A stretch of 64,000 bases of DNA from Egicoccus halophilus (GTDB taxonomy: Bacteria > Actinomycetota > Nitriliruptoria > Nitriliruptorales > Nitriliruptoraceae): the NCBI RefSeq assembly GCF_004300825.1, contig NZ_CP036250.1, positions 3,359,001-3,423,000 of the forward strand. Reading direction: 5' to 3'. The stretch's first letter is position 1. Every line of letters starts with the position of its first letter. Shown piece by piece: positions 1 to 64,000 of the stretch. A program made the translations under genes and the position numbers. The notes beneath the pieces were generated by a model. The model ran no database searches. It was not told the origin of the DNA and saw nothing but the letters and a program-made list of their open reading frames with translations.

Positions 1-2
1 CG

Positions 3-173
3 GCCGACTACGGCGAACGGCGCGTCCGCGGCCACGCCGACGCCGTGGCCCACCTCGCGGATCTGGTCGAGGCCGACCGCGGGCCCGACGCCGAGGCCGA
101 GCGGCTGCGGGCGGTCGATCGCGCGCCGACGCGCGTGGACGCCCTGCTGGCCGCACTGGACCCACCAGGCTGA
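3..173 (+). CDS. C-terminal end of an unidentified protein (5' partial)
   Basis: The last 56 codons of a gene that enters from the left edge, open in frame until TGA at 171-173. The tail is rich in Ala, Arg, Asp and Glu, ends in LLAALDPPG, and has G/C at almost every third position, so it looks genuinely coding. It contains no motif I recognise and no membrane segment. It converges with the ABC permease gene on the other strand, leaving only 28 bp between them. The family is unknown. Confidence 0.5.
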   Translation, partial: ADYGERRVRGHADAVAHLADLVEADRGPDAEAERLRAVDRAPTRVDALLAALDPPG

Positions 174-183
174 GCCGGCCTCC

Positions 184-207
184 GCGCGGTCAGACGCGCG
201 GTCAGAC
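184..207. repeat. Two tandem copies of a 12-bp unit
   Basis: GCGCGGTCAGAC occurs twice in succession (184-195 and 196-207) between two convergent genes. The second copy contains the stop codon of the ABC permease. The role is unknown; it may simply reflect local duplication. Confidence 0.5.
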
Positions 208-984
208 GTCGCGGGCCCGCATCAGGATCGCCGCCGCCAGGGTGAACAGCACCACGTAGCCGACGAAGGCCGCCAGTGCCGTGCCCGGCTCGAGGAAGGC
301 CATGTTCGGCGGCATCTGCGCGCGGGCCTCCTCGGTGATGAACACCGAGTTGAGGGCCTGGAAGGGCAGCCACTGCCCCACCCGCGGCAGCGTGAAGGCC
401 ACGAACTGCTCGACCACGAACACCCACAGCAGCGCGACCGTGATCGCGATGACCTGGCTGCGCAGCAGCGCCCCGAGCGCCACGCCGAACAGCGCCGTGA
501 GCACCAGCCCCACGAACGCCTGCCACAGCGCCGTGGTCACCTCCGGTCCCCACTGCAACGCCTCCCCGTGCGCCACCGCCAGCGCCAGCAGCAGCGCCGC
601 GACCAACGCCAGGCTGGTGACGACGAACAGCACCGCGTACACGGCGCCGGCGGCCAGCTTCGCGCCGAGCACGGTCAGCCGGGAGGGCACCAGCTGCAGG
701 GTGCGGCCGATCGTGCCGTGTCGGAACTCGGTCGTGACCGCCAGCAGCCCGACGATCAGCACGATCATCGAGTTGCCGCCGATGGCGTCGATCACCTCGG
801 CGACCTGCGCCGACGAGCCGGTGAACTCGGTCCCGAACGCCGGGAAGACGAATGGCAGCAACCCGCTGAGCGCCACCAGCGCCCAGCCGATGCCGGTCAA
901 CACCCAGGTCGTGGGCACGGTGCGCAGCTTGCGGGTCTCGGCGGCCAGCAGGTGCCACCCGGTGGCCGTGGCGGTCTGGCTCAT
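202..984 (-). CDS. ABC transporter permease subunit (ABC-2 type)
   Basis: A 260-residue integral membrane protein with about six hydrophobic segments. The N-terminal soluble stretch (LLAAETRKLRTVPTTW) is typical of ABC-2 permeases of the NatB/bacitracin-exporter kind, in which a Lys/Arg-rich helix precedes the first membrane span. It would form the membrane pore of an exporter powered by the ATPase encoded just upstream; ATPase stop and permease start overlap as ATGA. That ATPase gene appears broken, so the permease may be without its partner. The substrate cannot be told from sequence. Confidence 0.8.
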   Translation of the reverse strand: MSQTATATGWHLLAAETRKLRTVPTTWVLTGIGWALVALSGLLPFVFPAFGTEFTGSSAQVAEVIDAIGGNSMIVLIVGLLAVTTEFRHGTIGRTLQLVPSRLTVLGAKLAAGAVYAVLFVVTSLALVAALLLALAVAHGEALQWGPEVTTALWQAFVGLVLTALFGVALGALLRSQVIAITVALLWVFVVEQFVAFTLPRVGQWLPFQALNSVFITEEARAQMPPNMAFLEPGTALAAFVGYVVLFTLAAAILMRARDV

Positions 985-1688
985 GCGATCTCACTCCCGC
1001 CGGTCAGTTCCATGAACACGTCCTCGAGCTCGGCCTTGAGCGGTCGCAGCTCCCGCAGCGCCACGCCGGCGGCGAGCGCCGCGTCGCCGACCTGGTCGGC
1101 GTCCACGCCACGCACCGTCAACCCCTCCGGGCCGGCCACGACCTCGGCGCCATGGGCGACCAGCGCCTCGTGCAGGCGCCGGTCGTCGCGGCTGGCGACC
1201 ACCACCGCCGCCCCACCGGCCGCGGCGGTGAGCTGGGCCACGGGCGCCTCGGTCACGATCCGGCCCTGGCGGATCACGATCACGTCGTCGGCGAGCCGGG
1301 CGACCTCGTTGATCAGGTGCGAGGAGACGAACACCGTGCGGCCCTCGTCGGCCAGTCCGCGCAGGAACTGGCGCACCCACACGATGCCCTGCGGGTCGAG
1401 GCCGTTCGCCGGCTCGTCGAGCAGCAGCACCTTCGGGTCGCCCAGCATCGCCAGCGCGATGCCGAGCCGCTGGCGCATGCCGAGGCTGAACGCGCCCACC
1501 CGCTTGTGTGCCGCCGCCTCGAGCCCGACCAGCTCGAGCACCTCGTCGCAGCGTGCGAACGGGATCCCGACGGCGCGGGCGTTGACCCGCACCTCCTCGA
1601 TCGCCTTGCGTCCCGGGTGGTGGCCGACGCCGTCGACGATCGCGCCGACGGTCCCCACCGGGTCGTCGAGCCTGGCGAAGGGCGCGCC
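981..1688 (-). pseudogene. ABC transporter ATP-binding protein, truncated: Walker A half missing
   Basis: From about base 1685 down to the stop at 981 the frame encodes the C-terminal two thirds of an ABC ATPase: a signature-like motif (FSLGMRQR), Walker B (VLLLDEPANGLDP), the switch histidine region (VFVSSHLINEV) and the usual C-terminal domain. The first 70-80 residues, which should include the Walker A GxxGxGKS loop, are absent. Upstream of 1688 the frame turns into Arg-rich nonsense, while a different frame encodes the start of an unrelated membrane protein. The alignable part begins at FARLDDPVGTVGAI. Without Walker A the product could not hydrolyse ATP. This is either a real deletion that fused two genes or a misassembly in a GC-rich stretch. 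Confidence 0.75.
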
Positions 1689-1849
1689 GCGCCGGCGCCG
1701 ACGAGCACCCCGAACGGCACCAGGAACAACGGCGCCCGCTGCGAGCGTCCCCGCTCCTCGAAGTGACGCTGCGTGACCGTGGCACCGGCGGCCCCGAGCA
1801 GGACCAGCAGCAGCCCCAGCACGGCCACGAGTGTGCCGTCGAGTTCCAT
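1689..1849 (-). pseudogene. N-terminal fragment of a small membrane protein
   Basis: From an ATG at 1849 (a GTG directly precedes it) the minus strand encodes MELDGTLVAVLGLLLVLLG, a clear membrane span, then a short charged stretch and the start of a second hydrophobic segment (LFLVPFGVLVGAG). At about 1688 the frame runs into out-of-frame ABC ATPase sequence. The remainder of the protein is not in the window. It reads as the 5' end of an unrelated gene joined to a decapitated ATPase gene. The family is unknown. Confidence 0.5.
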
Positions 1850-2009
1850 CACTGCCGCCGTCGCGTCGTCGGATACCGGTCCGCCCCCGACCTGCCAGTG
1901 TAGGACGCCAGCCCCTCCTGCCGCCCGGGTACGAAGTCCCGGATCGCTTGCGCGCCCGTCGCCGTCGCTCGCTTTGCCTCGCGACGAGCGGCGTGCGAGC
2001 ATCCTCGGC

Positions 2010-2510
2010 GTGGTCCGCACCCCTCCCCCCCGCCTCCGTCTCGCGGCGCTGCTCGGCGCGCTCGCGCTGTCGGCGTGTGCCGGCGGCAACGGCGATCCCG
2101 AACTCGAGATCAGCCCGGCCCAGGCCGCCGAGCCGGCCGCCGGCTCGTCGCAGGTGGTGGTCGAGATCACCAACGGCGGCACGGCCGACGACACGCTGCA
2201 GCGCGCGGACACCGACGCGGCCGCCGGGGTCGAGGTGCACCTCACCGAGGTCGAGGACGGACGGGCCTCGATGACCCTGCAGGACGAGGTCGACATCCCC
2301 GCGGGCGAGACGGTGCGCTTCCGCCCGGGCGGGCTCCACCTCATGCTGGTCGTGCCGGACGCGACCGTCACGGAGGGGGGTACCTTCGATCTCACGCTCC
2401 ACTTCGAACGCTCCGGTGAGGTGACCATCCCGGTCGAGGTGGTCTCGATGCTCGACCTCGCCGAGAACGCGTTCGACGAGGACGGGACGACGGCGGGCAC
2501 CGACGGCTGA
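2010..2510 (+). CDS. PCu(A)C-type copper chaperone lipoprotein
   Basis: A 166-residue lipoprotein starting at GTG 2010, chosen because a signal peptide (RLRLAALLGALALSAC) with an LSAC lipobox follows directly. The mature part resembles the PCu(A)C/DUF461 family: a VVVEITNGG strand, VEVHLTEVEDG, and the family's characteristic HLMLV after a Pro-Gly turn. PCu(A)C proteins bind periplasmic or extracellular Cu(I) and hand it to the CuA and CuB sites of cytochrome c oxidase, often together with SCO1. The next two genes, SCO1 and CtaG, support this job. The gene starts about 160 bp after the divergent broken ABC region. Confidence 0.75.
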   Translation: MVRTPPPRLRLAALLGALALSACAGGNGDPELEISPAQAAEPAAGSSQVVVEITNGGTADDTLQRADTDAAAGVEVHLTEVEDGRASMTLQDEVDIPAGETVRFRPGGLHLMLVVPDATVTEGGTFDLTLHFERSGEVTIPVEVVSMLDLAENAFDEDGTTAGTDG

Positions 2511-2549
2511 CCCGCCTCGCCGCCGAACGACGGCAGGAACGCGCCAGCC

Positions 2550-3224
2550 ATGACCCTCCGCCGCCTGTTGCTCCCCCTGCTCGCCCTGACCCTGCTGGTC
2601 GCGGCGTGCGAGCCGACCACGGCGACCGCCATCTCCGCCCAGGGACTGCAACGCCAGTCCGACGGGTGGCACGGCGTGCCGCTCGAGGTCGAGCGGGAGA
2701 TGCCCGACGTCACCCTGCTCGACACCGACGGCAACGAGGTGAACCTGCGCGAGGCGACCGCCGGGACCCCGACGCTGCTGTTCTTCGGCTACACGAGCTG
2801 TCCGGACATCTGCCCGGTGCACCTCGCGGTGTTGGCCGGCGGCATGCGCGAGACGCGGACGACCACCGAACAGGTCCAGGTGGTGTTCGTGTCGGTCGAC
2901 CCGGAGCGCGACACCCCCGCGCGCATCGACGAGTACCTCGCCAGCTTCGACTCCCGCTTCCTCGGCCTGCACGCCGAGCTGCCGGTCGTCGAGGACGCGT
3001 TGCGGCAACTCGACCTGCCCGGCCCGGTCGTGGAGGGTCCCGACCCGCGCGGCGAGGGCGACCTGATCGGCCACCCGGCGCAGATCGTCGGGTTCGACGC
3101 CGACGGCGAGGCGCGACGCGTGTGGCCGTTCGGCGCGCGACGCTCCGACTGGGTGTTCGACCTGCCCCGGATCGTCGAACAGTGGTCGGCGGCGCAGGAC
3201 GAGGCGGCGGAGGACGCGGCATGA
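2550..3224 (+). CDS. SCO1/SenC family copper chaperone lipoprotein
   Basis: A 224-residue thioredoxin-fold protein with a lipobox (LLVAAC, Cys20). The copper ligands of the family are visible: FGYTSCPDICPVH with Cys84 and Cys88 (CxxxC), and His175 in the GHPAQIV segment. SCO1 proteins deliver copper to, and reduce cysteines of, the CuA site of cytochrome oxidase subunit II on the outer face of the membrane. The gene lies 39 bp after the PCu(A)C gene, and its stop overlaps the next start (ATGA), indicating one operon. The length is usual for the family. No oxidase subunit gene is in the window. Confidence 0.92.
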   Translation: MTLRRLLLPLLALTLLVAACEPTTATAISAQGLQRQSDGWHGVPLEVEREMPDVTLLDTDGNEVNLREATAGTPTLLFFGYTSCPDICPVHLAVLAGGMRETRTTTEQVQVVFVSVDPERDTPARIDEYLASFDSRFLGLHAELPVVEDALRQLDLPGPVVEGPDPRGEGDLIGHPAQIVGFDADGEARRVWPFGARRSDWVFDLPRIVEQWSAAQDEAAEDAA

Positions 3225-4201
3225 ACAACGTCGCCTGGTGGTGCTCGTCGACCGGTCAGGTCTGGACCTGGCGCTACACCCCGTTCATCGGCGTGTGGCT
3301 GGTCGCCGGTGCGATGATCGGCAGCTACGTCCTCGCCCACCGGCGGGCCGGACAGCCGCTCGACCGGGCCCGCTTGCGCAAGTGGTGCCTCGGCGTGCTG
3401 GCGGTGTTCCTCGTCTCCGAGTGGCCCATCGGGCAGCTCGGCGTCGGCTACCTCGCCACGCTGGGCATCGCCCGCTACGTCGTGTACTCGTTCGTCGCGG
3501 CGCCGCTGCTGCTGGCCGGCCTACCGACGTGGCTGCTCGACCGCTGGTTGCCGTGGGGCTCGCGCCGGCAGCAGATCGTGTCCTCGCTGACCCGGTGGCC
3601 CAACGCACTGCTGATCTTCAACGCCGTGCTGTTCGGCACCCACGTGCCGATCGTGATCGACACCCTCAAGACCAACCAGCTCGGGTCGTTCACCATCGAC
3701 GTGCTGCACCTGACCGCGGCGTTGATCTGGTGGTGGCCGGCGCTGCGCCGCGAACCGGACCGCAACGCCATCCACGAACCGGTGCGCGCCTTCTATTTGT
3801 TCGCCAGCAGCGTGCTGATGTTCGTGCCGGCGGCGTTCCTGACCTTCAACCCGCTGCCGCTGTACGGCCTGTACGAGCTCGCACCGCCGCTGTGGCTCGG
3901 CTTCGACGCCATCCAGGACCAGCAGGCGGCCGGCATCGTCATGAACGTCGTCGGCGGGTTCGTGCTGTGGGGCATCATCGCGGCCCTGTTCCTGCGTTGG
4001 GCCAAGGACCAGGAACAGTCCGACGACCTGGCGCGCCGCGAGCGCTCGCGGCGGACCATCGAGGCCATCCGCGCCGCCGAGGTTGCCGAGGCCGCCGACG
4101 GCCCGACGGCAGCGTCAGCGGCGGTGTCGTCGCCGGCGTCGCCTGCCACGGCCGTCGAAGGGAACGACGCCGAGCTCGGCCCCGGCCCGCTCGCCCGGTG
4201 A
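3221..4201 (+). CDS. CtaG/Cox11-like cytochrome oxidase assembly membrane protein (caa3_CtaG family)
   Basis: A 326-residue polytopic membrane protein with about seven hydrophobic segments and the aromatic, His-bearing pattern of the caa3_CtaG family (WTWRYTPFIGVWL, SEWPIGQLG, FGTHVPIVIDT, DVLHLTAALIWWWP). The family helps insert copper into caa3-type oxidases, which fits the preceding PCu(A)C and SCO1 genes. The start overlaps the SCO1 stop (ATGA at 3221-3224). After residue 250 the protein becomes a charged, Ala-rich cytoplasmic tail. The substrate is inferred from family and context. Confidence 0.85.
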   Translation: MNNVAWWCSSTGQVWTWRYTPFIGVWLVAGAMIGSYVLAHRRAGQPLDRARLRKWCLGVLAVFLVSEWPIGQLGVGYLATLGIARYVVYSFVAAPLLLAGLPTWLLDRWLPWGSRRQQIVSSLTRWPNALLIFNAVLFGTHVPIVIDTLKTNQLGSFTIDVLHLTAALIWWWPALRREPDRNAIHEPVRAFYLFASSVLMFVPAAFLTFNPLPLYGLYELAPPLWLGFDAIQDQQAAGIVMNVVGGFVLWGIIAALFLRWAKDQEQSDDLARRERSRRTIEAIRAAEVAEAADGPTAASAAVSSPASPATAVEGNDAELGPGPLAR

Positions 4202-4204
4202 ACC

Positions 4205-4223
4205 CCGCAGCGGTCGGCTGCGG
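4205..4223. terminator. Hairpin between convergent genes
   Basis: CCGCAGC, a 5-base loop and GCTGCGG form a perfect 7-bp stem between the end of the ctaG-like gene and the end of the DinB-methyltransferase gene. There is no T-run, as is common at high GC. It is placed to stop transcription from both sides. Confidence 0.45.
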
Positions 4224-4232
4224 CGTGGGTCG

Positions 4233-5372
4233 TCACCGCTGCGCCGGGCGGCGGGCGGTCGCGAGGAACAGCGGATAGTCCTGCCCGTGGCGTTCCATCG
4301 TCCCGCACGGCACGACGTCCACCTCGCCGAGTCCCGCGGCCTCGCACCAGGTGCGCAGCCGGTCCGGGTCGATGCCGGGGTGGCCCTCGAACCCCTCGCC
4401 GTGGAAGGAGCCGTCCTCGGGCTCGAGGTCCACGATCGCGAGTGAGCCGCCGGGTGCGAGGACCTCCGCGAGGTTGGCGACCACCGGCGCCGGGTCGGGG
4501 ACGTGGTGCAGCGCGAGCAACAGGGCGACGAGGTCGAACGGACCCACGTCATCGACCGGCTGCGACAGGTCGAGGTCGACGACCTGCGCATCCGGCAGGA
4601 TCCCGCGCTCCACCTTGGCCTGCATGACGGCGCGCATCCCGGACGAGGGGTCGGCGAGCGTGAGCGGTCCGACCCGCGGCGCGAGGTGCTGAGCGAGCAG
4701 GCCCGTGCCGGCGCCGTACTCGAGCACCCGCGCGTCGGGCCGCGGGTCGACCGCGGCGAGGACGGCCTCGGCGGCGAAGCGGGCCCGCTCGACCTTCGTC
4801 GGGTCGTCGTCCCAGGTCGCCGCCCGCTGGTCGAAGTCGTCGGCGATCCGCTCCTGGCGTCGCTCGAGCACGCCGCGCAGGAACGCCGCCTGGCCGAGGT
4901 GCTGCAGTGCGTCCCCGACGACACTGACCAGCCGCACGCCCACGGTGACCGGTGGGTCGTAGGACGCGTCGATGACCCGGTCGAGCGCGTCGGCGTCGAG
5001 TGTGGCGAGGTGGGCGTCGACCATCGCGGCCACCGCGTCCTGGTAGCCCGACAGCAGCGTCGGATCCGCGACCCGGACGGCCGCGACGTCGTCGGGTTCG
5101 TGGCCGTAGCCGAAGTCGTCCACGTCCAGCGGCAGGTCGAACCGGTCGGCCCAGCCCTCGGCCGTCCAGACCGGTTCGCGGTCGGCCAGTGCGGCCACCT
5201 GCACGTCCTGCTGCCGGGCGGTGTGCCACAGCAGCCAGGCCAGCGTGTTGGCCTGTGGATCGAGGCGGGCGTGGAGCAGGTCGCCGTCGGCCCCCTCGAC
5301 CAGCTCGCGCGTCAGCGGCGCGAGGCGGGAGAAGGCGTCAGTGAGCAGATCGCGGGTGTCCATGGCCGACAC
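4233..5372 (-). CDS. Fusion of a DinB-like domain and a class I SAM methyltransferase
   Basis: 379 residues in two parts. Residues 1-170 match the DinB/DUF664 four-helix fold of actinobacteria (LLWHTARQQDVQVAAL carries the metal-ligand-like His; DALQHLGQAAFLRG is a second His segment); such domains are often thiol-dependent transferases. Residues 175-379 are a class I methyltransferase with motif I VLEYGAGTGLLA, a motif II/III region PFDLVALLLALHHV and LAPGGSLAIVDLEP. The C-terminal part resembles small-molecule methyltransferases. The fusion order is unusual and the substrate is unknown. The first ATG is at 5372, with a second in-frame ATG three codons later. It converges with ctaG. Confidence 0.8.
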   Translation of the reverse strand: MSAMDTRDLLTDAFSRLAPLTRELVEGADGDLLHARLDPQANTLAWLLWHTARQQDVQVAALADREPVWTAEGWADRFDLPLDVDDFGYGHEPDDVAAVRVADPTLLSGYQDAVAAMVDAHLATLDADALDRVIDASYDPPVTVGVRLVSVVGDALQHLGQAAFLRGVLERRQERIADDFDQRAATWDDDPTKVERARFAAEAVLAAVDPRPDARVLEYGAGTGLLAQHLAPRVGPLTLADPSSGMRAVMQAKVERGILPDAQVVDLDLSQPVDDVGPFDLVALLLALHHVPDPAPVVANLAEVLAPGGSLAIVDLEPEDGSFHGEGFEGHPGIDPDRLRTWCEAAGLGEVDVVPCGTMERHGQDYPLFLATARRPAQR

Positions 5373-5402
5373 GCTAGGAGCCCCGGCGCCGCCGCGGGGC
5401 GG

Positions 5403-6356
5403 TCAACCGATCGGGTCCCCCGGGATCGGCAGGCCGCGCCGGAGTCGGTCGGCGGCCTCCTCCGGGTCGACCCCCTCCGGCAGGCGCGACTTCACGACCC
5501 GCGCGGGCACGCCGACCGCGATCGAGAACGGCGGGATGTCGACGTTGACGAGACAGTGGCTCGCGATCACCGAACCCCGACCGACGTCGACGCCCCGCAG
5601 GACCGTGGCCTTCTCCCCCACCCACACGTCGCCGCCGATGCGGACCGGGGACTTGACGATGCCCTGGTCCTTGATCGGCACGTCGAGCCGGTCGAAGCGG
5701 TGGTCGAAGTCGCAGACGTAGATCCAGTCGGCGAGGATCGAGGCGTCCCCGATCTCGACGTCGAGGTAGGTGTTGACGACGTTGTCGCGGCCCATCACCA
5801 CCTTCGCGCCCAGGGTGAGCTGCCCCTCGTGGGCGCGCAGCTTGTTGTCGTCACCGATCCAGCACCAGGGCCCGAGCACGAGCCGTCCGTGCCCCGGGCG
5901 GCCGCGGAACTCGACCCGCCGGCCGGTGAACACCACGCCCTGGAACACGACGTGGTTGCCGGTCGCGGCGGCGCGGGCGCGGTGCCAGGCGTGGCGCTGG
6001 TAGAGCCGGAGGTACTGCGGGGTGAGCATGCGGCGTTCGACCGCGTGGCGGACGGCCTGCCGCCAACCCCAGCGGGGGTAGTGCAGCCGCATGGGCGGCC
6101 GCCGGACGTGGTCGGGCAACGGCCGCTCGGCGAGCAGGTCGGCGACCAGGCGGCTGGCCCGCCGGTGCCCCTCGCGGGCCGTCTCGGCACGGACCGTCGC
6201 CTCGGTGTGCTCGTGCAGCGCGGCGCGCGCGGCCTCCTCCACGTCCGCGGCGGACGTGGGCACGTCCGGCCCCAGGTGCGCCGGTGGGGCCGCATCGGGC
6301 ACCGGGGCGTTCGCGGGCGTGGCGGCCGCGTCGGCGGCGTCGTCGGGCACGGTCAC
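5403..6356 (-). CDS. Hexapeptide-repeat (left-handed beta-helix) acyltransferase
   Basis: 317 residues from a GTG at 6356 that overlaps the preceding gene's TGA (GTGA), which is why I choose this start over longer upstream options. Residues 1-130 are a helical, charged N-terminal region. From about residue 150 the protein shows imperfect hexapeptide coils (IGDDNKL, LGAKVVMGRDNVV, IGGDVWVGEKATVLRGVDVGRGSVIASHCLV), ending in the IAVGVPARVVKSR cap typical of the CysE/LacA/NodL acyltransferase superfamily. It probably transfers an acetyl or acyl group to a sugar or glycolipid. Coupling to a methyltransferase and an epimerase suggests surface polysaccharide or glycolipid work. Confidence 0.82.
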   Translation of the reverse strand: MTVPDDAADAAATPANAPVPDAAPPAHLGPDVPTSAADVEEAARAALHEHTEATVRAETAREGHRRASRLVADLLAERPLPDHVRRPPMRLHYPRWGWRQAVRHAVERRMLTPQYLRLYQRHAWHRARAAATGNHVVFQGVVFTGRRVEFRGRPGHGRLVLGPWCWIGDDNKLRAHEGQLTLGAKVVMGRDNVVNTYLDVEIGDASILADWIYVCDFDHRFDRLDVPIKDQGIVKSPVRIGGDVWVGEKATVLRGVDVGRGSVIASHCLVNVDIPPFSIAVGVPARVVKSRLPEGVDPEEAADRLRRGLPIPGDPIG

Positions 6357-7378
6357 TTCCGGGCGTGCAGGATCAGGTTGTAGAAGATGTCGCGGGGGAC
6401 GAACCGCGCGAGCACCTCGTCGTCGAAGCGGTGCAGCCGGTTGTAGGCGTGGAAGGCGCCGAACGCCCACCGCATGCCGAGCACGCCGGGGCGGATCGCC
6501 CCCTCGATCGTGCGTACGGCCCACCCGACCCAGTTGGCGGTCAGCTCCTCGGTGACCACGCGGGCTTCGGTGAACCCGGCCAGCCGCGCCATCTTCTCCA
6601 CGTCGCCGGGACGGAAGGTGTGCAGGTCGACCTCGTGCTCCAGGCCGGCGAGCACGGCGTCCTCGACGCTGCCGCCGGACTCGACGATGCCGGGCTTGCG
6701 GTACCTCGTCAGGCCGGGCAGCGCCGTGACGGCCCGGAACGCCCGGTAGGTGTTGCGCTTGACGATCCAGGACAGCTTGTCGCCGAGCTCGGTCGGCTCA
6801 CCGGCGATCACGAGCGTGCCACCGGGCTTGAGGACGCGGTGCATCTCGCGGATGGCGATGCCGGGCACCGGCAGGTGGTGGATGAACGCGTGTCCGATGA
6901 CGAGGTCGAAGCTGTCGTCGTCGTAGGGCAGCGCCTCGGCGTCGCCCTGCCGGGTGGCGATCGACAGTCCGTGCTCGGCGCCGTTGCGTCGGCAGACCTC
7001 GAGCATCCCCTCGGAGATGTCGGTCGCCTCGAGCGTGGCGTCGCCGAGGCAGTCACCCAGCGCCAGGTTGATCAGGAAGAAGCCGGTGCCAGCGCCGACC
7101 TCGAGGACCCGGTGGAACACCGCGCCGTCGGGCACCACCTTGCGGAAGCGGTCGCGCGCGTAGTCGATGCAGCGCTCGTCGTACGAGATGGAGAACTTCT
7201 CCTCGTACGTCTTGGCCTCCCAGTCGTGGTAGGCCTCCTGCTTCTGCTTGATGTCCATCGTGGCCGTGTCGGGCACGGCGTGCAGTTCGGCGGGCAAGGC
7301 GGCCTCCTGGCGCAGACGAGCGCGGCGAGCCGCAGACGGTAGCGCCGACGGCTCGCCTGCCCCGGTCGGGAGCGACAC
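6353..7378 (-). CDS. Class I SAM-dependent methyltransferase
   Basis: 341 residues. The core begins at MDIKQKQEAYHDWEAKTYEE (an in-frame ATG lies there at 7258) and carries motif I VLEVGAGTGFFLINLA, the acidic loop ATDISEGMLEVC, DSFDLVIGHAFIHHL and the post-motif VLKPGGTLVIAGEP, followed by a C-terminal region of about 130 residues. I take the upstream GTG at 7378 because GAGGGG lies just before it and the epimerase stop is 7 bp away. The first 40 residues are poorly conserved in appearance, so 7258 remains possible. Its stop overlaps the acyltransferase start. The substrate is unknown. Confidence 0.83.
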   Translation of the reverse strand: MSLPTGAGEPSALPSAARRARLRQEAALPAELHAVPDTATMDIKQKQEAYHDWEAKTYEEKFSISYDERCIDYARDRFRKVVPDGAVFHRVLEVGAGTGFFLINLALGDCLGDATLEATDISEGMLEVCRRNGAEHGLSIATRQGDAEALPYDDDSFDLVIGHAFIHHLPVPGIAIREMHRVLKPGGTLVIAGEPTELGDKLSWIVKRNTYRAFRAVTALPGLTRYRKPGIVESGGSVEDAVLAGLEHEVDLHTFRPGDVEKMARLAGFTEARVVTEELTANWVGWAVRTIEGAIRPGVLGMRWAFGAFHAYNRLHRFDDEVLARFVPRDIFYNLILHARK

Positions 7379-7385
7379 GAACCCC

Positions 7386-8240
7386 TCAGGAGGTGCGCCA
7401 GGAGTACACGGGCTCGTAGCCGAGGACCCGACGGGCCTTGCCGATGTCCATCAGCGTCTCGGTGCCGGACACCTCGCGGCGCCAGGGCACGTCGGGGAAC
7501 ACCTCGGCCGCCAGATCGGCGCTCGGGCGGGTCATCACGGTGTCGGCGTTGGCGATGACGAACACCTCGCTGCCGGTGCCGTCGTGCTGCAGCGCCCGAC
7601 GCACCGCCTGCGCGCCGTCACGGGCGTCGATGTAGGACCACAGGTTCCAGCGTCGTGCCGTCGGGTCGTCCTGCCAGGACGGGAAGGCCGCGTAGTCCTC
7701 GGGAGCCATCACGTTGGAGAACCGCAGGCCGTACATCTTCAGCTGCGGGTCCCAGCGACAGAACTGGGCGGCCATCTGCTCCTCGAGCGTCTTGACCAGC
7801 GAGTAGGTCGACTCGGGGCGCGGGGCGTACTCCTCGTCGATCGGCAGGTACGGCGGTGGGGCCTCGAACGGCAGCCCCAGCACCGTCTCGCTCGAGGCCC
7901 ACACGACGTTGCGGATCCCGGCGGACCGGGCGGCCGAGAACACGTGGTGGGTCGCCAGGGCGTTGTTGGCGAACGTGGCCGTGTTGGTCGCCAGACCCGG
8001 CGCCGGGATCGCGGCGAGGTGGACCACGCCGTCGAGGCCGCCGTGCCGCTCGTCGATGCCGCGCATGGCCTCGAACACCTGACCACCGTCGGTGAGGTCG
8101 ATGCGGGTGAACGGCGCGACCGGGTCCGCTGGCGGCTGCCGGTCGAGGTTCACCACGTCGTGACCGTGCTCGACGAGGTCCCGGACGACGGCCCGACCGA
8201 GCTTGCCGCTCCCGCCCGTCACCACGATGTGTCCCGCCAT
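7386..8240 (-). CDS. NAD(P)-dependent epimerase/dehydratase (extended SDR)
   Basis: 284 residues with an N-terminal Rossmann motif VTGGSGKLGRAVV (TGGxGxxG), the VVHLAAIPAP segment, WASSETVLG, and an active-site tyrosine in STYSLVKTLEEQ (YxxxK). These define the extended short-chain dehydrogenases that epimerise or dehydrate nucleotide sugars. It is first in a three-gene minus-strand run with the methyltransferase and acyltransferase, separated by 7 bp and then a GTGA overlap. The exact sugar substrate is not readable. Confidence 0.85.
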   Translation of the reverse strand: MAGHIVVTGGSGKLGRAVVRDLVEHGHDVVNLDRQPPADPVAPFTRIDLTDGGQVFEAMRGIDERHGGLDGVVHLAAIPAPGLATNTATFANNALATHHVFSAARSAGIRNVVWASSETVLGLPFEAPPPYLPIDEEYAPRPESTYSLVKTLEEQMAAQFCRWDPQLKMYGLRFSNVMAPEDYAAFPSWQDDPTARRWNLWSYIDARDGAQAVRRALQHDGTGSEVFVIANADTVMTRPSADLAAEVFPDVPWRREVSGTETLMDIGKARRVLGYEPVYSWRTS

Positions 8241-8362
8241 GCTGGTCCCTCCGGGGTCGTCGAAACGTCACCGGACCCTAGGCCGTGCGACCGGCTCGTC
8301 GACGTGCCGTGGTGGCCGGTGGCCTCCCGGTCCGAAGCGCCCGCGGCGCGGGTGCAGGCAGC

Positions 8363-8392
8363 GAGGGCCGGTGGCGGATGCCACCGGCCCTC
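8363..8392 (-). terminator. Strong GC hairpin (rho-independent-like, no T-run)
   Basis: A perfect 13-bp stem (GAGGGCCGGTGGC paired with its complement) closes a GGAT loop. It lies about 100 bp beyond the stop of the minus-strand membrane protein gene (8492-9043) and before the epimerase promoter region, so a terminator for the former is likely. Confidence 0.6.
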
Positions 8393-8406
8393 GTGCGACC
8401 CCACCC

Positions 8407-8457
8407 CTGCGGAGCTTGCCGATCTGCGGAGCTTGCCGATCTGGGGAGCTTGCCGAT
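8407..8457. repeat. Three tandem copies of a 17-bp unit
   Basis: CTGCGGAGCTTGCCGAT at 8407-8423 and 8424-8440, and a copy with one change (CTGGGG...) at 8441-8457. It lies between a gene end and the GC hairpin above. It is non-coding as far as I can see; function unknown. Confidence 0.7.
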
Positions 8458-8491
8458 CCGTCGTGTGCGGAGACGTCGGGTGGTGCAGGTG

Positions 8492-9043
8492 TCAGGCGAA
8501 GGCGACCGCGTCGCGGCGCAGCTTGAGCACGACCAGCCCGAGCCCGACCAGGGTCAGCCCGACCACGAACGCGAAGGCCGAGAAGGCGTAGGACAGGATC
8601 CCCAGGGCCAGCACGCTGGTCAGGCTGGTCGCGGTGATCCAGGACATCCGGGCCTCGTTGGGCACCATGACCGGCTCGCCGGCCTCGTCGAGCACGACCT
8701 CACCGGTGGCCTCGTCGATCTGGGGGACGACCCGTTCCATCTCGGCGTAGCGCAGCCCGTCGGTGCCCGCGAGCTGGTGGGAGGTGATGATGTCGGACTG
8801 GACCCACATCGAGATCGGGCCACGCACGTCGATGCCGGGGATGACCGCGTCGTCGGGGGTGACGATGTTCTCCACCGCGGCGGTCTGGTAGGTGTAGATC
8901 GCCCCGCCGATGCCGCCCAGCGCGGAGAACGCGCCGACCACGATCGCGCCGATCGCGACGATGGTGAACAGCAGGTTCGGGCGCAGCTTCAGCTCGACCG
9001 GTGGGGCGGTGCCGGTACGGGGTTCGGTGACCTGGGTGCTCAT
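8492..9043 (-). CDS. Membrane protein of unknown function, three predicted spans
   Basis: 183 residues from ATG 9043, chosen because AAAGAGG lies 8 bp upstream; longer upstream starts lack this. One hydrophobic span lies near the N-terminus (LLFTIVAIGAIVVGAFSALGGIGGAIYTY). A soluble, acidic middle region of about 80 residues (TPDDAVIPGIDVRGPISMWVQSDIITSH) probably faces outside, and two spans lie at the C-terminus. I do not recognise the family. It is transcribed alone; the hairpin at 8363 probably ends its transcript. Confidence 0.75.
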   Translation of the reverse strand: MSTQVTEPRTGTAPPVELKLRPNLLFTIVAIGAIVVGAFSALGGIGGAIYTYQTAAVENIVTPDDAVIPGIDVRGPISMWVQSDIITSHQLAGTDGLRYAEMERVVPQIDEATGEVVLDEAGEPVMVPNEARMSWITATSLTSVLALGILSYAFSAFAFVVGLTLVGLGLVVLKLRRDAVAFA

Positions 9044-9117
9044 CGTGGGCCTCTTTCGGTGGCCGTGGCACCGTTTCTGGTGGGGTGCCGTTGACAGCAA
9101 GTGTCGACCACCCCCGG

Positions 9118-9137
9118 GTGTGCCGCTCCAGGCACAC
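9118..9137. promoter_or_regulatory. Inverted repeat in the upstream region of the membrane protein gene
   Basis: GTGTGCC, a 6-base spacer and GGCACAC form a perfect 7-bp inverted repeat, about 75 bp upstream of the membrane gene start and about 120 bp beyond the end of the enoyl-CoA hydratase gene. It could be a protein-binding site or a hydratase terminator; the sequence cannot decide. The 9138-9254 remainder shows nothing recognisable. Confidence 0.3.
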
Positions 9138-9254
9138 GACCCGTGCTTGCCCGCCGCAGGTCCCGACCTGACCGGGACCCTCGACCCGACGTCCCGCCCG
9201 ACCCACCGACCGTGCGCCGGCGGTCGCGGCCTCGGCGGGACGGTGCATGGAGCG

Positions 9255-10037
9255 TCAGCGGCCGGTGAAGTCGGCCTTGCCGGGACCGTGCTCCAGGAAC
9301 GACGCGATGCCGATGCGGGCGTCGTCGGTGCCGAAGGCCTCGGCGAACAGCGACTGCTCGAGGCGCAGGCCCTGGTCGAGCGACTGCTCGGTGCCCTCCT
9401 CGACGGCCTGCTTGATCAGGCGCAGGGCGAACGGACCGGCGGCATAGCGGGCGGCCACCTCGACGGCACGGTCGTAGACGTCGTCGGCCGGGTGCACCTC
9501 GTCGACCAGGCCGATGCGCAGGGCCTCGTCCATGGCGACCATGCGACCGGAGTACAGCAGTTCCTTGGCCCGTGACAGGCCGACCAGGCGGGGCAGGCGC
9601 TGCGTGCCGCCGGCGCCCGGCGTCAGACCGAGCAGCACCTCGGGCTGGCCCAGCTTGGCGTTGTCGGCGGCGAAGCGGAAGTCACAGGCGAGCGCGACCT
9701 CGCAGCCGCCACCGAGCGCGTAGCCGTTGACGACGGCGATGGTCGCCATCGGCACCCGCGCCAGGGTGTCGAGCGAGCGCTGCAACACCCCGCCGACCGC
9801 TCTCATGGCCTGGTAGTCGACGCTCGGGAAGTCCTTGATGTCGGCCCCGGCGGCGAAGACCTTCGGTCCGCCCCAGACGACCACGGCGCCGACCTCGGGG
9901 TGGTCGGCGGCTTCCTGGGCGCACTGACCGATCTCGAGCCAGACCTGGTTCGAGATCGCGTTCATCGGCGGTCGGTCGAGCCGGATGGTGCCGACGCGAC
10001 GCTCGGCGTCCACCTCGAGACGGACGAATTCTCCCAC
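9255..10037 (-). CDS. Enoyl-CoA hydratase/isomerase family protein
   Basis: 260 residues of the crotonase fold. The oxyanion-hole motifs are visible ([61 protein letters not shown]), with both catalytic-type glutamates in GGGCEVALA (equivalent to Glu144) and GQPEVLLG (equivalent to Glu164), the pair that defines true hydratases. It should hydrate 2-enoyl-CoA in fatty-acid beta-oxidation. It is divergent from the GntR regulator, and a palindrome in the shared promoter region suggests that regulator controls it. Confidence 0.92.
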
Positions 10038-10132
10038 AGACGCGCTCCCGTGCCGGTTGGCACCGAGCCTAGCCAGACCGGCTCGTGCTCCCGGCAGCGG
10101 GACGGTTTCCGTTCCACCGCCCCCAATGGCAT

Positions 10133-10143
10133 ACTGGTCCAGT
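10133..10143. promoter_or_regulatory. Putative FadR/GntR operator between divergent genes
   Basis: ACTGGTCCAGT is a perfect 11-bp palindrome in the 222-bp gap between the hydratase and GntR genes. The CTGGTCC core resembles the half-site of FadR-type operators (TGGTNNNACCA pattern). It sits about 95 bp from the hydratase start and 117 bp from the regulator start. Assignment is by location and motif only. Confidence 0.4.
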
Positions 10144-10259
10144 CACTGAACCACTTTGACGCGCGTGTCAGGTTCCGGTCCGCGCGTCGACGGCCGCCCG
10201 CCACCCCCGGGACGCCGGACTCGAGCCACCGACCCAGACACCGAACCCGAGACGCCCCC

Positions 10260-11069
10260 ATGACCGTGGAACCCGGCACCGCCGCCACGCCGGCCCTGCG
10301 CCCGCTGCTGCGCGCCCCGCTGTACGAGGCGATCGCCGAGCGGCTGCTGTCCCACGTCGTGCAGTCGGACCTGCGCGAGGGCGACAAGCTGCCGGGCGAA
10401 CGTGAGCTGGCCCGTCGCCTCGGCGTGTCGCGCACCACCGTCCGACAGGCGATCGTGGCGTTGCAGACCCAGGGCATCGTCGAGGTGCGCCACGGCGGTG
10501 GCACCTTCCTGCGTCGGCTCGACCCGACCTCCGGGCCGCTCGCGAAGGTGCTCGACCGCCGCAACCGGCTGCCGGCCGTCCTCGAGGCCCGCCGCACCCT
10601 GGAGATCCCGATCGCGGCCCTGGCCGCCGAGCGCCGCGACGCCGGCGACCTCGCCGCGATCGAGGCCGGGCTGCGACTGATGCGCGACGAGGTGGCGGCC
10701 GGGGAGATCGGCCTCGAGGGCGACGGGGCGTTCCACGGTGCGGTCACGGCCGCCGCGCACAACCCCGTGCTCACCGAACTCATGGACCGGCTGCACGAGT
10801 CCATCGCCGAGACCCGCAGCGAGTCACTGTCCCAACAGGACCGTCCGCCACGCTCGCTGGCCGACCACGAGGCCATCGCGGCCGCGATCGTCGCCGGGGA
10901 CCCGCCGGCCGCCGCCGAGGCGATGCGCGCCCATCTCGACCACGTCGCCGACCTTCGCCTGTTCCAGATCTACCCGGCGGCCGACACCTTCGACCAGGAG
11001 CCCGTGCCCGACGGCTCCGCACCCGACCGGCGTCGCCGTCTGCGCGCCGCCGAGGAGGACGCCCGATGA
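10260..11069 (+). CDS. GntR family transcriptional regulator, FadR subfamily
   Basis: 269 residues. The winged helix-turn-helix is residues 15-85 (LYEAIAERLLSHVV..GDKLPGERELARRLGVSRTTVRQAIVALQTQGIVEVRHGGGTFL), the classic GntR signature. An all-helical FCD effector domain follows, with the metal-binding His pattern (FHGAVTAAAHNPVL, DHEAIAAAI, MRAHLDHV). FCD regulators usually repress until they bind an organic acid or acyl-CoA. Its stop overlaps the carboxyltransferase start (ATGA), and it faces the enoyl-CoA hydratase, so a role in fatty-acid or acyl-CoA metabolism is likely. Confidence 0.9.
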   Translation: MTVEPGTAATPALRPLLRAPLYEAIAERLLSHVVQSDLREGDKLPGERELARRLGVSRTTVRQAIVALQTQGIVEVRHGGGTFLRRLDPTSGPLAKVLDRRNRLPAVLEARRTLEIPIAALAAERRDAGDLAAIEAGLRLMRDEVAAGEIGLEGDGAFHGAVTAAAHNPVLTELMDRLHESIAETRSESLSQQDRPPRSLADHEAIAAAIVAGDPPAAAEAMRAHLDHVADLRLFQIYPAADTFDQEPVPDGSAPDRRRRLRAAEEDAR

Positions 11070-12565
11070 GCACCATGGCCCACCCGGCCCCGCCGCGGAC
11101 GCTCCGACGCGCGGACCTGCGTCCGCTGCCGCCGCTGGCCGACGTCCCGGCGCGGCCGACGCGCACGCCGGATCCGTTGGCCTTCCCCGGCTACGCGGAC
11201 CGGCTGGCCCGGCTCGACGCGGGCGCGGAGTCGGTCACCGTCGGCCTCACCCGCCTCGGCGGGCACGAGGTCGTGGTCGCCATGGGCCGCTTCGACGTGC
11301 TCGGCGGCTCGATGGGGCAGGTCCACGGGGACCGGGTGGCCCGCGCCATGGCCGTCGCCCTGGAGCGACGCCTGCCGTTCGTGGCCGTCACCGCCTCCGG
11401 TGGCGCCCGCATGCAGGAAGGCATGCACTCGCTGGTGCAGATGGCCCGCGCCAGCGAGGGGGTCCGGCGGCTGCGCGAGGCCGGCGTTCCCGTGCTCGCG
11501 CACTTCACCCACCCGACGACCGGTGGGGTGCACGCCTCGTACGGGGCGCTCGCCGACGTCGTCGTCGCCGACGCGGGCGCGACGGTCGGCTTCGCCGGCC
11601 CGCGCGTGGTCGAGGCGTTCACGGGCGTCCCGGTCGGCGAGGACAGCCACACCGCCGAGGCCGCCCACGGTGCCGGTCTGGTCGACGAGGTGACCGACGA
11701 GGGCGACGCGCTCGACCGGCTCGCCGCCTGGGTCGACCTGCTGCACCCGGCCGTGCGCGACGGTGCGCTGCCGCGGGCGGACCACGTCGAGGAACCGGTC
11801 GTCGAGCACGACGCCTGGCAGGCCGTGCGCGCCGCCCGCCGCACCGACCGTCCCTCGGCCCGTGACCTGCTCGCGACCGTGTTCGACGCCTCCCGCGAAC
11901 TGCACGGCGACCGGGCCGGTGAGGACGACCCCGCGGTCGTCACGGCCGTCGCGAGGCTCGGGCAGCGCCGGGTGGTGGTGGTCGGGTTCGACCGCCGTGG
12001 CGTCGCCGCCGTCGACGGGCGCCGGCCGGGGCAACCGACCGCCGCCGGGTTCCGCAAGCTGCGCCGCGCCGCCGAGCTCGCCCGCCGCTTCGGGCTGCCG
12101 TTGGTGAGCCTGGTCGACACGCCGGGCGCCGACCCCTCCCCCGCCTCGGACACCGCCGGCCTCGCCGCGGCGATCGCGGAGACGTTCGTCGCCGTGCTGT
12201 CGGTCGACGCGCCGACCGTGGCGGTCGTCACCGGTGAGGGCGGCTCGGGTGGGGCGCTCGCCATCGCCGCGAGCGACCGGCTGCTGATGCAGGACGATGC
12301 GGTGTTCGAGGTGATCGCGCCCGAGGGGGCCGCCTCGATCCTGCACCGCGACCCGACCCGCGCCGAGGAGGTCGCACCGCTGCTGCGCCCGACCGCGTCC
12401 GCACTGCGCCGACACGGCATCTGCGACCGGGTCGTGCCCGGACCGACGACGTTCGATCCGCACACGGCAGCCACCGCCCTGCGCGCCGAGCTGGCCGCGA
12501 CCCTCGACGAGCTCGACCGTGATCCCGACCGCCTCGCCGCCCGCCGCCGCCGCTACGGGGTCTGA
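11066..12565 (+). CDS. Acetyl/acyl-CoA carboxylase carboxyltransferase, AccD-AccA type fusion
   Basis: 499 residues containing two crotonase-like carboxyltransferase halves. The N-half has VAVTASGGARMQEGMHSLVQMA and HFTHPTTGGVHASYG, as in the beta subunit. The C-half has LVSLVDTPGADPS and VVTGEGGSGGALAIAASDRLLM, then FEVIAPEGAASIL, as in the alpha subunit. The N-terminal four-Cys zinc ribbon of E. coli AccD is missing. It would transfer carboxylate from biotin to an acyl-CoA, needing a biotin carrier and carboxylase encoded elsewhere. It is translationally coupled to the GntR regulator. The acyl specificity is unknown. Confidence 0.85.
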   Translation: MSTMAHPAPPRTLRRADLRPLPPLADVPARPTRTPDPLAFPGYADRLARLDAGAESVTVGLTRLGGHEVVVAMGRFDVLGGSMGQVHGDRVARAMAVALERRLPFVAVTASGGARMQEGMHSLVQMARASEGVRRLREAGVPVLAHFTHPTTGGVHASYGALADVVVADAGATVGFAGPRVVEAFTGVPVGEDSHTAEAAHGAGLVDEVTDEGDALDRLAAWVDLLHPAVRDGALPRADHVEEPVVEHDAWQAVRAARRTDRPSARDLLATVFDASRELHGDRAGEDDPAVVTAVARLGQRRVVVVGFDRRGVAAVDGRRPGQPTAAGFRKLRRAAELARRFGLPLVSLVDTPGADPSPASDTAGLAAAIAETFVAVLSVDAPTVAVVTGEGGSGGALAIAASDRLLMQDDAVFEVIAPEGAASILHRDPTRAEEVAPLLRPTASALRRHGICDRVVPGPTTFDPHTAATALRAELAATLDELDRDPDRLAARRRRYGV

Positions 12566-12681
12566 CGGACAGGCCGGACGGCGTGGCGCTGTCCGAACGA
12601 CGGCCGCGGACGACAGCGCACGGCCCCTCGGGCCTCGAACGCTGGACGTACCCCGACCGCGCGACGTCAGCCGAGGCACCC

Positions 12682-13374
12682 GTGACCTTCTCCATCACCG
12701 TCCACGACCCCACCACCGGCCAGCTGGCGGTGGGCGCGGTCACCGCCGAGCCCGCCGTCGGCAAACTGGTGTCCCACGCCCGTCGGCGTGCCGGAGCGGT
12801 CGCGAGCCAGGCGGCCATGAACCCCTACCTGGGACTCGACGGCCTCGAACTGCTCGAGGCGGGTCGGGCGGCGAAGGAGGCCCTCGACCTGCTGCTGCGC
12901 GGTGACCCGGGCCGGGAGGCGCGCCAGGTCGGCGTGGTCGACGCCGAAGGGCGCAGCGCCGCCTGGACCGGCTCGGCCTGCCCGGACTGGTCCGGGCACC
13001 TGACGCTCGACCACGTCAGTGTCCAGGGCAATCGGCTGGTCGGTCCGCAGACGCTCGACGCGACCCTGCAGGGCTACCTCGACGCCGACGGTCCCGAGCT
13101 CGCCCGTCGCGTGTACGCCGCGTTGGTCGCCGGCGAGAAGACCGGTGCGGACACCGATGGTGCGCTGTCGGCGACGATCCTCGTCGTCGACCGTGAGGAG
13201 TACCCGTTGTGGGACGTGCGGGTCGACCACCACGATGCGCCGGTGCAGGAGCTCGACCGGTTGCTCGACGTGTTCGAGGAGCAGCTGCTGCCGACCGTGC
13301 GCCGGCTGTCGACCCGCAACGACCCGATGGGGTCGATGACCCGGACGCTGCTGGAGCCGGGCACCGCGTCCTGA
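12682..13374 (+). CDS. DUF1028 family protein (Ntn-hydrolase-like fold)
   Basis: 230 residues from GTG 12682, chosen because family members begin at exactly this point (MTFSIxxxDPxTGxLxVAV). Family features include AVGKLVSHARRRAGAVASQAAMNP, GLELLEAG, RQVGVVDAEGRSAAWTGSAC and the GNRLVGPQTLDA segment. DUF1028 proteins have an Ntn-hydrolase-like fold and often neighbour amidases or peptidases; no reaction is established. The 117 bp before it contains no gene I can support. It is in the same direction as the carboxyltransferase. Confidence 0.85.
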   Translation: MTFSITVHDPTTGQLAVGAVTAEPAVGKLVSHARRRAGAVASQAAMNPYLGLDGLELLEAGRAAKEALDLLLRGDPGREARQVGVVDAEGRSAAWTGSACPDWSGHLTLDHVSVQGNRLVGPQTLDATLQGYLDADGPELARRVYAALVAGEKTGADTDGALSATILVVDREEYPLWDVRVDHHDAPVQELDRLLDVFEEQLLPTVRRLSTRNDPMGSMTRTLLEPGTAS

Positions 13375-13414
13375 TCCTGGCCGGTCGGACACCGACGAGG
13401 GTTACCGTGGGGAC

Positions 13415-14323
13415 ATGACTTCCCTGCGCCGACTGCTCGCTCCCACGGCCGTGCTCGCCCTGCTGCTCGCCGGGTGCGACGACGGATCCGCCGACGACGT
13501 CTCGACGACCGACGCGCCGGTACCCGACGCCCCGACCGGCGAGCTCGACGCGCCGGCCGAGGACACCGGCGAGGCGATCGAGGACGACGCCGCCGGCGGT
13601 GACGAACCCGACGGCGACGACGACGCGTCCGCGGGGTCCGCCGGCACGATCGACTACGTCGCGCTGGGCGACTCGCTGGCGACCGGGGCGGGTGCCACGA
13701 CCTCGTACGTCGAGGAGTACGCCGAGCTGGTCCGCGACGACACCGGCGCGGACGTCGAGGTGACCAACTTCGCCGTCGACGGCTGGACCAGCCAGGACCT
13801 GCTGTCGTCGCTGCAGGACGACGACGGTGTGCAGGCCGCGCTGGCCGACGCCGACCTGGTCACCCTCGACATCGGCGGCAACGACCTGCTGCGGGTGCTG
13901 CCGACCTACCTGTCGGGCAACTGCGGCGGGGAGGACGAGCTCGCCTGTCTGCGCGACGCGGCCGAGCGGTTCGCCGAGCGCTTCGACGACATCCTCGACG
14001 AGGTCGCGGCCCTGGTCGGCGACGACACCGACGTGCGAACCCTCGATCTGTACGTCCCCTTCGCCGGCGACCCGCGGGTCGGCGAGCACCTCGACCGGCT
14101 GCGTCCGACCCTCGACGAGGTCAACGAGACCATCCTGCGGGCGGCCGACGCCCGCGGCGTCACCGTGGCCGAGGTCCACGACGCCTTCCACGGCGAGGAC
14201 GGTCTGACCGACCCGGTCGACGAGGGTCTGATCTCGGTCGACGGGTTGCACCCGAGCAACGACGGGCACCAGCTGATCGCCGAACAGCTCGTCGCGCTCG
14301 GACCGGTCACGGTCGCGGGCTGA
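13415..14323 (+). CDS. SGNH/GDSL-type hydrolase lipoprotein
   Basis: 302 residues. A signal peptide ends in the lipobox LLLAGC, followed by a 60-residue acidic Asp/Ala/Pro linker. The hydrolase domain then shows block I VALGDSLATGAG (catalytic Ser), block III DIGGNDLLRV (oxyanion Asn) and block V VDGLHPSNDGH (catalytic Asp/His). The family hydrolyses esters of lipids or polysaccharides, here anchored on the outer face of the membrane. The end is 16 bp from the convergent VWA gene. The substrate cannot be predicted. Confidence 0.9.
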   Translation: MTSLRRLLAPTAVLALLLAGCDDGSADDVSTTDAPVPDAPTGELDAPAEDTGEAIEDDAAGGDEPDGDDDASAGSAGTIDYVALGDSLATGAGATTSYVEEYAELVRDDTGADVEVTNFAVDGWTSQDLLSSLQDDDGVQAALADADLVTLDIGGNDLLRVLPTYLSGNCGGEDELACLRDAAERFAERFDDILDEVAALVGDDTDVRTLDLYVPFAGDPRVGEHLDRLRPTLDEVNETILRAADARGVTVAEVHDAFHGEDGLTDPVDEGLISVDGLHPSNDGHQLIAEQLVALGPVTVAG

Positions 14324-14339
14324 CGCGGCTCGCGTCGGA

Positions 14340-15545
14340 TCAGCGCAGGGTCGCCAGGACGGCCACGAGGTCCTCGAGCGACCCGAGGTCGTGGCCGGGC
14401 AGGAACACGTCGAGGTGGGGCAGGGCCGCGGCCATCCCCCGCTGGGTCGGCGTGTAGCGCGGGTCCCCCGCCAGCGGGTTGACCCACACCAGCCGGTGCA
14501 CGCTGCGGCGCAACCGCCCCACCGACGCGGCCAGCGCCTCGGGCGTGGCGCCACGCTCGAGCCCGTCGGAGCACACCACCGCCACGGCACCTCGCAACAA
14601 CCCCCGGCGGCCGTGGTCGCGCACCAACCGGTCGAGGCTCGCGCCGATGCGGGTGCCACCGTCCCAGTCGACCACCCGGGCGGCCGCCTCCGCCAGCGCG
14701 GCATCGGGGTCGCGGGCGTCCAGCACGTCGGTCAACCGGGTGAGCCGCGTGCCGAACGCGAACACCTCGACCCGCGGTCGGGGACGACGTCGGCCGGCGC
14801 CGGCGGCCACGGCCAGCCGCAGCAGGGGCCGCGCGTAGGGCGCCATGGAGCCACTGACGTCGAGCAGCAGCACCAGCGGGCGCGCGCGCTGCCGGCGCAC
14901 CAGCCGGGCGAACTCGAGCACCTCCCCCTCCAGCGACATCGCCCGGTCGAGCGTGCGGGCGAGGTCGAGGTCCTCGCCGCGGCCGGGACGGCGTCGACGG
15001 GTCCGCCGGGCCGGCAGCGCGACCGGCAGGGCCGCCACCAGCCGGTCGACCTCGGCCCGCTCGTCGGGCGCGAGCCGGTCGAACCGCCGATGGCGCAGCC
15101 GCTCGTGTGCCATGGCGACGCCACCGGCCCGCAGGTCGTCGTCGGGCGGGTCACCGCCCGCACCGCCCGGTCGGTCCGAGCCCGCCTGCTGCGCCTCCTC
15201 CGACGGGTCCACCGGCGTCTCGGCCGGCGAGGAGGACGGTGGCGGTGTCCCGCCGCCACGGAGCACGGCGGTGAACACCCGGTCGTAGACCGGCACGTCA
15301 CCGGGTCGTGAGCACAGCGTGACCCGGCCGGCCCAGTAGCGGCCGTCGACGTCGTCGGGCGCCACCTCGACCAGCGCACGCGCGCAGGCGGTGACCTGGG
15401 CGCCGCCGACCTCGACACCGCCGGTGCGCAGCCCGGCGGCCAGTGCCGCGACGTGGTCCGCGCCGTCGGCGTCGCCCGCAGCGTCGACGCGGGCGGTCTC
15501 CCCCGCGTCCCGGGCGCCGGGATCGTCGTCGCCGGCGCGGTTCAC
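14340..15545 (-). CDS. VWA domain protein, CoxE family (molybdo-hydroxylase maturation)
   Basis: 401 residues from GTG 15545, which overlaps the MoxR stop (GTGA). The C-terminal half is a von Willebrand A domain with MIDAS motif LLLDVSGSMAPYA (DxSxS) and later WDGGTRIG and VCSDGLERG, in the CoxE-like layout. In Oligotropha CoxE works with the MoxR ATPase CoxD and with CoxF in inserting the Cu/Mo site of CO dehydrogenase. Here the same trio is present, with coxMSLG-type genes about 40 kb away. The N-terminal half is acidic and Pro-rich. Confidence 0.82.
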   Translation of the reverse strand: MNRAGDDDPGARDAGETARVDAAGDADGADHVAALAAGLRTGGVEVGGAQVTACARALVEVAPDDVDGRYWAGRVTLCSRPGDVPVYDRVFTAVLRGGGTPPPSSSPAETPVDPSEEAQQAGSDRPGGAGGDPPDDDLRAGGVAMAHERLRHRRFDRLAPDERAEVDRLVAALPVALPARRTRRRRPGRGEDLDLARTLDRAMSLEGEVLEFARLVRRQRARPLVLLLDVSGSMAPYARPLLRLAVAAGAGRRRPRPRVEVFAFGTRLTRLTDVLDARDPDAALAEAAARVVDWDGGTRIGASLDRLVRDHGRRGLLRGAVAVVCSDGLERGATPEALAASVGRLRRSVHRLVWVNPLAGDPRYTPTQRGMAAALPHLDVFLPGHDLGSLEDLVAVLATLR

Positions 15546-16420
15546 CGCGACGCCTCGACCACCTCGGCGAGCACCCTGCGGACCGCGGTCAGGTCGTCGC
15601 GGTCCTTGATCACGACGCCGAGGGTGTCGGCGGCCGACGCGACGTCGAGCTCCCCACCGAGGTCGGCGGTGACGCGCGCCCAGTCGACGGTCTCGGCCAC
15701 CCCGGGCGGCTTGTGCAGGTCCAGTGCCCGCAACCGGGCCACCACGCCGGCGATCCGGTGCGCGAGGGCGTCGGGGACCTCCGGGACCCGCACCCGCACG
15801 ATCGCGGCCTCCCGTTCGACGTCCGGGTGGTCGATCCAGTGGTACAGGCAACGCCGCCGCAGCGCCTCGGACAGCTCCCGGGTGCGGTTGGAGGTCAGGA
15901 TCACCGTCGGGGGCTGCGGCGCCCGGATCGTGCCGAGCTCGGGCACGGTGACCTGGAAGTCACTGAGGACCTCGAGCAGGAACGCCTCGAACTCGTCGTC
16001 GGCCCGGTCGACCTCGTCGACGAGCAGCACCGCGTCGCGGCCGAGCTCCAACGCGGTCAGCAGCGGCCGCGCCAGCAGGAACCGGCGGGTGTAGAGGGAC
16101 TGCTCGTGCGCATCGGGCCGCTCACCGGACGCCTCGAGCGCCCGCAGGTGCAGCAACTGGCGCGGATGGTCCCACGCGTAGAGCGCCTGCGAGCGGTCGA
16201 TCCCCTCGTGGCACTGCAGGCGCACCAGCGTGGCGCCGAACACGTCCGCGACGGCCTTGGCGGCCTCGGTCTTGCCGACCCCGGCGTCCCCCTCGAGCAG
16301 CAGCGGCCGGCCGAGCCGACCGGCGAGGTGCAGCGCGGTGGCCAGGCCCCGGTCGGCGAGGTAGGCGCGCTGCGCGAGCGCATCGGCGAGCGCGACCGGA
16401 CCGTCGGGACGGGCTCGCAT
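15542..16420 (-). CDS. MoxR family AAA+ ATPase, CoxD-like
   Basis: 292 residues from ATG 16420 with GGAG 6 bp upstream. Walker A LLLEGDAGVGKTEAAKA, Walker B VLLVDEVDRADDEFE, sensor 1 ILTSNRTRELSEALRRRC and the arginine finger region are all present, so the ATPase should be active. MoxR ATPases pair with VWA proteins to remodel metalloenzymes; the CoxD/CoxE pair activates CO dehydrogenase-type molybdenum hydroxylases. It is coupled to the VWA gene by GTGA overlap and divergent from the XdhC-like gene. Confidence 0.88.
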   Translation of the reverse strand: MRARPDGPVALADALAQRAYLADRGLATALHLAGRLGRPLLLEGDAGVGKTEAAKAVADVFGATLVRLQCHEGIDRSQALYAWDHPRQLLHLRALEASGERPDAHEQSLYTRRFLLARPLLTALELGRDAVLLVDEVDRADDEFEAFLLEVLSDFQVTVPELGTIRAPQPPTVILTSNRTRELSEALRRRCLYHWIDHPDVEREAAIVRVRVPEVPDALAHRIAGVVARLRALDLHKPPGVAETVDWARVTADLGGELDVASAADTLGVVIKDRDDLTAVRRVLAEVVEASR

Positions 16421-16501
16421 CGACACTCCACGGGTCGGGGTCAGGGGCACGCAGTATCGTCGGCCGGACGGTGACACGCGAGCGACCAGGAGGCGGGTGT
16501 C

Positions 16502-17047
16502 ATGGCGGACGCGACCGATCGGGCCTGCGAGGTGGCCCACGGTACGGCAGCGGACACCGGCGACATGCCGGAAGCTGCCCGGCGGCTGGTGGCGGTGTAC
16601 GCCGGCGCGGTCGCGTCCTACCTGCTGCACTGGGGGCGTGAGGTCGGATTCCAGACGGTGCTGCTCGAACCCGACCGGGCGCTGGTCACCCGCGGACACC
16701 GGGCGGGTGCGGACGCCGTGCACCACGACCCGTCACAGGTGTCGCTGCACGACGCGGACGTGGTCGTCACCGACCACCACCGCGGCGACCTCGGGGCGGT
16801 GATGGCGCCGCTGGTGCGGGCCCGGCCACGCTGGATCGGGATCCTCGGCTCGCCCCGCCACGACGGGCCGCACCACGCCGCGCTCGCCGCGGAAGGCGTC
16901 GACGAGGCCCTCATCGCGACGGTCCGGCGGCCCATCGGCCTCGACATCGGCTCGAAGACGCCCGCGGAGATCGCCCTGTCGACGCTCGCCGGGCTGCTCG
17001 CCGACCGCAACGGCCGCGCCGGCGGGGTCCACCCCGCCGGCGCGTGA
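16502..17047 (+). CDS. XdhC Rossmann-domain protein, CoxF-like
   Basis: 181 residues with AGGAGG about 7 bp before ATG 16502. It contains the XdhC C-terminal Rossmann domain: VGFQTVLLEPD, ADVVVTDHHRGD, PRWIGILGSPRH and the diagnostic RRPIGLDIGSKTPAEIALS. The usual N-terminal XdhC_CoxI domain is absent, so this is the short type. XdhC proteins bind molybdenum cofactor and mediate sulfuration and insertion into xanthine dehydrogenase-family enzymes. Divergent neighbours are the CoxD and CoxE homologues. It converges with deoD, leaving 6 bp. Confidence 0.88.
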   Translation: MADATDRACEVAHGTAADTGDMPEAARRLVAVYAGAVASYLLHWGREVGFQTVLLEPDRALVTRGHRAGADAVHHDPSQVSLHDADVVVTDHHRGDLGAVMAPLVRARPRWIGILGSPRHDGPHHAALAAEGVDEALIATVRRPIGLDIGSKTPAEIALSTLAGLLADRNGRAGGVHPAGA

Positions 17048-17053
17048 GGCCGC

Positions 17054-17794
17054 TCAGGCCGTGGCGCGCTCGGCGTCGAGCACCAGGCCGTCGAGCGCGA
17101 TGCGGACCATGTCGTCGAAGGTGGTCTGGCGCTCGTCGGACGTGGTCGCCTCGCCGCTGCGGATGTGGTCGCTGACGGTGAGCACCGTCAGGGCACGTGC
17201 CCCGTTCTCCGCGGCCACGCCGTAGATGCCGGCGGCCTCCATCTCCACGGCCAGCACGCCCATCGCGTTCATCCGGTCGAAGTAGCCGGTGGCGGCCCGC
17301 GGGTCGTAGAACAGGTCGCTCGAGTGCACGTTGCCGGCGCGGTAGGGCAACCCGGCGGCCTCCGCGGCCTCGGCGGCCGTGCGCAGCAGGCCGAAGTCGG
17401 CCGTCGCGGCGAAGTCGAGGCCGCCGTAGCGGGCGCGGTTGACCTGCGAGTCGGTGCAGGCGCCGACGGCGAGGATCACGTCGCGCAGCTGCACGTGGTC
17501 CTGCACGGCCCCGCAGGAGCCGACGCGCACCAGTCGCTTGACCCCGTACTCGGTGATCAGCTCGGAGCTGTAGATCGACGCGGACGGGATCCCCATGCCC
17601 GTGCCCATCACCGACACCGGCATGTCCCGGTACGAGCCGGTGTAGCCGAGGACGTTGCGCACCGCGGTGACCTCGCGGGCGTCGTCGAGGTGGTGCTCGG
17701 CGATGTGCTTGGCGCGCAACGGGTCTCCCGGGAGCAGGATCGCCTCGGCGAAGTCCCCTGGGGCGGCGCTGATGTGGGGCGTGGGGGTGGGCAC
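17054..17794 (-). CDS. deoD: Purine-nucleoside phosphorylase, DeoD type
   Basis: 246 residues from GTG 17794. Family signatures are present: MPTPHISA-like N-terminus, [15 protein letters not shown]-like segment ([14 protein letters not shown]), the phosphate-binding [23 protein letters not shown], and the purine/ribose-binding [12 protein letters not shown] with the catalytic Asp in TVSDHI. DeoD cleaves purine (deoxy)nucleosides with phosphate in nucleoside salvage. Length and motif order are those of the hexameric enzyme. The following 249 bp (17795-18043) up to the PHP gene show no gene or clear signal. Confidence 0.93.
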
Positions 17795-18043
17795 GACGGT
17801 TCTCGCTTGGTCGGAAGACGCTTCGGCACGGCCCCTCACGCTACTCGCCGGCACCGCAGCGGGCACGGCCCTCGTCGCGGCGTGCGTCGACCCGCCGGTC
17901 GCCGCGCGCTCAACCTCCCGTTGCGGACACGTCACCGGGCCGACACCTCCTGGCCGTAGCGTCCGGCAGGTCCCGGGTGCCGGGCAGCGCGGTCTCAGGG
18001 GGCGCGCTGCCGGGTGCCCCCAGCGAGAGCCGGAGCGCGTCCG

Positions 18044-19593
18044 ATGTCGCACGTCCATTCCCACGACCACCCGCACCGGGACGGTCACGCCGTCGACCGC
18101 CGCACCGTGCTCAAGGCCGGAGCGGCTGCCGCGGCGCTCGCGATGATGCCCGGCACCGCGCTCGCCCGGCCGCTGGACCCGATGGTGGGGACCGACGTCT
18201 GTCGCGCCTCGGCGGCCGTCAGCGGGTCGCGCACGCGGACCTGCACAACCACACGCAGCTTTCCGACGCCGCCGGTGACCCGCGCCGGGCGCACACCTCG
18301 ATGCGCCACGCCGGCCTGGACGTCGCCGCGCTCACCGACCACACGGTCGCCGCCGTCGCGCTGAGCGCCCCGGGCGTGTGCGCGTTCGTCCCCGATCCTC
18401 CCTTCGGGCAGACCGACCCCTGCAGCTCCACGCTCGGGATGACCGGCGGGGAATTCGAGCGCACGGCCGAGTACGCCGACGCGGCCGACGACCCGCACCG
18501 GTTCACCGCCCTGCGCGGCTTCGAGTGGTCGAGCCCGTACCTCGGTCACATCAACGTCTGGTTCACCCGTGACGTCACCGACCCGCTCGAGACCGGCGGG
18601 CTGACCGCCGAGGGTCTCGCCCGTATCGGCATCACCCTCGACGGCCTGCGCGCCCTGCTCGGACCGCTGGCCGACCTGCCGGGCGGCGCGGAACTGCTCG
18701 ACGCGGTGCGCGACGCCGGACCGGACGGCATGGCCGGCTTCTACGAGTGGCTGCGCCGCTCGCCCTCGTCGGCGCTCGGCGGTGGGGCCGACGGCATCGC
18801 CGGCTTCAACCACCCCAACCGTGAACCCGAGGTCTTCGACGCGTTCGCCTACGACGAGCGGGTCCGCGACCGGATGGTCTCCATGGAGATCCTCAACCGC
18901 AACGAGGACTACCTGTTCAAGAACTTCGCCCAGGGACTGCCCTCGCCGCTGGTGGCCTGCCTCGACGCCGGCTGGCACGTCGGGCTCACCGGTGTGACCG
19001 ACGAGCACGGCACCAACTGGGGTGAACCCGACGACAAGGGTCGGACGGGGCTGTGGCTCGACCGGCTGACGCGCGACGGCGTGTTCGCCGCCATGAAGTC
19101 GCGCCGCATGTTCGCCACCCGCGAGCGGGGCCTGCGCCTCGACGTCGGCGCGTCCGGCAACACCCGCATGGGCGGCACCGTGCCGGGCAACGCACCGCGC
19201 CTCGACCTCGAGATCGACCTCGACTGGGGCGCCGAGCGGGCCGGGATGCCACTCGAGGTCCAGGTGCTGACCTCCGGTGACGAGGTCCCGACGGTGGTGC
19301 ACACGCAGCGCATCGAGGTGCCCGCGCCGCGCGAGCGCCGACCGATCCGCGTCAGCGCGCCCGTCGACCGTCGCACGACCTCGTGGGCCGTCGTGCGCAT
19401 CGCCGACCCCAGCCGTCCCAACGCGACACCAGGACCCGCCGGGCACCCGTGCAACGACTACGCGGTGGCCTACGCGAGCCCGTTCTATCTCGCCGGAGCC
19501 ACACCGCGACGCTCGTCGGGGCCACGTCCCGGCCGGGCGGGCCGTCACCCGTGGGTCGATGGCGAGGCCTTGCTCCGCGGGGTCCACGCCTGA
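18044..19593 (+). CDS. Tat-exported PHP-domain phosphoesterase-like protein, with an apparent frameshift
   Basis: Starts at ATG 18044 with a His-rich N-terminus and a Tat signal ([24 protein letters not shown]). At about 18190-18230 the coding frame changes: the leader is in one frame and the PHP domain ([16 protein letters not shown] with metal-binding [32 protein letters not shown]) continues in another to TGA 19591-19593. The PHP family includes metal-dependent phosphoesterases; this one resembles DUF3604/CehA-like secreted members. Both sides of the junction look strongly coding, so a single indel is the simplest explanation. It may be a sequence error or a real inactivating mutation. Confidence 0.75.
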
Positions 19594-19672
19594 GGTCGAG
19601 GTGTCGTAGCGAACGGGGCGAGCGGTCAGACCGCCGCGCGGACCCGGGCGTGCGTCGCAGCGTCCCCGCCGG

Positions 19673-20272
19673 TCACGCGGCCAGGGCCGGACGCGCTGCG
19701 TCGGAAGCGGCTCGGTCGAGCGTGGCGACGTCCGCGTCGGCGACGTAGGCGGCCGCGACGTCGGCGGGCTCGGCGGTCGCGGCACCTTCGCGGCGTGGCG
19801 GCCCGGCCAACCGCGCACGCAGGCGGGACAGGCCGCGGGCGGCGCTGGACTTCACCGCACCCCGGCTGGTGCCCATCAGCGCGGCGATCTCGGCCTCGGA
19901 GCGGTCCTCGAAGTAGCGCAGGACCAGCACCGTGCGCTGCTGGACCGGCAGCCCGGCCAGGGCGTCCACCAGTGCGTCACGCTGCGCGAGCTGTTCGTCG
20001 TGGGCGGTGACGCCCTCGGGCTCGAACAGTCGGGGCAGCAGGTCCCGTTCCCGACCACGCTGCCGGAACCGGTCGGTGGCCGTGTTGACCACGGCCCGGT
20101 GCACGTAGGCCCGCGGGTGGTCGATGCCGTCACGCCAGCAGCGGTGGATCCGGGCGAACGCCTCGGCCGTGACGTCCTCGGCGAGGTCGACGTCCCCACC
20201 GGTCAGCCGCGTCGCCAGCCGCAACGCGCTGTGGTGGTGGGCGGCGAACACCTCGGCGAACGTCTGCGACAC
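19673..20272 (-). CDS. ECF RNA polymerase sigma factor (SigE/SACE-type)
   Basis: 199 residues from GTG 20272. Region 2 is FAAHHHSALRLATRLTGGDVDLAEDVTAEAFARIHRCW; region 4 is LAGLPVQQRTVLVLRYFEDRSEAEIAALMGTSRGAVKSSAARGLSRLR, a complete helix-turn-helix. A 40-residue Ala-rich C-terminal tail follows. The nearest relatives in layout are the SigE-like factors of actinobacteria (ECF41/SACE style). No anti-sigma gene lies next to it. The upstream gap 20273-20563 holds no gene I can support. Confidence 0.88.
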   Translation of the reverse strand: MSQTFAEVFAAHHHSALRLATRLTGGDVDLAEDVTAEAFARIHRCWRDGIDHPRAYVHRAVVNTATDRFRQRGRERDLLPRLFEPEGVTAHDEQLAQRDALVDALAGLPVQQRTVLVLRYFEDRSEAEIAALMGTSRGAVKSSAARGLSRLRARLAGPPRREGAATAEPADVAAAYVADADVATLDRAASDAARPALAA

Positions 20273-20563
20273 GGGCAGCGGCTCCTGATCTCGGTCGGCG
20301 CATCCTGCGCCGCCCGAGCTCCGGGCACATCGGTCCGCGGGTGGGTTCACGCCTCCCCCGACGGGTGGAGTGGCACCCACCTACGGGCGGAGCAGGCGTC
20401 CCGCGCAGTGCCTTGCAGGTCCGCATCTCGACGCGTGGGAGCCCGCCCCTCTCGCCTTCGGCGCCGCTAACCGCGCAGGATCTTCGCCATCGCCCTGCCG
20501 CGCGCCAGCTCGTCGAGGTAGCGGATCTCGCCCATGATGACGGACGCGCCGGCCGGCGGCACG

Positions 20564-21736
20564 TCAGCGGCCCTCGTCGCGGTCACCGAGGAGCTCGTCG
20601 TCGTGCTGGCCCAGCAGCGGCGGTGGCTCGGGCGGACGGCGGCCGGAACGCGACCAGGCGACCGGCGCACCGGGCAGCGCGAGCTCGCCGGCGCTGGGGT
20701 GCGACACACGGTCGATCAGTTGCAGGTGTTCGAGCTGGTCCCAGTCATAGACCTGGTCCATGGAACGGATCCGGCCCGCCGGGACGCCGGCGTCGTTGAA
20801 CCGGGCCATCCACGTCCCGACCGGGTCGTCGACCAGCACCGCGTTGATCTCGGCCTCGAGCTCGTCCCAGTTGGCCACGCGCTGCCGGTTGGTGGCGTAG
20901 CGCTCGTCGTCGACGTCGATCCCGACCAGCGGCGCGAAGCGCTGCCACAGGCCCTCCGAGCCGACCGCGACGTTGACCCACCCGTCGGCGCAGGTGAACG
21001 CCCCGTACGGCGCGATCGTCGGGTGCCGGTTGCCGCCCGGCTCCGCGACCTCCCCCGCCAGCGTCCAGCGGGTCCCCTGGAAGGTGTGCACGGCCACCGC
21101 GGCGGCGAGCAGCGAGGTGGTGACGCGCTGGCCCTTGCCGGTGCGCTCGCGCTCGTGCAGCGCCGCGACCACGCCGTAGGCCCCGAACATCCCCGACAGG
21201 ATGTCGGTGATGGGCACGCCCATCTTCGTCGGCTCGCCACCCTTCGGGCCGGTGATGCCCATCAGACCGGCTTCGCCCTGGATGATCTGGTCGAAGCCGG
21301 AGCGCTGCCCGTCCGGGCCGCCCTCGCCGAAGCCGGTGATCGAGAGCACGACGAGGCGGTCGTTGAGCTCCTCGAGCGCGTCGCTCCCCAGCCCCAGCCG
21401 GTCCATCACGCCGGGCCGGAAGTTCTCGACCAGCACGTCGGCGTCCGCGATCAGCGTGCGCAGTCGGGCCAGGTCGTCCGCGTCCTTGAGGTCGAGCGTG
21501 ACCGACTGCTTCGACCGGTTGATGGACAGGAAGTAGGCCGACTCGGACTCGTCCTCGCCGACGAACGGCGGCCCCCACCCGCGGGTGTCGTCGCCCGCGC
21601 CCGGCCGCTCGACCTTGACGACCTCGGCGCCGGCGTCGGCCAGCATCAGCGTCGCGTACGGGCCCGACAGGGCACGGGAGAGGTCGACGACCCGGATGCC
21701 CGCGAGCGGTCCCGCTCCGGTTGCCTGCGCGCTCAT
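20564..21736 (-). CDS. CaiB/BaiF family CoA-transferase (class III)
   Basis: 390 residues with class III CoA-transferase hallmarks: GIRVVDLSRALSGPYATLMLADAGAEVVKVERP, SINRSKQSVTLDLK, VLVENFRPGVMDRLGLG (catalytic Asp region after it), GFGEGGPDGQRSGFDQIIQGEAGLM, and MFGAYGVVAALHERERTGKGQRV. These enzymes move CoA between carboxylic acids through an aspartyl-CoA intermediate. It is the last gene in a minus-strand run after the hydantoinase-like genes and the SnoaL-like gene, suggesting a catabolic pathway for an N- or carboxylate-bearing substrate. Its acids are unknown. Confidence 0.9.
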   Translation of the reverse strand: MSAQATGAGPLAGIRVVDLSRALSGPYATLMLADAGAEVVKVERPGAGDDTRGWGPPFVGEDESESAYFLSINRSKQSVTLDLKDADDLARLRTLIADADVLVENFRPGVMDRLGLGSDALEELNDRLVVLSITGFGEGGPDGQRSGFDQIIQGEAGLMGITGPKGGEPTKMGVPITDILSGMFGAYGVVAALHERERTGKGQRVTTSLLAAAVAVHTFQGTRWTLAGEVAEPGGNRHPTIAPYGAFTCADGWVNVAVGSEGLWQRFAPLVGIDVDDERYATNRQRVANWDELEAEINAVLVDDPVGTWMARFNDAGVPAGRIRSMDQVYDWDQLEHLQLIDRVSHPSAGELALPGAPVAWSRSGRRPPEPPPLLGQHDDELLGDRDEGR

Positions 21737-21801
21737 GGTCTTCCCGTCCGCCGGTGATGGACGACCGAGCCTAGTGGTCGTCGGCGGGGGGCGGCCCGAC
21801 G

Positions 21802-22188
21802 TCAGGTGCCCCACTCCGGCGGCGGGTCGACCCGGCCCTCGGCGACGTTGACGTTCTCGCGCAGCGAACGGCAACGTCCGTCGTCCGCCATCAGCAGCAG
21901 CAGGGTGCCCGAGACGGTGACGTCCTCGGCGTCGACGGCCATCCTGGTCCAGAACTCGACCGCGAACCGTCCGTCGACGCCGAACGGTCGTCCCATCCGC
22001 ACCTCGACGTCCGACTGCCGCGAGGTGACCCGCGTCCAGTACTCGGCCACACCGGCACGACCGACGTTGGGTGCGGCGAACACGTCGTTGCGGTAGGTCG
22101 CGTCGTCGGTGAACAGCGAGGACGCGAGCTCGACGTCCGCGCGCTCCCACGCGACCCGATAGTTCTCGACCCAGGTCGCGACGTCCAT
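21802..22188 (-). CDS. SnoaL-like/NTF2-fold protein
   Basis: 128 residues from ATG 22188 with GGAG about 8 bp upstream. The pattern (VENYRVAWERADVELASSLFTDDATYRND, then GVAEYWTRVTS, VEFWTRMAVDAEDVTVSGTLLLLMADDGRCRSLRENVNV) is the SnoaL/NTF2 cone fold with Trp-Asp-rich pocket. Members are small-molecule isomerases, dehydratases or of unknown function. It lies between the hydantoinase-B gene (182-bp gap) and the CoA-transferase gene (65-bp gap). No specific activity can be assigned. Confidence 0.75.
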   Translation of the reverse strand: MDVATWVENYRVAWERADVELASSLFTDDATYRNDVFAAPNVGRAGVAEYWTRVTSRQSDVEVRMGRPFGVDGRFAVEFWTRMAVDAEDVTVSGTLLLLMADDGRCRSLRENVNVAEGRVDPPPEWGT

Positions 22189-22369
22189 ACCGGCGTCTCC
22201 CCCAGCCACACGGCCATGGTGATGGGCGACCGGACACCTGCGGTCCGCGTGCCCGAGGACGCTAGTCGTCCCTGTCCTCGCCGGCTCGGGAAAGCTCGGA
22301 CGACCTGCGGACGCGGCACGACGCGGCCGGCCGTTCTGCGCCGTCCCCCGACCGCGTACGCGGCGCGGA

Positions 22370-24265
22370 TCAGCGCAGGTCCACCTCGGGGTACGCGGCG
22401 CCGTCGGGGTCGAGGGTCGCGTAGCCGGGGCCGCGGTCGAAGAACGTCGCGATCTCGCCGCGTTCCTCGCGCAGCCGGGCACGCAGCGCCACGGTCGCGT
22501 CGTGGTCCACCTCGGGGTCGTCGTCGGTGCCGGTCACGACCACGCCGTAGTCGTCGTGTGCACCCTCGCGGCTGACCTTGCCCCACTGCACGTCGCGGCG
22601 GACGTGGTCGACGTCGCGTTCGAGCGGGTCGCCCCAGCCACCACCGCCGGTGGTGCGGACGCGGATCACCTCGCCGGCGGCGATCGGCTCGTCGTCGACC
22701 AGCCCTTCGAGCTCGCGTTCGTTCGGACCGCCGGGGTCGACGGTGACCTGGAACGGTGCGCCGGCGCGACCGCCGTTGACGCCCCAGCAGGCCAGGATCG
22801 AGCGGTCGGCGATCGACATGAACGACGCCGGCTCGAGCATCCGGATCCACTTCTCGTAGCCGAGCCCGCCGCGGTAGGTGCCCGGACCGCCCGAGTCGAC
22901 CGCGAGGCCGAGCTTCTCGACCCGGAACGGGAAGCGCGACTCGGTGAACTCGGTCGGCAGGTTGCGCGAGTCGGGGACGACGTGGATCGTGTCCTCGCCG
23001 TCGGCGTAGTAGCGCCCACCGGACCCGCCGCCGAGCACCTCGCGCATCAGGTACGAGGTGCCGTCGGGCCGCTCGCCGTAGACGCCGGTGTAGCGGATCG
23101 TCTCCTGGTCGGCAGGCATGCGCCCGTCGGTGGCCTTGGCGAGGACACCCGCGAGCACGCCCAGCAGGCGCAGGATCACGAACGTGCGGGCGTTGGTCGG
23201 CGCCGGGAAGATCGGCGTGAGCAGGGTGCCCGGTTCGGGAAAGCGCATCTCGATCAGGTCGACGATGCCCTCGTTGACGTCGAGCTCGGCCATGCGCTCG
23301 GGGGTGTCGGCGAGGTTGCGCAGGATCGGTGCCAGCCACTTCTTGAGGAAGTTGCCGTCCGCGGCGTCGCCGACGTGGTTGATCGGGCCCTTGGCCTGCG
23401 GCGAGGTGCCGGTGAAGTCGATGATCAGCCGGGCCTCGTCGGTGTCGCCACCCTCCTTGGTCAGCGTGATCCGCTGCCGGTGCAGCTTGGGCTCGTCGAC
23501 CCCGTCGTGCTCGGCGTAGTCCTCCCAGACGTAGGTCCCGTCGGGGATCTTCGGCAGGATCTCGCGCCGGTAGGTCTGGGTGTTGTTGGCCACGATCGCG
23601 TCGAAGCAGGCCTCGACGACGTCGACGCCGTAGCGCTCGAACAGTTCGCTCAGCCGCCGCGAGCCCATCAGGCACGCCGAGCACTCGGCGTCGAGGTCAC
23701 CGGCCAGCGACTCGGGCATGCGCGAGTTGCGGGTCATGATCGTCAGCGCCGCCTGGTTGGGCACGCCCTGGTCCCACAGCTTGATCGGCGGGACCATCAG
23801 CCCTTCCTCGTAGACGCTGCGGGCACCCGAGGGCATCGAGCCGGGCACGCACCCGCCGATGTCGTCGTGGTGCCCGAAGGCCTGCACGAACGCGACCACC
23901 CGCGGCTCGGCGTCGGGGCCGCCGGCGGCGAACACCGGGACGGTGACGCACAGGTCGGGCAGGTGGCCGATGCCACCCTCGGACAGGTAGACGTCGTTGT
24001 GGAAGAACACGTCGCCGGGCCGCATGGTGTCCAGCGGGAAGTCGCGGGCGACCGGGTGCACCAGCGCCGAGTACGACCGGCCCGTGAGCTTGCGCAGCTT
24101 CGCGTCGTGGATGCCGGCCCGGTAGTCGTGGGCGTCGCGGATCATCGGCGAACGCGAGGTGCGGCCGATCGCGTCCTCGACCTCCTTCTCGATGGAGGCG
24201 AGGGTGCCCTGCACGATCTCGAGGACGATCGGGTCCACCGCGGCGGTGGTGTCGGTGGCGCTCAT
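22370..24265 (-). CDS. Hydantoinase B/oxoprolinase B family protein
   Basis: 631 residues. Family signatures: VLEIVQGTLASIEKEVEDAIGRTSRSPMIRDAHDYRAGIHD, PGDVFFHNDVYLSEGGIGHLPDLCVTVPVF, AFGHHDDIGGCVPGSMPSG, DFTGTSPQAKGPINH and near the end RTTGGGGWGDPLERD. It is the B subunit of ATP-dependent hydantoinases, 5-oxoprolinases and acetone/acetophenone carboxylases. The start overlaps the A-subunit stop (ATGA). Full family length. Substrate not determined. Confidence 0.92.
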   Translation of the reverse strand: MSATDTTAAVDPIVLEIVQGTLASIEKEVEDAIGRTSRSPMIRDAHDYRAGIHDAKLRKLTGRSYSALVHPVARDFPLDTMRPGDVFFHNDVYLSEGGIGHLPDLCVTVPVFAAGGPDAEPRVVAFVQAFGHHDDIGGCVPGSMPSGARSVYEEGLMVPPIKLWDQGVPNQAALTIMTRNSRMPESLAGDLDAECSACLMGSRRLSELFERYGVDVVEACFDAIVANNTQTYRREILPKIPDGTYVWEDYAEHDGVDEPKLHRQRITLTKEGGDTDEARLIIDFTGTSPQAKGPINHVGDAADGNFLKKWLAPILRNLADTPERMAELDVNEGIVDLIEMRFPEPGTLLTPIFPAPTNARTFVILRLLGVLAGVLAKATDGRMPADQETIRYTGVYGERPDGTSYLMREVLGGGSGGRYYADGEDTIHVVPDSRNLPTEFTESRFPFRVEKLGLAVDSGGPGTYRGGLGYEKWIRMLEPASFMSIADRSILACWGVNGGRAGAPFQVTVDPGGPNERELEGLVDDEPIAAGEVIRVRTTGGGGWGDPLERDVDHVRRDVQWGKVSREGAHDDYGVVVTGTDDDPEVDHDATVALRARLREERGEIATFFDRGPGYATLDPDGAAYPEVDLR

Positions 24266-26394
24266 CGGTCGGTGCCCTCCGCTTCCAGCACGAGGTTGGC
24301 GAGTTCGTCGACGCGGGCGGTGAAGCCCGGGTGGACCGGCACGGTGGAGCCGAACTCCTCCACGATCGCCGGGCCGACGACGACGTCGCCGGCCAGCAGG
24401 TGCTCGCGGGCGTAGACGGGGGTGTCCACGGCGTCCCCGCCGAACACCACCGGGCGCTCGCCGGTGCGTGCCCGTCCCGGGTCGCCGTCGCCGGCTTCGA
24501 GCCGTGGCAGCACGGGCCGCTCGATCGGGCCGATCCCGGTGACGCGCAGGTTGACCCACTCGACCGCGTGGCGGTGCCGGTGGGCGCTGCCCTCGTCGCC
24601 CGGCGTGGGCCGGTAGGCGTAGCCGTAGAGGCGTTCGTGCTCGTCGTGGAAGGCGTCGACGACGGCGCGCTGGAAGGCGGCGTCGACCGGGCCGTCGGGC
24701 GCGGGCACCCGCACCTCGAAGGCCTGGCCGTCGTAGCGCAGGTCGGCGGTGCGCTGGAACCGGTGTGCGTCGGTCGGGAAGCCCTCGCGGTCGAGCGCGT
24801 CGGCGGCCCGCGCCTGCAGCGCGCCGTACACCGCCGACAGCTCGTCGCGGTCGAGCGCGTCGTCGCGGACGACGTGGGTCTGCACGTAGTCGTTCTTGAC
24901 GTCGACGGTGAGCAGCCCGAACGCCGACAGGTTGCCCGGGTCGCGCGGCACGAGAACGGCCGGCAGGCCGAGGATGTCGATCAGTCGGCACACCAGCAGT
25001 GGCCCGGACCCACCGAAGGCGGCCATCGGGAAGTCGCGCACGTCCAGGCCGCGCTTGACGGTGACCTGGCGGATTGCGTTGGCCTGGTTCCAGGCCGAGA
25101 TCTCGAGGATGCCGCGGGCGGCGTCCTGCGGCGACAGCCCGAGCTTGCCGGCCAGCGCCTCGATGCCGGCCTGTGCGGCGTCGCGGTCGAGCGCGATCTC
25201 GCCGCCGAGCAGGTGCGGCGGGATGCGACCGAGGTACACGTGTGCGTCGGTGACGGTCGGTTCGGTCCCGCCACGGCCGTAGCACAGCGGTCCCGGGTCG
25301 GCGCCCGCCGAGCGTGGCCCGACCTTGAGGGTCCCCTCCGGACCGATCCAGGCGATCGAGCCCCCGCCGGCACCGACGGTGACGATGTCGATCATCGGGA
25401 TCTTGGACGGGAAGCGGCCGACCGAGCCCTCGGTGGTGAGCGTCGGCTCGCCGCCGAGGACCACGGACACGTCGGTGGAGGTGCCGCCGCCGTCACAGGT
25501 CAGCAGGCGGTCGTAGCCGGCCTCGCTGGCGACCAGGGCCGCGCCGAGCGCCCCGGCGGCCGGGCCCGACAGCACCGTCGTGATCGGCTGGTGCACGACC
25601 TCGTCGGCGCTGATGACCCCGCCGTTGGACTTCATGACGTAGAACGGCACGTCGCGCCCGTCACCGGTGGCCTCGTCGAGGCGGGCGGCGATGTTGCGCA
25701 CGTAGCGGGTCACCTTCGGCTTCACGGACGCGTCGACCAGCGTCGTGACGGTGCGCTCGTACTCGCGGTACTCGCGCAGCACCTCGCTGGAGAGCGACAC
25801 GACCGCGTCGGGGTGCTCCTCGACGAGGATCTCGAGCAGTCGGCGTTCGTGGACGTCGTTGGCGTAGGCGTGCAGCAGGCACACCCCGATGGTGTCGATG
25901 CCACGCTTCCGGAACCAGCGGGCCACCGTCCGGGCACCGTCCTCGTCGAACGGGCGGACCTCGCGGCCGGTGTGGTCGAGGCGTCCGCCGACCTCGCGGA
26001 CCAGGTCGACCGGCACGATCCGGTCCGGCTTGACCCAGAAGTAGCTGTTGCCGTAGCCGTCGGGGACGGACTGGCGGGCGATCTCGAGGATGTGGCGGTA
26101 CCCCTCGGTGGTGATCAGCCCGACGGTCTCGACCGCGTCCTCGAGCAGCGCGTTGGTCGCCACCGTCGTGCCGTGCGACACGCCGGTGACGTCCTCGCCG
26201 CCGGCCTCGAGCAGGCCCAGGACCTTGCGCACGCCGTCGAGGAACCCGACCGAGGGGTCGGCCGGCGTCGACGGCGTCTTGGTGGTGACGATGCGCCCGG
26301 TGGCGGACTCGACGGCGACGACGTCGGTGAACGTGCCACCGGTGTCGATGCCGATCCGGATGCCCCGGCGGTGTTCGGCTGCTGTCTCGGCCAC
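24262..26394 (-). CDS. Hydantoinase A/oxoprolinase A family protein
   Basis: 710 residues from GTG 26394 with GAGGGAG just upstream. The actin-like ATPase fold is evident: RIGIDTGGTFTDVV (phosphate 1), VSHGTTVATNALLE, LSGPAAGALGAALVASEAG, TCDGGGTSTDVSVV (phosphate 2), VGAGGGSIAWI and ADPGPLCYGRGGTEPTVTDA. With the B subunit it would use ATP to open a cyclic amide or activate a carbonyl. It heads the operon HyuA-HyuB-SnoaL-like-CoA-transferase. Two inverted repeats lie in the leader (26452-26479). Confidence 0.93.
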   Translation of the reverse strand: MAETAAEHRRGIRIGIDTGGTFTDVVAVESATGRIVTTKTPSTPADPSVGFLDGVRKVLGLLEAGGEDVTGVSHGTTVATNALLEDAVETVGLITTEGYRHILEIARQSVPDGYGNSYFWVKPDRIVPVDLVREVGGRLDHTGREVRPFDEDGARTVARWFRKRGIDTIGVCLLHAYANDVHERRLLEILVEEHPDAVVSLSSEVLREYREYERTVTTLVDASVKPKVTRYVRNIAARLDEATGDGRDVPFYVMKSNGGVISADEVVHQPITTVLSGPAAGALGAALVASEAGYDRLLTCDGGGTSTDVSVVLGGEPTLTTEGSVGRFPSKIPMIDIVTVGAGGGSIAWIGPEGTLKVGPRSAGADPGPLCYGRGGTEPTVTDAHVYLGRIPPHLLGGEIALDRDAAQAGIEALAGKLGLSPQDAARGILEISAWNQANAIRQVTVKRGLDVRDFPMAAFGGSGPLLVCRLIDILGLPAVLVPRDPGNLSAFGLLTVDVKNDYVQTHVVRDDALDRDELSAVYGALQARAADALDREGFPTDAHRFQRTADLRYDGQAFEVRVPAPDGPVDAAFQRAVVDAFHDEHERLYGYAYRPTPGDEGSAHRHRHAVEWVNLRVTGIGPIERPVLPRLEAGDGDPGRARTGERPVVFGGDAVDTPVYAREHLLAGDVVVGPAIVEEFGSTVPVHPGFTARVDELANLVLEAEGTDR

Positions 26395-26451
26395 GGCTCC
26401 CTCACGGTTCGACCCCGCCGGATGCTAACGAGCCCGGGCGGCCCGTCTTCC

Positions 26452-26479
26452 GGCGAAGTTCGCCGAAGGAACTCCCTTC
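26452..26479. promoter_or_regulatory. Two adjacent inverted repeats upstream of the hydantoinase genes
   Basis: GGCGAAGTTCGCC (26452-26464) is a perfect 13-bp palindrome. Immediately next is GAAGG...CCTTC around a 5-base spacer (26465-26479). They lie 58-85 bp upstream of the hydantoinase A start and about 25 bp beyond the end of a membrane protein gene. They could be operators or an attenuating hairpin; only location supports this. Confidence 0.4.
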
Positions 26480-26502
26480 CTTGGTCAGTTCTACCGAAGA
26501 AA

Positions 26503-26904
26503 TCAGGCCGTGACGTTGCCACGACCGGCGGCTGTCGGCTCCCGGTGGCCGCGCACGACCGCGCCCAGCGCGACGGCGAGCAGCGCCAGCAGCAGTGTCC
26601 GGCCGACCGCACCCGGCTCGCCCGGAGCGAGCGCGTTCTGCATCACCAGCAGGGCCACGGCGGCCACCGCGCCGACCAGCGCGGCCACCCGCGAGCCGCG
26701 CAGCACGGCCGCACCGAGCAGCACGAGCACGGGCCCGAGCAGCACGAGCCCGACGCCGCTCTGCAGCGGGGTCTGCAGCAGCGACCCGACCCCGGGCACG
26801 ATCATCAACCCGAGCAGCAGGTTGGTCGTCCCGATGGCGACCAACAGCCCACCGCCGACCCACCGCCCCATGCGCTCGTGGGACGCCTCCCCCCGCGTCT
26901 GCAT
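26503..26904 (-). CDS. Small membrane protein, four predicted spans
   Basis: 133 residues from ATG 26904, preceded by GGGAGGGAG at good spacing. Four hydrophobic segments of about 20 residues (WVGGGLLVAIGTTNLLLGLMIV; SGVGLVLLGPVLVLLGAAVL; ALVGAVAAVALLVM; LLLALLAVALGAVV). No conserved functional residues are apparent. It is upstream of and codirectional with the hydantoinase operon, but a 108-bp gap with inverted repeats separates them. Unrecognised family. Confidence 0.7.
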   Translation of the reverse strand: MQTRGEASHERMGRWVGGGLLVAIGTTNLLLGLMIVPGVGSLLQTPLQSGVGLVLLGPVLVLLGAAVLRGSRVAALVGAVAAVALLVMQNALAPGEPGAVGRTLLLALLAVALGAVVRGHREPTAAGRGNVTA

Positions 26905-27064
26905 GTCCGCTCCCTCCCCGTGCCCGGACCCGCGAAACCGTCGCGCCGCAGGCATCCACCCGCTGACGACTAGTTCCAACGGACGATACGGTCACTGGGC
27001 GGCCGGCGCCCGTAGGTGCGTGCGACGGGCGCGCCGGGCGCCACGCGGAGGTCTTGCGCCTGGC

Positions 27065-28411
27065 CTACGGCCTCGTCTCCGTCTCGCCGGTGGCGATGTC
27101 GATCACGACGCGGGTCGGGTCCTCGAACAGCTGCACGCGGTACGGCCGCTGCCCGTCGACACCGATCCAGAAGTCGTGGTGCGCCTCGAAGATGAGGTCG
27201 TCGAGCACCTCGACCACGGCAGCGGTCGCCGACGGCTCGACCCGCTCGGGCCCCTCCCGTGGCTCCACCGGCGCGTCCATCGGGTACGCGACGTTGGTCA
27301 GCGACACGAACAGGGCCGCGTCACCCGCGAGCTCGACCGGCTGGCCCGAGGCGGACTGCTGCGGTTCGTCGTCGTAGGTGATCCGCCAGCCGGGCGCTCC
27401 GTCGCCCTCGATCTCGAAGGTCACCCGGTCGAAGCCGTCGTGCACCCCGACGCGGAGGTCGGTGACGACCAGCCGCGTCCCTTCGCGCTGCTCCGTCGAG
27501 GTCTCGGTCGTCCAGGCGTCACCGTCCGGATCGGCGTCGTCCTCGTGGCGGTCGCGGTCTGCGGTCGCCTCTGGCGGAACGCGCTGGAGCCACCCATAGA
27601 ACTCCTCGACGTCACCCTCGAGGCTGTAGACCGCATCATCGACCGTCGAGAACTGCGTGGACGTGGCGTCCAGGGAATCGAGCAGCAGCGTCGACCCGGT
27701 CGAGGAGGACGCGCCGGGGATCACGTCGCGCAGCTCCGCATCGAACGAGACGTGCGCCGATCCATCCTCGAGCGTGACCTCGTGCAGCATTCCGGCGGTC
27801 TCGTCGGAGAACAGACTGCGGTAGCCCTCCGACACCTCGTCCTCGGTCGGCCCGGCGAGGAGTTCCTCGATCGCGCCCGTCAACACGTCCGGTCCCTCGA
27901 CCTCACGAGGCACCGAGAAGACGGCCGGTTCCACGTCCCGGTCGTGGTTTGCGAAGTACACCTCGACGCTCGCCAGGTCCGCATCGTCGCCGTCCGCTGG
28001 CGGGTCCTCCGACGTGGCCCGGCTGGTGCCCTCCTCCGACGGGTCGCCATCGCCCGGCTCGTCGTCCACATCGTCGGCCTGCGGGCTTCCTTCGTCGGAG
28101 GGCTCGGGATCGGCGCTCTCGAGGCTCCCGTCGTCGTCGGTGGATCGACCGTCGTCGGCATCGGCGTCGGTGGCCGGCTGATCGCTCGATTCGTCGCCGC
28201 TCGATCCGTCGCCGTCGGCCGACCCGTTCGACTCGCTGGTGCCCGTCGAGGATCCCGCACCGTCCGGCTGGCCGTCCCCGGTCTCGCATCCGCCCAGAAC
28301 GAGCGCGGCCGCGGCCAGCACAGCGGTGGCCCGGCGGACATTGCGGGCAGCAGCGATGTCGGTTCCTTCCGACCCAGGCACGACGGCGGAGACGACGCTA
28401 TGGGGCCGCAT
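27065..28411 (-). CDS. Lipoprotein with GerMN and AMIN-like domains
   Basis: About 448 residues from ATG 28411 (GTG at 28381 is an alternative). Signal peptide RRATAVLAAAALVLGGC ends in a lipobox; a long Ser/Asp/Glu-rich linker of about 110 residues follows. Residues near 165-300 (ASVEVYFANHDRDVEPAVFSVPREV..VLTGAIEELLAGPTEDEVSEG) match the GerMN fold. The C-terminal part (LVVTDLRVGVHDGFDRVTFEIEG..YRVQLFEDPTRVVIDI) matches the AMIN-like domain of actinobacterial lipoproteins. The pair of domains is known from cell-surface lipoproteins of uncertain role. The acidic linker suggests an exposed, wall-spanning region. Confidence 0.78.
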   Translation of the reverse strand: MRPHSVVSAVVPGSEGTDIAAARNVRRATAVLAAAALVLGGCETGDGQPDGAGSSTGTSESNGSADGDGSSGDESSDQPATDADADDGRSTDDDGSLESADPEPSDEGSPQADDVDDEPGDGDPSEEGTSRATSEDPPADGDDADLASVEVYFANHDRDVEPAVFSVPREVEGPDVLTGAIEELLAGPTEDEVSEGYRSLFSDETAGMLHEVTLEDGSAHVSFDAELRDVIPGASSSTGSTLLLDSLDATSTQFSTVDDAVYSLEGDVEEFYGWLQRVPPEATADRDRHEDDADPDGDAWTTETSTEQREGTRLVVTDLRVGVHDGFDRVTFEIEGDGAPGWRITYDDEPQQSASGQPVELAGDAALFVSLTNVAYPMDAPVEPREGPERVEPSATAAVVEVLDDLIFEAHHDFWIGVDGQRPYRVQLFEDPTRVVIDIATGETETRP

Positions 28412-28559
28412 CGGTACGGGAGGCGCAGCCCGTAGGCAGTCGACCACCGTGCCGGGGACCACGGCCGTGCGCCCGTCGTCGCCAAGGCCGTGATGGTGTT
28501 CGGTGACGGCGACGCCAGAGCCGCACCCCACCACGACCTCGCCTGTCGCCGATCCGGTG

Positions 28560-29066
28560 TCAGTCCTCGATCACGTCGAGTCCCTGGGCGCGGAGCCGGG
28601 CGATGTGCTCGAGCATGCCCTGCACCGCGTCCGGCGGGTGGCGCTCCCAGTCGTGCACCTCGCCGAGGACGAGCATCGGGTGCCGCGTCCGGTAGGAACG
28701 CGTGACGTTGCCGGGGAACCGCTTGTTGGTGACGTTGGGGTCGTCCTCGAAGGGGCCGGTGGGTTCGACGACGTAGATGCGGCCCCGCCCACCGTCCCCG
28801 GAGAGCGCCGTGGCCAGTTCGGCTCCCCAGATGGCCGCTTCGAGCAGCCCCGCGAAGTAGACGTGGTTCGAGACCCGACCCTCGTGGTAGTTCGAGGGAT
28901 GGCCCGGGACGAGTTCGTCACCGACCTCGAAGATCCCCCTGGTCCCGTGGAAGAACGGCCCTTCGACGTGATCGCAGCGGTCGACCGTCACCGGGACGTA
29001 GGCCGCGCCGGTCGAGCTCTCGACGGACTCGGTGACGGACGTCGTGGGGCGCTGCCGTTCGCTCAT
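28560..29066 (-). CDS. arr: Rifamycin ADP-ribosyltransferase, Arr family
   Basis: 168 residues. The Arr signature is clear: FFHGTRGIFEVGDELVPG, SNHVYFAGLLEAAIWGAELA, GRIYVVEPTGPFEDDPNVTNKRFPGNVTRSYRTRHPMLVLGEV and the C-terminal VQGMLEHIARLRAQGLDVIED, nearly the Mycobacterium-type tail. The family inactivates rifampicin by transferring ADP-ribose from NAD to the C23 hydroxyl. An N-terminal extension of about 35 residues is longer than in short Arr proteins. It is divergent from a TetR gene. Rifampicin activity is inferred from family, not shown. Confidence 0.9.
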   Translation of the reverse strand: MSERQRPTTSVTESVESSTGAAYVPVTVDRCDHVEGPFFHGTRGIFEVGDELVPGHPSNYHEGRVSNHVYFAGLLEAAIWGAELATALSGDGGRGRIYVVEPTGPFEDDPNVTNKRFPGNVTRSYRTRHPMLVLGEVHDWERHPPDAVQGMLEHIARLRAQGLDVIED

Positions 29067-29096
29067 GTTGCCCTTCCCGGGCGACCCCCCATAGGT

Positions 29097-29120
29097 GGAG
29101 GAATATACTCCGTTTCATTC
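29097..29120. promoter_or_regulatory. Possible TetR operator between arr and tetR
   Basis: The 80-bp gap between the divergent genes contains GGAGGAATATACTCC (29097-29111, with GGAG/CTCC arms) overlapping GAAT...ATTC arms at 29101-29120. The AT-rich centre stands out from the GC-rich surroundings and could serve both promoters. Assignment rests on position and imperfect symmetry. Confidence 0.35.
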
Positions 29121-29146
29121 GTGACGGCGACGGAGGAGATGCGCCG

Positions 29147-29698
29147 ATGCGGGCCGACGCACGAAGGAACCGGCGACGACTCCTCGACGGTGCCGTCGAG
29201 CTCATACTCGAGCTCGGTGGCGAGCCGTCCAGAGATGCGATCGCCCAGCGGGCCGAGGTCGGCATCGGCACGCTCTACCGGCACTTCCCGGATCAGCAGG
29301 CGCTGCTGCGTGCCGTGGTCCTCGACGTGCTCGACCGCACGGTCCACCTCGGCGAGACCGCACTCGCCGAGTCGAAGGACGGTCGCGAAGCCCTCCGCCG
29401 CTACCTGCACGGCGCCATCGACACCGGCCTCGGCGTCGTGAACGTCATCTATCCGATGCTCGACGGCACGGACTGGCCCGAACAGCGCTCAGCCGCTGCC
29501 GAGGCGCTCGAGCGACTGACCGAAGCGGCCCGGCGCGACGGAGCGATCGGACGGGAGGTCGGCGCCGGCGACATCGCCATCGCCTCCATCCGGTTCTGCC
29601 GGCCGTTGGCACTCGGTCTCGACCCTGCCGAGGAACGAGCGATCGCCCACCGGCACCTCGACACCTACCTCGACGGGCTCGCCGTCGACGCTGCCTGA
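29147..29698 (+). CDS. TetR/AcrR family transcriptional regulator
   Basis: 183 residues from ATG 29147 with GGAGGAG about 8 bp upstream. The N-terminal helix-turn-helix is canonical: RRLLDGAVELILELGGEPSRDAIAQRAEVGIGTLYRHFPDQQALLRAVV. The C-terminal ligand domain is helical and not diagnostic, though the SBP_TetR-like C-terminal layout common in actinobacteria fits. It probably controls arr and itself through the shared 80-bp region. The inducer is unknown. Confidence 0.9.
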   Translation: MRADARRNRRRLLDGAVELILELGGEPSRDAIAQRAEVGIGTLYRHFPDQQALLRAVVLDVLDRTVHLGETALAESKDGREALRRYLHGAIDTGLGVVNVIYPMLDGTDWPEQRSAAAEALERLTEAARRDGAIGREVGAGDIAIASIRFCRPLALGLDPAEERAIAHRHLDTYLDGLAVDAA

Positions 29699-29808
29699 CC
29701 GGGAACGGCAACGGGGCTCGAGGTGGCCGCACCACAGCCGCGACTTCGAGCGCTGGCGCGCTGACCCGAGCCCGCGCACCGCCGGCGAGGTCACACCGAG
29801 GCCCCGTG

Positions 29809-30246
29809 TCAGGCTCCCGCACCGAAGTCGGGGATCGTGATGGAACCGTCGTCGTCGAGAGCGAACCCGGGGTTGTACGCGATCTCCCAGACGTGGCCGT
29901 CGAGGTCGGCGAAGCAGCCCGCGTACCCACCGTAGAACGTCTCGGCCGGATGCCGGGTGATCGTGGCTCCCGCGTCCGCGGCGGCGGTGACGACGGCATC
30001 GACCTCCGCTGGTGAACGAACGTTGTGCGCGAGCGCGATGCCGCCGAAGCCATCGGCTCCGGTGTCCTCGACACCCGAGTCCGCGGCGAGCTTGTCGCGA
30101 CCCCACAGGACGAGGCCGATGGCGCCCGCCTGGAAGAAGACGGTCTCCTCGACCTCCTGGCCGCGCCATCCCAGCTGCTCGTAGAAGTGGCGTGCGCGGC
30201 CGAGGTCAGCGACACCGAGCGTCACGAGGCTCAACCGTTGTTCCAT
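29809..30246 (-). CDS. VOC superfamily (glyoxalase/bleomycin-resistance fold) protein
   Basis: 145 residues from ATG 30246 with AGGAG about 8 bp upstream. Two beta-alpha-beta-beta-beta modules are visible: [25 protein letters not shown] and [59 protein letters not shown], the standard glyoxalase I-like pattern. Members bind metal and perform isomerisation, dioxygenation or drug binding. The exact function is unknown. The frame remains open upstream through the 9-bp repeats, but the ribosome-binding site argues for the start given here. Confidence 0.85.
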
Positions 30247-30310
30247 CGCGGGGCTCCTGGTGGGTGCCGGACCGAACCTAGGGTTCCGCATCGACTGCGG
30301 AGCGGCCCAC

Positions 30311-30489
30311 TGCACTGGCTGCACTGGCTGCACTGGCTGCACTGGCTGCACTGGCTGCACTGGCTGCACTGGCTGCACTGGCTGCACTGGCTGCACTGGC
30401 TGCACTGGCTGCACTGGCTGCACTGGCTGCACTGGCTGCACTGGCTGCACTGGCTGCACTGGCTGCACTGGCTGCACTGGCTGCACTGG
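30311..30489. repeat. Tandem array of about 20 copies of a 9-bp unit (TGCACTGGC)
   Basis: TGCACTGGC repeats without interruption from 30311 to 30489, the last copy ending in TGCACTGGG. It lies between the divergent VOC gene and the first RHS gene, about 250 bp from the RHS start. All frames are open through it: the minus strand would read Val-Gln-Pro repeats and the plus strand Leu-His-Trp or Gly-Cys-Thr repeats. No expressed protein clearly uses it. Perfect identity of copies implies recent expansion or gene conversion, so the copy number may vary between strains. Confidence 0.9.
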
Positions 30490-30497
30490 GAGACCTT

Positions 30498-30534
30498 CTA
30501 CAACTGTTGCAGAATCCACGAACCAAGCTTCGTG
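30498..30534. promoter_or_regulatory. Two inverted repeats upstream of the first RHS gene
   Basis: CTACAACTGTTGCAG (30498-30512) is a palindrome with one mismatch. CACGAA-CCAAGC-TTCGTG (30517-30534) is a perfect 6-bp stem. They are directly after the 9-bp repeat array and about 200 bp before the RHS start, in a stretch of lower GC. They may be regulator sites for the RHS gene. The rest of 30535-30735 shows no gene. Confidence 0.35.
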
Positions 30535-30735
30535 CGTCTGGTGCTCGCGCGCGCAACCCACCTGAAATTTCGCTGTTTGGCAGCTGAGAGGTAACTGAAG
30601 GCGGCCAGTGGCCATTTGGGCAGTGACCGTGGCCGGCTCGTGGTGCGGGGTGGCGCGTGAGGACCTTCGCAGGTGTGTGAGCATTCGCTTCGGTATGTGG
30701 CCGGGGTGGCCGCGTCGGGGGTTGAGGGGTTTCAG

Positions 30736-33700
30736 GTGCTGGTCGTGCGCGTTCGTGGTCCGCTGGTGGTGCTGCTGATCTGGGCGTTGGTGGCGGCGGT
30801 GGCGCCGGTGGCGGCGGTGGCGCAGCCGGTGGATGCCGAGATGGAGGTCTCGGAGTCGGTGGCGGCGGAGCCGGAGTCGCCGGTGGCCTCGGGCGCGGTG
30901 GTGCCGGTGCGTGAAGATGCATTGGCGGCGTCGCTGTCGGCGGTGGGTTCGGGGCAGCGGGTGCTGGTGGAGTCGGCGACGTCGGAGACTTCGCAGACGT
31001 TTGCGAATCCTGATGGCACGTTCACCGATGAGGTGCATTTCGGTCCGCAGCGGGTGTTCGATGTGGAGGCCGGCGATGCGGGGGCCTGGCGGGAGATCGA
31101 CACGCGCTTGCAGCGCTCCGAGGGGGCGGTGGTTCCTCGGGTGACTGCGGCGGAGGTGTCGTTCTCGGCCGGGGGTGTTGGCCCGATGGTGGAGTTGGGT
31201 GACGGCGAGGGGCAGGGGGTGACGTTCGACTGGTCCGGTCTGTCGTTGCCCTCACCGGAGTTGGACGGCAACGTGGCTCGTTACCGTCAGGTCCAGCCGG
31301 GGCTCGATCTAGAACTCGAGGCGTTGCCGGCGGGGTACGCCAAGCGGCTCGTGCTGCACGAGCGTCCCGCAGCACCGGTGACGTGGAGGTTCGAGGTTTC
31401 GGCTGAGCGCCTGGAGGTTGTCGAGCCGGCTGAGGGCGGGCTGGAGCTGGTCGATGCCGATGACGAGGCGGTCATCGTGGTCGATGGGCTGTACATGTGG
31501 GGAGCTGAGCGCAACGAACAGGCAGACGAGCCGGCTCGGGTAGCGGAGGTCGAGCATCGGTTGGTACGGCGGGGTGGCCGCACGGTGTTGGAAATCACGC
31601 CCGACTTCGGGTTCCTGTCGGATCCGCAGGTGCAGTTGCCGATCACGATCGATCCGACTGCGTCGTTGGCGATCGCGCAAGACACCTTCGTGCAGTCGAA
31701 CCTGGCGAGCACGCCGCAGGCCTCGGCGACCGAGCTGCGGGTGGGGACCTATGACGGCGGGACGTCGCGAGCGCGTACGTTGATCCAGTTCGATCCTGCG
31801 CCGCTGGCCGGCAAGGACGTCGAGTCGGCTTCGCTTCAGCTGTACAACTTCCACTCGTGGTCGTGCACGGCACGGCAGGTCAACGTCCGGCGGTTGTCGG
31901 CGCCGTTCAATAGTTCGACGACCTGGTCGAATCAGCCGGCCTCGCCCTCGACGGTGTATGCGTCGGCGTCGTTCGCTCGCGGCCACTCGAGTGCGTGTGC
32001 GGCCGGGTGGGCGTCGTTCGACGTGACCGATCGTGTCCGCCAGTGGGTGAACGGCGAGACGAACAACGGGCTGATGCTGCTCGCCGCGGACGAGACGGAC
32101 AACGCGGGCTGGAAGAAGTTCTATTCGTCTGAGCACGCGACCGGTTCGCAGCGGCCGAAGTTGACGGTCACCTACAACACGTACCCGAATCTGGTCGCGG
32201 GCCGGGCGTCGGACGACAGCCAGTTCTCGACCGGCACGGTCGCCTATGTCCCGACGTTGACGCCGATGCTGCGCGGGACGTTCTGTGATGGTGACGCCGG
32301 CACGTCGGGCCGGGTGGTGTTCGAGGTGTTCGACGCCACGAAGTCGACGCGTGTGGCCACGGTCAACGGCAACAGCGGCGTGAGTTGCCATTCATCGACC
32401 GGCCGGGTGCCTGCCGGTGTGCTGTCCGACGGGCAGAGCTACTACTGGCGTGCCCGAGGGTTCGACGGCAAGCTGTACTCGCGGGAGTACTCGTCGTGGA
32501 TCCATCTGGTTCCGGACGTGACCCGTCCGATAACACCGAGGATCTCCTCGACGACCCATGAGGTGGCAACGGAGTCGGACGTGACCTCGGTGGCGTTCGA
32601 CTGGACGGTCTCGACCGATGGGAACAACGGTTCGGGGGTAGCTGGCTACGCGGTCGAGTTCGATCAGGATCGTTGGACCACGCCGAGCGGCCCGCTGCAG
32701 ACAGCCACGAGCTTCGCCAAGGCGAACGTCGAGGGCGGGATCTGGTGGTTGCATGTGCGGGCGCGTGACCGGGTCGGCAACTGGAGCACGATCCGCCGGT
32801 TCCAGGTCAACATCTCGGCTGGCAGCCTGGTCGCCCCCGAGACGGGCGACCGGACCCAGCGGCGCATGGTGTTGCAGGCGATGGGGCCGGTGCGGTTGAG
32901 CACGGCCACGTTCCAGTGGCGACGTAGCGACAGCGACGCGTGGACGACGGTCCCCGCCGCCAGGTTGGCGTTGGCCAGCTCGCCCTCGGTGCCGCTGACC
33001 TCGTCGGTTCAGCCGTTGAGCGAACAGATGGCGGGCGAGGCAGCAGGCCGGTATCGAACGTCGCGCGAGCTGGTGTGGGATCTGGCCGCCACGGTGGGGA
33101 GCGTGGACGGGCCGGTGCAGGTCCGGGCGCTGTTTGACGACGGGTCGGCCTCGAAGGTCGCCAAGGTCACGTTGGACCAGCTGGGTGCGGGCAAGGACTA
33201 TGGCACGGTGCCGCTCGGGCCGGGCCAGGCGAACCTGCTGACCGGGAACTTCTCGATGACCGACGCGGACGTGTCGGTCACCGGGACCACGACCGATCTG
33301 ACCGTGACCCGCAGCTACAACAGCCGTGCAGACCTGACGCAGATCGATCCGCTGTTCGGTGCGGGTTGGACCTCCGGCGTGCCGGTACTCGACGCCGGAG
33401 CCGGCTTCCGGCTGCTCGAGACGCCGGAGCATGCCTCGGCGAGCACGCCGGCGCCGTTCGTGGTCGTCGAGGACGTCGAAGGGGCGGAGTTCTGGTTCGA
33501 CACGCCCGAAGCCCACGATGGTGGGCACCGCTACCAGGCGGTCGAAGCCGGGTTCGAGGACCTGACGTTGACCCATCGGGGATCGCAGTATGTGTTGAGC
33601 GATCTGGACGGCATGCAGGTCACGTTCCGGTCCCACGAGGCCGAATCGTTCGTGCCGGAGGTGGTCAAGCACACCCCGGACGCGGCCGCGACCAGCATCA

Positions 33701-36700
33701 CCTACAGCAGGATCGGGGGCATGCTGCGCCCCACGACGTTGCGTGCTCCCGGCCCTGCCGGAGCAGCCTGTGGACAGCCCGGACCGGGCTGTCGGGCGCT
33801 GCATCTGGTGTATGACCCGCCCAACGCTTCGACATCGCGGTTGCAGTCCGTGCAGCTCGAAACGTGGGATGCGGCCAACACCCGGGCGGTGCGTGACGTG
33901 CTGGTGTCCTACGAGTATGACGCGGCCCGTCGGCTGGTCGGTGTGGTCGATCCGCGGACGGGTACGACCCGGTCGACTCAGCTTGCGACCACGTTCGGTT
34001 ATGCCGGGAGCACGGCACGGCTGACCACGCTCACCCCGCCTGGGGTCGAGCCGTGGACGTTGGTGTATGCCGCGTCCTCGGGCCCTGAGGCGGGCCGGTT
34101 GCAGGCGGTCGAGCGTGCCGAGCCGGGATCCGGGGTCAACCGGTGGACGTTGGTGTACGACGTGCCCCGTACCGGGTCGGGTGCGCCGCATCCGATGGGT
34201 GACACCGAGCTGGACCGGTGGGGACAGGCTGGCCGGAACCTGCCCACGGACGTCACGGCCGTGTTCCCGCCCGAACAGGTTCCGTCCTCGACCTCGGCCG
34301 CGTCGTTGACCGCGGCCGGCTATGCCCGGGCCGAGGTGCACTATCTCGACCGCAACGGCCGTAGCGTGAACGTCGCCTCGCCTGGCGGGCGGATCTCGGT
34401 CACCGAACATGACGTGTACGGCAACGTGGTCCGTGAGCTCACCCCGGCGAACCGGGCGCAGGCGTTGACCGAGCCGGACACGCAGGCAGCAGCCGGGCTG
34501 TTGGCCACGGTCCGGCTGTTCGATGCTTCGGGTCTGCGGCTGGAGCGCGAGCTCGGACCGCAACATCAGGTGCAACTGTCCAATGGTGAACTGCAGCTGG
34601 CCCGTCGCCACACCCGCCACCACTATCCGCAGATCCCGACGGCGGATGGCTCGGACACCGAGACCGCGACGTTGCCGACCTCGAGCTGGGTCGGTGCGCT
34701 CCTGACCAGCGGCCAGGTGGTCGACGAACAGTTGACCCAGACCGAGTACGACTGGAAGTTGCGGCTGGCGACCCGCCAGACCCTCGATCCGGACGGGCTG
34801 GGGCTGGTCACGGTGACCCGCTACGACGATGAGGGACGCGAGATCGAGCGGCGGCAGCCGTCCGAGGCCGATGGTGGTGGTCCTGGCACGCTGCGTACGG
34901 TGCGCTACACCGCGCCGGCGAACCCGACCTATCCGCAGTGTGGCGGCCGGCCGGACTGGCACGGGCAGGTGTGTCTGATCACCCCGGCAGCGCAGCCGGC
35001 CATGGCGTCCGGACTGCCAGGGCTGGCGACCATCCACACGGCCGGCTACAACCGGCTGTTGCAGCCCACCCAGGTCGCGGAGAGTGTTCCTCGCGCGGGT
35101 GGCGGCACGACCGTGCGGACCACGACGACCAGCTACGACACGGCCGGCCGGGTCACCCGCGTTGCGGTGACGGCCGGTGCTGGCAGCACGATCGGTACCG
35201 CGGTCGCCGAAACCACCACCGTCTACGACCCCGCGACCGGGGCGGTCTCCGAGACCCGTTCGGATGGCCGCACGCTCGTGCGCAGCTACGACCGGCTCGG
35301 ACGGCTCACCAGCTACACCGACAGTGTCGGCACACACGGCCAGACCCGCTACGACCGGTTCGGACGTGTCGCCTCGGTCGGTGATGGTCTTGGCACCCGC
35401 AGCTTCACCTACGACGACACGACCGGCTACACCACCGCAGTCACCGATTCGCAGGTGGGCAGCTTCACCGCGTCGGTCTCCGACTACGACGGTGACGGGA
35501 CGTTGCGTCGCTGGACCACCCCGGCAGGCTGGCGGCACCAGACCACCCTCGACCCGGCCGGGAACCCGGTCGGACAGCAGATCACCCAGACCCGTAACTG
35601 CGGTCCGGGCGGCTGTCTGTCGTTCGACGAGCACGTCACGGTCGACATCCACGGCCGGTGGGTAGCCCACGTGCGTGCCGGAATGGCCCGCAGCTACCGC
35701 TACGACGGCGCCGGACGTCTGATCACCGCGACCGATGCCGGCGCGGCCTGCCAGATCCGCGAGTACGCCTTCGACGGCGCGGCCGGTGCCAACGCCAACC
35801 GCTCGTCGAAAGCCGTGACCCGTGCCGGCGCCGACGGCAACTGTGATCTCGACACCCGGACCACCACCGACTACGCCTACGACCAGGCCGACCGGCTGCT
35901 GTCAGGCACCGTCTACGACGGGCTCGGCCGCACCACCCGGGTTCCTGCCGGACTGCTCGAGGGCCACGGACAACTCGACGCGACCTACTACGCCAACGAT
36001 CTGGTGCACTCCCTGACCCAAAACGGCCAGCGTCGGACCTACACGCTCGACCCCGCGATGCGGTTCGCGTCCGAAACCCGCCAGGACGGCACCACCGACC
36101 GGTGGCGCTACGCCGACGACACCGACGCACCCGCCTGGATCGACCACCCCGGCCTCGGCTGGACCCGACACGTCACCGGTATCACCGGCGACCTGGCCGC
36201 GACCATCACCTCCCCCGATGGCGCGACCACGACCATCACCGAACAGCTCACCGACCTGTTCGGCTCCGTCATCGCCAACGTGGGCAACGACCCACAAGCA
36301 GCAATCCCCGGCACCACCGTGCTCGCCACCAGCATCACCGACGAATACGGCGCACCACTCGACACCACCACCATCACCGGCCGCTACCACTGGCTCGGCG
36401 GTAAGCAACGCGCCGCCGTACTCGCCTCCGGCGCGATCCTCATGGGCGTACGCGCCTACCTCCCCCAACTCGGCCGATTCCTCCAGATCGACCCCGTCAT
36501 CGGCGGCTCCGCCTCCGCCTACGACTACTGCTACGCCGACCCCATCAACTGCACCGACCTCGACGGAAAACGCGCACGCTGGAGCCGACTGGTCGGACGC
36601 TGGTACCGCGGTATCCGCCGGACGGGCCATGTGGTCCGCGCCGCTCGGAACACACCGTTCACTGCCGGCGCATACCTCTGGGGGCGCGCGTGGGGAGGCA

Positions 36701-36969
36701 CCTGCACCCGCCAGCGAGGACTCATGATCACATGCACGGGCATGCGTGGAGGTCACGCTCGAGGCGGAACCCAAGTAGGAAACGTCTTTCTGACGAGAGA
36801 CCGGAGTGTTAGTCCATCGCTACTGCGGCATGAATCGAGGCACGCCACACAATGGGCAGTCATGGGCTTTGCGTTCCCGCTTGCCTACCTGGCGGGGGGC
36901 ACCAACCCGTGCCGGAATTGGGCAGAACGGCAAGCCGGCCTCAAAGCCGGGAATTATGACTGGTGCTGA
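30736..36969 (+). CDS. Secreted RHS/YD-repeat protein with DNRLRE domain and C-terminal zincin-like toxin domain
   Basis: 2,077 residues from GTG 30736, chosen because GAGGGG precedes it and a signal peptide follows ([25 protein letters not shown]); GTG 30673 is an alternative. Residues about 310-480 are a DNRLRE domain ([41 protein letters not shown]). YD repeats follow ([20 protein letters not shown]), then the RHS core end ([33 protein letters not shown], about 1910-1945). The last 130 residues are unlike the core, AT-richer, and contain [12 protein letters not shown] (HExxH, His near 2032) and NWAERQAG, a possible third zinc ligand. The build is that of a polymorphic toxin: an exported shell with a variable C-terminal metallopeptidase-like domain. 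A lipoprotein gene follows at once. Confidence 0.88.
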
Positions 36970-36977
36970 CGGTGAAA

Positions 36978-37487
36978 ATGTGGTTTCTAATCGTCGTTTC
37001 CATCATCCTGGCGGGTTGTCTTCCTAGCGAACCTGTTCCGTCAATTGGCATTTCTATCACCACGTCTGAACGGAATCCTCGCGATCTCGTTATACGTTAC
37101 GCCCTGTGCCAAGGGGATGCGGTAACTGACATAATAATGGAAACATGGACTGGCAATGTAGATGATTACGGAACCGACGTCCATCTTCATGCGACGGGCA
37201 TATACCCCGACAGACCGGCGGACGATTTGCCGGATCAAACCGTGGCTATCTCATTGAGTGATCCGCCGAACAGTATCGATGTTCACGTCGATGATAAGTT
37301 CACCGTTCGCGACGACGCGGACTATTCGCTGACCGTCCGAACTACGAGAATAGAAACTGGCATCCTATTCAACTGGGATGACTTGCGTACAGATGAGATC
37401 TATACATTTGATGGCTACTTCTCACCCGAAGAGTTCGAAGACCACTTCGATTGCCGACGTCGAAGGAATCTAAGTAGCGGGACATAA
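36978..37487 (+). CDS. AT-rich lipoprotein, candidate immunity protein for the first RHS toxin
   Basis: About 169 residues from ATG 36978 (GTG 36963 and 36972 are alternatives overlapping or abutting the RHS stop). A short signal peptide ends in the lipobox IILAGC. The mature part is acidic and beta-rich (DLVIRYALCQGDAVTDIIMETWTG, TVRDDADYSLTVRTTRIET) with no known motif. Base composition is visibly lower in GC than the chromosome, as for the toxin C-terminus. The 8-bp distance to the RHS stop suggests cotranslation. Immunity is inferred from position and surface location; an exported inhibitor would meet the toxin outside the membrane. Confidence 0.65.
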   Translation: MWFLIVVSIILAGCLPSEPVPSIGISITTSERNPRDLVIRYALCQGDAVTDIIMETWTGNVDDYGTDVHLHATGIYPDRPADDLPDQTVAISLSDPPNSIDVHVDDKFTVRDDADYSLTVRTTRIETGILFNWDDLRTDEIYTFDGYFSPEEFEDHFDCRRRRNLSSGT

Positions 37488-37603
37488 CAGGCAGAACGGC
37501 AGCCGTTCACAACACCTCGCCAACGACCTCGTGCACCCCCTGCCAAAAACGGCCAGCGTCGGACCTACACGCTCGACCCCCTATGCGGTTCACGTCCGAA
37601 ACC
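37488..37603 (+). pseudogene. Left part of an orphan RHS gene fragment
   Basis: From about 37500 to 37603 the sequence is a degraded copy of the first RHS gene near 35990-36080 (CCAGCGTCGGACCTACACGC, then CTCGACCCC and GCGGTTC are shared), with small indels that break the frame. It continues at 39006 beyond the ISL3-type element. It is the remnant of another RHS core, without a C-terminal toxin domain. Confidence 0.75.
37596..37603. repeat. Target-site duplication of the ISL3-type element, left copy
   Basis: CCGAAACC directly abuts the left terminal inverted repeat; the identical 8 bp follows the right end at 39006-39013. Eight-bp duplications are typical of the ISL3 family. Confidence 0.85.
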
Positions 37604-39005
37604 GGGTCTTCCCCACTGAGGTGGGTCACGCCGCGGTGGTGAAGCTGTAGGACCTGATCCTCGTGGTCGTCGGGACCCTACGCGGCTGGCCGGCGTGGAG
37701 CCGGATCCGGGCCGCGTAGTTGCCGCAGTTGCGGAACCTCGGGCGGCCCGCCGGATGGACTTGATCTTGACGTTGGCGGACTCGGTCGGGGCGTTGGAGG
37801 CGCGGGTGTCGAAGAACGCGAGGACCTCCTTCTGCCAGGTGTCGATGGTCTTGGCGAGCCGGATCACCTCGTCGATTTCGACCAAGACTCGTAGAACGTG
37901 ACGAGCCGGCGGTGGGCGGTGTCACGATCGGGCGCCTGGTACATCCGCCGCAGTAGGTCGACCGCGATCCAGGCGGCCGCGACTTCATCGTCGGTGTCTT
38001 CGGCACGCAGCCGGTCGAAGATCTTCGCGAGCACCTGCCCGTCGAGCCGTTCTTGGCCGACCCGCAGGACGCGGCGGAGTTTGAACAGCGGATCATCTTT
38101 GTGACCGCGGTGGCCGTGGATCTGCTGCTGACGGCGTCGTCAGACCTCATCGAGCGCGTGCAGCGCGAGCCTGACGAGGTGGAACACGTCGGCGACCACG
38201 GTCACGTCTTCGAGGGTGTCGGCGGCCGCCTTGAACCCGGAGAACAGATCACACGCGACAACCTTGGCGTCGGGGGCGTGTTCGGCCAGCAGCGCGGTCG
38301 CAGAGCCCTTGTCACGCCCTTGGGAGACCGCGACGACCAGGGAGGTGTCCAGACAGACCAGTGCGGTGAGAAACTGCCGGCGACGTTCAAGCAGCCGGCC
38401 GGTGGTCATCACCGTCTCATCGATCCCCACCCGTGTCGGTGAGACCTTCGCCACCTGGTCAGCCGCAGCCAGGACGGCGCGCATCACGGTGTTCCACCCG
38501 ACGCCGAAGCGACAGGGATCGTGTCGATCGGTGTGTTCGCTTCCGCCATCGCCACCGCCGCCCGGGCGGCGGCACGACTCCAGACCGCACCAGGCGCGAC
38601 CGAAGGGGTCCGCTCGACGAAGGTGCCGCAGCCCTCGACACAGGCCAGCAGCCGCTTGCGCCACACCACCCTCGTCGCGCGTCCAGCAACCGGCAGGTGA
38701 CGGACGGTGTGGCGGCGCCAGTCGTGCAGCGGGTGCCGTTCGAGCGTCCCGCAGCGGCTGCAGGGCTGGACGCCGCGGGGCAGTTCGACGACGGCTACGA
38801 GCTCGTCGTGCTCGTCGATGCGGGCGTCGGTCAGGATGAACTCGGGCAGGGCGAGCAACAGCTCGCTCCTCCCCTGGACAGGGGTAGGTTGGGACACGCG
38901 TACGGCCTCGGTCGCTCGGTTGGCTTAGACACCTCGAGCATCGAGGCCGTACGTGTCTTCACCAAGCATCCGAGACCGGGTCACCCACTACCAAGAGGAA
39001 GACCC
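37604..39005 (-). mobile_element. ISL3-family insertion sequence, decayed
   Basis: 1,402 bp bounded by imperfect terminal inverted repeats of about 26 bp that both begin GGGTCTTCC read inward (37604-37629 and complement of 38980-39005; GTGGGT is also shared further in). An exact 8-bp target duplication CCGAAACC flanks it. It carries one ISL3-type transposase gene on the minus strand, destroyed by a nonsense codon and several frameshifts. Insertion was into an RHS fragment, whose two halves align with the intact RHS gene across the element. Confidence 0.88.
37626..38897 (-). pseudogene. ISL3-family transposase, inactivated
   Basis: Pieces of one transposase are spread over several frames. The N-terminal zinc ribbon (PCSRCGTLERHPLHDWRRH, CVEGCGTF) is at 38484-38897. 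A middle part with GVGWNTVMRAV and VGIDETV (catalytic Asp), ACDLFSGFKAAAD and DVFHLVRLA is at 38140-38520. The C-terminal parts include LRRMYQAP, IDEVIRLAKTIDTWQ and the closing DDE-type region TESANVKIKSIRR. A TGA interrupts the frame at 38140-38142, and there are at least three frameshifts (near 38510, 37885 and 37740). It cannot make a working enzyme. Confidence 0.85.
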
Positions 39006-39013
39006 CCGAAACC
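39006..39013. repeat. Target-site duplication of the ISL3-type element, right copy
   Basis: CCGAAACC, identical to 37596-37603, directly after the right terminal inverted repeat. Confidence 0.85.
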
Positions 39014-39088
39014 CGCCAAGACGGCACCACCGACCAGTGGCGCTACGCCGACGACACCGACGCACCCGTCTGGATCGACCACCCCGGC
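39006..39088 (+). pseudogene. Right part of the orphan RHS gene fragment
   Basis: Continues the RHS fragment interrupted by the ISL3 element. It matches the first RHS gene at about 36073-36155 with few changes (GACGGCACCACCGACC, CGCTACGCCGACGACACC). The match stops at about 39088 and no RHS terminus or toxin follows. Joining the two halves at the duplication restores the alignment exactly. Confidence 0.8.
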
Positions 39089-39149
39089 TGAGATCTGCCA
39101 GTTCGGCCGGGCCATGCACCACCGGTTCCCCACTCAAATACGAACGTTT

Positions 39150-39252
39150 GTGAGACACGACGCCCGCCCCCGACGTCAAGCCTCCAGGGCTGTGTCACAA
39201 CTCATGTCCATAATTCGTCTCACGTCACGACTGCCGTGACGGCTTGTGAGAC
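39150..39252. promoter_or_regulatory. Possible res site: repeated GTGAGAC motifs upstream of the recombinase gene
   Basis: GTGAGAC occurs at 39150-39156 and 39246-39252, and inverted (GTCTCAC) at 39217-39223. A perfect stem GTCACG-ACTGC-CGTGAC lies at 39224-39240. They precede the serine recombinase start by 15-120 bp, the usual place for the resolution site and self-regulating operator of a resolvase. No gene lies between 39089 and 39266. Confidence 0.4.
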
Positions 39253-39266
39253 GCGAGGACAACGGG

Positions 39267-39607
39267 ATGGCCATCGTCGGGTACGCCCGAGTCTCCACCA
39301 CCGAGCAAGACCCGCAGCTGCAGCTCGACGCGTTGACCGCCGCGGGTGCCGAGCGGATCTTCACCGACCACACCCGGGCACCACCGCAGTCCGCCCCCAG
39401 CTGACCGCCGCGATCGACTACCTCCGCGCCGGCGACACCCTGGTCGTCTGGCGCCTCGACCGGCTCGGCCGATCACTCCGCGACCTCATCGACCAGGTAC
39501 AGACCCTCGAGCAGCACCAGGTCGGACTTCGATCACTGCACGAAGCGATCGACACCACCACCCCAACCGGCCGGCTCACCTTCCACCTCTTCGGCGCCCT
39601 CGCCGAG
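39267..39607 (+). pseudogene. Serine recombinase (resolvase/invertase), 5' part, interrupted
   Basis: Starts at ATG 39267 with MAIVGYARVSTTEQDPQLQLDAL, the resolvase N-terminus with catalytic Ser in ARVST. At about 39380 a one-base deletion shifts the frame, after which RPQLTAAIDYLRAGDTLVVWRLDRLGRSLRDLI (with catalytic Arg residues) continues. The gene is then cut at 39607 by the IS21-type element inside GALAE. The 3' part is at 42155-42387. The element splits the codons so that removal restores GALAEFEREL. Confidence 0.85.
39603..39607. repeat. Target-site duplication of the IS21-type element, left copy
   Basis: CCGAG next to the left end; the same 5 bp follows the right end at 42155-42159. 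Confidence 0.8.
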
Positions 39608-39701
39608 TGTCAACGGACATCGGGATCTCCCCGGTGGCGGACGTGAGACCTCCCCGGTGGTGGACAGCAGTTCTCCCCAGCCGCGGACATGAGATCTCCC
39701 C
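39608..39701. repeat. Left-end transposase-binding repeats of the IS21 element (four copies)
   Basis: Four copies of roughly CGGACATGAGATCTCCCC with variation, at 39614-39632, 39638-39655, 39661-39678 and 39684-39701. They match the four inverted copies at the right end. Confidence 0.8.
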
Positions 39702-39707
39702 ACGGGG

Positions 39708-40481
39708 TCAGGCCAGGGGCGTCACCCCCTTGCCGTCGCGGGCTTGGGCGAACCGGTAGGAGTCGCCGTCGGTGACCACGACGTGGGCGTGGTGCATGAA
39801 CCGGTCGACCGCGGCGGTGGCGATGGTGGTGGGCAGCAGCTGGTCGAACCCGCCGGGGTGGATGTTGCTCGAGATGGCGACCGAGCGGCGTTCGTAGGCA
39901 GCATCGATCACGCGGAACAGCGCTTCGGCGGCTTCGGCGGGGACGGGGAGCAGGCCGATGTCATCGATGACGACCAGGTCGGCCTTCAACACCCGGTTGA
40001 CGGCTTTGGCGACCGAGTCGTCCGCACGATGTCGGGTGACGAGCCGGCCGAGGGACTCGATGGTGAACCACGCGACCATCAGCCCGTCATCGATTGCGGC
40101 CTGACCGAGGGCTTCGAGCAGGTGTGACTTCCCGGTCCCGGACGGTCCGACCACGGCCAGGTTCTCGGCCCGCCGGACCCATTCGAGGGTGCGTAGCGCC
40201 TGTTGGGTCGCCGCCGGGATCGTCGAGGCGGTCTCGCGCCAGGTGTCGAAGGTCTTGCCGGTCGGAAACCCGGCCCGGCGTCGGCGGTTGCGGATGGTGG
40301 CGGCGTCCCGGCCTTGCGCTTCCTCGGCGAGCAGGACCCGGACGAGCTCGGCAGGTTCCCAACGTTGCGCTTTGGCGGTGGGCAGCACGTCGACGGCGGC
40401 CTTGCGCAGGTAGGGCAGCCGCAGCCGTCGGGCGAGCGCTTCGACCTCGGCGTCGAGGGCTTGGGACTTCGAGACGGTCAT
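39708..40481 (-). CDS. istB: IS21 helper ATPase IstB
   Basis: 257 residues from ATG 40481, overlapping the istA stop (ATGA). A DnaA/DnaC-type AAA+ domain with Walker A VVGPSGTGKSHLLEALG, Walker B DLVVIDDIGLLP and sensor SVAISSNIHPGGFDQLL. IstB assembles on DNA and directs the IstA transposase to its target. The reading frame is complete, at typical IstB length. Confidence 0.93.
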   Translation of the reverse strand: MTVSKSQALDAEVEALARRLRLPYLRKAAVDVLPTAKAQRWEPAELVRVLLAEEAQGRDAATIRNRRRRAGFPTGKTFDTWRETASTIPAATQQALRTLEWVRRAENLAVVGPSGTGKSHLLEALGQAAIDDGLMVAWFTIESLGRLVTRHRADDSVAKAVNRVLKADLVVIDDIGLLPVPAEAAEALFRVIDAAYERRSVAISSNIHPGGFDQLLPTTIATAAVDRFMHHAHVVVTDGDSYRFAQARDGKGVTPLA

Positions 40482-42025
40482 CGGCCGACCTCCGCCCAAC
40501 GCGACGTGCCGGTCTGCAGCGAGTGCCCCTCGACGAGCGGGACCACGACCCCGTCACCGTTGCTGCGACGCCGATGCCGCAGAATCGAGGCGAGATCGCC
40601 TTCGGCGAACCGGCCGGCCTGCGCGGCGGCAGCCAGCGCGGCGTCGACCTCGGCCTGGTCGTAGACCGCGGCGAACTCGACCGCCTGGTTCATCTTCATC
40701 CGAACCCGCGCGGTCCCGGCCGCAGCGGCGGCGGTCAACCAGGCCGCCGCTCCCGGCCCGAGCGCGAGGAACGCGGCCTCGCCCGGCGTGCGAGGCGCCG
40801 GGCGGTGCTCGAGAATCTTCGACGCCGACCGGGGCGGGTAGTGCGATAGATCCAGCCGCGGCGTGCCGGGGGTGGAGACCAGGTGGCGGGCGACCTCGGT
40901 CACGCCGTCACGGCCCTGGTGGGCGATGACGACCTCGTCGCCGTCGACGCGGACGAACACGGTCTGGTCGATCAGCTGGTGTGGGACCGAGTAGCGCACC
41001 CCACCCAGCGAGATCACCGAACTGCGCGACACCACCCGGGTTTCGCCCAACGCGGCCACGTAGGGGTCACGGGGCACCGGGTGGAGCCGTGCCTGTTCCT
41101 CGGCGAGCATGTCGACCGGGGGCCGGCCGGTCTCACGATGCGGGCGGGCGTTGATGTGCTCACACCACATGGCGGCCTCAGCCCGCAGCTCGGCGAAGCT
41201 GTGGTAGGCGTCGCGCAGGTTCGCCGTGGTCGGGACCAGATCCGCCTTCGCGATCCGCACAGTCGCTTCCGAGCCGCCCTTGGACTCCGGATCGGCCGGC
41301 ACGCAGGTGGTGATCTGGGTGCCGTAGTGGCGGCCCGCGGCGGCCATGTCGGGATGGCGGACCGGGATCCCGGCGACATGCTCGGCCGTGACGGTCTTCT
41401 CGTTGTCGGTCAACGTGTAGGTCGCGATGCCCTCCACCCGACGGAACGTCTCGTCCAGGCACGACAGCACGGTCGGCAGGGTGCGGTCCCACACCGGGAT
41501 CACCACCCGGAAACGGCTCCACGCCAGCCAGGCACAAAACAGCAGCGTCGCCCGCCCGGCGATCCTCGGTCCGGTGCCCCAGTCGAACTGCAACCAGCCG
41601 CCCGGTTCAGTGATCCAGGGCCGATACACCCGACGTCGTCCCGCCGCGTAGTGGTACTTGGCCTCGGCAACCGCCCGGCGCGTCGTGCGGTCGGTGCCGT
41701 CAAACCCCATCGCGGTCAGCCGCTCGTGCACGACATCGGCCCGGATGTCGCCCTCGGAACGTTCGACGAGCTCTTCGATCTTGGCCCGGTAGCCGTCGAT
41801 CATCGACGGCCGCGGCACGCTGGCCGACGGGTCGGCAGCCGCGGCACGGCGCTCGACGTAATGCTTGACGGTGTGGTGGTCGCAGCCAGCCAACCTGGAC
41901 GCGCCGCGGTAGGTGCCCACGAGGTCGTAGGCCTCCAAAATCTCCATGATCTCTCCGGCAGACTTGATCCCGATCCCTCCTGGTCGGCGACGCTTCAGCA
42001 CCGCCGTCGTACCGGGAGGGATCAC
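40478..42025 (-). CDS. istA: IS21 transposase IstA
   Basis: 515 residues. An N-terminal helix-turn-helix (VGTYRGASRLAGCDHHTVKHYV) is followed by a DDE integrase core: FDWGTGPRI (first Asp), YTLTDNEKTVT (second Asp) and DPESKGGSEATVR (Glu). A C-terminal Mu-like beta-barrel region contains GGVRYSVPHQLIDQTVFVRVDGDEVVI. All three catalytic residues are present. First gene of the element, translationally coupled to istB. Confidence 0.94.
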   Translation of the reverse strand: MIPPGTTAVLKRRRPGGIGIKSAGEIMEILEAYDLVGTYRGASRLAGCDHHTVKHYVERRAAAADPSASVPRPSMIDGYRAKIEELVERSEGDIRADVVHERLTAMGFDGTDRTTRRAVAEAKYHYAAGRRRVYRPWITEPGGWLQFDWGTGPRIAGRATLLFCAWLAWSRFRVVIPVWDRTLPTVLSCLDETFRRVEGIATYTLTDNEKTVTAEHVAGIPVRHPDMAAAGRHYGTQITTCVPADPESKGGSEATVRIAKADLVPTTANLRDAYHSFAELRAEAAMWCEHINARPHRETGRPPVDMLAEEQARLHPVPRDPYVAALGETRVVSRSSVISLGGVRYSVPHQLIDQTVFVRVDGDEVVIAHQGRDGVTEVARHLVSTPGTPRLDLSHYPPRSASKILEHRPAPRTPGEAAFLALGPGAAAWLTAAAAAGTARVRMKMNQAVEFAAVYDQAEVDAALAAAAQAGRFAEGDLASILRHRRRSNGDGVVVPLVEGHSLQTGTSRWAEVGR

Positions 42026-42064
42026 TCGTTCACGACAACCGTGACGAGCACGATGGACAACACC

Positions 42065-42154
42065 GGGGAGATCTGATGTCCGCGGGGAGCTTTCGTGTCC
42101 GCCACCGGGGAGGTCCGCTGTCCGCCTACGGGGAGAATCTCATGTCCGCCGACA
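42065..42154. repeat. Right-end transposase-binding repeats of the IS21 element (four copies)
   Basis: Four copies of GGGGAG-n-TGTCCG (start positions about 42065, 42084, 42107 and 42130), inverted relative to the left-end set. Confidence 0.8.
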
Positions 42155-42387
42155 CCGAGTTCGAACGAGAACTCATCCGCGAACGCACCCACGCCGGCCT
42201 CCAAGCCGCACGCCAACAAGGCCGACGCGGAGGCCGACCCACCGTCATAACCCCACACAAACAACGGCTCGGCCGCCAGCTCTACGCCGACGGCCTCCCC
42301 GTCGAACGCATCGCCGCACACCTCGGCGTCAGCCGAGCCACCATTTACCGCCAGATCGTCACCCGACCACATCCGGCCACCGAGTGA
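42155..42387 (+). pseudogene. Serine recombinase, 3' part
   Basis: Resumes after the IS21 element at FERELIRERTHAGLQAARQQG, the conserved end of the resolvase catalytic domain (E-helix), then GRRGGRPTVITPHK and a C-terminal helix-turn-helix (YADGLPVERIAAHLGVSRATIYRQI), stop at 42385-42387. With the 39267-39607 part it makes a complete small resolvase of about 190 residues apart from one frameshift. The following 127 bp (42388-42514) hold no gene I can see. Confidence 0.85.
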
Positions 42388-42514
42388 CTGGCGGAATGGA
42401 GCCGACCTGGAGCTGAGCCGGTTCGTCAGTCACTGGAGCGCCGAGCTCAATCTCCCCAACTCTGAGGTGATCGCGCAAAGCAGCGCCTCCGCAGCAGCCC
42501 GGCACCGACCCCTT

Positions 42515-42727
42515 CTAGAACCAAGGAGCTTTCGGGTACTTGATCAGCCAGAACACGGAAAGACCGAACGACACCACGGCCAGCAGCGCGGGAATGGCGC
42601 GCAAGACGAGTTCGTCATCCATGGTGATCGCCGTGTACGTGAACGCCAATCCGGCCACGATCAGGCCAACCGACCGCCACTTCGGGTGTGATGCAGCGAC
42701 GTCTTCCTCAGTCGGCTCAACTGCCAC
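42515..42727 (-). CDS. Small membrane protein, two predicted spans
   Basis: 70 residues from GTG 42727 (an ATG at 42811 is an alternative). Two hydrophobic spans (VGLIVAGLAFTYTAITM and AIPALLAVVSFGLSVFWLI) follow a short acidic N-terminus (VEPTEEDVAASHPKW) and end in KYPKAPWF. GGGAG is just upstream. The start overlaps the stop of the small membrane gene at 42717-42898. Lower GC than the surroundings. It lies downstream of the second RHS gene on the same strand, so it may be another immunity or accessory protein. Family unknown. Confidence 0.6.
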   Translation of the reverse strand: MAVEPTEEDVAASHPKWRSVGLIVAGLAFTYTAITMDDELVLRAIPALLAVVSFGLSVFWLIKYPKAPWF

Positions 42728-42898
42728 CAGACTCCCTATCGTCTGCTTGTTGCGCTTCCCGCTCACGCTTGATCGCCCGAATTTTCCACTGCTTGGTCGT
42801 CCCGTACTCACGCTTGTTTCTGATGTCGATGCCTATCCCGACGGCGATCCCGACGGTGCAGATGATGGCAATCAGAATCCAGTGGAGGGTGGACCCAT
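42717..42898 (-). pseudogene. Small membrane protein gene with a one-base frameshift after its start
   Basis: ATG 42898 follows AAGGAG at good spacing, but its frame stops after eight codons. One base over, the sequence reads STLHWILIAIICTVGIAVGIGIDIRNKREYGTTKQWKIRAIKRE...SGGS, one membrane span plus a basic/charged tail, to TGA at 42717-42719. Adding one G to the GGG after ATG would give a 60-residue protein. The distance (182 nt) is one base short of whole codons. It may be sequencing error or recent loss. Confidence 0.5.
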
Positions 42899-43020
42899 GG
42901 CGCTGCGCTCCTTACGTGGCGATTTGGAACCCCGGTAAGCACCGGGAATACCCCACGTGAGAATTCCAAGTCCGGCGCTCGATCAGCCTAAACCGAGGAG
43001 CCAGTACTCGACACCTGCGC

Positions 43021-43329
43021 TCACTCGCTACGACGACCGTGCAACATCTGATGTCCCTCAATCCGAAAGGCTAGCACAGGGACAACCCCGCCTATTATGA
43101 CCGCCGATACCAGACTTATTCCGAAGTACGGCGAAGAAACATCGCCGTCTGATATCAGGAGCCCTACCGACATTACACCTGCACCAATGGCAACTAGTAC
43201 CCAAACAGCGATCCTCTGCGTCCGTTCACTTCGGTCACGCTCAACACGCTTCCCGAACAGAACACGGATCGCAGCAGCCAAAGAGACTAGAGACGCGACA
43301 CCGAAACTAACCGCGATGACGATGGCCAT
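43021..43329 (-). CDS. Small membrane protein, candidate immunity protein for the second RHS toxin
   Basis: 102 residues from ATG 43329 (ATG 43335 two codons earlier is possible). Three hydrophobic segments (IVIAVSFGVASLVSLAAAIRVL; IAVWVLVAIGAGVMSVGLLI; FGISLVSAVIIGGVVPVLAF) and a basic loop FGKRVERDRSERTQR. GC content is clearly lower than the chromosome. In the frame-corrected second RHS gene the stop overlaps this start as TGATG, a hallmark of translational coupling. Function is inferred only from position; a membrane immunity protein would suit the hydrophobic toxin end. Confidence 0.65.
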   Translation of the reverse strand: MAIVIAVSFGVASLVSLAAAIRVLFGKRVERDRSERTQRIAVWVLVAIGAGVMSVGLLISDGDVSSPYFGISLVSAVIIGGVVPVLAFRIEGHQMLHGRRSE

Positions 43330-46300
43330 CAGCACGCCTCATTGGTGGACATGATCCCATACACCATCCCTACGACTCCGAGGGCGAGGCCAAACGCTGC
43401 CGCAGCCGCTGCCATAGACGCTCCGCCTGCGAGAGCAAAAACTAGGGCGGTATAATCGAACGACAATAGGAAGCTGCTTGCCAAGAGATTCCCGACCTGG
43501 GCTGCGCAGAGCGCGCCTTGGGCGCTGAGCCCGGTGGTGTCGGTGTAATTGACGGGGTTGCAGCCGGCGTAGGCGTAGGGGTTGGTTTCGGACGGCTGGA
43601 TCGGGTTGATGCGGTTGGCGGCGGGGTCGGCTTGGGTCCACCGTCCGAGCTCGGGTGCGAGGTAGCGGTGCCCGATCTTGTACAGCCCGGTCTGGGTGTC
43701 CTGGTATTCGCCGGCGAACCGCCACGGGTTGTCGACACAGGCGCTGGTGGGGCACCGTTCGTCGGTTTCGCCGTAGGGGGGCGTAGTCGTAGCGGTTGGT
43801 GACCGTGCCGGTCTGGTTGACGACCGCGATGACCGATCCGAGCCCGTCGGTCAGGTAGTACGAGCGGGTGGTGACCCCGCCGATGGTGCGGCGCTGGCCG
43901 AGCAGGGTCCCGTCCGGGCCGCGGGTCCAGGCGGTGCGTGCACCGGTCTCGACCATGCCGGTGACGCCGAGCAGTGACGAGACAAACGTCGCCGGACCGG
44001 CCGTGAGCCGCTCGGCCTGTCCTGCCCCGGCATACGAGGCCGGCAGCGCACCACCGGTGGGGGTGGTCATCGTCGTGGTGCGGTTGGCCCGGTCGTAGCC
44101 GAGCTGGTAGCCCCCACCCGAGATCAGGTTCCCGGCCGCGTCGTGGACGTAGCGGGTCGACCCGAACGGGTTGGAGGTGCAGTAGTTCGCCGTCGACACG
44201 GTCCCGGCAGGAATCGGGCCGGACCAGCACAGCTCCGACGCGGCGTCGTAGCCGAAGTACGTGGTGCTCTGCTGCACACCATCGACCGTGACACGATGGC
44301 GGGTCCGGTTGCCGGCACGGTCGTACTCGTAGAAGTGGCTGGACTGTCCAGACTGCCCGGTCGTGGCCCGCTCGAGCCGGCCCGCGTCGTCATAGCCGTA
44401 GGTGGTCGTCTCGTTGCCGGTGCCGTTGCCGTTGTCCAGCACGCGGGTCCTGCGCAACGATCCGGTGGTGTCGGCACCCTTGGGCGTGGGCGTGTAGGTA
44501 TAGGCCACCTCGGCCAGCGTCGACGTGCCCCGCTCCGCGATGATCTCTTCGATCTCGCCGTCGCCGAAGTACTCCATCTTCTGGGTGACGCGGGTGGTCC
44601 CGGTCGGAAACGACACCTCGTCGATCTCGTCGCTGTTGGACTTGTAGACGTAGCGGATGACGTGCCCGCCCGGTTCGGTGATCGTGGTGGGCAGGTTCAC
44701 CGCGTTGTAGGCGTAGCCGACCGTGCCGGCCGCATCCGTCATCGACGTGAGGTTGCCGACCGCGTCGTAGACGTAGTCGATCGTGCCACGACTGTCCGGG
44801 AACGTCTCACGGGTGATGTTGCCGTCCGCGTCGTACACCGTCCCGCTCGCATCGCTGCGGCTGGTCCGGTTGCCGTTGGCGTCGTAGCCGAACACGATCT
44901 GCTGCCCGTCGGGATAGGTCACCGACGTGGTCCGCCCCAACAGGTCGTAAGTGTAGACCGAGGTCCCCGACCCGTCGGTGATCCGGATCGGACGGTGCAG
45001 CGCGTCGTAGGCGTCGATCGTGACCCGACGACGCCCACCCGGCGGAGCGATCCTGATCAACCGGTGATCCTGGTCGTAGCTGTAGACCGTACGGTAGGTC
45101 GTCTGCGACCGGCTGGTCGCCCGCCCATCGGTCACCCACAACACGTTGCCGACCGAGTTGTGCTCGATGAACACCTCACCGCCCACCGGATCGGTGACCC
45201 GCTCGACATTGCCCGACGCGGTGTACCCGTACCCGGTCAGCTTGCCCTCCGGATTGTCATACCCGCCCGGCTGGAACGGCTCAGCCGCGTTGTCGAGATC
45301 GAACTCGTGCAACCGGCCCCCGGCCGTCAACGACGACACCAACCCCAGCCCGTCATCGGTGTAGCTGTTGGTCGTCTCCCCACCCTTGCTGTCGGTGAAC
45401 GAAGCGACATTGCCGAACGCATCGAACCCCGACGAGCGGCGGTTCCCACGCGCGTCCGTCACCCGGGTCACCCAACCACGCCTATCCGACAGGTAGCGGG
45501 TCACGTTGCTCCGCGCATCGGTCACGTCCGTCTGCGTCGGACCCTGCTCGAAGTCCGACCAGTCCAACGGTGTCGTGTAGCTGTAGGTGGTGGTCCCACC
45601 TCGCGGCCGCGTGACCGTCGCCACCCCACCACCGTTGATGACGGCGTTGGTCGGCTTGTAGGTGATGTCGTGGTGGGCACCCTTGGGATCGGTGATCCGC
45701 GACATCTGCCCGGACGTGCCGTACATGTAGCGGTGCACCCCACCCACGCTCGCCCCGCTGCTGTTCTGCAACGTCTGCGAGGTCAGGTTCGCACCGCTGT
45801 AGGAGTACACCGAACGGCGGCCGGTGTGATCGGTGATCCGGCTGACCAGCCCGGCAGCGTTGTAGGTCACCGTGAGAAACGACCCGCGGACCTGGTCGGT
45901 GATGCTCGAGACCCGACCGGCCGCGTCCGCACCCAACACGATCTCGTTGCCGTTGCGGTCGATGATGCGCCGCAGCCGGCCCGCACTGGTGAACACCTCG
46001 GTCGTCTTGGTCGCCCGGTCCTCGACCGTGAACATCTCGGCCGGGTTGCTCGCATCGAGCGTGATCCGCAGCTTGGACGAGTTCCGCGTCGAGACGTAGC
46101 TGCCGTTGCCGGTCCGGTCGATGAACGCCTGGGTCCACCCCGACGGGTGGGTGTAGGTGATCCGGTTGTTCGCCTGGTAGGTCCGGATGCGTGCCTGCGG
46201 ATCGATCATCGAGGTCCAACCCGCCCCGAACGCCCCGACATACTCCGACGACGAGTCCACGTGCTCGCTGGTGGAAATCCGGCGGGAGGAGTTGTAGGCC

Positions 46301-47948
46301 CGGTCCACCGTCAGATCGTGACCGGCCACCCCGGCGATCGTCAGGTCCGTGGCGGTGACATACAGGTTGCCCGTGGCCGCGTTGACCGCATACGACGAAC
46401 GGTCCGACACCGAGGTCTCGCCCACGAACGTGGTCTGGTCGGTCGCGCCGATCCCCCGCGACCACTGCACCTTCAAACGCGGGTAGTCCTGCCAGCGGGC
46501 CGCCTCCGAGGAGTGAAACCGCATCTCCCCCACCGCGGTCTCGTCACGGGCCGCCAGACGGAACCCGAACTCCCGCTCGCCGACCAGCTCACCGTTGGAG
46601 TAGCCATAGTCGAACCACTGCTGCACCTGTCGGGTCGGATACCAAAACACCCGGCCCGGCTCCGAACCCCAAAACGGATCGGATCCTGACGCAAGCGCAC
46701 CACGACCCGACCCAGGAATCTCCGGACCGACCGCGCCGCCACCTGCACCAGGGGTCGACCACCCCGCGCTCGCGGTCCGCTGGTTCCACGTCGCGCCGTT
46801 GTTGAACTCCTCGGTCAACGGCCGCAAGCTCGTGTCGAACCGTGGACCCGAATCGGCCGTCAACGCCATCGACAGCTCGGCACCCATCACGTGCACCGGC
46901 TCACGGCTCGCGATAGCCCAGGCGATCGCGATGTCGAAGTTGACGATGGTGCGCCGGATCGCACCCGACGCCATCCTCCCGACCCGCAGCCCATCCGCAC
47001 CACAGTAGGGCTTGTCCGCCAAGGTCGACGACGTCAACACGCAGTCGTAGCGTGGCGAATTGGTGAACGTCGGATCGATCGTGACCGGCCACTGCCGCTC
47101 CGGCGCGTCCAGCCAGTCATCGTCGGCGACCAGCCCGTACACCCACTCGTCACCGTCACGCTCCAACGACACCTCAAAATCGCTCGAGCGCACGTCGAAG
47201 TCGTCCGACGCGTCGATCATGAACGGCGCCGGCACCCAGAACTGGATCTCGCCTTCCGCATCGACGAACTCGACCTCGTTCCCCTCGGTCAACGTCGCCG
47301 TCAGCTCCGGCGCAGCAGCCAACCGCCAGCTATACGCCCGCGGTGCGGACGCATCCGCCAACACCACCTCTTCTTTCACCCCGGACGGCGTGGCGGTCAA
47401 CCGCAGGTCGACCTCACCCATCGGACAGGTCACCGCCGCGCCATCCACCACCGGCACGACATCCTCGACGTCCTCGACGAGGCTGGCCACCCCCACGGCC
47501 TCCCCCGCCGCCTCGAACGCGAACTCGACCCAGCCCTGCTCGGTCTCGAACCGGGCCGGCTCGTCCACCGCCCCCGGCAGCACGAGCTCGTGATCCACCG
47601 CCTTGGGCGTAAACCCGTCGGCCGTACGCTCCAGGTCGGTGTCGATCTCGACCCAGCCGCCCGACCCGTCACGGGCATGTACCGGACCGGCCGCGATCTC
47701 GGTCACAAACGAGCCGTCCGACAGCTCAAAGGTCGCCGAGGTCGCCGTGCGTGCCTCGAGAAGCTCGCCCACCCGCACCACCGGCGTCGGCTCACCCGCC
47801 GGCATGCCGGTGTCCGCAGGAAGCTCGCTCTCCCCTACCGCTTCGAACACCTCAGGAGCAGCAAGCCTCGGCGCCACCTGTGCGGACACCGGGGTCACCC
47901 CCACCGCCACAACGCCACCGACAACACGCCAACAAGCGCACGCGACAT
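43329..47948 (-). CDS. Secreted RHS/YD-repeat protein with hydrophobic C-terminal domain; two apparent frameshifts
   Basis: Start ATG 47948 after a G-run; its frame (MSRALVGVLSVAL) breaks inside the signal peptide, and one missing base would lead into VAVGVTPVSAQ. The main frame then covers an N-terminal region with AGPVHARDGSGGWVEIDTDLERT, DNRLRE-like segments (TIVNFDIAIAWAI..VQQWFDYGYSNG), a DUF6531-like AATGNLYVTATDLTIAG and many YD repeats (YDADGNITRE, YDAVGNLTSM). A six-C tract at 43776-43781 is one base too long. Correcting it gives YAPYGETDERCP, the core end LGRWTQADPAANRINPIQPSE, YAYAGCNPVNYTDTTGLS and a roughly 65-residue hydrophobic tail. The two indels cancel (4,620 nt in all, whole codons). 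Without correction the frame ends at 43339 in Arg/Pro-rich nonsense. Confidence 0.82.
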
Positions 47949-48048
47949 CAAGACCCCCCCTACCCCGTTTCCCGTCTTCGCAGCCGACACCGATGCCGAC
48001 CTGGACCTCCCCCCTGCAGCCGGACACCCTGGATGACAGGATGTCCGC

Positions 48049-48363
48049 ATGGGACACGACAACGAACGACGACAACCAAGACCGCGCCGCAAGTTCTCCG
48101 ACGAGTTCAAGCGCGACGCGGTCGACCTGGTGCTCACGACCGGCCGCCCGGTCGCGGAGGTCGCCGCGGAGCTGGGGATCTACGACTCCACGCTGGGCAA
48201 CTGGGTGCGTCGCCACCAGGACGAACAGGCCGCCGGCAGCGGCATCGCACCTGACGAGCGCGCCAGATTGAAGGAGCTCGAGGCGGAGAACGCCAAGCTT
48301 CGGATGGAGCGTGATCTGCTCAAACGAACCGTGGCCTTCTGGGTGAAGGAGTCACCGCAGTGA
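48049..48363 (+). CDS. IS3 transposase OrfA
   Basis: 104 residues. A Tnp_1-type helix-turn-helix (FSDEFKRDAVDLVLTTGRPVAEVAAELGIYDSTLGNWVRRH) is followed by a leucine-zipper coiled coil (ERARLKELEAENAKLRMERDLLKRTVAFWVKE). OrfA binds the element ends and dimerises. Its stop overlaps the OrfB start (GTGA), so OrfB may be made by coupling or by frameshifting into a fusion. Confidence 0.93.
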   Translation: MGHDNERRQPRPRRKFSDEFKRDAVDLVLTTGRPVAEVAAELGIYDSTLGNWVRRHQDEQAAGSGIAPDERARLKELEAENAKLRMERDLLKRTVAFWVKESPQ

Positions 48364-49265
48364 CGCGCTATCGCTGCGTGGCCGCCCGGAAGGCCGAAGG
48401 GTTCAACGTCAACGCTGCCTGCGCCGCCGCCGGTGTGTCACGCTCGGCGTTCTACGCCTGGCTCGAGCGCGGCGAGGGGCCGACCGAGGCGGAGTGGGAC
48501 GAAGCGCGGCTGATCAACGAGATCCGTGATCTGCACGCCGCCTCGGACGGCACCTACGGCGAGCCGCGCATGACCGCTGAGCTGGTGGACAAGGGGTGGG
48601 TGCTCAACCGCAAGCGCACCGCCCGGCTGATGCGCCAGGAACGGCTGCAGGGCCATCGTCCCCGGCGTCGTCGGTCGTTGACCAAAGCGGATGAGGCCGC
48701 GCCGGCGATCGAGGATCTGGTCGGCCGTAGGTTCCAGCCGCAACTGCTCGACACCGTCTGGGCCGGTGACATCACCTACGTCCGCACCGGTCAGGGATGG
48801 CTGTACCTGGCCACCGTGATCGACCTGGCATCCCGGCGGCTGATCGGCTGGTCCATGGGTGACCGCCACGACGCGACGCTGGTCGTCGATGCGCTCGAGA
48901 TGGCGGTCGCCGCCCGTGGGCGACGCAAGATGGACGGCACGATCTTTCATCACGACCGCGGCTCGGAGTACACCTCCGAGACGTTTCGAACCGCGTGCCG
49001 CGACCTGGGTGTCACCCAGTCGTGCGGGCGGACCGGCTCGTGCCTCGATAACGCGGTTGCTGAGAGCTTCTTCGCGACGTTGAAGGTTGAGCTCATCCAC
49101 CGGCTGCACCTACCGACCCGAGCCGCCGCCCGCCGGGCGATCTTTGTCTGGGTCCATCGCTACAACCATCGACGGCGGCACTCCACGATCGGGATGATCC
49201 CGCCAGCCCTCTACGAACAGCACCAACGGCAGACCCAGTCGCTACCGTCGACGGTGGCCGCATAA
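48360..49265 (+). CDS. IS3 transposase OrfB (DDE integrase)
   Basis: 301 residues. An HTH_21-like region (VSRSAFYAWLERG, DGTYGEPRMTAELVDKGW) precedes an rve integrase core. The DDE triad is seen in DTVWAGDITYVRT (Asp), FHHDRGSEYTSETFR (Asp) and CLDNAVAESFFATLKVEL (Glu, with the usual K six residues on). Complete, of standard IS3 OrfB length. Confidence 0.94.
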   Translation: MTRYRCVAARKAEGFNVNAACAAAGVSRSAFYAWLERGEGPTEAEWDEARLINEIRDLHAASDGTYGEPRMTAELVDKGWVLNRKRTARLMRQERLQGHRPRRRRSLTKADEAAPAIEDLVGRRFQPQLLDTVWAGDITYVRTGQGWLYLATVIDLASRRLIGWSMGDRHDATLVVDALEMAVAARGRRKMDGTIFHHDRGSEYTSETFRTACRDLGVTQSCGRTGSCLDNAVAESFFATLKVELIHRLHLPTRAAARRAIFVWVHRYNHRRRHSTIGMIPPALYEQHQRQTQSLPSTVAA

Positions 49266-49467
49266 GCCGGTGTCCGGCCCGCGGGGGGAAGTCCAACCGG
49301 TACCCGGCGGACACTAGCCCGCAAGAATCACCCCTATTGCGCCAATTCGGGAAAGTTCATCTTCAGTTGCCAGCGCGCCGCGACGGGGGGTCACCGTCGA
49401 GTCCTGCAATCGTGCGCGGAAAGCCGAGGTTGTTTCTCCCCACCCGCCAGGTTCCTGACCTCAGTGA

Positions 49468-49483
49468 CTACTGATGTCAGTAG
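49468..49483. promoter_or_regulatory. 16-bp palindrome in the gap between IS3 and the next genes
   Basis: CTACTGA-TG-TCAGTAG, perfect 7-bp arms, 17 bp beyond the stop of the minus-strand gene at 49500. It could be a terminator stem or a binding site. The rest of 49299-49499 shows no gene. Confidence 0.35.
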
Positions 49484-49499
49484 CCCCAGCGGGCTGCGA

Positions 49500-49769
49500 C
49501 TATCCCCCAAGCGCTTCGAACACCAGCGCCTGTGCGCGCTCGTCACCATTGGCGTATGCCGTGGCGAGCGCAGCCAAGACGGCTTGATTGCTGAGTCCTT
49601 CACCGCGGGCTCGAACGACGAAGGCGGTGTGGACGTCACCGGGCAAGTCAACGGTGGCGCGCTTGGGCTTTCGGGTGGCGGCGTTCTGGCCGGCGCGGTC
49701 GTGGGACCGGTAGGCGGTGGGCTGCTTGGTCGAGGCGGCCGCGGCGAGGTCGAGCTTCTTGGCAGGCAT
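49500..49769 (-). CDS. Putative ribbon-helix-helix protein
   Basis: 89 residues from ATG 49769 with AGGAG 7 bp upstream. A basic, Ala/Gln-rich N-terminus is followed by RATVDLPGDVHTAFVVRARGEGLSNQAVLAALATAYANG, which has a strand then two helices as in ribbon-helix-helix DNA-binding proteins. Second gene of a two-gene unit (TGA-G-ATG junction with the upstream gene). The setting next to toxin-antitoxin modules suggests an antitoxin or regulator, but no family match is certain. Confidence 0.55.
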   Translation of the reverse strand: MPAKKLDLAAAASTKQPTAYRSHDRAGQNAATRKPKRATVDLPGDVHTAFVVRARGEGLSNQAVLAALATAYANGDERAQALVFEALGG

Positions 49770-49770
49770 C

Positions 49771-50019
49771 TCAGCTCCTGGCACTGGTCGGGATGGCGGT
49801 GAGGCCGATCTCGGCAGCCACATCGGCGAAGGCCGGATGTGCAACGTCGTCGCCGGCGGACTGGGTGATCGCCTCGCGCAGCGGCACCTCGGTCTCGAGG
49901 ACCTCCCACCCGGTCTGCTCGAGGGCACCGCGGGCGTCGGCGGCCGAGCGTGTCGCGGCGCGTACGCCGCCGATGCGCACATAGCGCCATAGCGTGACCG
50001 CGCCGTGCCCTGTGGCCAC
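49771..50019 (-). CDS. Small protein of unknown function, paired with the ribbon-helix-helix gene
   Basis: 82 residues from GTG 50019 (start uncertain). The sequence LWRYVRIGGVRAATRSAADARGALEQTGWEVLETEVPLREAITQSAGDDVAHPAFADVAAEIGLTAIP is compact, without membrane spans or catalytic motifs I know. It is translated with the gene at 49500-49769. It could be the toxin of an unrecognised module or a remnant of a larger gene. Confidence 0.45.
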   Translation of the reverse strand: MATGHGAVTLWRYVRIGGVRAATRSAADARGALEQTGWEVLETEVPLREAITQSAGDDVAHPAFADVAAEIGLTAIPTSARS

Positions 50020-50085
50020 TTGCGGTGTGGTGACGGCTGTGGATTCCACGCTCAGCCGGTTGCGGGTCGAGGGTACGCTCACCTC

Positions 50086-50331
50086 ATGACCGAACACGCC
50101 CAGTCACTGCTTCGCGAGGCTCTCTCGCTGCCCGAGGCGGAGCGGGCCGACCTTGTTGCTGAGCTCTTGGTCAGCCTCGAGGGACCTCCTGAGGGTGACG
50201 ACGTTGCAGTTGAGCAAGCGTGGGCGGAGGAACTCGAGCGGCGCGCACGACGGATCTCGGCGGGCGAGTCGCAGGGCCAGGCGTGGACCGACGTGCGTGA
50301 CCGCGTTCGCCGGGCGCTGACGGACGGGTGA
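50086..50331 (+). CDS. Antitoxin of a ParE-type module (addiction module protein family)
   Basis: 81 residues. The helical, acidic pattern SLLREALSLPEAERADLVAELLVSLEGPP..VEQAWAEELERRARRISAGESQGQAWTDVRDRVRRAL matches the unstable antitoxin family (addiction module component) that pairs with RelE/ParE toxins. No Shine-Dalgarno precedes ATG 50086; TACGCT lies 6 bp before it, so the mRNA may be leaderless. The stop overlaps the toxin start (GTGA). Confidence 0.85.
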   Translation: MTEHAQSLLREALSLPEAERADLVAELLVSLEGPPEGDDVAVEQAWAEELERRARRISAGESQGQAWTDVRDRVRRALTDG

Positions 50332-50633
50332 GTCGGCCGGTCACCTTCGAGCCGGAAGCGTCATACGAACTCGAAGCAGCGGCGCTGTGGTACGAGGCTC
50401 AGCGCTCCGGTCTGGGGCAGACGTTCCTTGCAACCGTCGACCACCTCGCCACCTGGCCGGAAGCTGGAGCATCGGTTCCCGGTGTGCCCGCGCACCTTGA
50501 GGTGCGCCAGATGCCTGTAGTCCGCTTCCCCTACCGCGTCGTGTACCTGGCCGCATCCAGGGAGCTGCGGGTCCTCGCGGTGGCTCACACGCGACGAAGA
50601 CCTGGGTACTGGCGATCGCGCACCGAACCGTGA
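50328..50633 (+). CDS. RelE/ParE-family toxin
   Basis: 101 residues from GTG 50328, overlapping the antitoxin stop. ParE-like pattern: VTFEPEASYELEAAALWYEAQRSGLGQTFLATVDHLATWPEAG, LEVRQMPVVRFPYRVVYLAASRELRVLAVAHTRRRPGYW, ending in the RRPGYW typical of this ParE branch. ParE toxins poison gyrase and RelE toxins cut ribosome-bound mRNA; this layout is the ParE type by antitoxin family. Appears intact. Confidence 0.87.
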   Translation: MSRPVTFEPEASYELEAAALWYEAQRSGLGQTFLATVDHLATWPEAGASVPGVPAHLEVRQMPVVRFPYRVVYLAASRELRVLAVAHTRRRPGYWRSRTEP

Positions 50634-50686
50634 CGATGTGCGGGCGGCTCTCGATGCAGTACCGCGCACAACCGCGGGATCGACCA

Positions 50687-50715
50687 TTGCCGTACGTAAC
50701 GTGTCGCGTTATTAT
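50687..50715 (+). promoter_or_regulatory. Promoter of the HigBA module, probably leaderless
   Basis: TTGCCG (50687-50692), a 17-bp spacer and TATTAT (50710-50715), then 7 bp to the higB ATG at 50723 with no ribosome-binding site. Transcription should start at or near the ATG. Confidence 0.6.
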
Positions 50716-50722
50716 TCGAGCG

Positions 50723-51004
50723 ATGATCCGCAGCTTCCGCGACCGCGACACCGAACGCCTCGCTGCGCGGCAGCGGGTCAAGAGGTGGCCTCCTGAACTG
50801 AGCAAGGCTGCCCTGCGCAAGCTGCGGATGCTCGATGCCGCCGAGGAACTCATCGACCTGCGCGCCCCTCCCGGCAACCGACTCGAACGGCTGAAGGGCG
50901 ACCGGCAAGGACAGCACTCCATCCGCATCAACGACCAGTGGCGCATCTGCTTCCGATGGGAGGCCGGCAACGCCTACGACGTCGAGATCGTGGACTACCA
51001 CTAG
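50723..51004 (+). CDS. higB: HigB-type toxin (RelE superfamily mRNA interferase)
   Basis: 93 residues. HigB pattern: MIRSFRDRDTERLAARQRVKRWPPELSKAALRKLRMLDAAEELIDLRAPPGNRLERLKGDRQGQHSIRINDQWRICFRWEAGNAYDVEIVDYH, ending in the family's EIVDYH. These toxins cleave mRNA on the ribosome. The toxin gene precedes the antitoxin, as is usual for higBA; AGGAGG follows the stop to serve higA. Key basic residues are present, so it is probably active. Confidence 0.92.
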   Translation: MIRSFRDRDTERLAARQRVKRWPPELSKAALRKLRMLDAAEELIDLRAPPGNRLERLKGDRQGQHSIRINDQWRICFRWEAGNAYDVEIVDYH

Positions 51005-51013
51005 GAGGTGGCC

Positions 51014-51310
51014 ATGGAGACGAAGCTCCCACCCGTCCACCCCGGCGAAGTGCTCCTCGAGGAGTTTCTCGCACCGACCGGGCTGTCGCAGTACCGGCTC
51101 GCCAAGGACATCAGCGTCCCACCCCGTCGCATCAACGAAATCGTGCACGGCAAGCGCGCCGTCACCGCTGACACCGCCCTACGGCTAGCCCGCCGCCTCG
51201 GCACCACCCCGCGGTTCTGGCTCAACCTTCAGGCCCAGTACGACCTCGACGTCGAAACCGACCGCCTCGGCGACCGACTCGACCGCGAGGTCGCCGCGCA
51301 CGCCAACTGA
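51014..51310 (+). CDS. higA: HigA-type antitoxin (XRE family)
   Basis: 98 residues from ATG 51014, favoured over GTG 51008 because AGGAGG is then 5 bp upstream. HigA pattern: PVHPGEVLLEEFLAPTGLSQYRLAKDISVPPRRINEIVHGKRAVTADTALRLARRLGTTPRFWLNLQAQYDL. The helix-turn-helix binds the operator and the protein neutralises HigB. Nine bases separate it from higB. Confidence 0.92.
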   Translation: METKLPPVHPGEVLLEEFLAPTGLSQYRLAKDISVPPRRINEIVHGKRAVTADTALRLARRLGTTPRFWLNLQAQYDLDVETDRLGDRLDREVAAHAN

Positions 51311-51428
51311 CCCGAGCGCACATCGCCGTGACTACGTGCGCGTCGACTTCGGCGTCCGCCCGCACATAGTCATACCGGCGGTTGTGCACAGGTAAGTTCA
51401 TCGCCTGCACTTGACTTCGTTCAGCTTC

Positions 51429-51434
51429 TACACT
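51429..51434 (+). promoter_or_regulatory. -10 element of the HicAB module, probably leaderless
   Basis: TACACT lies 7 bp before the hicA ATG at 51442 and no ribosome-binding site is present. A TTGACT sits too near (12 bp) to be a standard -35. The gap 51311-51428 is otherwise unassigned. Confidence 0.4.
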
Positions 51435-51441
51435 TACGCTC

Positions 51442-51654
51442 ATGAAGCGACGTGACCTCATCAGACAGCTCCGCGACGCGGCCAACGACGCGGGTCTGGA
51501 GTTCGCGTCGTTGCGCAACGCCGGCGGTCACGAGGTCTTCTCACTCGACGGCCTACGCATCCCGATCCCGAACCACCGCGAGATCGCCGAAGGCACCGCC
51601 CGATCGATCATGCGGCAGGCGGCAGCCAAGCTCGGAGAGGAGTGGTGGAGGTGA
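51442..51654 (+). CDS. hicA: HicA-type toxin
   Basis: 70 residues. MKRRDLIRQLRDAANDAGLEFASLRNAGGHEVFSLDGLRIPIPNHREIAEGTARSIMRQAAA is the HicA double-stranded-RNA-binding-like fold with the catalytic His in GGHEVF. HicA cleaves mRNA. The stop overlaps the hicB start (GTGA). Confidence 0.9.
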   Translation: MKRRDLIRQLRDAANDAGLEFASLRNAGGHEVFSLDGLRIPIPNHREIAEGTARSIMRQAAAKLGEEWWR

Positions 51655-52058
51655 GCACCTACCGCGTCACCGCAACCCGTGACGGCGACTGGTGGTCGCT
51701 CGTGGCGTACGACGTCGAGGGCCGCGAGGTCGCCTCGCAGTCACGCCGGCTCGACCAGGCGGATGCCGCGATCCGCGAGGCCATCGCGCTGGTCCTCGAC
51801 ATCGACGGTGATGCGTTCGAGGTCGACATCTCCCCGGACCTCCGTCGCGTCGACGTGTCCGACGACACGCTCGAGGCGCTTGAGTTGCGTCGTGCCCTGG
51901 CCGAGCTGAGCGACCGAGCGCGCCGCCGGACCCCTGCCGCGGTCGCCGAACTCCGGGCGGCGGGGCTGACCGTGCGCGATGTCGCGCAACTCCTCGGCGT
52001 GACGCCGTCGCGGGTCTCCCAGATCGAGAAGCAAGATCACCTGGCGAACTCCGCCTAA
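51651..52058 (+). CDS. hicB: HicB-type antitoxin with C-terminal helix-turn-helix
   Basis: 135 residues from GTG 51651 (GTG 51642 is possible). The N-terminal half (STYRVTATRDGDWWSLVAYDVEGREVASQSRRLDQADAAIREAIALVLDID) is the degenerate RNase H-like HicB fold. The C-terminal half has a helix-turn-helix (LTVRDVAQLLGVTPSRVSQIEKQ) that likely represses the operon. Coupled to hicA. Confidence 0.87.
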   Translation: MSTYRVTATRDGDWWSLVAYDVEGREVASQSRRLDQADAAIREAIALVLDIDGDAFEVDISPDLRRVDVSDDTLEALELRRALAELSDRARRRTPAAVAELRAAGLTVRDVAQLLGVTPSRVSQIEKQDHLANSA

Positions 52059-52081
52059 CGCCCGTACTAACCATCTGCGTG

Positions 52082-52678
52082 TCAGTCGGAGAGCAGGTCG
52101 GCGTTCGAGGCGATGGCATCGTCGATCCGGCTGCGTGTGAGTGCTGCGGCGATCACGTAGGCCGCTGCGGCGACCGCGGCGGCGGCCATGAAGAACGGCG
52201 CTCGCAGTCCGGCGGAGCGTGCGAGAAGGCCGCCGGCGAGGGCACCCAGGGGTGCGGCCCCAAGCCCGACGACCCGCACGCCGGTGATGACGCGGCCGAG
52301 AATCCGTGCGGGCGGGATGGCCTGACGCAGCAACCGGGAGACGACGTTGTTGACGGCGATGGCGGCCGCGGTCAGAAACAGCATCGTTCCCACAAGGATC
52401 GGCCCACGTGCCAGGCCGACCGCCGCACTGGTCGCGGCGTTGACGTCGATGGCGGTGAGCATGACCTGCCGCCGGTGGAACCGAGCCACCAGCCGGCTGG
52501 CGGTGAGCGCGCCGAGCAGTCCGCCGGCGGCAGCGACAGCGAGCAGGATGCCGAAGCCGAACTCGGAGATGTCGAGCAGTTCGGTGGCGAACAGCACCAT
52601 GATCGACCACATCGCCGCGGCGCCGAAGTTCGCCAGCGCCGTCGCTATCGCGATGGCCCGAAGGGGAAGACCCCCCAT
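52082..52678 (-). pseudogene. MFS transporter, C-terminal half only
   Basis: From ATG 52678 the frame encodes LRAIAIATALANFGAAAMWSIMVLFATELLD..GILLAVAAAGGLLGALTASRLVARFHRRQVML, then four more hydrophobic segments, i.e. the last six spans of a 12-span MFS exporter resembling the DHA3/macrolide-efflux group. Upstream of 52680 the frame continues without membrane spans into Pro/Arg-rich sequence, so the N-terminal half is missing. It is likely a truncated remnant at the edge of the accessory region. Confidence 0.7.
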
Positions 52679-52918
52679 GGGCAGGTGGTGTTTGAACGAC
52701 ACGGTTGCCAGCAGCGGCGTTCCTCTGAACCACGCAGAGAGGCCTGCTACTCGGGTTGACCGGAGCGGTTCCGCCGAGGTGAGACCGGCAACTGTGCGCG
52801 GGTGCGGCACCGGCTGCGCTTCTGCGGCGGCGCGCAGAACGGGGACTGCTGCGCGGGTGCGGGCCGGTGGCCGAGGCGAGCGCCGCAGCCGCCAACTATG
52901 CGCGGACCGGCGACGCCG

Positions 52919-52936
52919 GCGCTTCCGCGGAAGCGC
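52919..52936. repeat. 18-bp perfect palindrome
   Basis: GCGCTTCCGCGGAAGCGC, with a related imperfect copy (GCGCTTCCGCGGGAGCG) about 57 bp on. It lies in the non-coding stretch 52680-53136. Role unknown. Confidence 0.55.
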
Positions 52937-52953
52937 TCACAGCGGGGATTTTG

Positions 52954-53112
52954 GTGCGGACCGCGTGGGCTGTCGGCGCTTCCGCGGGAGCGTTCACGCG
53001 CGAGGCGTTCGGCGATGAGCGGGCCGCGCCGAGGGCGTGGCCGTCGTCGCCCGAGCGGGCGATGATCTCCTGCCGCAGCGGTAGGCCGTCGCCGCCGCGC
53101 AGACCCGGCACC
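52954..53112 (-). pseudogene. Duplicated 3' end of the amidase gene
   Basis: About 160 bp closely matching 53863-54022, the last 46 codons and downstream of the amidase gene: minus-strand reading VPGLRGGDGLPL...IAR.GDDG.ALGAAR is shared, then diverges by small indels. It carries no start. Together with the original it brackets the NAD(P)-binding protein gene as a direct repeat. Confidence 0.7.
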
Positions 53113-53136
53113 TCCGCGGAACGATCCGGTGCCGGC

Positions 53137-53802
53137 TCACGTGCCGCGCAGCAGCGCCTCCAGGGTGCGGGTTCCCACGGGCAGCCCATGTGCGTCGTAG
53201 TAGGCGAACATCGCCGTCAGCCACGGGTGGTCGCCCGGGTCGGCGATCCTGGTGGCCTCGAGCCCTGCTTCGGCGGCCAGCTCGGCCACGGACGCACGAC
53301 GGGTCGCGAGTTCGTAGGTCGCACCCTCGTGCCCGGGCCGGGTGAGCACGAGGGACGCCGCGGCGCCGAGATCGTCGAGGTCCAGGAACCCGAACGGGGC
53401 GTCGACGTCGTAGGGCACCTCGACCGGACCGCGGGACAGATCGAGGTTCTGCAGGTACGCACCGGGCTGCAGGATCGTCCATGCCAGACCGGAGCGACGG
53501 ACCAGGTCCTCGCCCTCCGCCTTCCCGAGGTGATGCGGCATGGCCGGGGCGTAGGGGGCGGCCACCGAGTGGTAGACGACTCGCCGGACCCCGGCGCTGG
53601 TCATCGCACCGAGGGCGCGATCGACGTAGCCGGGCTCGTCCGGATGCAGGTTCGGGGCGATCACGTACGCGGCGTCGCAGCCGTCCATCGCGCCGGCGAG
53701 GTCCGGCCAATCGGCGCGGCCCAGCGCCACCGCGTCGTCGAGACGGGCGCACACGGCTCGCCCCGTCTTCCCGTGCCCACCGATCACGGCCACGCGCGTC
53801 AC
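53137..53802 (-). CDS. NmrA-like NAD(P)-binding protein (atypical SDR)
   Basis: 221 residues from GTG 53802 with GGAAGGA about 8 bp upstream. N-terminal VAVIGGHGKTGRAVCARL is a GxxGxxG Rossmann motif. VVYHSVAAPYAPAMPHHLGKAEGEDLVRRSGLAWTILQPGAYLQN is the NmrA/HSCARG-like pattern, and no SDR Tyr-x3-Lys is present. Family members sense NAD(P)H or act as quinone reductases. It lies 79 bp downstream of the amidase gene and is flanked by copies of that gene's tail, suggesting it came in by a duplication event. Confidence 0.82.
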   Translation of the reverse strand: MTRVAVIGGHGKTGRAVCARLDDAVALGRADWPDLAGAMDGCDAAYVIAPNLHPDEPGYVDRALGAMTSAGVRRVVYHSVAAPYAPAMPHHLGKAEGEDLVRRSGLAWTILQPGAYLQNLDLSRGPVEVPYDVDAPFGFLDLDDLGAAASLVLTRPGHEGATYELATRRASVAELAAEAGLEATRIADPGDHPWLTAMFAYYDAHGLPVGTRTLEALLRGT

Positions 53803-53881
53803 GTCTGGTCCTTCCTCCGTACCCCGGGCGGAGCCCACGGCCGTGTGCATTGCGGGACGTCCGTGCGGACCGCGTGGGCGG

Positions 53882-55180
53882 TCAGCGCCCTTGCGAGCGC
53901 TCTCCGGCGGCGAGGCGTTCCGAGACCAGGCGTGCGGCGCCGAGGGCGCGGCCGTCGTCGCCCGGGCGGGCGATGGTCTGCAGCCCCAGCGGGAGGCCGT
54001 CCCCGCCGCGCAGACCCGGGACCGCCACCGTCGGCGTGCCGAGCAGCGTCCACGGCCGGCACAGCAGCGGGTCACCGGTGGTCGCCGCATCGGGCGCCTC
54101 GCCCAGCACGCTCGGGGCGAGCCACACGTCCAGCTCACCGAACGCCGCATCCAACTGACGGCGACACGACTCGCGCAGAGCGACCGCCTGGTCGAACTCG
54201 TCACGCATCCGACGGGCGTCGTCGAGGTAGGCCCGTAGCCGCGCACTCAGGCGCGAGCCGTGATGCTCGATCTCGAACGCCAGCGCGTCGAGCACCTCGA
54301 CACCCATGACCACCTGTTGCGCGTCGACCAGCCCGGCGAATTCGGCCGGCAGTTCGACCTCGACCACGTCGAGGTCGCCGGCCAGCGCCTCGACCGCCGT
54401 CTCGATGCGGCCGCGTTCGCCCCGCTCGACCTCGTGCCACCACGGTGTGCGGACGAACCCGATCCGCGGCCGCTCGCCGAGGTCGACCGGCCGGAACCGT
54501 TCCGGGTCGTCGGCCATCACGCCGAGCCCGACGGCGATCCCGTCCACGTCGCTGCCGAGCAGGCCGACCGTGTCCAGGCTCGGCGAACACAGCTTCACGC
54601 CGTCGAGCGGCACCGCCCCGAAGGTCGGCTTGGCGCCGAAGACGCCGCAGAACGACGCCGGCCGCACGATCGACCCGGCGGTCTGGGTGCCGATCGCCAG
54701 CGGCACCTGCCCGGCCGCGACCGCGGCCGCCGACCCGCTCGATGACCCGCCCGGCGTCCGGGAGATCCCGTGGGGGTTGCGGGTCGGACCCGGCTGGAAC
54801 AGGGCGAACTCGGTGGTGACGGTCTTGCCGACCACGACCGCCCCGGCCGCCCGCAGGCGGGCGACCGCGACCGCGTCGGCGTCCGGTTCGTTGCCGGTGT
54901 AGATCGGCGATCCGTGCCCGGTCGGCTGGTCGGCGGTGTCGACGATGTCCTTCACGCCGACCGGCACACCGTGCAGGGGGCCGCGCCGTTCGGGTGGCAG
55001 CGCGTCGAGGACCCGGGCCCGCTCGAGCACCAGTTCGGCGTCGAGGTGGACCCACGCCTGCAGCTGCTCCTCGCGGTCGGCGATGGCGTCGAGGCAGCCG
55101 CGCACGACCTCGACGACGGTGATCTCGCCGGCGTCGAGGCGGCGGCGCAGCTCGGCGACCGATGGCACGGTGGCGGTCAC
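53882..55180 (-). CDS. Amidase signature family enzyme
   Basis: 432 residues from GTG 55180, overlapping the CoxG-like stop (GTGA). Ser-cisSer-Lys site: GVPVGVKDIVDT (Lys), then RTPGGSSSGSAAAVAAGQVPLAIGTQTAGSIVRPASFCG (cis-Ser and nucleophilic Ser). AKPTFG and the C-terminal TLLGTPTVAVPGLRGGDGLPLGLQTIA complete the family pattern. It hydrolyses a carboxamide. As the last gene of a molybdenum hydroxylase operon it may process the hydroxylated product, e.g. opening or deamidating a heterocycle derivative; this is inference. Confidence 0.9.
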   Translation of the reverse strand: MTATVPSVAELRRRLDAGEITVVEVVRGCLDAIADREEQLQAWVHLDAELVLERARVLDALPPERRGPLHGVPVGVKDIVDTADQPTGHGSPIYTGNEPDADAVAVARLRAAGAVVVGKTVTTEFALFQPGPTRNPHGISRTPGGSSSGSAAAVAAGQVPLAIGTQTAGSIVRPASFCGVFGAKPTFGAVPLDGVKLCSPSLDTVGLLGSDVDGIAVGLGVMADDPERFRPVDLGERPRIGFVRTPWWHEVERGERGRIETAVEALAGDLDVVEVELPAEFAGLVDAQQVVMGVEVLDALAFEIEHHGSRLSARLRAYLDDARRMRDEFDQAVALRESCRRQLDAAFGELDVWLAPSVLGEAPDAATTGDPLLCRPWTLLGTPTVAVPGLRGGDGLPLGLQTIARPGDDGRALGAARLVSERLAAGERSQGR

Positions 55181-55887
55181 GGGCGCAGACGGCGGCCGAC
55201 GAGCACGCCGGCCAGCGCGATCAGCGCGCCGAGGCCCACCGCAGCGAGCAGTTCACCGAAGCGGCCGGGCGCGGCCGTCGCCGCCGGTGGCCCGCCGAAG
55301 ACCTGCCCCACCGCAGGCGACCCGGACGCCGGCGACCCGGCAGCCGGCGACGCGGGCGCCGTCGACGCGGGCGCCGTCGACGCCGGGGCGGTGGCGGTGG
55401 CGGCCGTGGTCTCACCGGCGACCGGCTCCGGCGCGGCCGCGGCGGGCCCACCCTGCAGGTCGCGCTCGACCGCGGCGAAGAACTCCCCGGCGGTCTTCTT
55501 GGCGACCCCGACGATCATGCGCTGGCCGACGCCGCCGATCATCCCGCCGACCACCGCATCGGCGTCGTAGGTGATGCGGGTCGCGCCGTCGTCGGTCTCG
55601 TCGAGGGCGATCTGCGCCTCGGCGCGGATCGTGCCCGGCGCACCGGCACCCTGCGCGTGCAGGCGGTAGCTGGAGGGCGTCTGCTTGTCGCGCAGCTGCA
55701 CCTGGCCCTGGTAGGTGCCCTTGACGCTGGCGACCCCGGCGGTGATGGTCGCGGCGTACTCGTCGTCGCCGGTGACCTCCAGCGCCTCGCAGCCGGGGAT
55801 GGTGCGGGCGAGCACGGCGGGGTCCTGCAGTGCGTCCCACACCTGCTGGCGGGGGGCGGCGAGGGTGTACGAACCGGTGACCTTCAC
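55177..55887 (-). CDS. coxG: CoxG-like SRPBCC protein with C-terminal membrane anchor
   Basis: 236 residues from GTG 55887 with AGGAGG upstream and GTGA overlap with coxL. Residues 1-150 are the CoxG/SRPBCC fold (VTGSYTLAAPRQQVWDALQDPAVLARTIPGCEALE, GTYQGQVQLRD, ITYDADAVVGGMIGGVGQRMIVGVAKKTAGEFF). A 45-residue Ala/Pro/Ser/Thr linker with repeated TAPAS follows, then one membrane helix (LLAAVGLGALIALAGVLVG). CoxG is reported to recruit CO dehydrogenase to the membrane and link it to quinone reduction; the anchor suits this. Confidence 0.87.
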   Translation of the reverse strand: MKVTGSYTLAAPRQQVWDALQDPAVLARTIPGCEALEVTGDDEYAATITAGVASVKGTYQGQVQLRDKQTPSSYRLHAQGAGAPGTIRAEAQIALDETDDGATRITYDADAVVGGMIGGVGQRMIVGVAKKTAGEFFAAVERDLQGGPAAAAPEPVAGETTAATATAPASTAPASTAPASPAAGSPASGSPAVGQVFGGPPAATAAPGRFGELLAAVGLGALIALAGVLVGRRLRP

Positions 55888-58265
55888 GCGGCACCTCCTG
55901 CGGTCTGGCGCAGCTCGTGCAGCTGCGAGGGCGAGATCGGCATGGCCCGCACCGGCACCCCGGTGGCGTCCTCGATCGCGGCGGCGATCGCGGCCGAGCC
56001 GGGGATGACGCCGGCCTCGCCGGCGCCCTTGATGCCGAGCGGGTTGAGGGGCGAGGGCGTCTCGAGGTGGTCGATCTCGACCGTCGGGACCTCGGTGGCG
56101 TACGGCATCAGGAAGTCCATGAACGAGGCGTTGAGCAGCTGCCCGTGCTCGTCGTAGGCCATGCGCTCGTACAGCGCGCCGCCGACCCCCTGTGCGACCC
56201 CGCCGAGCACCTGTCCCTGGACGATCTTGGGATTGATCAGGTTGCCGCAGTCGTGCACGACCGCGTAGCGCAGGATCGAGATGTCGGAGGTGGCCGGGTC
56301 GACCTCGACCTCGACGGCGTGCATGCCGTTGGCGAAGGTCGAACGGACCGGCGAGTAGTAGTCGGTCCCCTCGAGGCCGGGTTGCTGCCCCTCGGCGACC
56401 GGCGGACGGTCCGGGTCGCTCGGACCGGCGAACTGCGTCGCGGCCTTGGCGTGCTCGTCGAAGGCGTAGCGCAGCGGGTTCGACAGCGTCGAGAGCATCG
56501 ACAGGGGCAGGCCGGTGCCGGGACTGCCGACGACCTGCACCCGCCCGTCGGCGAGCTCGAGGTCCTCGACGTCGACCTCGAGCGCGTCGGAGGCCAGCTG
56601 CAACGCCTTCTCGCGGACCTTGGTCGCGGCGAGGTGCACGGCGTTGCCCGACATCACCGCGGCCCGGGAGGCGAAGGTGCCGACGGCGTAGCCGAACCGG
56701 CGGGTGTCGCCGGTGACGACCCGGACGTGCTCGAGCGGCACGCCGAGCTCGTCGGCGACGATCTGCCCGAACACGGTCTGGTGGCCCTGCCCCTGGGTGC
56801 CCAGGCCGGTGGCGACCTGCACCGTGCCGTTGGGCTCGATCAGCACGTGGCCGCCCTCGTAGGGGCCGACCCCGGTGCCCTCGACGTAGCAGGCGAGCCC
56901 GATGCCGAGCAGGCGGCCCTCGGCGGCGGCCGCCGCCTTGCGCTGCGCGAACCCGTCCCAGTCGACCAGCGTCCTGAGCTTGTCGAGCGAAGCCGGGAAG
57001 TCGCCGGAGTCGTAGGTGTAGTCGCGCCCGTCCTGGAAGGTCAGTCCGAACGCGTAGGGCATCTCGTCGGGCTGGATGAAGTTGCGCTCCCGGACGAGCG
57101 CGCGGTCGAGCCCGAGCTCGGCCGCGATCGCGTCGACGGTGCGCTCCATCAGGAAGCAGCCCTGCGGACGACCGGCGCCGCGGTAGGGCGAGACCGGCGT
57201 CTTGTTGGTGTAGACGCTGCGGAACCGGACGCGGTAGTGCTCGATGCGGTAGGGCCCGAGCAGCTGCGTGGAGGTGATGATCGGAACGATCAGGCCGTAG
57301 GGGATGTAGGCCCCGTGGTCGTGCAGGAAATCGACGTCGAGGCCGAGGATGCGGCCCTCGTCGTCGAAGCCGACCTCGACGTGCTGGACCTGGCCGCGTT
57401 CGTGGTTGGCCGAGACGAAGTGCTCGTGCCGGTCCTCGGTGAACTTCACCTCGCGTCCGAGCAGCCGGGCCGCCCACGGCACCAGCAGCTCCTCGGGCCA
57501 CGGGTGCATGATCTTCACGCCGAAGCCGCCGCCGACGTCGGGGACGACCACCTCGACCTGGGCGAAGTCGAGTTCGAGGAAGGTCGCGATGGCGGCGCGG
57601 ACGCTGGTCGGCGCCTGCGTCGAGGTGTGCACCCGCAGCGAGGCGTCGTCGGCGTCCCAGCGGGCGTGCACCCCGCGGCCCTCGAGCGGCGTGGAGGCGG
57701 AGCGTTCGATGTCGAGGCGCAGCCGCAGCCGGTGCGGCGCCGACGACAGGGCCTGTTCGGCGTCCCCGATGGTCTGGGTCAGCTCGGCGGCGACGTTGCC
57801 CGACACCGCGTCGTGCACGTCGGGTCCGCCGGTGACGGCCGACTCGATGTCGACGACGGCGTCGCGGACCTCGTAGTCGACCCGGATGCGGCCGACGACG
57901 TCCTCGGCGACGTAGCGGTCGGTGGCGACCACCATGACGATCGCCTCGCCGACGTGGTTCACCTCGCCGTTGGCCAGCGCGTACTGGGTCACCGGGGCGG
58001 TCAGCGACGGGTGCGGGATCAGCAGCGGCAGCGGCTGCTGGAGCCGTTCGGGCAGGTCCTCGAAGGTGTAGATCGCGACCAGCCCGTCGACCTCGATGGC
58101 GTCGGTCACGTCGACGTCGAGGATCCGGGCGTGGGCGTGGGGGCTGCGGACCATCGCGACGGCCAGGGCGTCGTGCCCGAGGTCGTCGAGGTAGCGCCCC
58201 TCGCCGCGCAGCAGGCGCGGGTCCTCGACACGCGCGACGGAGGCACCGAACTGGCGCGTGGTCAC
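55884..58265 (-). CDS. Molybdenum hydroxylase large subunit, CoxL-like (form II or related)
   Basis: 793 residues from GTG 58265, overlapping the small-subunit stop. Aldehyde oxidase/xanthine dehydrogenase a/b hammerhead (RGEGRYLDDL, MVRSPHAHARI) is followed by the molybdopterin-binding domain (VPDVGGGFGVKIMHPWPEE, GQGHQTVFGQIVADELGV). The loop at about 357-364 reads PYRGAGRP, as in form II CoxL (AYRGAGR) rather than form I (AYRCSFR). KGAGEAGVIPG has the catalytic Glu. The lack of the form I Cys argues against a classical high-affinity CO dehydrogenase; a purine- or heterocycle-type substrate is possible. Confidence 0.9.
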   Translation of the reverse strand: MTTRQFGASVARVEDPRLLRGEGRYLDDLGHDALAVAMVRSPHAHARILDVDVTDAIEVDGLVAIYTFEDLPERLQQPLPLLIPHPSLTAPVTQYALANGEVNHVGEAIVMVVATDRYVAEDVVGRIRVDYEVRDAVVDIESAVTGGPDVHDAVSGNVAAELTQTIGDAEQALSSAPHRLRLRLDIERSASTPLEGRGVHARWDADDASLRVHTSTQAPTSVRAAIATFLELDFAQVEVVVPDVGGGFGVKIMHPWPEELLVPWAARLLGREVKFTEDRHEHFVSANHERGQVQHVEVGFDDEGRILGLDVDFLHDHGAYIPYGLIVPIITSTQLLGPYRIEHYRVRFRSVYTNKTPVSPYRGAGRPQGCFLMERTVDAIAAELGLDRALVRERNFIQPDEMPYAFGLTFQDGRDYTYDSGDFPASLDKLRTLVDWDGFAQRKAAAAAEGRLLGIGLACYVEGTGVGPYEGGHVLIEPNGTVQVATGLGTQGQGHQTVFGQIVADELGVPLEHVRVVTGDTRRFGYAVGTFASRAAVMSGNAVHLAATKVREKALQLASDALEVDVEDLELADGRVQVVGSPGTGLPLSMLSTLSNPLRYAFDEHAKAATQFAGPSDPDRPPVAEGQQPGLEGTDYYSPVRSTFANGMHAVEVEVDPATSDISILRYAVVHDCGNLINPKIVQGQVLGGVAQGVGGALYERMAYDEHGQLLNASFMDFLMPYATEVPTVEIDHLETPSPLNPLGIKGAGEAGVIPGSAAIAAAIEDATGVPVRAMPISPSQLHELRQTAGGAA

Positions 58266-58819
58266 GGTCGCTCCCCCGTCGTGTCGGCGTGCCCGGGCCC
58301 GGACGGGACGACGTGCCGGGCCCGCGGGTCGGCCCCCGAGTCGCGCAGCGCGCCGGCCGCCTGGCCGACCGCGTCGACGATGCCGGCGTAGCCGGTGCAA
58401 CGGCACAGGTTGCCGGCCATGCCCTCGCGGACCTCGTCGGGATCGGGATCCGGGTCGTCGGCGAGGAAGCCGCAGGCGCTCATCACCATGCCGGGCGTGC
58501 AGAACCCGCACTGCAGCCCGTGGCAGTCCCGGAACGCCTGCTGCACCGGGTGCAGCGTGCCGTCCTCGGCCGCCAGTCCCTCGACGGTGGTGAGCGTCGC
58601 GCCGTCGACGGCGACCGCCAGCGTCAGGCACGAGCGCACCGGCTGGCCGTCGAGCAGCACCGTGCACGCGCCACAGACCCCGTGCTCGCAGCCGACGTGG
58701 GTGCCGGTCAGGCGCAGGTCGTGGCGCAGGAAGTCCGACAGCAGCCGTCGGGCGGGGACGGGCACGCTGCGGTGGACGCCGTTGACGGTCACGGCGACCT
58801 CGTGCAGTTGGTCGGTCAT
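58262..58819 (-). CDS. Molybdenum hydroxylase iron-sulfur subunit, CoxS-like
   Basis: 185 residues. Two [2Fe-2S] clusters are encoded: a plant-ferredoxin type at Cys44, Cys49, Cys52 and Cys64 (GCEHGVCGACTVLLDG..RSC) and the all-alpha type at Cys104, Cys107, Cys139 and Cys141 (CGFCTPGMV, NLCRCTGY). Electrons pass from the molybdenum site to FAD in the medium subunit. The last 25 residues extend beyond the usual end. The stop overlaps the large-subunit start and the start overlaps the medium-subunit stop. Confidence 0.94.
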   Translation of the reverse strand: MTDQLHEVAVTVNGVHRSVPVPARRLLSDFLRHDLRLTGTHVGCEHGVCGACTVLLDGQPVRSCLTLAVAVDGATLTTVEGLAAEDGTLHPVQQAFRDCHGLQCGFCTPGMVMSACGFLADDPDPDPDEVREGMAGNLCRCTGYAGIVDAVGQAAGALRDSGADPRARHVVPSGPGHADTTGERP

Positions 58820-59697
58820 GCCGGCACCTCCAGGTCGGTTCGCGCGTGCACGGCGGCGCGCCCGAGCGCCCGCTCCAGCAGCACCCCGGCGAGGTGGCGG
58901 CGGTAGGCGGCCGTCGCGTGGATGTCGTCGTCCGGGTCGAGGGCGTCGCGGGCGGCCGCGACCGCGTCGTCGGTCGCCAACGCGTCGGCGGGCTGGCCGA
59001 CGAGCGCGTCGAGGGCGACCACCGCCGGCAGCGGCCCGACACCGAAGAACGCGGCGCGGGCGGACGCCACTCGGGCGTCGTCGTCGAGGGTGACGCGTGC
59101 GATCACGCCGGCCAGCGCGTAGTCGCCGTGCCGGCGGGCCAGTTCCTCGACGGCGTCGCCGGTGCGGGGGGGTCGGACCGGGAAGCGCACGGCGGTGGCG
59201 AGCTCCCCCGGCCGCAGCGCCGACTCGAGCGGCCCCTCGAACACGTCGGTACCCGCGACGGTGCGGGTGCCGGCGGTCGAGCGGATCTCCAGCTCGGCGT
59301 CGAGCAGGGCGACCACGGCGGGCAGCTCAGCGGCCGGGTCGGCGTGGACGACCGAGCCGACGCTGGTGCCCCGGTTGCGGATCACCGGGTGGGCGACCAG
59401 CCGGAGCGTGTCGCCCAGCAGCGGCAGGGCGGCGGCCGCGTCGGCGTCCTGCTCGAGCCGACGATGGGTCACACGGGCGCCGACCTGCACGGCGCCGTCC
59501 GTGACGGTCAGCTCGTCGAGTGCGGCGAGGTGGCGGATGTCGACCAGCGCGGCCGGCGCGACCAGGCGCATGTTGAGCAGCGGGACGAGGCTCTGCCCAC
59601 CGGCGAGCACCTTCGCGTCGCCGCCGAGCTGGTCGAGCAGGTCGAGCGCCTCGTCCATCGAGCGCGGGGCGTGGTAGGCGAAGGCGGGCGGCTTCAC
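58816..59697 (-). CDS. Molybdenum hydroxylase FAD-binding subunit, CoxM-like
   Basis: 293 residues from GTG 59697. FAD-binding domain with KVLAGGQSLVPLLNMRLVAPAALVDI, VAHPVIRNRGTSVGSVVHADPAAELPAV and the C-terminal CO_deh_flav_C domain (ALAGVIARVTLDDDARVASARAAFFGVG). It accepts electrons from the iron-sulfur subunit and passes them on. First gene of the M-S-L-G-amidase operon; divergent from a sirtuin gene across 257 bp that contain no other gene. Confidence 0.93.
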   Translation of the reverse strand: MKPPAFAYHAPRSMDEALDLLDQLGGDAKVLAGGQSLVPLLNMRLVAPAALVDIRHLAALDELTVTDGAVQVGARVTHRRLEQDADAAAALPLLGDTLRLVAHPVIRNRGTSVGSVVHADPAAELPAVVALLDAELEIRSTAGTRTVAGTDVFEGPLESALRPGELATAVRFPVRPPRTGDAVEELARRHGDYALAGVIARVTLDDDARVASARAAFFGVGPLPAVVALDALVGQPADALATDDAVAAARDALDPDDDIHATAAYRRHLAGVLLERALGRAAVHARTDLEVPA

Positions 59698-59954
59698 GTG
59701 GCGTGACTCGTTCGCATCCGCGGGCTCCCTGCTCCGACGAGCGTCCGACGCTAGCGAACGGCCATCCCGACCGTGGTCGTCAACCTCTGCCGAATCAGCC
59801 GGGGGCGCGCTGTGCGACCGTGCCGAGACCTCGGGTCGACGTGCTGGCCGGCGTCGCGTCGCTGCTTACGGACCACCCGGCCGGGGTCGGCGGGATCGCG
59901 GTGCACCCGCTGCCTCTAGCGTCGCCGGACGACGCCGTGCCGAGGGGGACGTTC

Positions 59955-60722
59955 GTGCTCGTCGACGAGGTGGCCACGTGGCTGCGAGATGCGGACCGGG
60001 TGGTCGTGTTGACCGGCGCCGGCATGTCGACCGCGTCGGGCATCCCCGACTACCGCGGCCCGCAGGGCGTGTGGACCCGGGACCCGGCCGCGGAGCGACG
60101 ATCGTCGATCGACGTGTGGCTGACCGAGCCCGACACCCGCCGCGACATCTGGCGCGAACGCCTGGCCGGCGCCGGTCTGCGGCCGCGGCCGAACGCGGCC
60201 CACGTCGCGCTGGCGGAGCTCGAACGGCTCGGTCGGCTCGACACGCTGGTCACGCAGAACACCGACGGCCTGCACCAGGACGCCGGCAACGATCCCGACC
60301 GGGTCGTCGAGATCCACGGGACCAACCGGTTCGTGCACTGCCTCGACTGCGGCGACCGCCACCCGATGCCCGCCGTCCTCGAACGGGTCGCGGACGGCGA
60401 CGACGACCCGCACTGCACGCGGTGCGGTGGGCTGCTGAAGGCGGCCACGGTCTCGTTCGGGCAGCCGCTCGACCCCGCCCGGTTGCAGCGGGCCCACGAC
60501 GCCGCCGTCGGCTGCGAGGTGTTCCTGGCGCTGGGCACCTCGCTGGCGGTGCATCCGGTCGCACTGCTGCCGCGCACGGCGCTGGAGGCCGGCGCCCGGC
60601 TGGTGGTCGCCAACGCCGAACCGACGCCCTACGACCGGGTCGCCGACGCCGTACTGGCCGACGACCTGGTCGAGGTCGTGCCGGCGCTGGTCGAGCGGGT
60701 CCGCGCGACCAGCGCCGGCTGA
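59955..60722 (+). CDS. Sir2-family NAD-dependent protein deacylase
   Basis: 255 residues from GTG 59955, chosen because GAGGGGGA precedes it and the Sir2 domain begins right after. Sirtuin motifs: VVVLTGAGMSTASGIPDYRGPQGVW, LVTQNTDGLHQDAGN, VVEIHGTN (catalytic His), two zinc Cys pairs (HCLDCG and HCTRCGG), VSFGQPLD and LALGTSLAVHPVA. The family removes acyl groups from lysine using NAD. Complete. The upstream in-frame extension to about 59703 lacks conservation signals. Confidence 0.9.
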   Translation: MLVDEVATWLRDADRVVVLTGAGMSTASGIPDYRGPQGVWTRDPAAERRSSIDVWLTEPDTRRDIWRERLAGAGLRPRPNAAHVALAELERLGRLDTLVTQNTDGLHQDAGNDPDRVVEIHGTNRFVHCLDCGDRHPMPAVLERVADGDDDPHCTRCGGLLKAATVSFGQPLDPARLQRAHDAAVGCEVFLALGTSLAVHPVALLPRTALEAGARLVVANAEPTPYDRVADAVLADDLVEVVPALVERVRATSAG

Positions 60723-60726
60723 GGGC

Positions 60727-63700
60727 TCACCGGGCGCCGGCGCCGACCGGGACACGCGCCGGCGGGACCGGCCGGTCCGCCGGCGGGCCGGTGACGGTCA
60801 GCTCGACGCTGGCCAGCTGACCGTCGGCCTCGACGACGAGCTCGACCCGACCCGGACGCACGGCCGTGAGTTCCAGGGTCTCGGGGTCGAGCACGGCCGC
60901 GACGGGCCGGCCGGGCTGGATCGGCGTGGTCGGGTCACCGGCGAGCGCGAGGCCGCGACCGCGCCAGGTCACCGTCGCCGGCGCCCGCAGCGGGAACGAC
61001 CGTCCCTGGGTGAGCGCCCCACGGGCGTGCAGCTCCACCGTCTGGCCGGCACGCAGGGTGGTCGGTGCCTCGAGCTCGAGCCCCTCGACCAGCGGGTGCA
61101 GCGCGACCTCGAGCCACGGGTCGTCGGTGATCGAGGCGTTGCCGCCGGTCGCGGTCGGGTCGACGCCGTAGAGCGCCCATCCGGAGAACCCGCCGGCGTC
61201 GGTCGGCCCGTAGATCTTCGCCCCGGCCGGCGGCACGACGTGGTACGGGACCCCGTCGACGCGCCGCAGGTCGGCGACGTGGGCGTGCCCGGCGATGTAG
61301 GCCGCGCCCTTGCCGCCCGAAGCGGTGCGGAACTCGGTCAACCAACGCTCGAGCAGCGCCACCTCGCGGCGGTCGGTCAGCTGGCTGGCGGCCTGGGGGT
61401 TGGGGTCCACGGTCGGGTGGTGGCCGATGACCACGACGTGCTCGACGGCCGGGTCGGTCGCCGCCGCCTCGAGCTCTTCGCGCAGCTCGACCAGACCGGC
61501 GAAGTCCGACCCGCGGAAGGTGCCGAACGCGGTGTTGGCCAGCACGAAGCGCACGCCACGGTGGTCGACGACGTGGCGGCCGGGACCGAACTCGGCGGAG
61601 AAGGCGTCGAGGTTGCCGGTGCCGTAGTGCTCGTGGTTGCCGGGGAGGTAGTACCAGGGCACGTCGTCGCCGAGTTCCTCGTCGAGGACCTGACGGGCGA
61701 GGCGCATGTCGGCGGGGTGGCCGAGCTCGGTCAGGTCACCGGCGATGACGATCAGGTCGGGGTCGGCGGTCCTCGCGGCGCGCAGCGTACGGCGCGCGAG
61801 CTCCACGTTGATCCCCTGCGGGTGGGCGGCCTCGAACTGCGAGTCGGCGACGACGGCGAACGTCCAGCGCTCGCCGGCGACGTCGCGTCCCTGCACGAGC
61901 AGCGGGTCCGCGGCGCGGGCGACGCTGGGCACCTCGACCGTCGTCGGCACCCGGGCGACGAGGCCGGACACGCCGATCTCGCCCTGGTACTGGGCGGCCG
62001 GACGGGTCTCGACCGGGTACAGGTCCCGGAACGAGATCGGGTACGCGACCCCGTCGGGGATGGTGGCCTCGACGTAGCGCCAGCCGGTCCAGTCGATCTG
62101 GGCGGCGTAGTTGATGGTGTGCAGCGTCCCGGCGGCGTCGACGATCCGGCCACGCAGCCAGGCGCCGTTCCCGTCACCGTCGATCCAGACCCCGAGACGT
62201 TGCGGCTGCCCCTCGATCTCGACGTACGGGGACCGGCCGAGGTAGGCGGCGCGGGTGGCGGTGTCGCGGGTGAAGTCGTAACCGAGTCGCAGCACGTCCT
62301 GCCCGGTGGGTCCGCCGCCGCCGACGCGCAGGGTCACCGCGGCCCGGGCGTGCGTGGTGGTCCAACCGGCGGTGCTGGTGGTGTCCGCGATCGTGGCGTC
62401 GGCGAGCCCGACGGTGACCGGGACGTAGGCGAGCGTGTCGGCGGCCGCAACGGTCGCCAGCGTCCCGCCGGCGTCGACCTTCGCGGTGATGCGGAAGCCG
62501 TCGACCGTCGGGGTGACCTCGGCCACGTCCGGGTCGGCGAGGGTGACGGTCACGTCGGCGGGTTCGATGCGGGCGCGGGTGCCGTCGGCGTCGAAGCCGT
62601 CGACGACGACCACGGTCGACGCGTCCGCCTCGGCCAGCGACGCGCGCCCCGGCACGACCTCGATCCGCTCGAGCGGGTCGAGGACGTCGAGGTCGAGGGT
62701 GGTGGTGACCGGACCGTCGGTGGCACGCAGGGTCGCCGGACCGGACGTGCGACCGGTCACGACACCGTCGGTGGTGACGGTGGCGTGGTCGCCGTCGACC
62801 GCGAACACCGGGGTGGTGGTCGCCGGCGAGAAGGTCTCGTCGTGGCCGACGGCACCGAACGTGCGCGACAGGCCGGGAAAGACCCGGGTCGGGTGCTCGA
62901 CGTCGACCGCCGGCTCGATGCGCAGGCCGGTGAGCTCGCCGCTGCCCGGGGCCACGAAGACGCCCAGGCCGTTGGGGGTCGACCGCTCGACGCCGTCCGA
63001 GGGCGCGTTGAACAGTCGCGGCTCGCCACCGGGGTGACGGGCCAGCATGGTGCTCGACCCACCGCCGTCGAGGTTCAGGCCGCTGTGCGCGCCGAACTCC
63101 TGCAGCAGCCGGCCGGTCTCCTCGATGGTGGTGCCGCGGCTGGCCTCCTGGCGGCCGTCCACGGTGAGCAGGAACAGGGTGCGACCGTCCTCGCTGACGC
63201 CGACGGCCGTGCGGGGGTGCACGGCCGTGTCGGTGGAGCGGACGACCGCACCGTCACGAAGCAGTACCTGGTTGCCACCGACGGCGGCGGTCAGGCGGCC
63301 GTCGGGCTCGACCCGCGGGCCGTACTCGACCGCCACCGGGTCCCCGACGACGAGGCCGGCGAGCGCGTCGGCGCCGGCGTCACGCCCGATGAGCACGAAG
63401 CCGTCGACCGGCACGGCCGCGTCGGTCACGGCGGCCCCGGTCGCCACGACACGCCCGTCGGCGACCACGACCTCGTGGACCCGCGCGGCACCGGAGGCGA
63501 CCCCGGCGCGGGTGGCGGTGCCCCAGGCCCCGGTGAACAGCGCGATGCCGTTCGCGGCGAGCTGGTGCTGGTTGAAGCCCGTCAGCGTCCGGGACGTGCC
63601 GTCGGGGAGGGTGACGCGACCGTCGAGGAACACGTCCACGACGCGGCCGAGGCGGTCGTCGGTGATCCCGAACGCCCGCGATCGGTTCGGGACGCCGCCC

Positions 63701-64000
63701 TTGACGAGCTCCCCGTCCTGCACCGCCGGGCCGATGGCCGCACCCGTGTTGTTGATGTCGAAGAAGTCGCCGTTGACGCCGGCGACCGCGCCGGCACGCG
63801 CCGCCATGTCCGACAGGCGGGCGGTCCCGGCGACCGCCCCGCTGGTCAACAGGTCGACCGACACCCGCTCGTCAGCGAGGTCCACGCGCAGCAGGTCCCC
63901 GCGCAGCCAGCCGGCCGGGTCGAGGCGCTCGAACTCGGTGAGCTCGACCCCGGGGGCGACCTGGTGCCGCTCCTCGGCGACCGGGATGGTGGTGGGCGAC
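60727..64000 (-). CDS. Large secreted-type protein with phosphodiester glycosidase and metallophosphoesterase domains (5' partial)
   Basis: At least 1,090 residues; the start lies beyond the right edge, so a signal peptide cannot be checked. The N-terminal domain is NAGPA-type phosphodiester glycosidase (GVNGDFFDINNTGAAIGP, LFLLTVDGRQEASRGTTIEETGRLLQEFGAHSGLNLDGGGSSTMLAR). A beta-rich Ig-like middle follows. A calcineurin-type phosphoesterase then has its metal motifs: VVADSQFE, IVIAGDLTELG, YLPGNHEHYG, VIGHHPTVD and GHAHVADL. A C-terminal beta domain (LRAGQTVELHARG) ends the protein. Probable role is in wall or teichoic acid-like phosphodiester turnover. Confidence 0.87.
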   Translation of the reverse strand, partial: SPTTIPVAEERHQVAPGVELTEFERLDPAGWLRGDLLRVDLADERVSVDLLTSGAVAGTARLSDMAARAGAVAGVNGDFFDINNTGAAIGPAVQDGELVKGGVPNRSRAFGITDDRLGRVVDVFLDGRVTLPDGTSRTLTGFNQHQLAANGIALFTGAWGTATRAGVASGAARVHEVVVADGRVVATGAAVTDAAVPVDGFVLIGRDAGADALAGLVVGDPVAVEYGPRVEPDGRLTAAVGGNQVLLRDGAVVRSTDTAVHPRTAVGVSEDGRTLFLLTVDGRQEASRGTTIEETGRLLQEFGAHSGLNLDGGGSSTMLARHPGGEPRLFNAPSDGVERSTPNGLGVFVAPGSGELTGLRIEPAVDVEHPTRVFPGLSRTFGAVGHDETFSPATTTPVFAVDGDHATVTTDGVVTGRTSGPATLRATDGPVTTTLDLDVLDPLERIEVVPGRASLAEADASTVVVVDGFDADGTRARIEPADVTVTLADPDVAEVTPTVDGFRITAKVDAGGTLATVAAADTLAYVPVTVGLADATIADTTSTAGWTTTHARAAVTLRVGGGGPTGQDVLRLGYDFTRDTATRAAYLGRSPYVEIEGQPQRLGVWIDGDGNGAWLRGRIVDAAGTLHTINYAAQIDWTGWRYVEATIPDGVAYPISFRDLYPVETRPAAQYQGEIGVSGLVARVPTTVEVPSVARAADPLLVQGRDVAGERWTFAVVADSQFEAAHPQGINVELARRTLRAARTADPDLIVIAGDLTELGHPADMRLARQVLDEELGDDVPWYYLPGNHEHYGTGNLDAFSAEFGPGRHVVDHRGVRFVLANTAFGTFRGSDFAGLVELREELEAAATDPAVEHVVVIGHHPTVDPNPQAASQLTDRREVALLERWLTEFRTASGGKGAAYIAGHAHVADLRRVDGVPYHVVPPAGAKIYGPTDAGGFSGWALYGVDPTATGGNASITDDPWLEVALHPLVEGLELEAPTTLRAGQTVELHARGALTQGRSFPLRAPATVTWRGRGLALAGDPTTPIQPGRPVAAVLDPETLELTAVRPGRVELVVEADGQLASVELTVTGPPADRPVPPARVPVGAGAR

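What the first reader, a model, noticed from the sequence alone, without database searches (positions are those of the whole stretch)
36540..37487. RHS toxin tip with HExxH and a following lipoprotein as candidate immunity pair
After the RHS core ends ([12 protein letters not shown]) the sequence drops in GC and encodes about 130 residues with [12 protein letters not shown] and NWAERQAG, a zincin pattern (two His, then Glu). A lipoprotein of alien composition begins 8 bp after the stop. The tip looks like an exchangeable peptidase toxin and the lipoprotein like its surface-held inhibitor. I do not recognise either as a named toxin family.
Basis: partly seen in the sequence, partly recalled or inferred. 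Interest (0 to 1): 0.8.

Follow-up and report, generated by a model that had tools for sequence, protein, structure and literature searches.

The report
Secreted metallopeptidase toxin tip with lipoprotein guard
A giant secreted bacterial protein ends in a swappable, zinc-protease-like tip, and the next gene makes a lipoprotein that very probably sits on the producer's own surface to block that tip; the same two-gene arrangement recurs in distant actinobacteria, so it looks like an unnamed toxin-antidote family that attacks rivals from outside the cell membrane.

Summary
The RHS gene (30673-36969, +) ends its core at residue 1965. The last 133 residues form a compact domain with HESRH and a third-ligand ERQAG. 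A 34-sequence family keeps both His, both Glu and HExxHxxQ invariant. AlphaFold2 folds it confidently (pLDDT 91). About half of the relatives weakly match Pfam eCIS_core (DUF4157), and the nearest predicted viral folds include DUF4157 and 'Vgr2b binding' proteins. It is therefore a diverged DUF4157-type zincin.

The immunity reading is well supported. In eight RHS-tip relatives, six have an envelope-anchored gene (four lipoproteins, two membrane-anchored) within about 60 bases of the stop, against 1 of 118 free-standing relatives. A seventh (L055) is followed slightly further on by a lipoprotein clearly homologous to this one. RHS tips share four cysteines that free-standing relatives lack. 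Downstream lies a decayed, IS-split copy of the RHS core, the footprint of tip replacement.

Best reading: an antibacterial metallopeptidase toxin acting outside the cytoplasmic membrane, with a lipoprotein antidote, working like VgrG2b/Tpe1-Tpi1. Activity, substrate and binding are untested. Novelty: an unnamed family of a known kind. The genome also carries a free-standing relative beside ileS-divIVA-sepF, but the tip did not descend from it.

The parts
30673..36567 (+). RHS carrier: N-terminal hydrophobic signal sequence, CBM96/DNRLRE domain, DUF6531, YD/RHS repeats and Rhs-associated core
   Evidence: ORF; Pfam PF24517 2.2e-18, PF05593 1e-09, PF20148 5.7e-07; NCBIfam TIGR03696 6.8e-10 at residues 1891-1965
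36568..36966 (+). Toxin tip: 133-aa zincin-like metallopeptidase domain
   Evidence: Family alignment A4; AF2 pLDDT 91.4, pTM 0.84; relatives match eCIS_core
36829..36843 (+). HESRH (tip residues 88-92): two zinc-ligand His and the catalytic Glu, followed by invariant Gln95
   Evidence: Invariant in 34 sequences
36925..36927 (+). Glu120 of ERQAG: predicted third zinc ligand
   Evidence: Invariant in 34 sequences
36963..37487 (+). Candidate immunity lipoprotein (start GTG 36963 overlapping the toxin stop; alternatives 36972 and 36978); lipobox Cys codon 37017-37019
   Evidence: Lipobox by PROSITE-type rule; homologous lipoprotein behind the L055 RHS tip, z=9.6
37518..37603 (+). Left part of a displaced, decayed RHS-core copy (90.9% identical to 35991-36078)
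37604..39005 (.). ISL3-type insertion element splitting the displaced core; ends GGGTCTTCC inverted, 8-bp target duplication CCGAAACC at 37596-37603 and 39006-39013
   Evidence: Pfam PF14690/PF01610 on 38140-38897(-); ends and duplication
39006..39088 (+). Right part of the displaced RHS-core copy (96.4% identical to 36071-36153)

Best explanation
A Sec-exported RHS protein carries an exchangeable C-terminal metallopeptidase toxin. Shown: the tip is a compact, diverged DUF4157/eCIS_core-type zincin with the HExxHxxQ...E signature, and in RHS-fused form it carries four conserved cysteines. The next gene, probably overlapping the toxin stop, encodes a lipoprotein. RHS-fused relatives in other actinobacteria are likewise followed by lipoproteins or membrane-anchored secreted proteins, while free-standing relatives are not. 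Inferred: the RHS shell delivers the tip to a neighbouring cell, where it works outside the cytoplasmic membrane (hence the predicted disulfides) and cleaves an envelope protein. The producer is protected because the lipoprotein, held on the outer face of its membrane, binds and blocks the tip. The tip and immunity genes were acquired together, replacing an older tip whose core remnant lies downstream.
For: Catalytic residues invariant across 34 sequences. AF2 pLDDT 91.4, pTM 0.84. 17 of 34 members match eCIS_core at E<=0.1, best 5.2e-5; the RHS tip of L056 passes its gathering score. BFVD hits at E 2.8e-4 (unnamed), and weaker ones to a 'Vgr2b binding protein' and a DUF4157 protein. Next-gene anchoring: 6 of 8 RHS tips against 1 of 118 free-standing relatives, Fisher p about 4e-8; lipoproteins alone 4/8 against 0/118, p about 7e-6. 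The L055 RHS tip (its core end is visible) is followed by a lipoprotein homologous to P0001, z=9.6. An ESX-type toxin (PF18879 EspA_EspE, L083) with the same zincin C-terminus is also followed by a lipoprotein. Four Cys shared by RHS tips. Displaced core remnant here and behind L072. The tip groups with a clade other than its own genome's free-standing copy, 100/99 support. Precedent: VgrG2bC-ter/PA0261 and Tpe1-Tpi1, DUF4157-type periplasmic toxins whose immunity proteins are periplasmic, lipoprotein or membrane-anchored (PMC6899460).
Against: No experiment. The lipoproteins of different pairs are mostly not recognisably homologous to each other (z below 4), and one P0001 relative (L213) sits beside a DUF1801-like gene, not a zincin. 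One RHS tip (L053, in a phage-tail-like cluster) has no anchored neighbour. The controls are related to each other, so the Fisher values are optimistic. The tip itself matches no Pfam or NCBIfam model, and PDB fold hits are not significant. The lipoprotein model is poor (pLDDT 56).
Confidence: 0.74

Rival explanations
1. The tip is a zincin but acts as a processing or release peptidase of the RHS protein itself (as eCIS_core/PVC-metallopeptidases often do), and the lipoprotein is a surface anchor for it.
For: PVC-metallopeptidases are mainly releasing peptidases in polymorphic toxins (PMC3482391); growth inhibition by one eCIS toxin did not need the DUF4157 motif (cited in PMC11297309).
Against: The domain is at the extreme C-terminus after the RHS core, with no further cargo to release. 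PMC3482391 itself reads such C-terminal copies as toxins. The lipoproteins are divergent and variable like immunity proteins.
Confidence: 0.1
2. The tip is a toxin, but the lipoprotein is an unrelated cargo gene caught in the same horizontally acquired island.
For: Most of the paired lipoproteins show no sequence similarity to each other; L213, a relative, is not beside a zincin.
Against: Anchored next genes in 6 of 8 RHS tips against 1 of 118 free-standing relatives; a homologous lipoprotein behind L055; repeated -7 overlap of start and stop codons.
Confidence: 0.12
3. The tip is a degenerate or structural leftover, inactive as a peptidase.
For: No activity known for the family; the displaced RHS fragment shows that the locus has been rearranged and partly decayed.
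Against: All catalytic residues, Gln95 and the cysteines are intact; full-length open frame and confident fold.
Confidence: 0.04

Closest known systems
VgrG2b C-terminal domain / PA0261 and Tpe1-Tpi1 (T6SS metallopeptidase effector-immunity pairs, PMC6899460)
   Same: DUF4157-type HExxH toxin at the C-terminus of a delivery protein; the next gene is an extracytoplasmic immunity protein that may be periplasmic, lipoprotein or membrane-anchored, with cysteines
   Different: T6SS in proteobacteria against a Sec-exported RHS in a monoderm actinobacterium; no significant sequence or PDB fold match
PVC-metallopeptidase (eCIS_core, PF13699, DUF4157; PMC3482391)
   Same: HExxHxxQ-E signature; relatives score against the model; RHS-fused toxin versions already noted
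   Different: The tip itself does not score; no immunity protein is listed in the accessible table rows for the peptidase toxins
Tox-MPTase1-5 (RHS-borne zincin toxins, PMC3482391)
   Same: Small HExxH tips on RHS proteins
   Different: No Pfam match of the tip to any such family even at E<=1
Imm65 (lipoprotein immunity of Tox-JAB-1, Bacteroidetes, PMC3482391)
   Same: Lipoprotein immunity to a metallopeptidase toxin; the only lipoprotein immunity in that 2012 survey
   Different: Different toxin fold and phylum; homology not tested directly
TslA/TilA (S. aureus T7SS lipase and immunity lipoprotein, PMC10730906)
   Same: Monoderm extracellular toxin neutralised by a surface lipoprotein
   Different: Lipase, T7SS-delivered

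Membership tests
Gluzincin-type HExxH metallopeptidase | HExxH plus a downstream Glu ligand | tested here: met
   H88, E89, H92, E120 invariant in 34 sequences
Gluzincin-type HExxH metallopeptidase | Zinc binding and peptidase activity | not testable with these tools
   needs protein
eCIS_core / DUF4157 (PF13699) | Score above the Pfam gathering threshold | tested here: not met
   Tip: no hit at E<=1. Relatives: 17 of 34 at E<=0.1; L056 above threshold
eCIS_core / DUF4157 (PF13699) | HExxHxxQ...E signature | tested here: met
VgrG2bC-ter / Tpe family | Fold similarity to 6h56 | tested here: inconclusive
   Hit only at E 7.4, TM 0.27; viral 'Vgr2b binding' model at E 0.09, prob 0.93
Rhs polymorphic toxin | Variable tip directly after the Rhs core; replaced tips leave displaced core remnants | tested here: met
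Rhs polymorphic toxin | Cognate immunity gene directly downstream | tested here: inconclusive
   Conserved linkage strong; protection not testable here
Bacterial lipoprotein | Signal peptide with lipobox Cys | tested here: met
   VVSIILAGC by PROSITE-type rule
Tox-MPTase1-5 | Match to the Pfam toxin models | tested here: not met
   0 families at E<=1

The most novel reading that the evidence does not exclude
The toxin class was recruited from an actinobacterial envelope zincin that is itself a conserved factor (in Acidimicrobiia encoded between ileS and divIVA-sepF), and the weaponised, disulfide-braced version attacks the envelope or division process that the free-standing version serves, with surface lipoproteins evolved as antidotes.
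Probability: 0.12. Interest if true: 0.78.

Novelty: new variant of a known kind. Interest (0 to 1): 0.56.

Why it matters
If true, it defines an unnamed toxin-immunity family of actinobacteria in which an RHS (or ESX) carrier delivers a metallopeptidase that works on the outside of a monoderm cell and is blocked by a surface lipoprotein. In the literature read here, the closest tested metallopeptidase pairs are proteobacterial T6SS effectors. The substrate would be an exposed, essential envelope protein. The existence of a conserved free-standing relative in the division gene cluster gives a concrete candidate pathway to test.

Tried and rejected
Tip alone against genome contigs: no relative. 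Chance hits examined and set aside: L010 (Streptomyces plasmid), L014 and L210 (Sua5-like ORF). P0001 alone: no homologue in the class, in plasmids or in the phylum beyond chance. PADLOC and PHROGs: nothing. PDB sequence and fold searches of the tip: nothing significant. AF2 of the lipoprotein: too poor to use, so no fold search was made. An attempt to align all the paired lipoproteins (A3, A5, A7) gave no credible common alignment except window/L055/L213. L089 (zincin-like C-terminal ORF followed by a TolB-like lipoprotein) was left out of the counts because no RHS core was seen in its frame. The idea that the tip came from the genome's own ileS-linked copy was rejected by the tree.

Full report
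What is there. The ORF at 30673-36969 (+, 2098 aa) is an RHS protein with an N-terminal hydrophobic export sequence, a CBM96/DNRLRE domain, DUF6531 and YD/RHS repeats. The Rhs-associated core model ends at residue 1965, so the tip is residues 1966-2098 (36568-36966). GC falls from 0.687 in the rest of the gene to 0.647 in the tip (0.597 in its second half) and 0.496 in the following gene, the lowest 510-nt stretch of the window. The following gene encodes a lipoprotein (VVSIILAGC).

Is the motif real? The tip alone matches nothing in Pfam or NCBIfam, and a search of genome contigs with the single sequence found nothing. Plasmid tblastn gave two weak but co-linear hits, in Arthrobacter and Nonomuraea, and the class search gave Acidimicrobiia hits. 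Aligned together (A1) these opened the family. A profile found matches in 92 of 396 actinobacterial genomes, including 37 genomes of the window's own class, one of them the window's own, and a pattern scan found 161 loci (80 kept), most of those kept in Arthrobacter relatives and Nonomuraea. Across 34 members (A4), G71, H88, E89, H92, Q95, Y107, E120 and A123 never vary. Half of the members reach eCIS_core/DUF4157 at E<=0.1, and the tip of L056 passes that model's threshold. AlphaFold2 gives pLDDT 91.4 and pTM 0.84. Among predicted viral folds the best hit has E 2.8e-4, and weaker hits include proteins named 'Vgr2b binding' and DUF4157. PDB hits are not significant, although the marginal ones include the zincins PprI and VgrG2b. 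Geometry of the metal site in the model was not measured.

Two life-styles. Most relatives are free-standing small proteins. In the window's own genome one lies directly behind ileS and opposite divIVA and sepF (L045); ileS, divIVA and lspA neighbours are also visible in L002, L003 and L007 (recognised by eye). A minority are tips of RHS proteins: the window, L203, L202, L072, L074 (with its near copies L100/L102), L055, L056 and L053. Others end an ESX-type protein (L083, PF18879 EspA_EspE 3e-21), a PrsW-like protein (L208) or a probable PE-type protein (L082). In the tree the tip does not group with its own genome's free-standing copy (separating branch 100/99) but near L070/L071-type proteins, so it was acquired rather than copied from the chromosomal gene. 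Whether the RHS tips have one origin is not resolved. RHS-type tips share four cysteines at C46, C56, C115 and C133 (complete in the window, L203, L072 and L202; three of four in L074 and in L201, an orphan tip-like ORF), and no free-standing member has the set. This fits life outside the cytoplasm.

The partner. With one rule for all, a lipobox or membrane anchor in a gene starting within -30 to +60 nt of the stop was found for 6 of 8 RHS tips (four lipoproteins, two membrane anchors) and for 1 of 118 free-standing relatives (Fisher p about 4e-8; lipoproteins alone 4/8 against 0/118, p about 7e-6). An earlier, looser version of the test gave the same direction. The controls are related to one another, so these p-values are optimistic. 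L055 was scored negative because its lipoprotein starts further downstream, yet that lipoprotein is the only clear homologue of the window's among the paired ones (z 9.6; motifs YALC.G..V and F..DDL.T..I), and its upstream ORF begins with an RHS core end. A profile of the two found one more relative in 376 genomes, L213, next to a DUF1801-like gene and not a zincin, so the lipoprotein family is wider than this role. The lipoproteins of the other pairs are too diverged to align credibly, which is usual for immunity proteins. AF2 of the lipoprotein is poor (pLDDT 56) and is not used.

History of the locus. Downstream of the lipoprotein, 37518-37603 and 39006-39088 are a decayed copy of the RHS gene (35991-36153) at 91% and 96% identity. 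It is split by an ISL3-type element with inverted ends GGGTCTTCC and an 8-bp duplication CCGAAACC. A displaced core behind a new tip plus immunity gene is the known footprint of RHS tip replacement (own knowledge). L072 shows the same order of tip, anchored protein and RHS-core fragment.

Mechanism. Shown: zincin signature and fold, conserved linkage, and acquisition by replacement. Inferred: delivery by the RHS shell, action outside the membrane, proteolysis of an envelope protein, and blocking by the lipoprotein. The closest worked example is VgrG2bC-ter/PA0261 and Tpe1-Tpi1, where a DUF4157-type peptidase is toxic only in the periplasm, depends on HExxH and is neutralised by a binding partner whose orthologues are periplasmic, lipoprotein or membrane-anchored (PMC6899460). 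RHS-fused PVC-metallopeptidase toxins were noted in 2012, in a survey whose only lipoprotein immunity protein was Imm65 (PMC3482391). Surface lipoprotein immunity in a monoderm has since been shown for TslA/TilA (PMC10730906).

Verdict. It works like a Tpe-Tpi pair on an RHS carrier. It is not filed as eCIS_core or Tpe by membership, because the tip itself fails the Pfam threshold and the PDB fold search. It is best called an unnamed, diverged branch of DUF4157-type toxins with a previously undescribed immunity lipoprotein.

Noticed in passing
L045 (own genome C1:2017000-2024000, zincin 3218-3823 -); L002, L003, L007: A free-standing homologue of the tip is kept across Acidimicrobiia beside ileS and divIVA (with sepF or lspA in some). 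It is a conserved zincin of unknown function in a cell-division gene neighbourhood.
   Followed up: partly
L083: 3087-4484 (-) and 2116-3087 (-): An EspA/EspE-family (ESX-type) protein ends in the same zincin and is followed by a tandem-duplicated lipoprotein, suggesting the same toxin-immunity logic on another secretion route.
   Followed up: partly
L082: 2218-3525 (+): A protein with a PE-like N-terminus (recognised by eye, not by model) ends in a related HExxHxxQ domain.
   Followed up: no
L053: 1-3240 (+): An RHS protein with a related zincin tip sits in a phage-tail/contractile-injection-like gene cluster with no anchored neighbour.
   Followed up: no
window 43339-48216 (-): A second RHS gene whose reading frame appears to leave the RHS core near its 3' end (a possible frameshift); a small membrane protein ORF (43021-43335 -) follows.
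   Followed up: no
window 30310-30489: A perfect 9-bp tandem repeat of about 180 bp (Leu-His-Trp / Pro-Val-Gln in different frames) lies between a glyoxalase-like ORF (29809-31038 -) and the RHS start.
   Followed up: no
window 39236-42387: A cluster of mobile-element pieces downstream: resolvase pieces flanking an IS21-type istAB pair. The resolvase appears split by the IS21 element, since 42076-42387 reads like a resolvase C-terminus.
   Followed up: no
L208: 3811-6192 (-): A PrsW-like membrane protein with a C-terminal HEQQHVYQ zincin domain; a lipoprotein gene lies two genes downstream.
   Followed up: no
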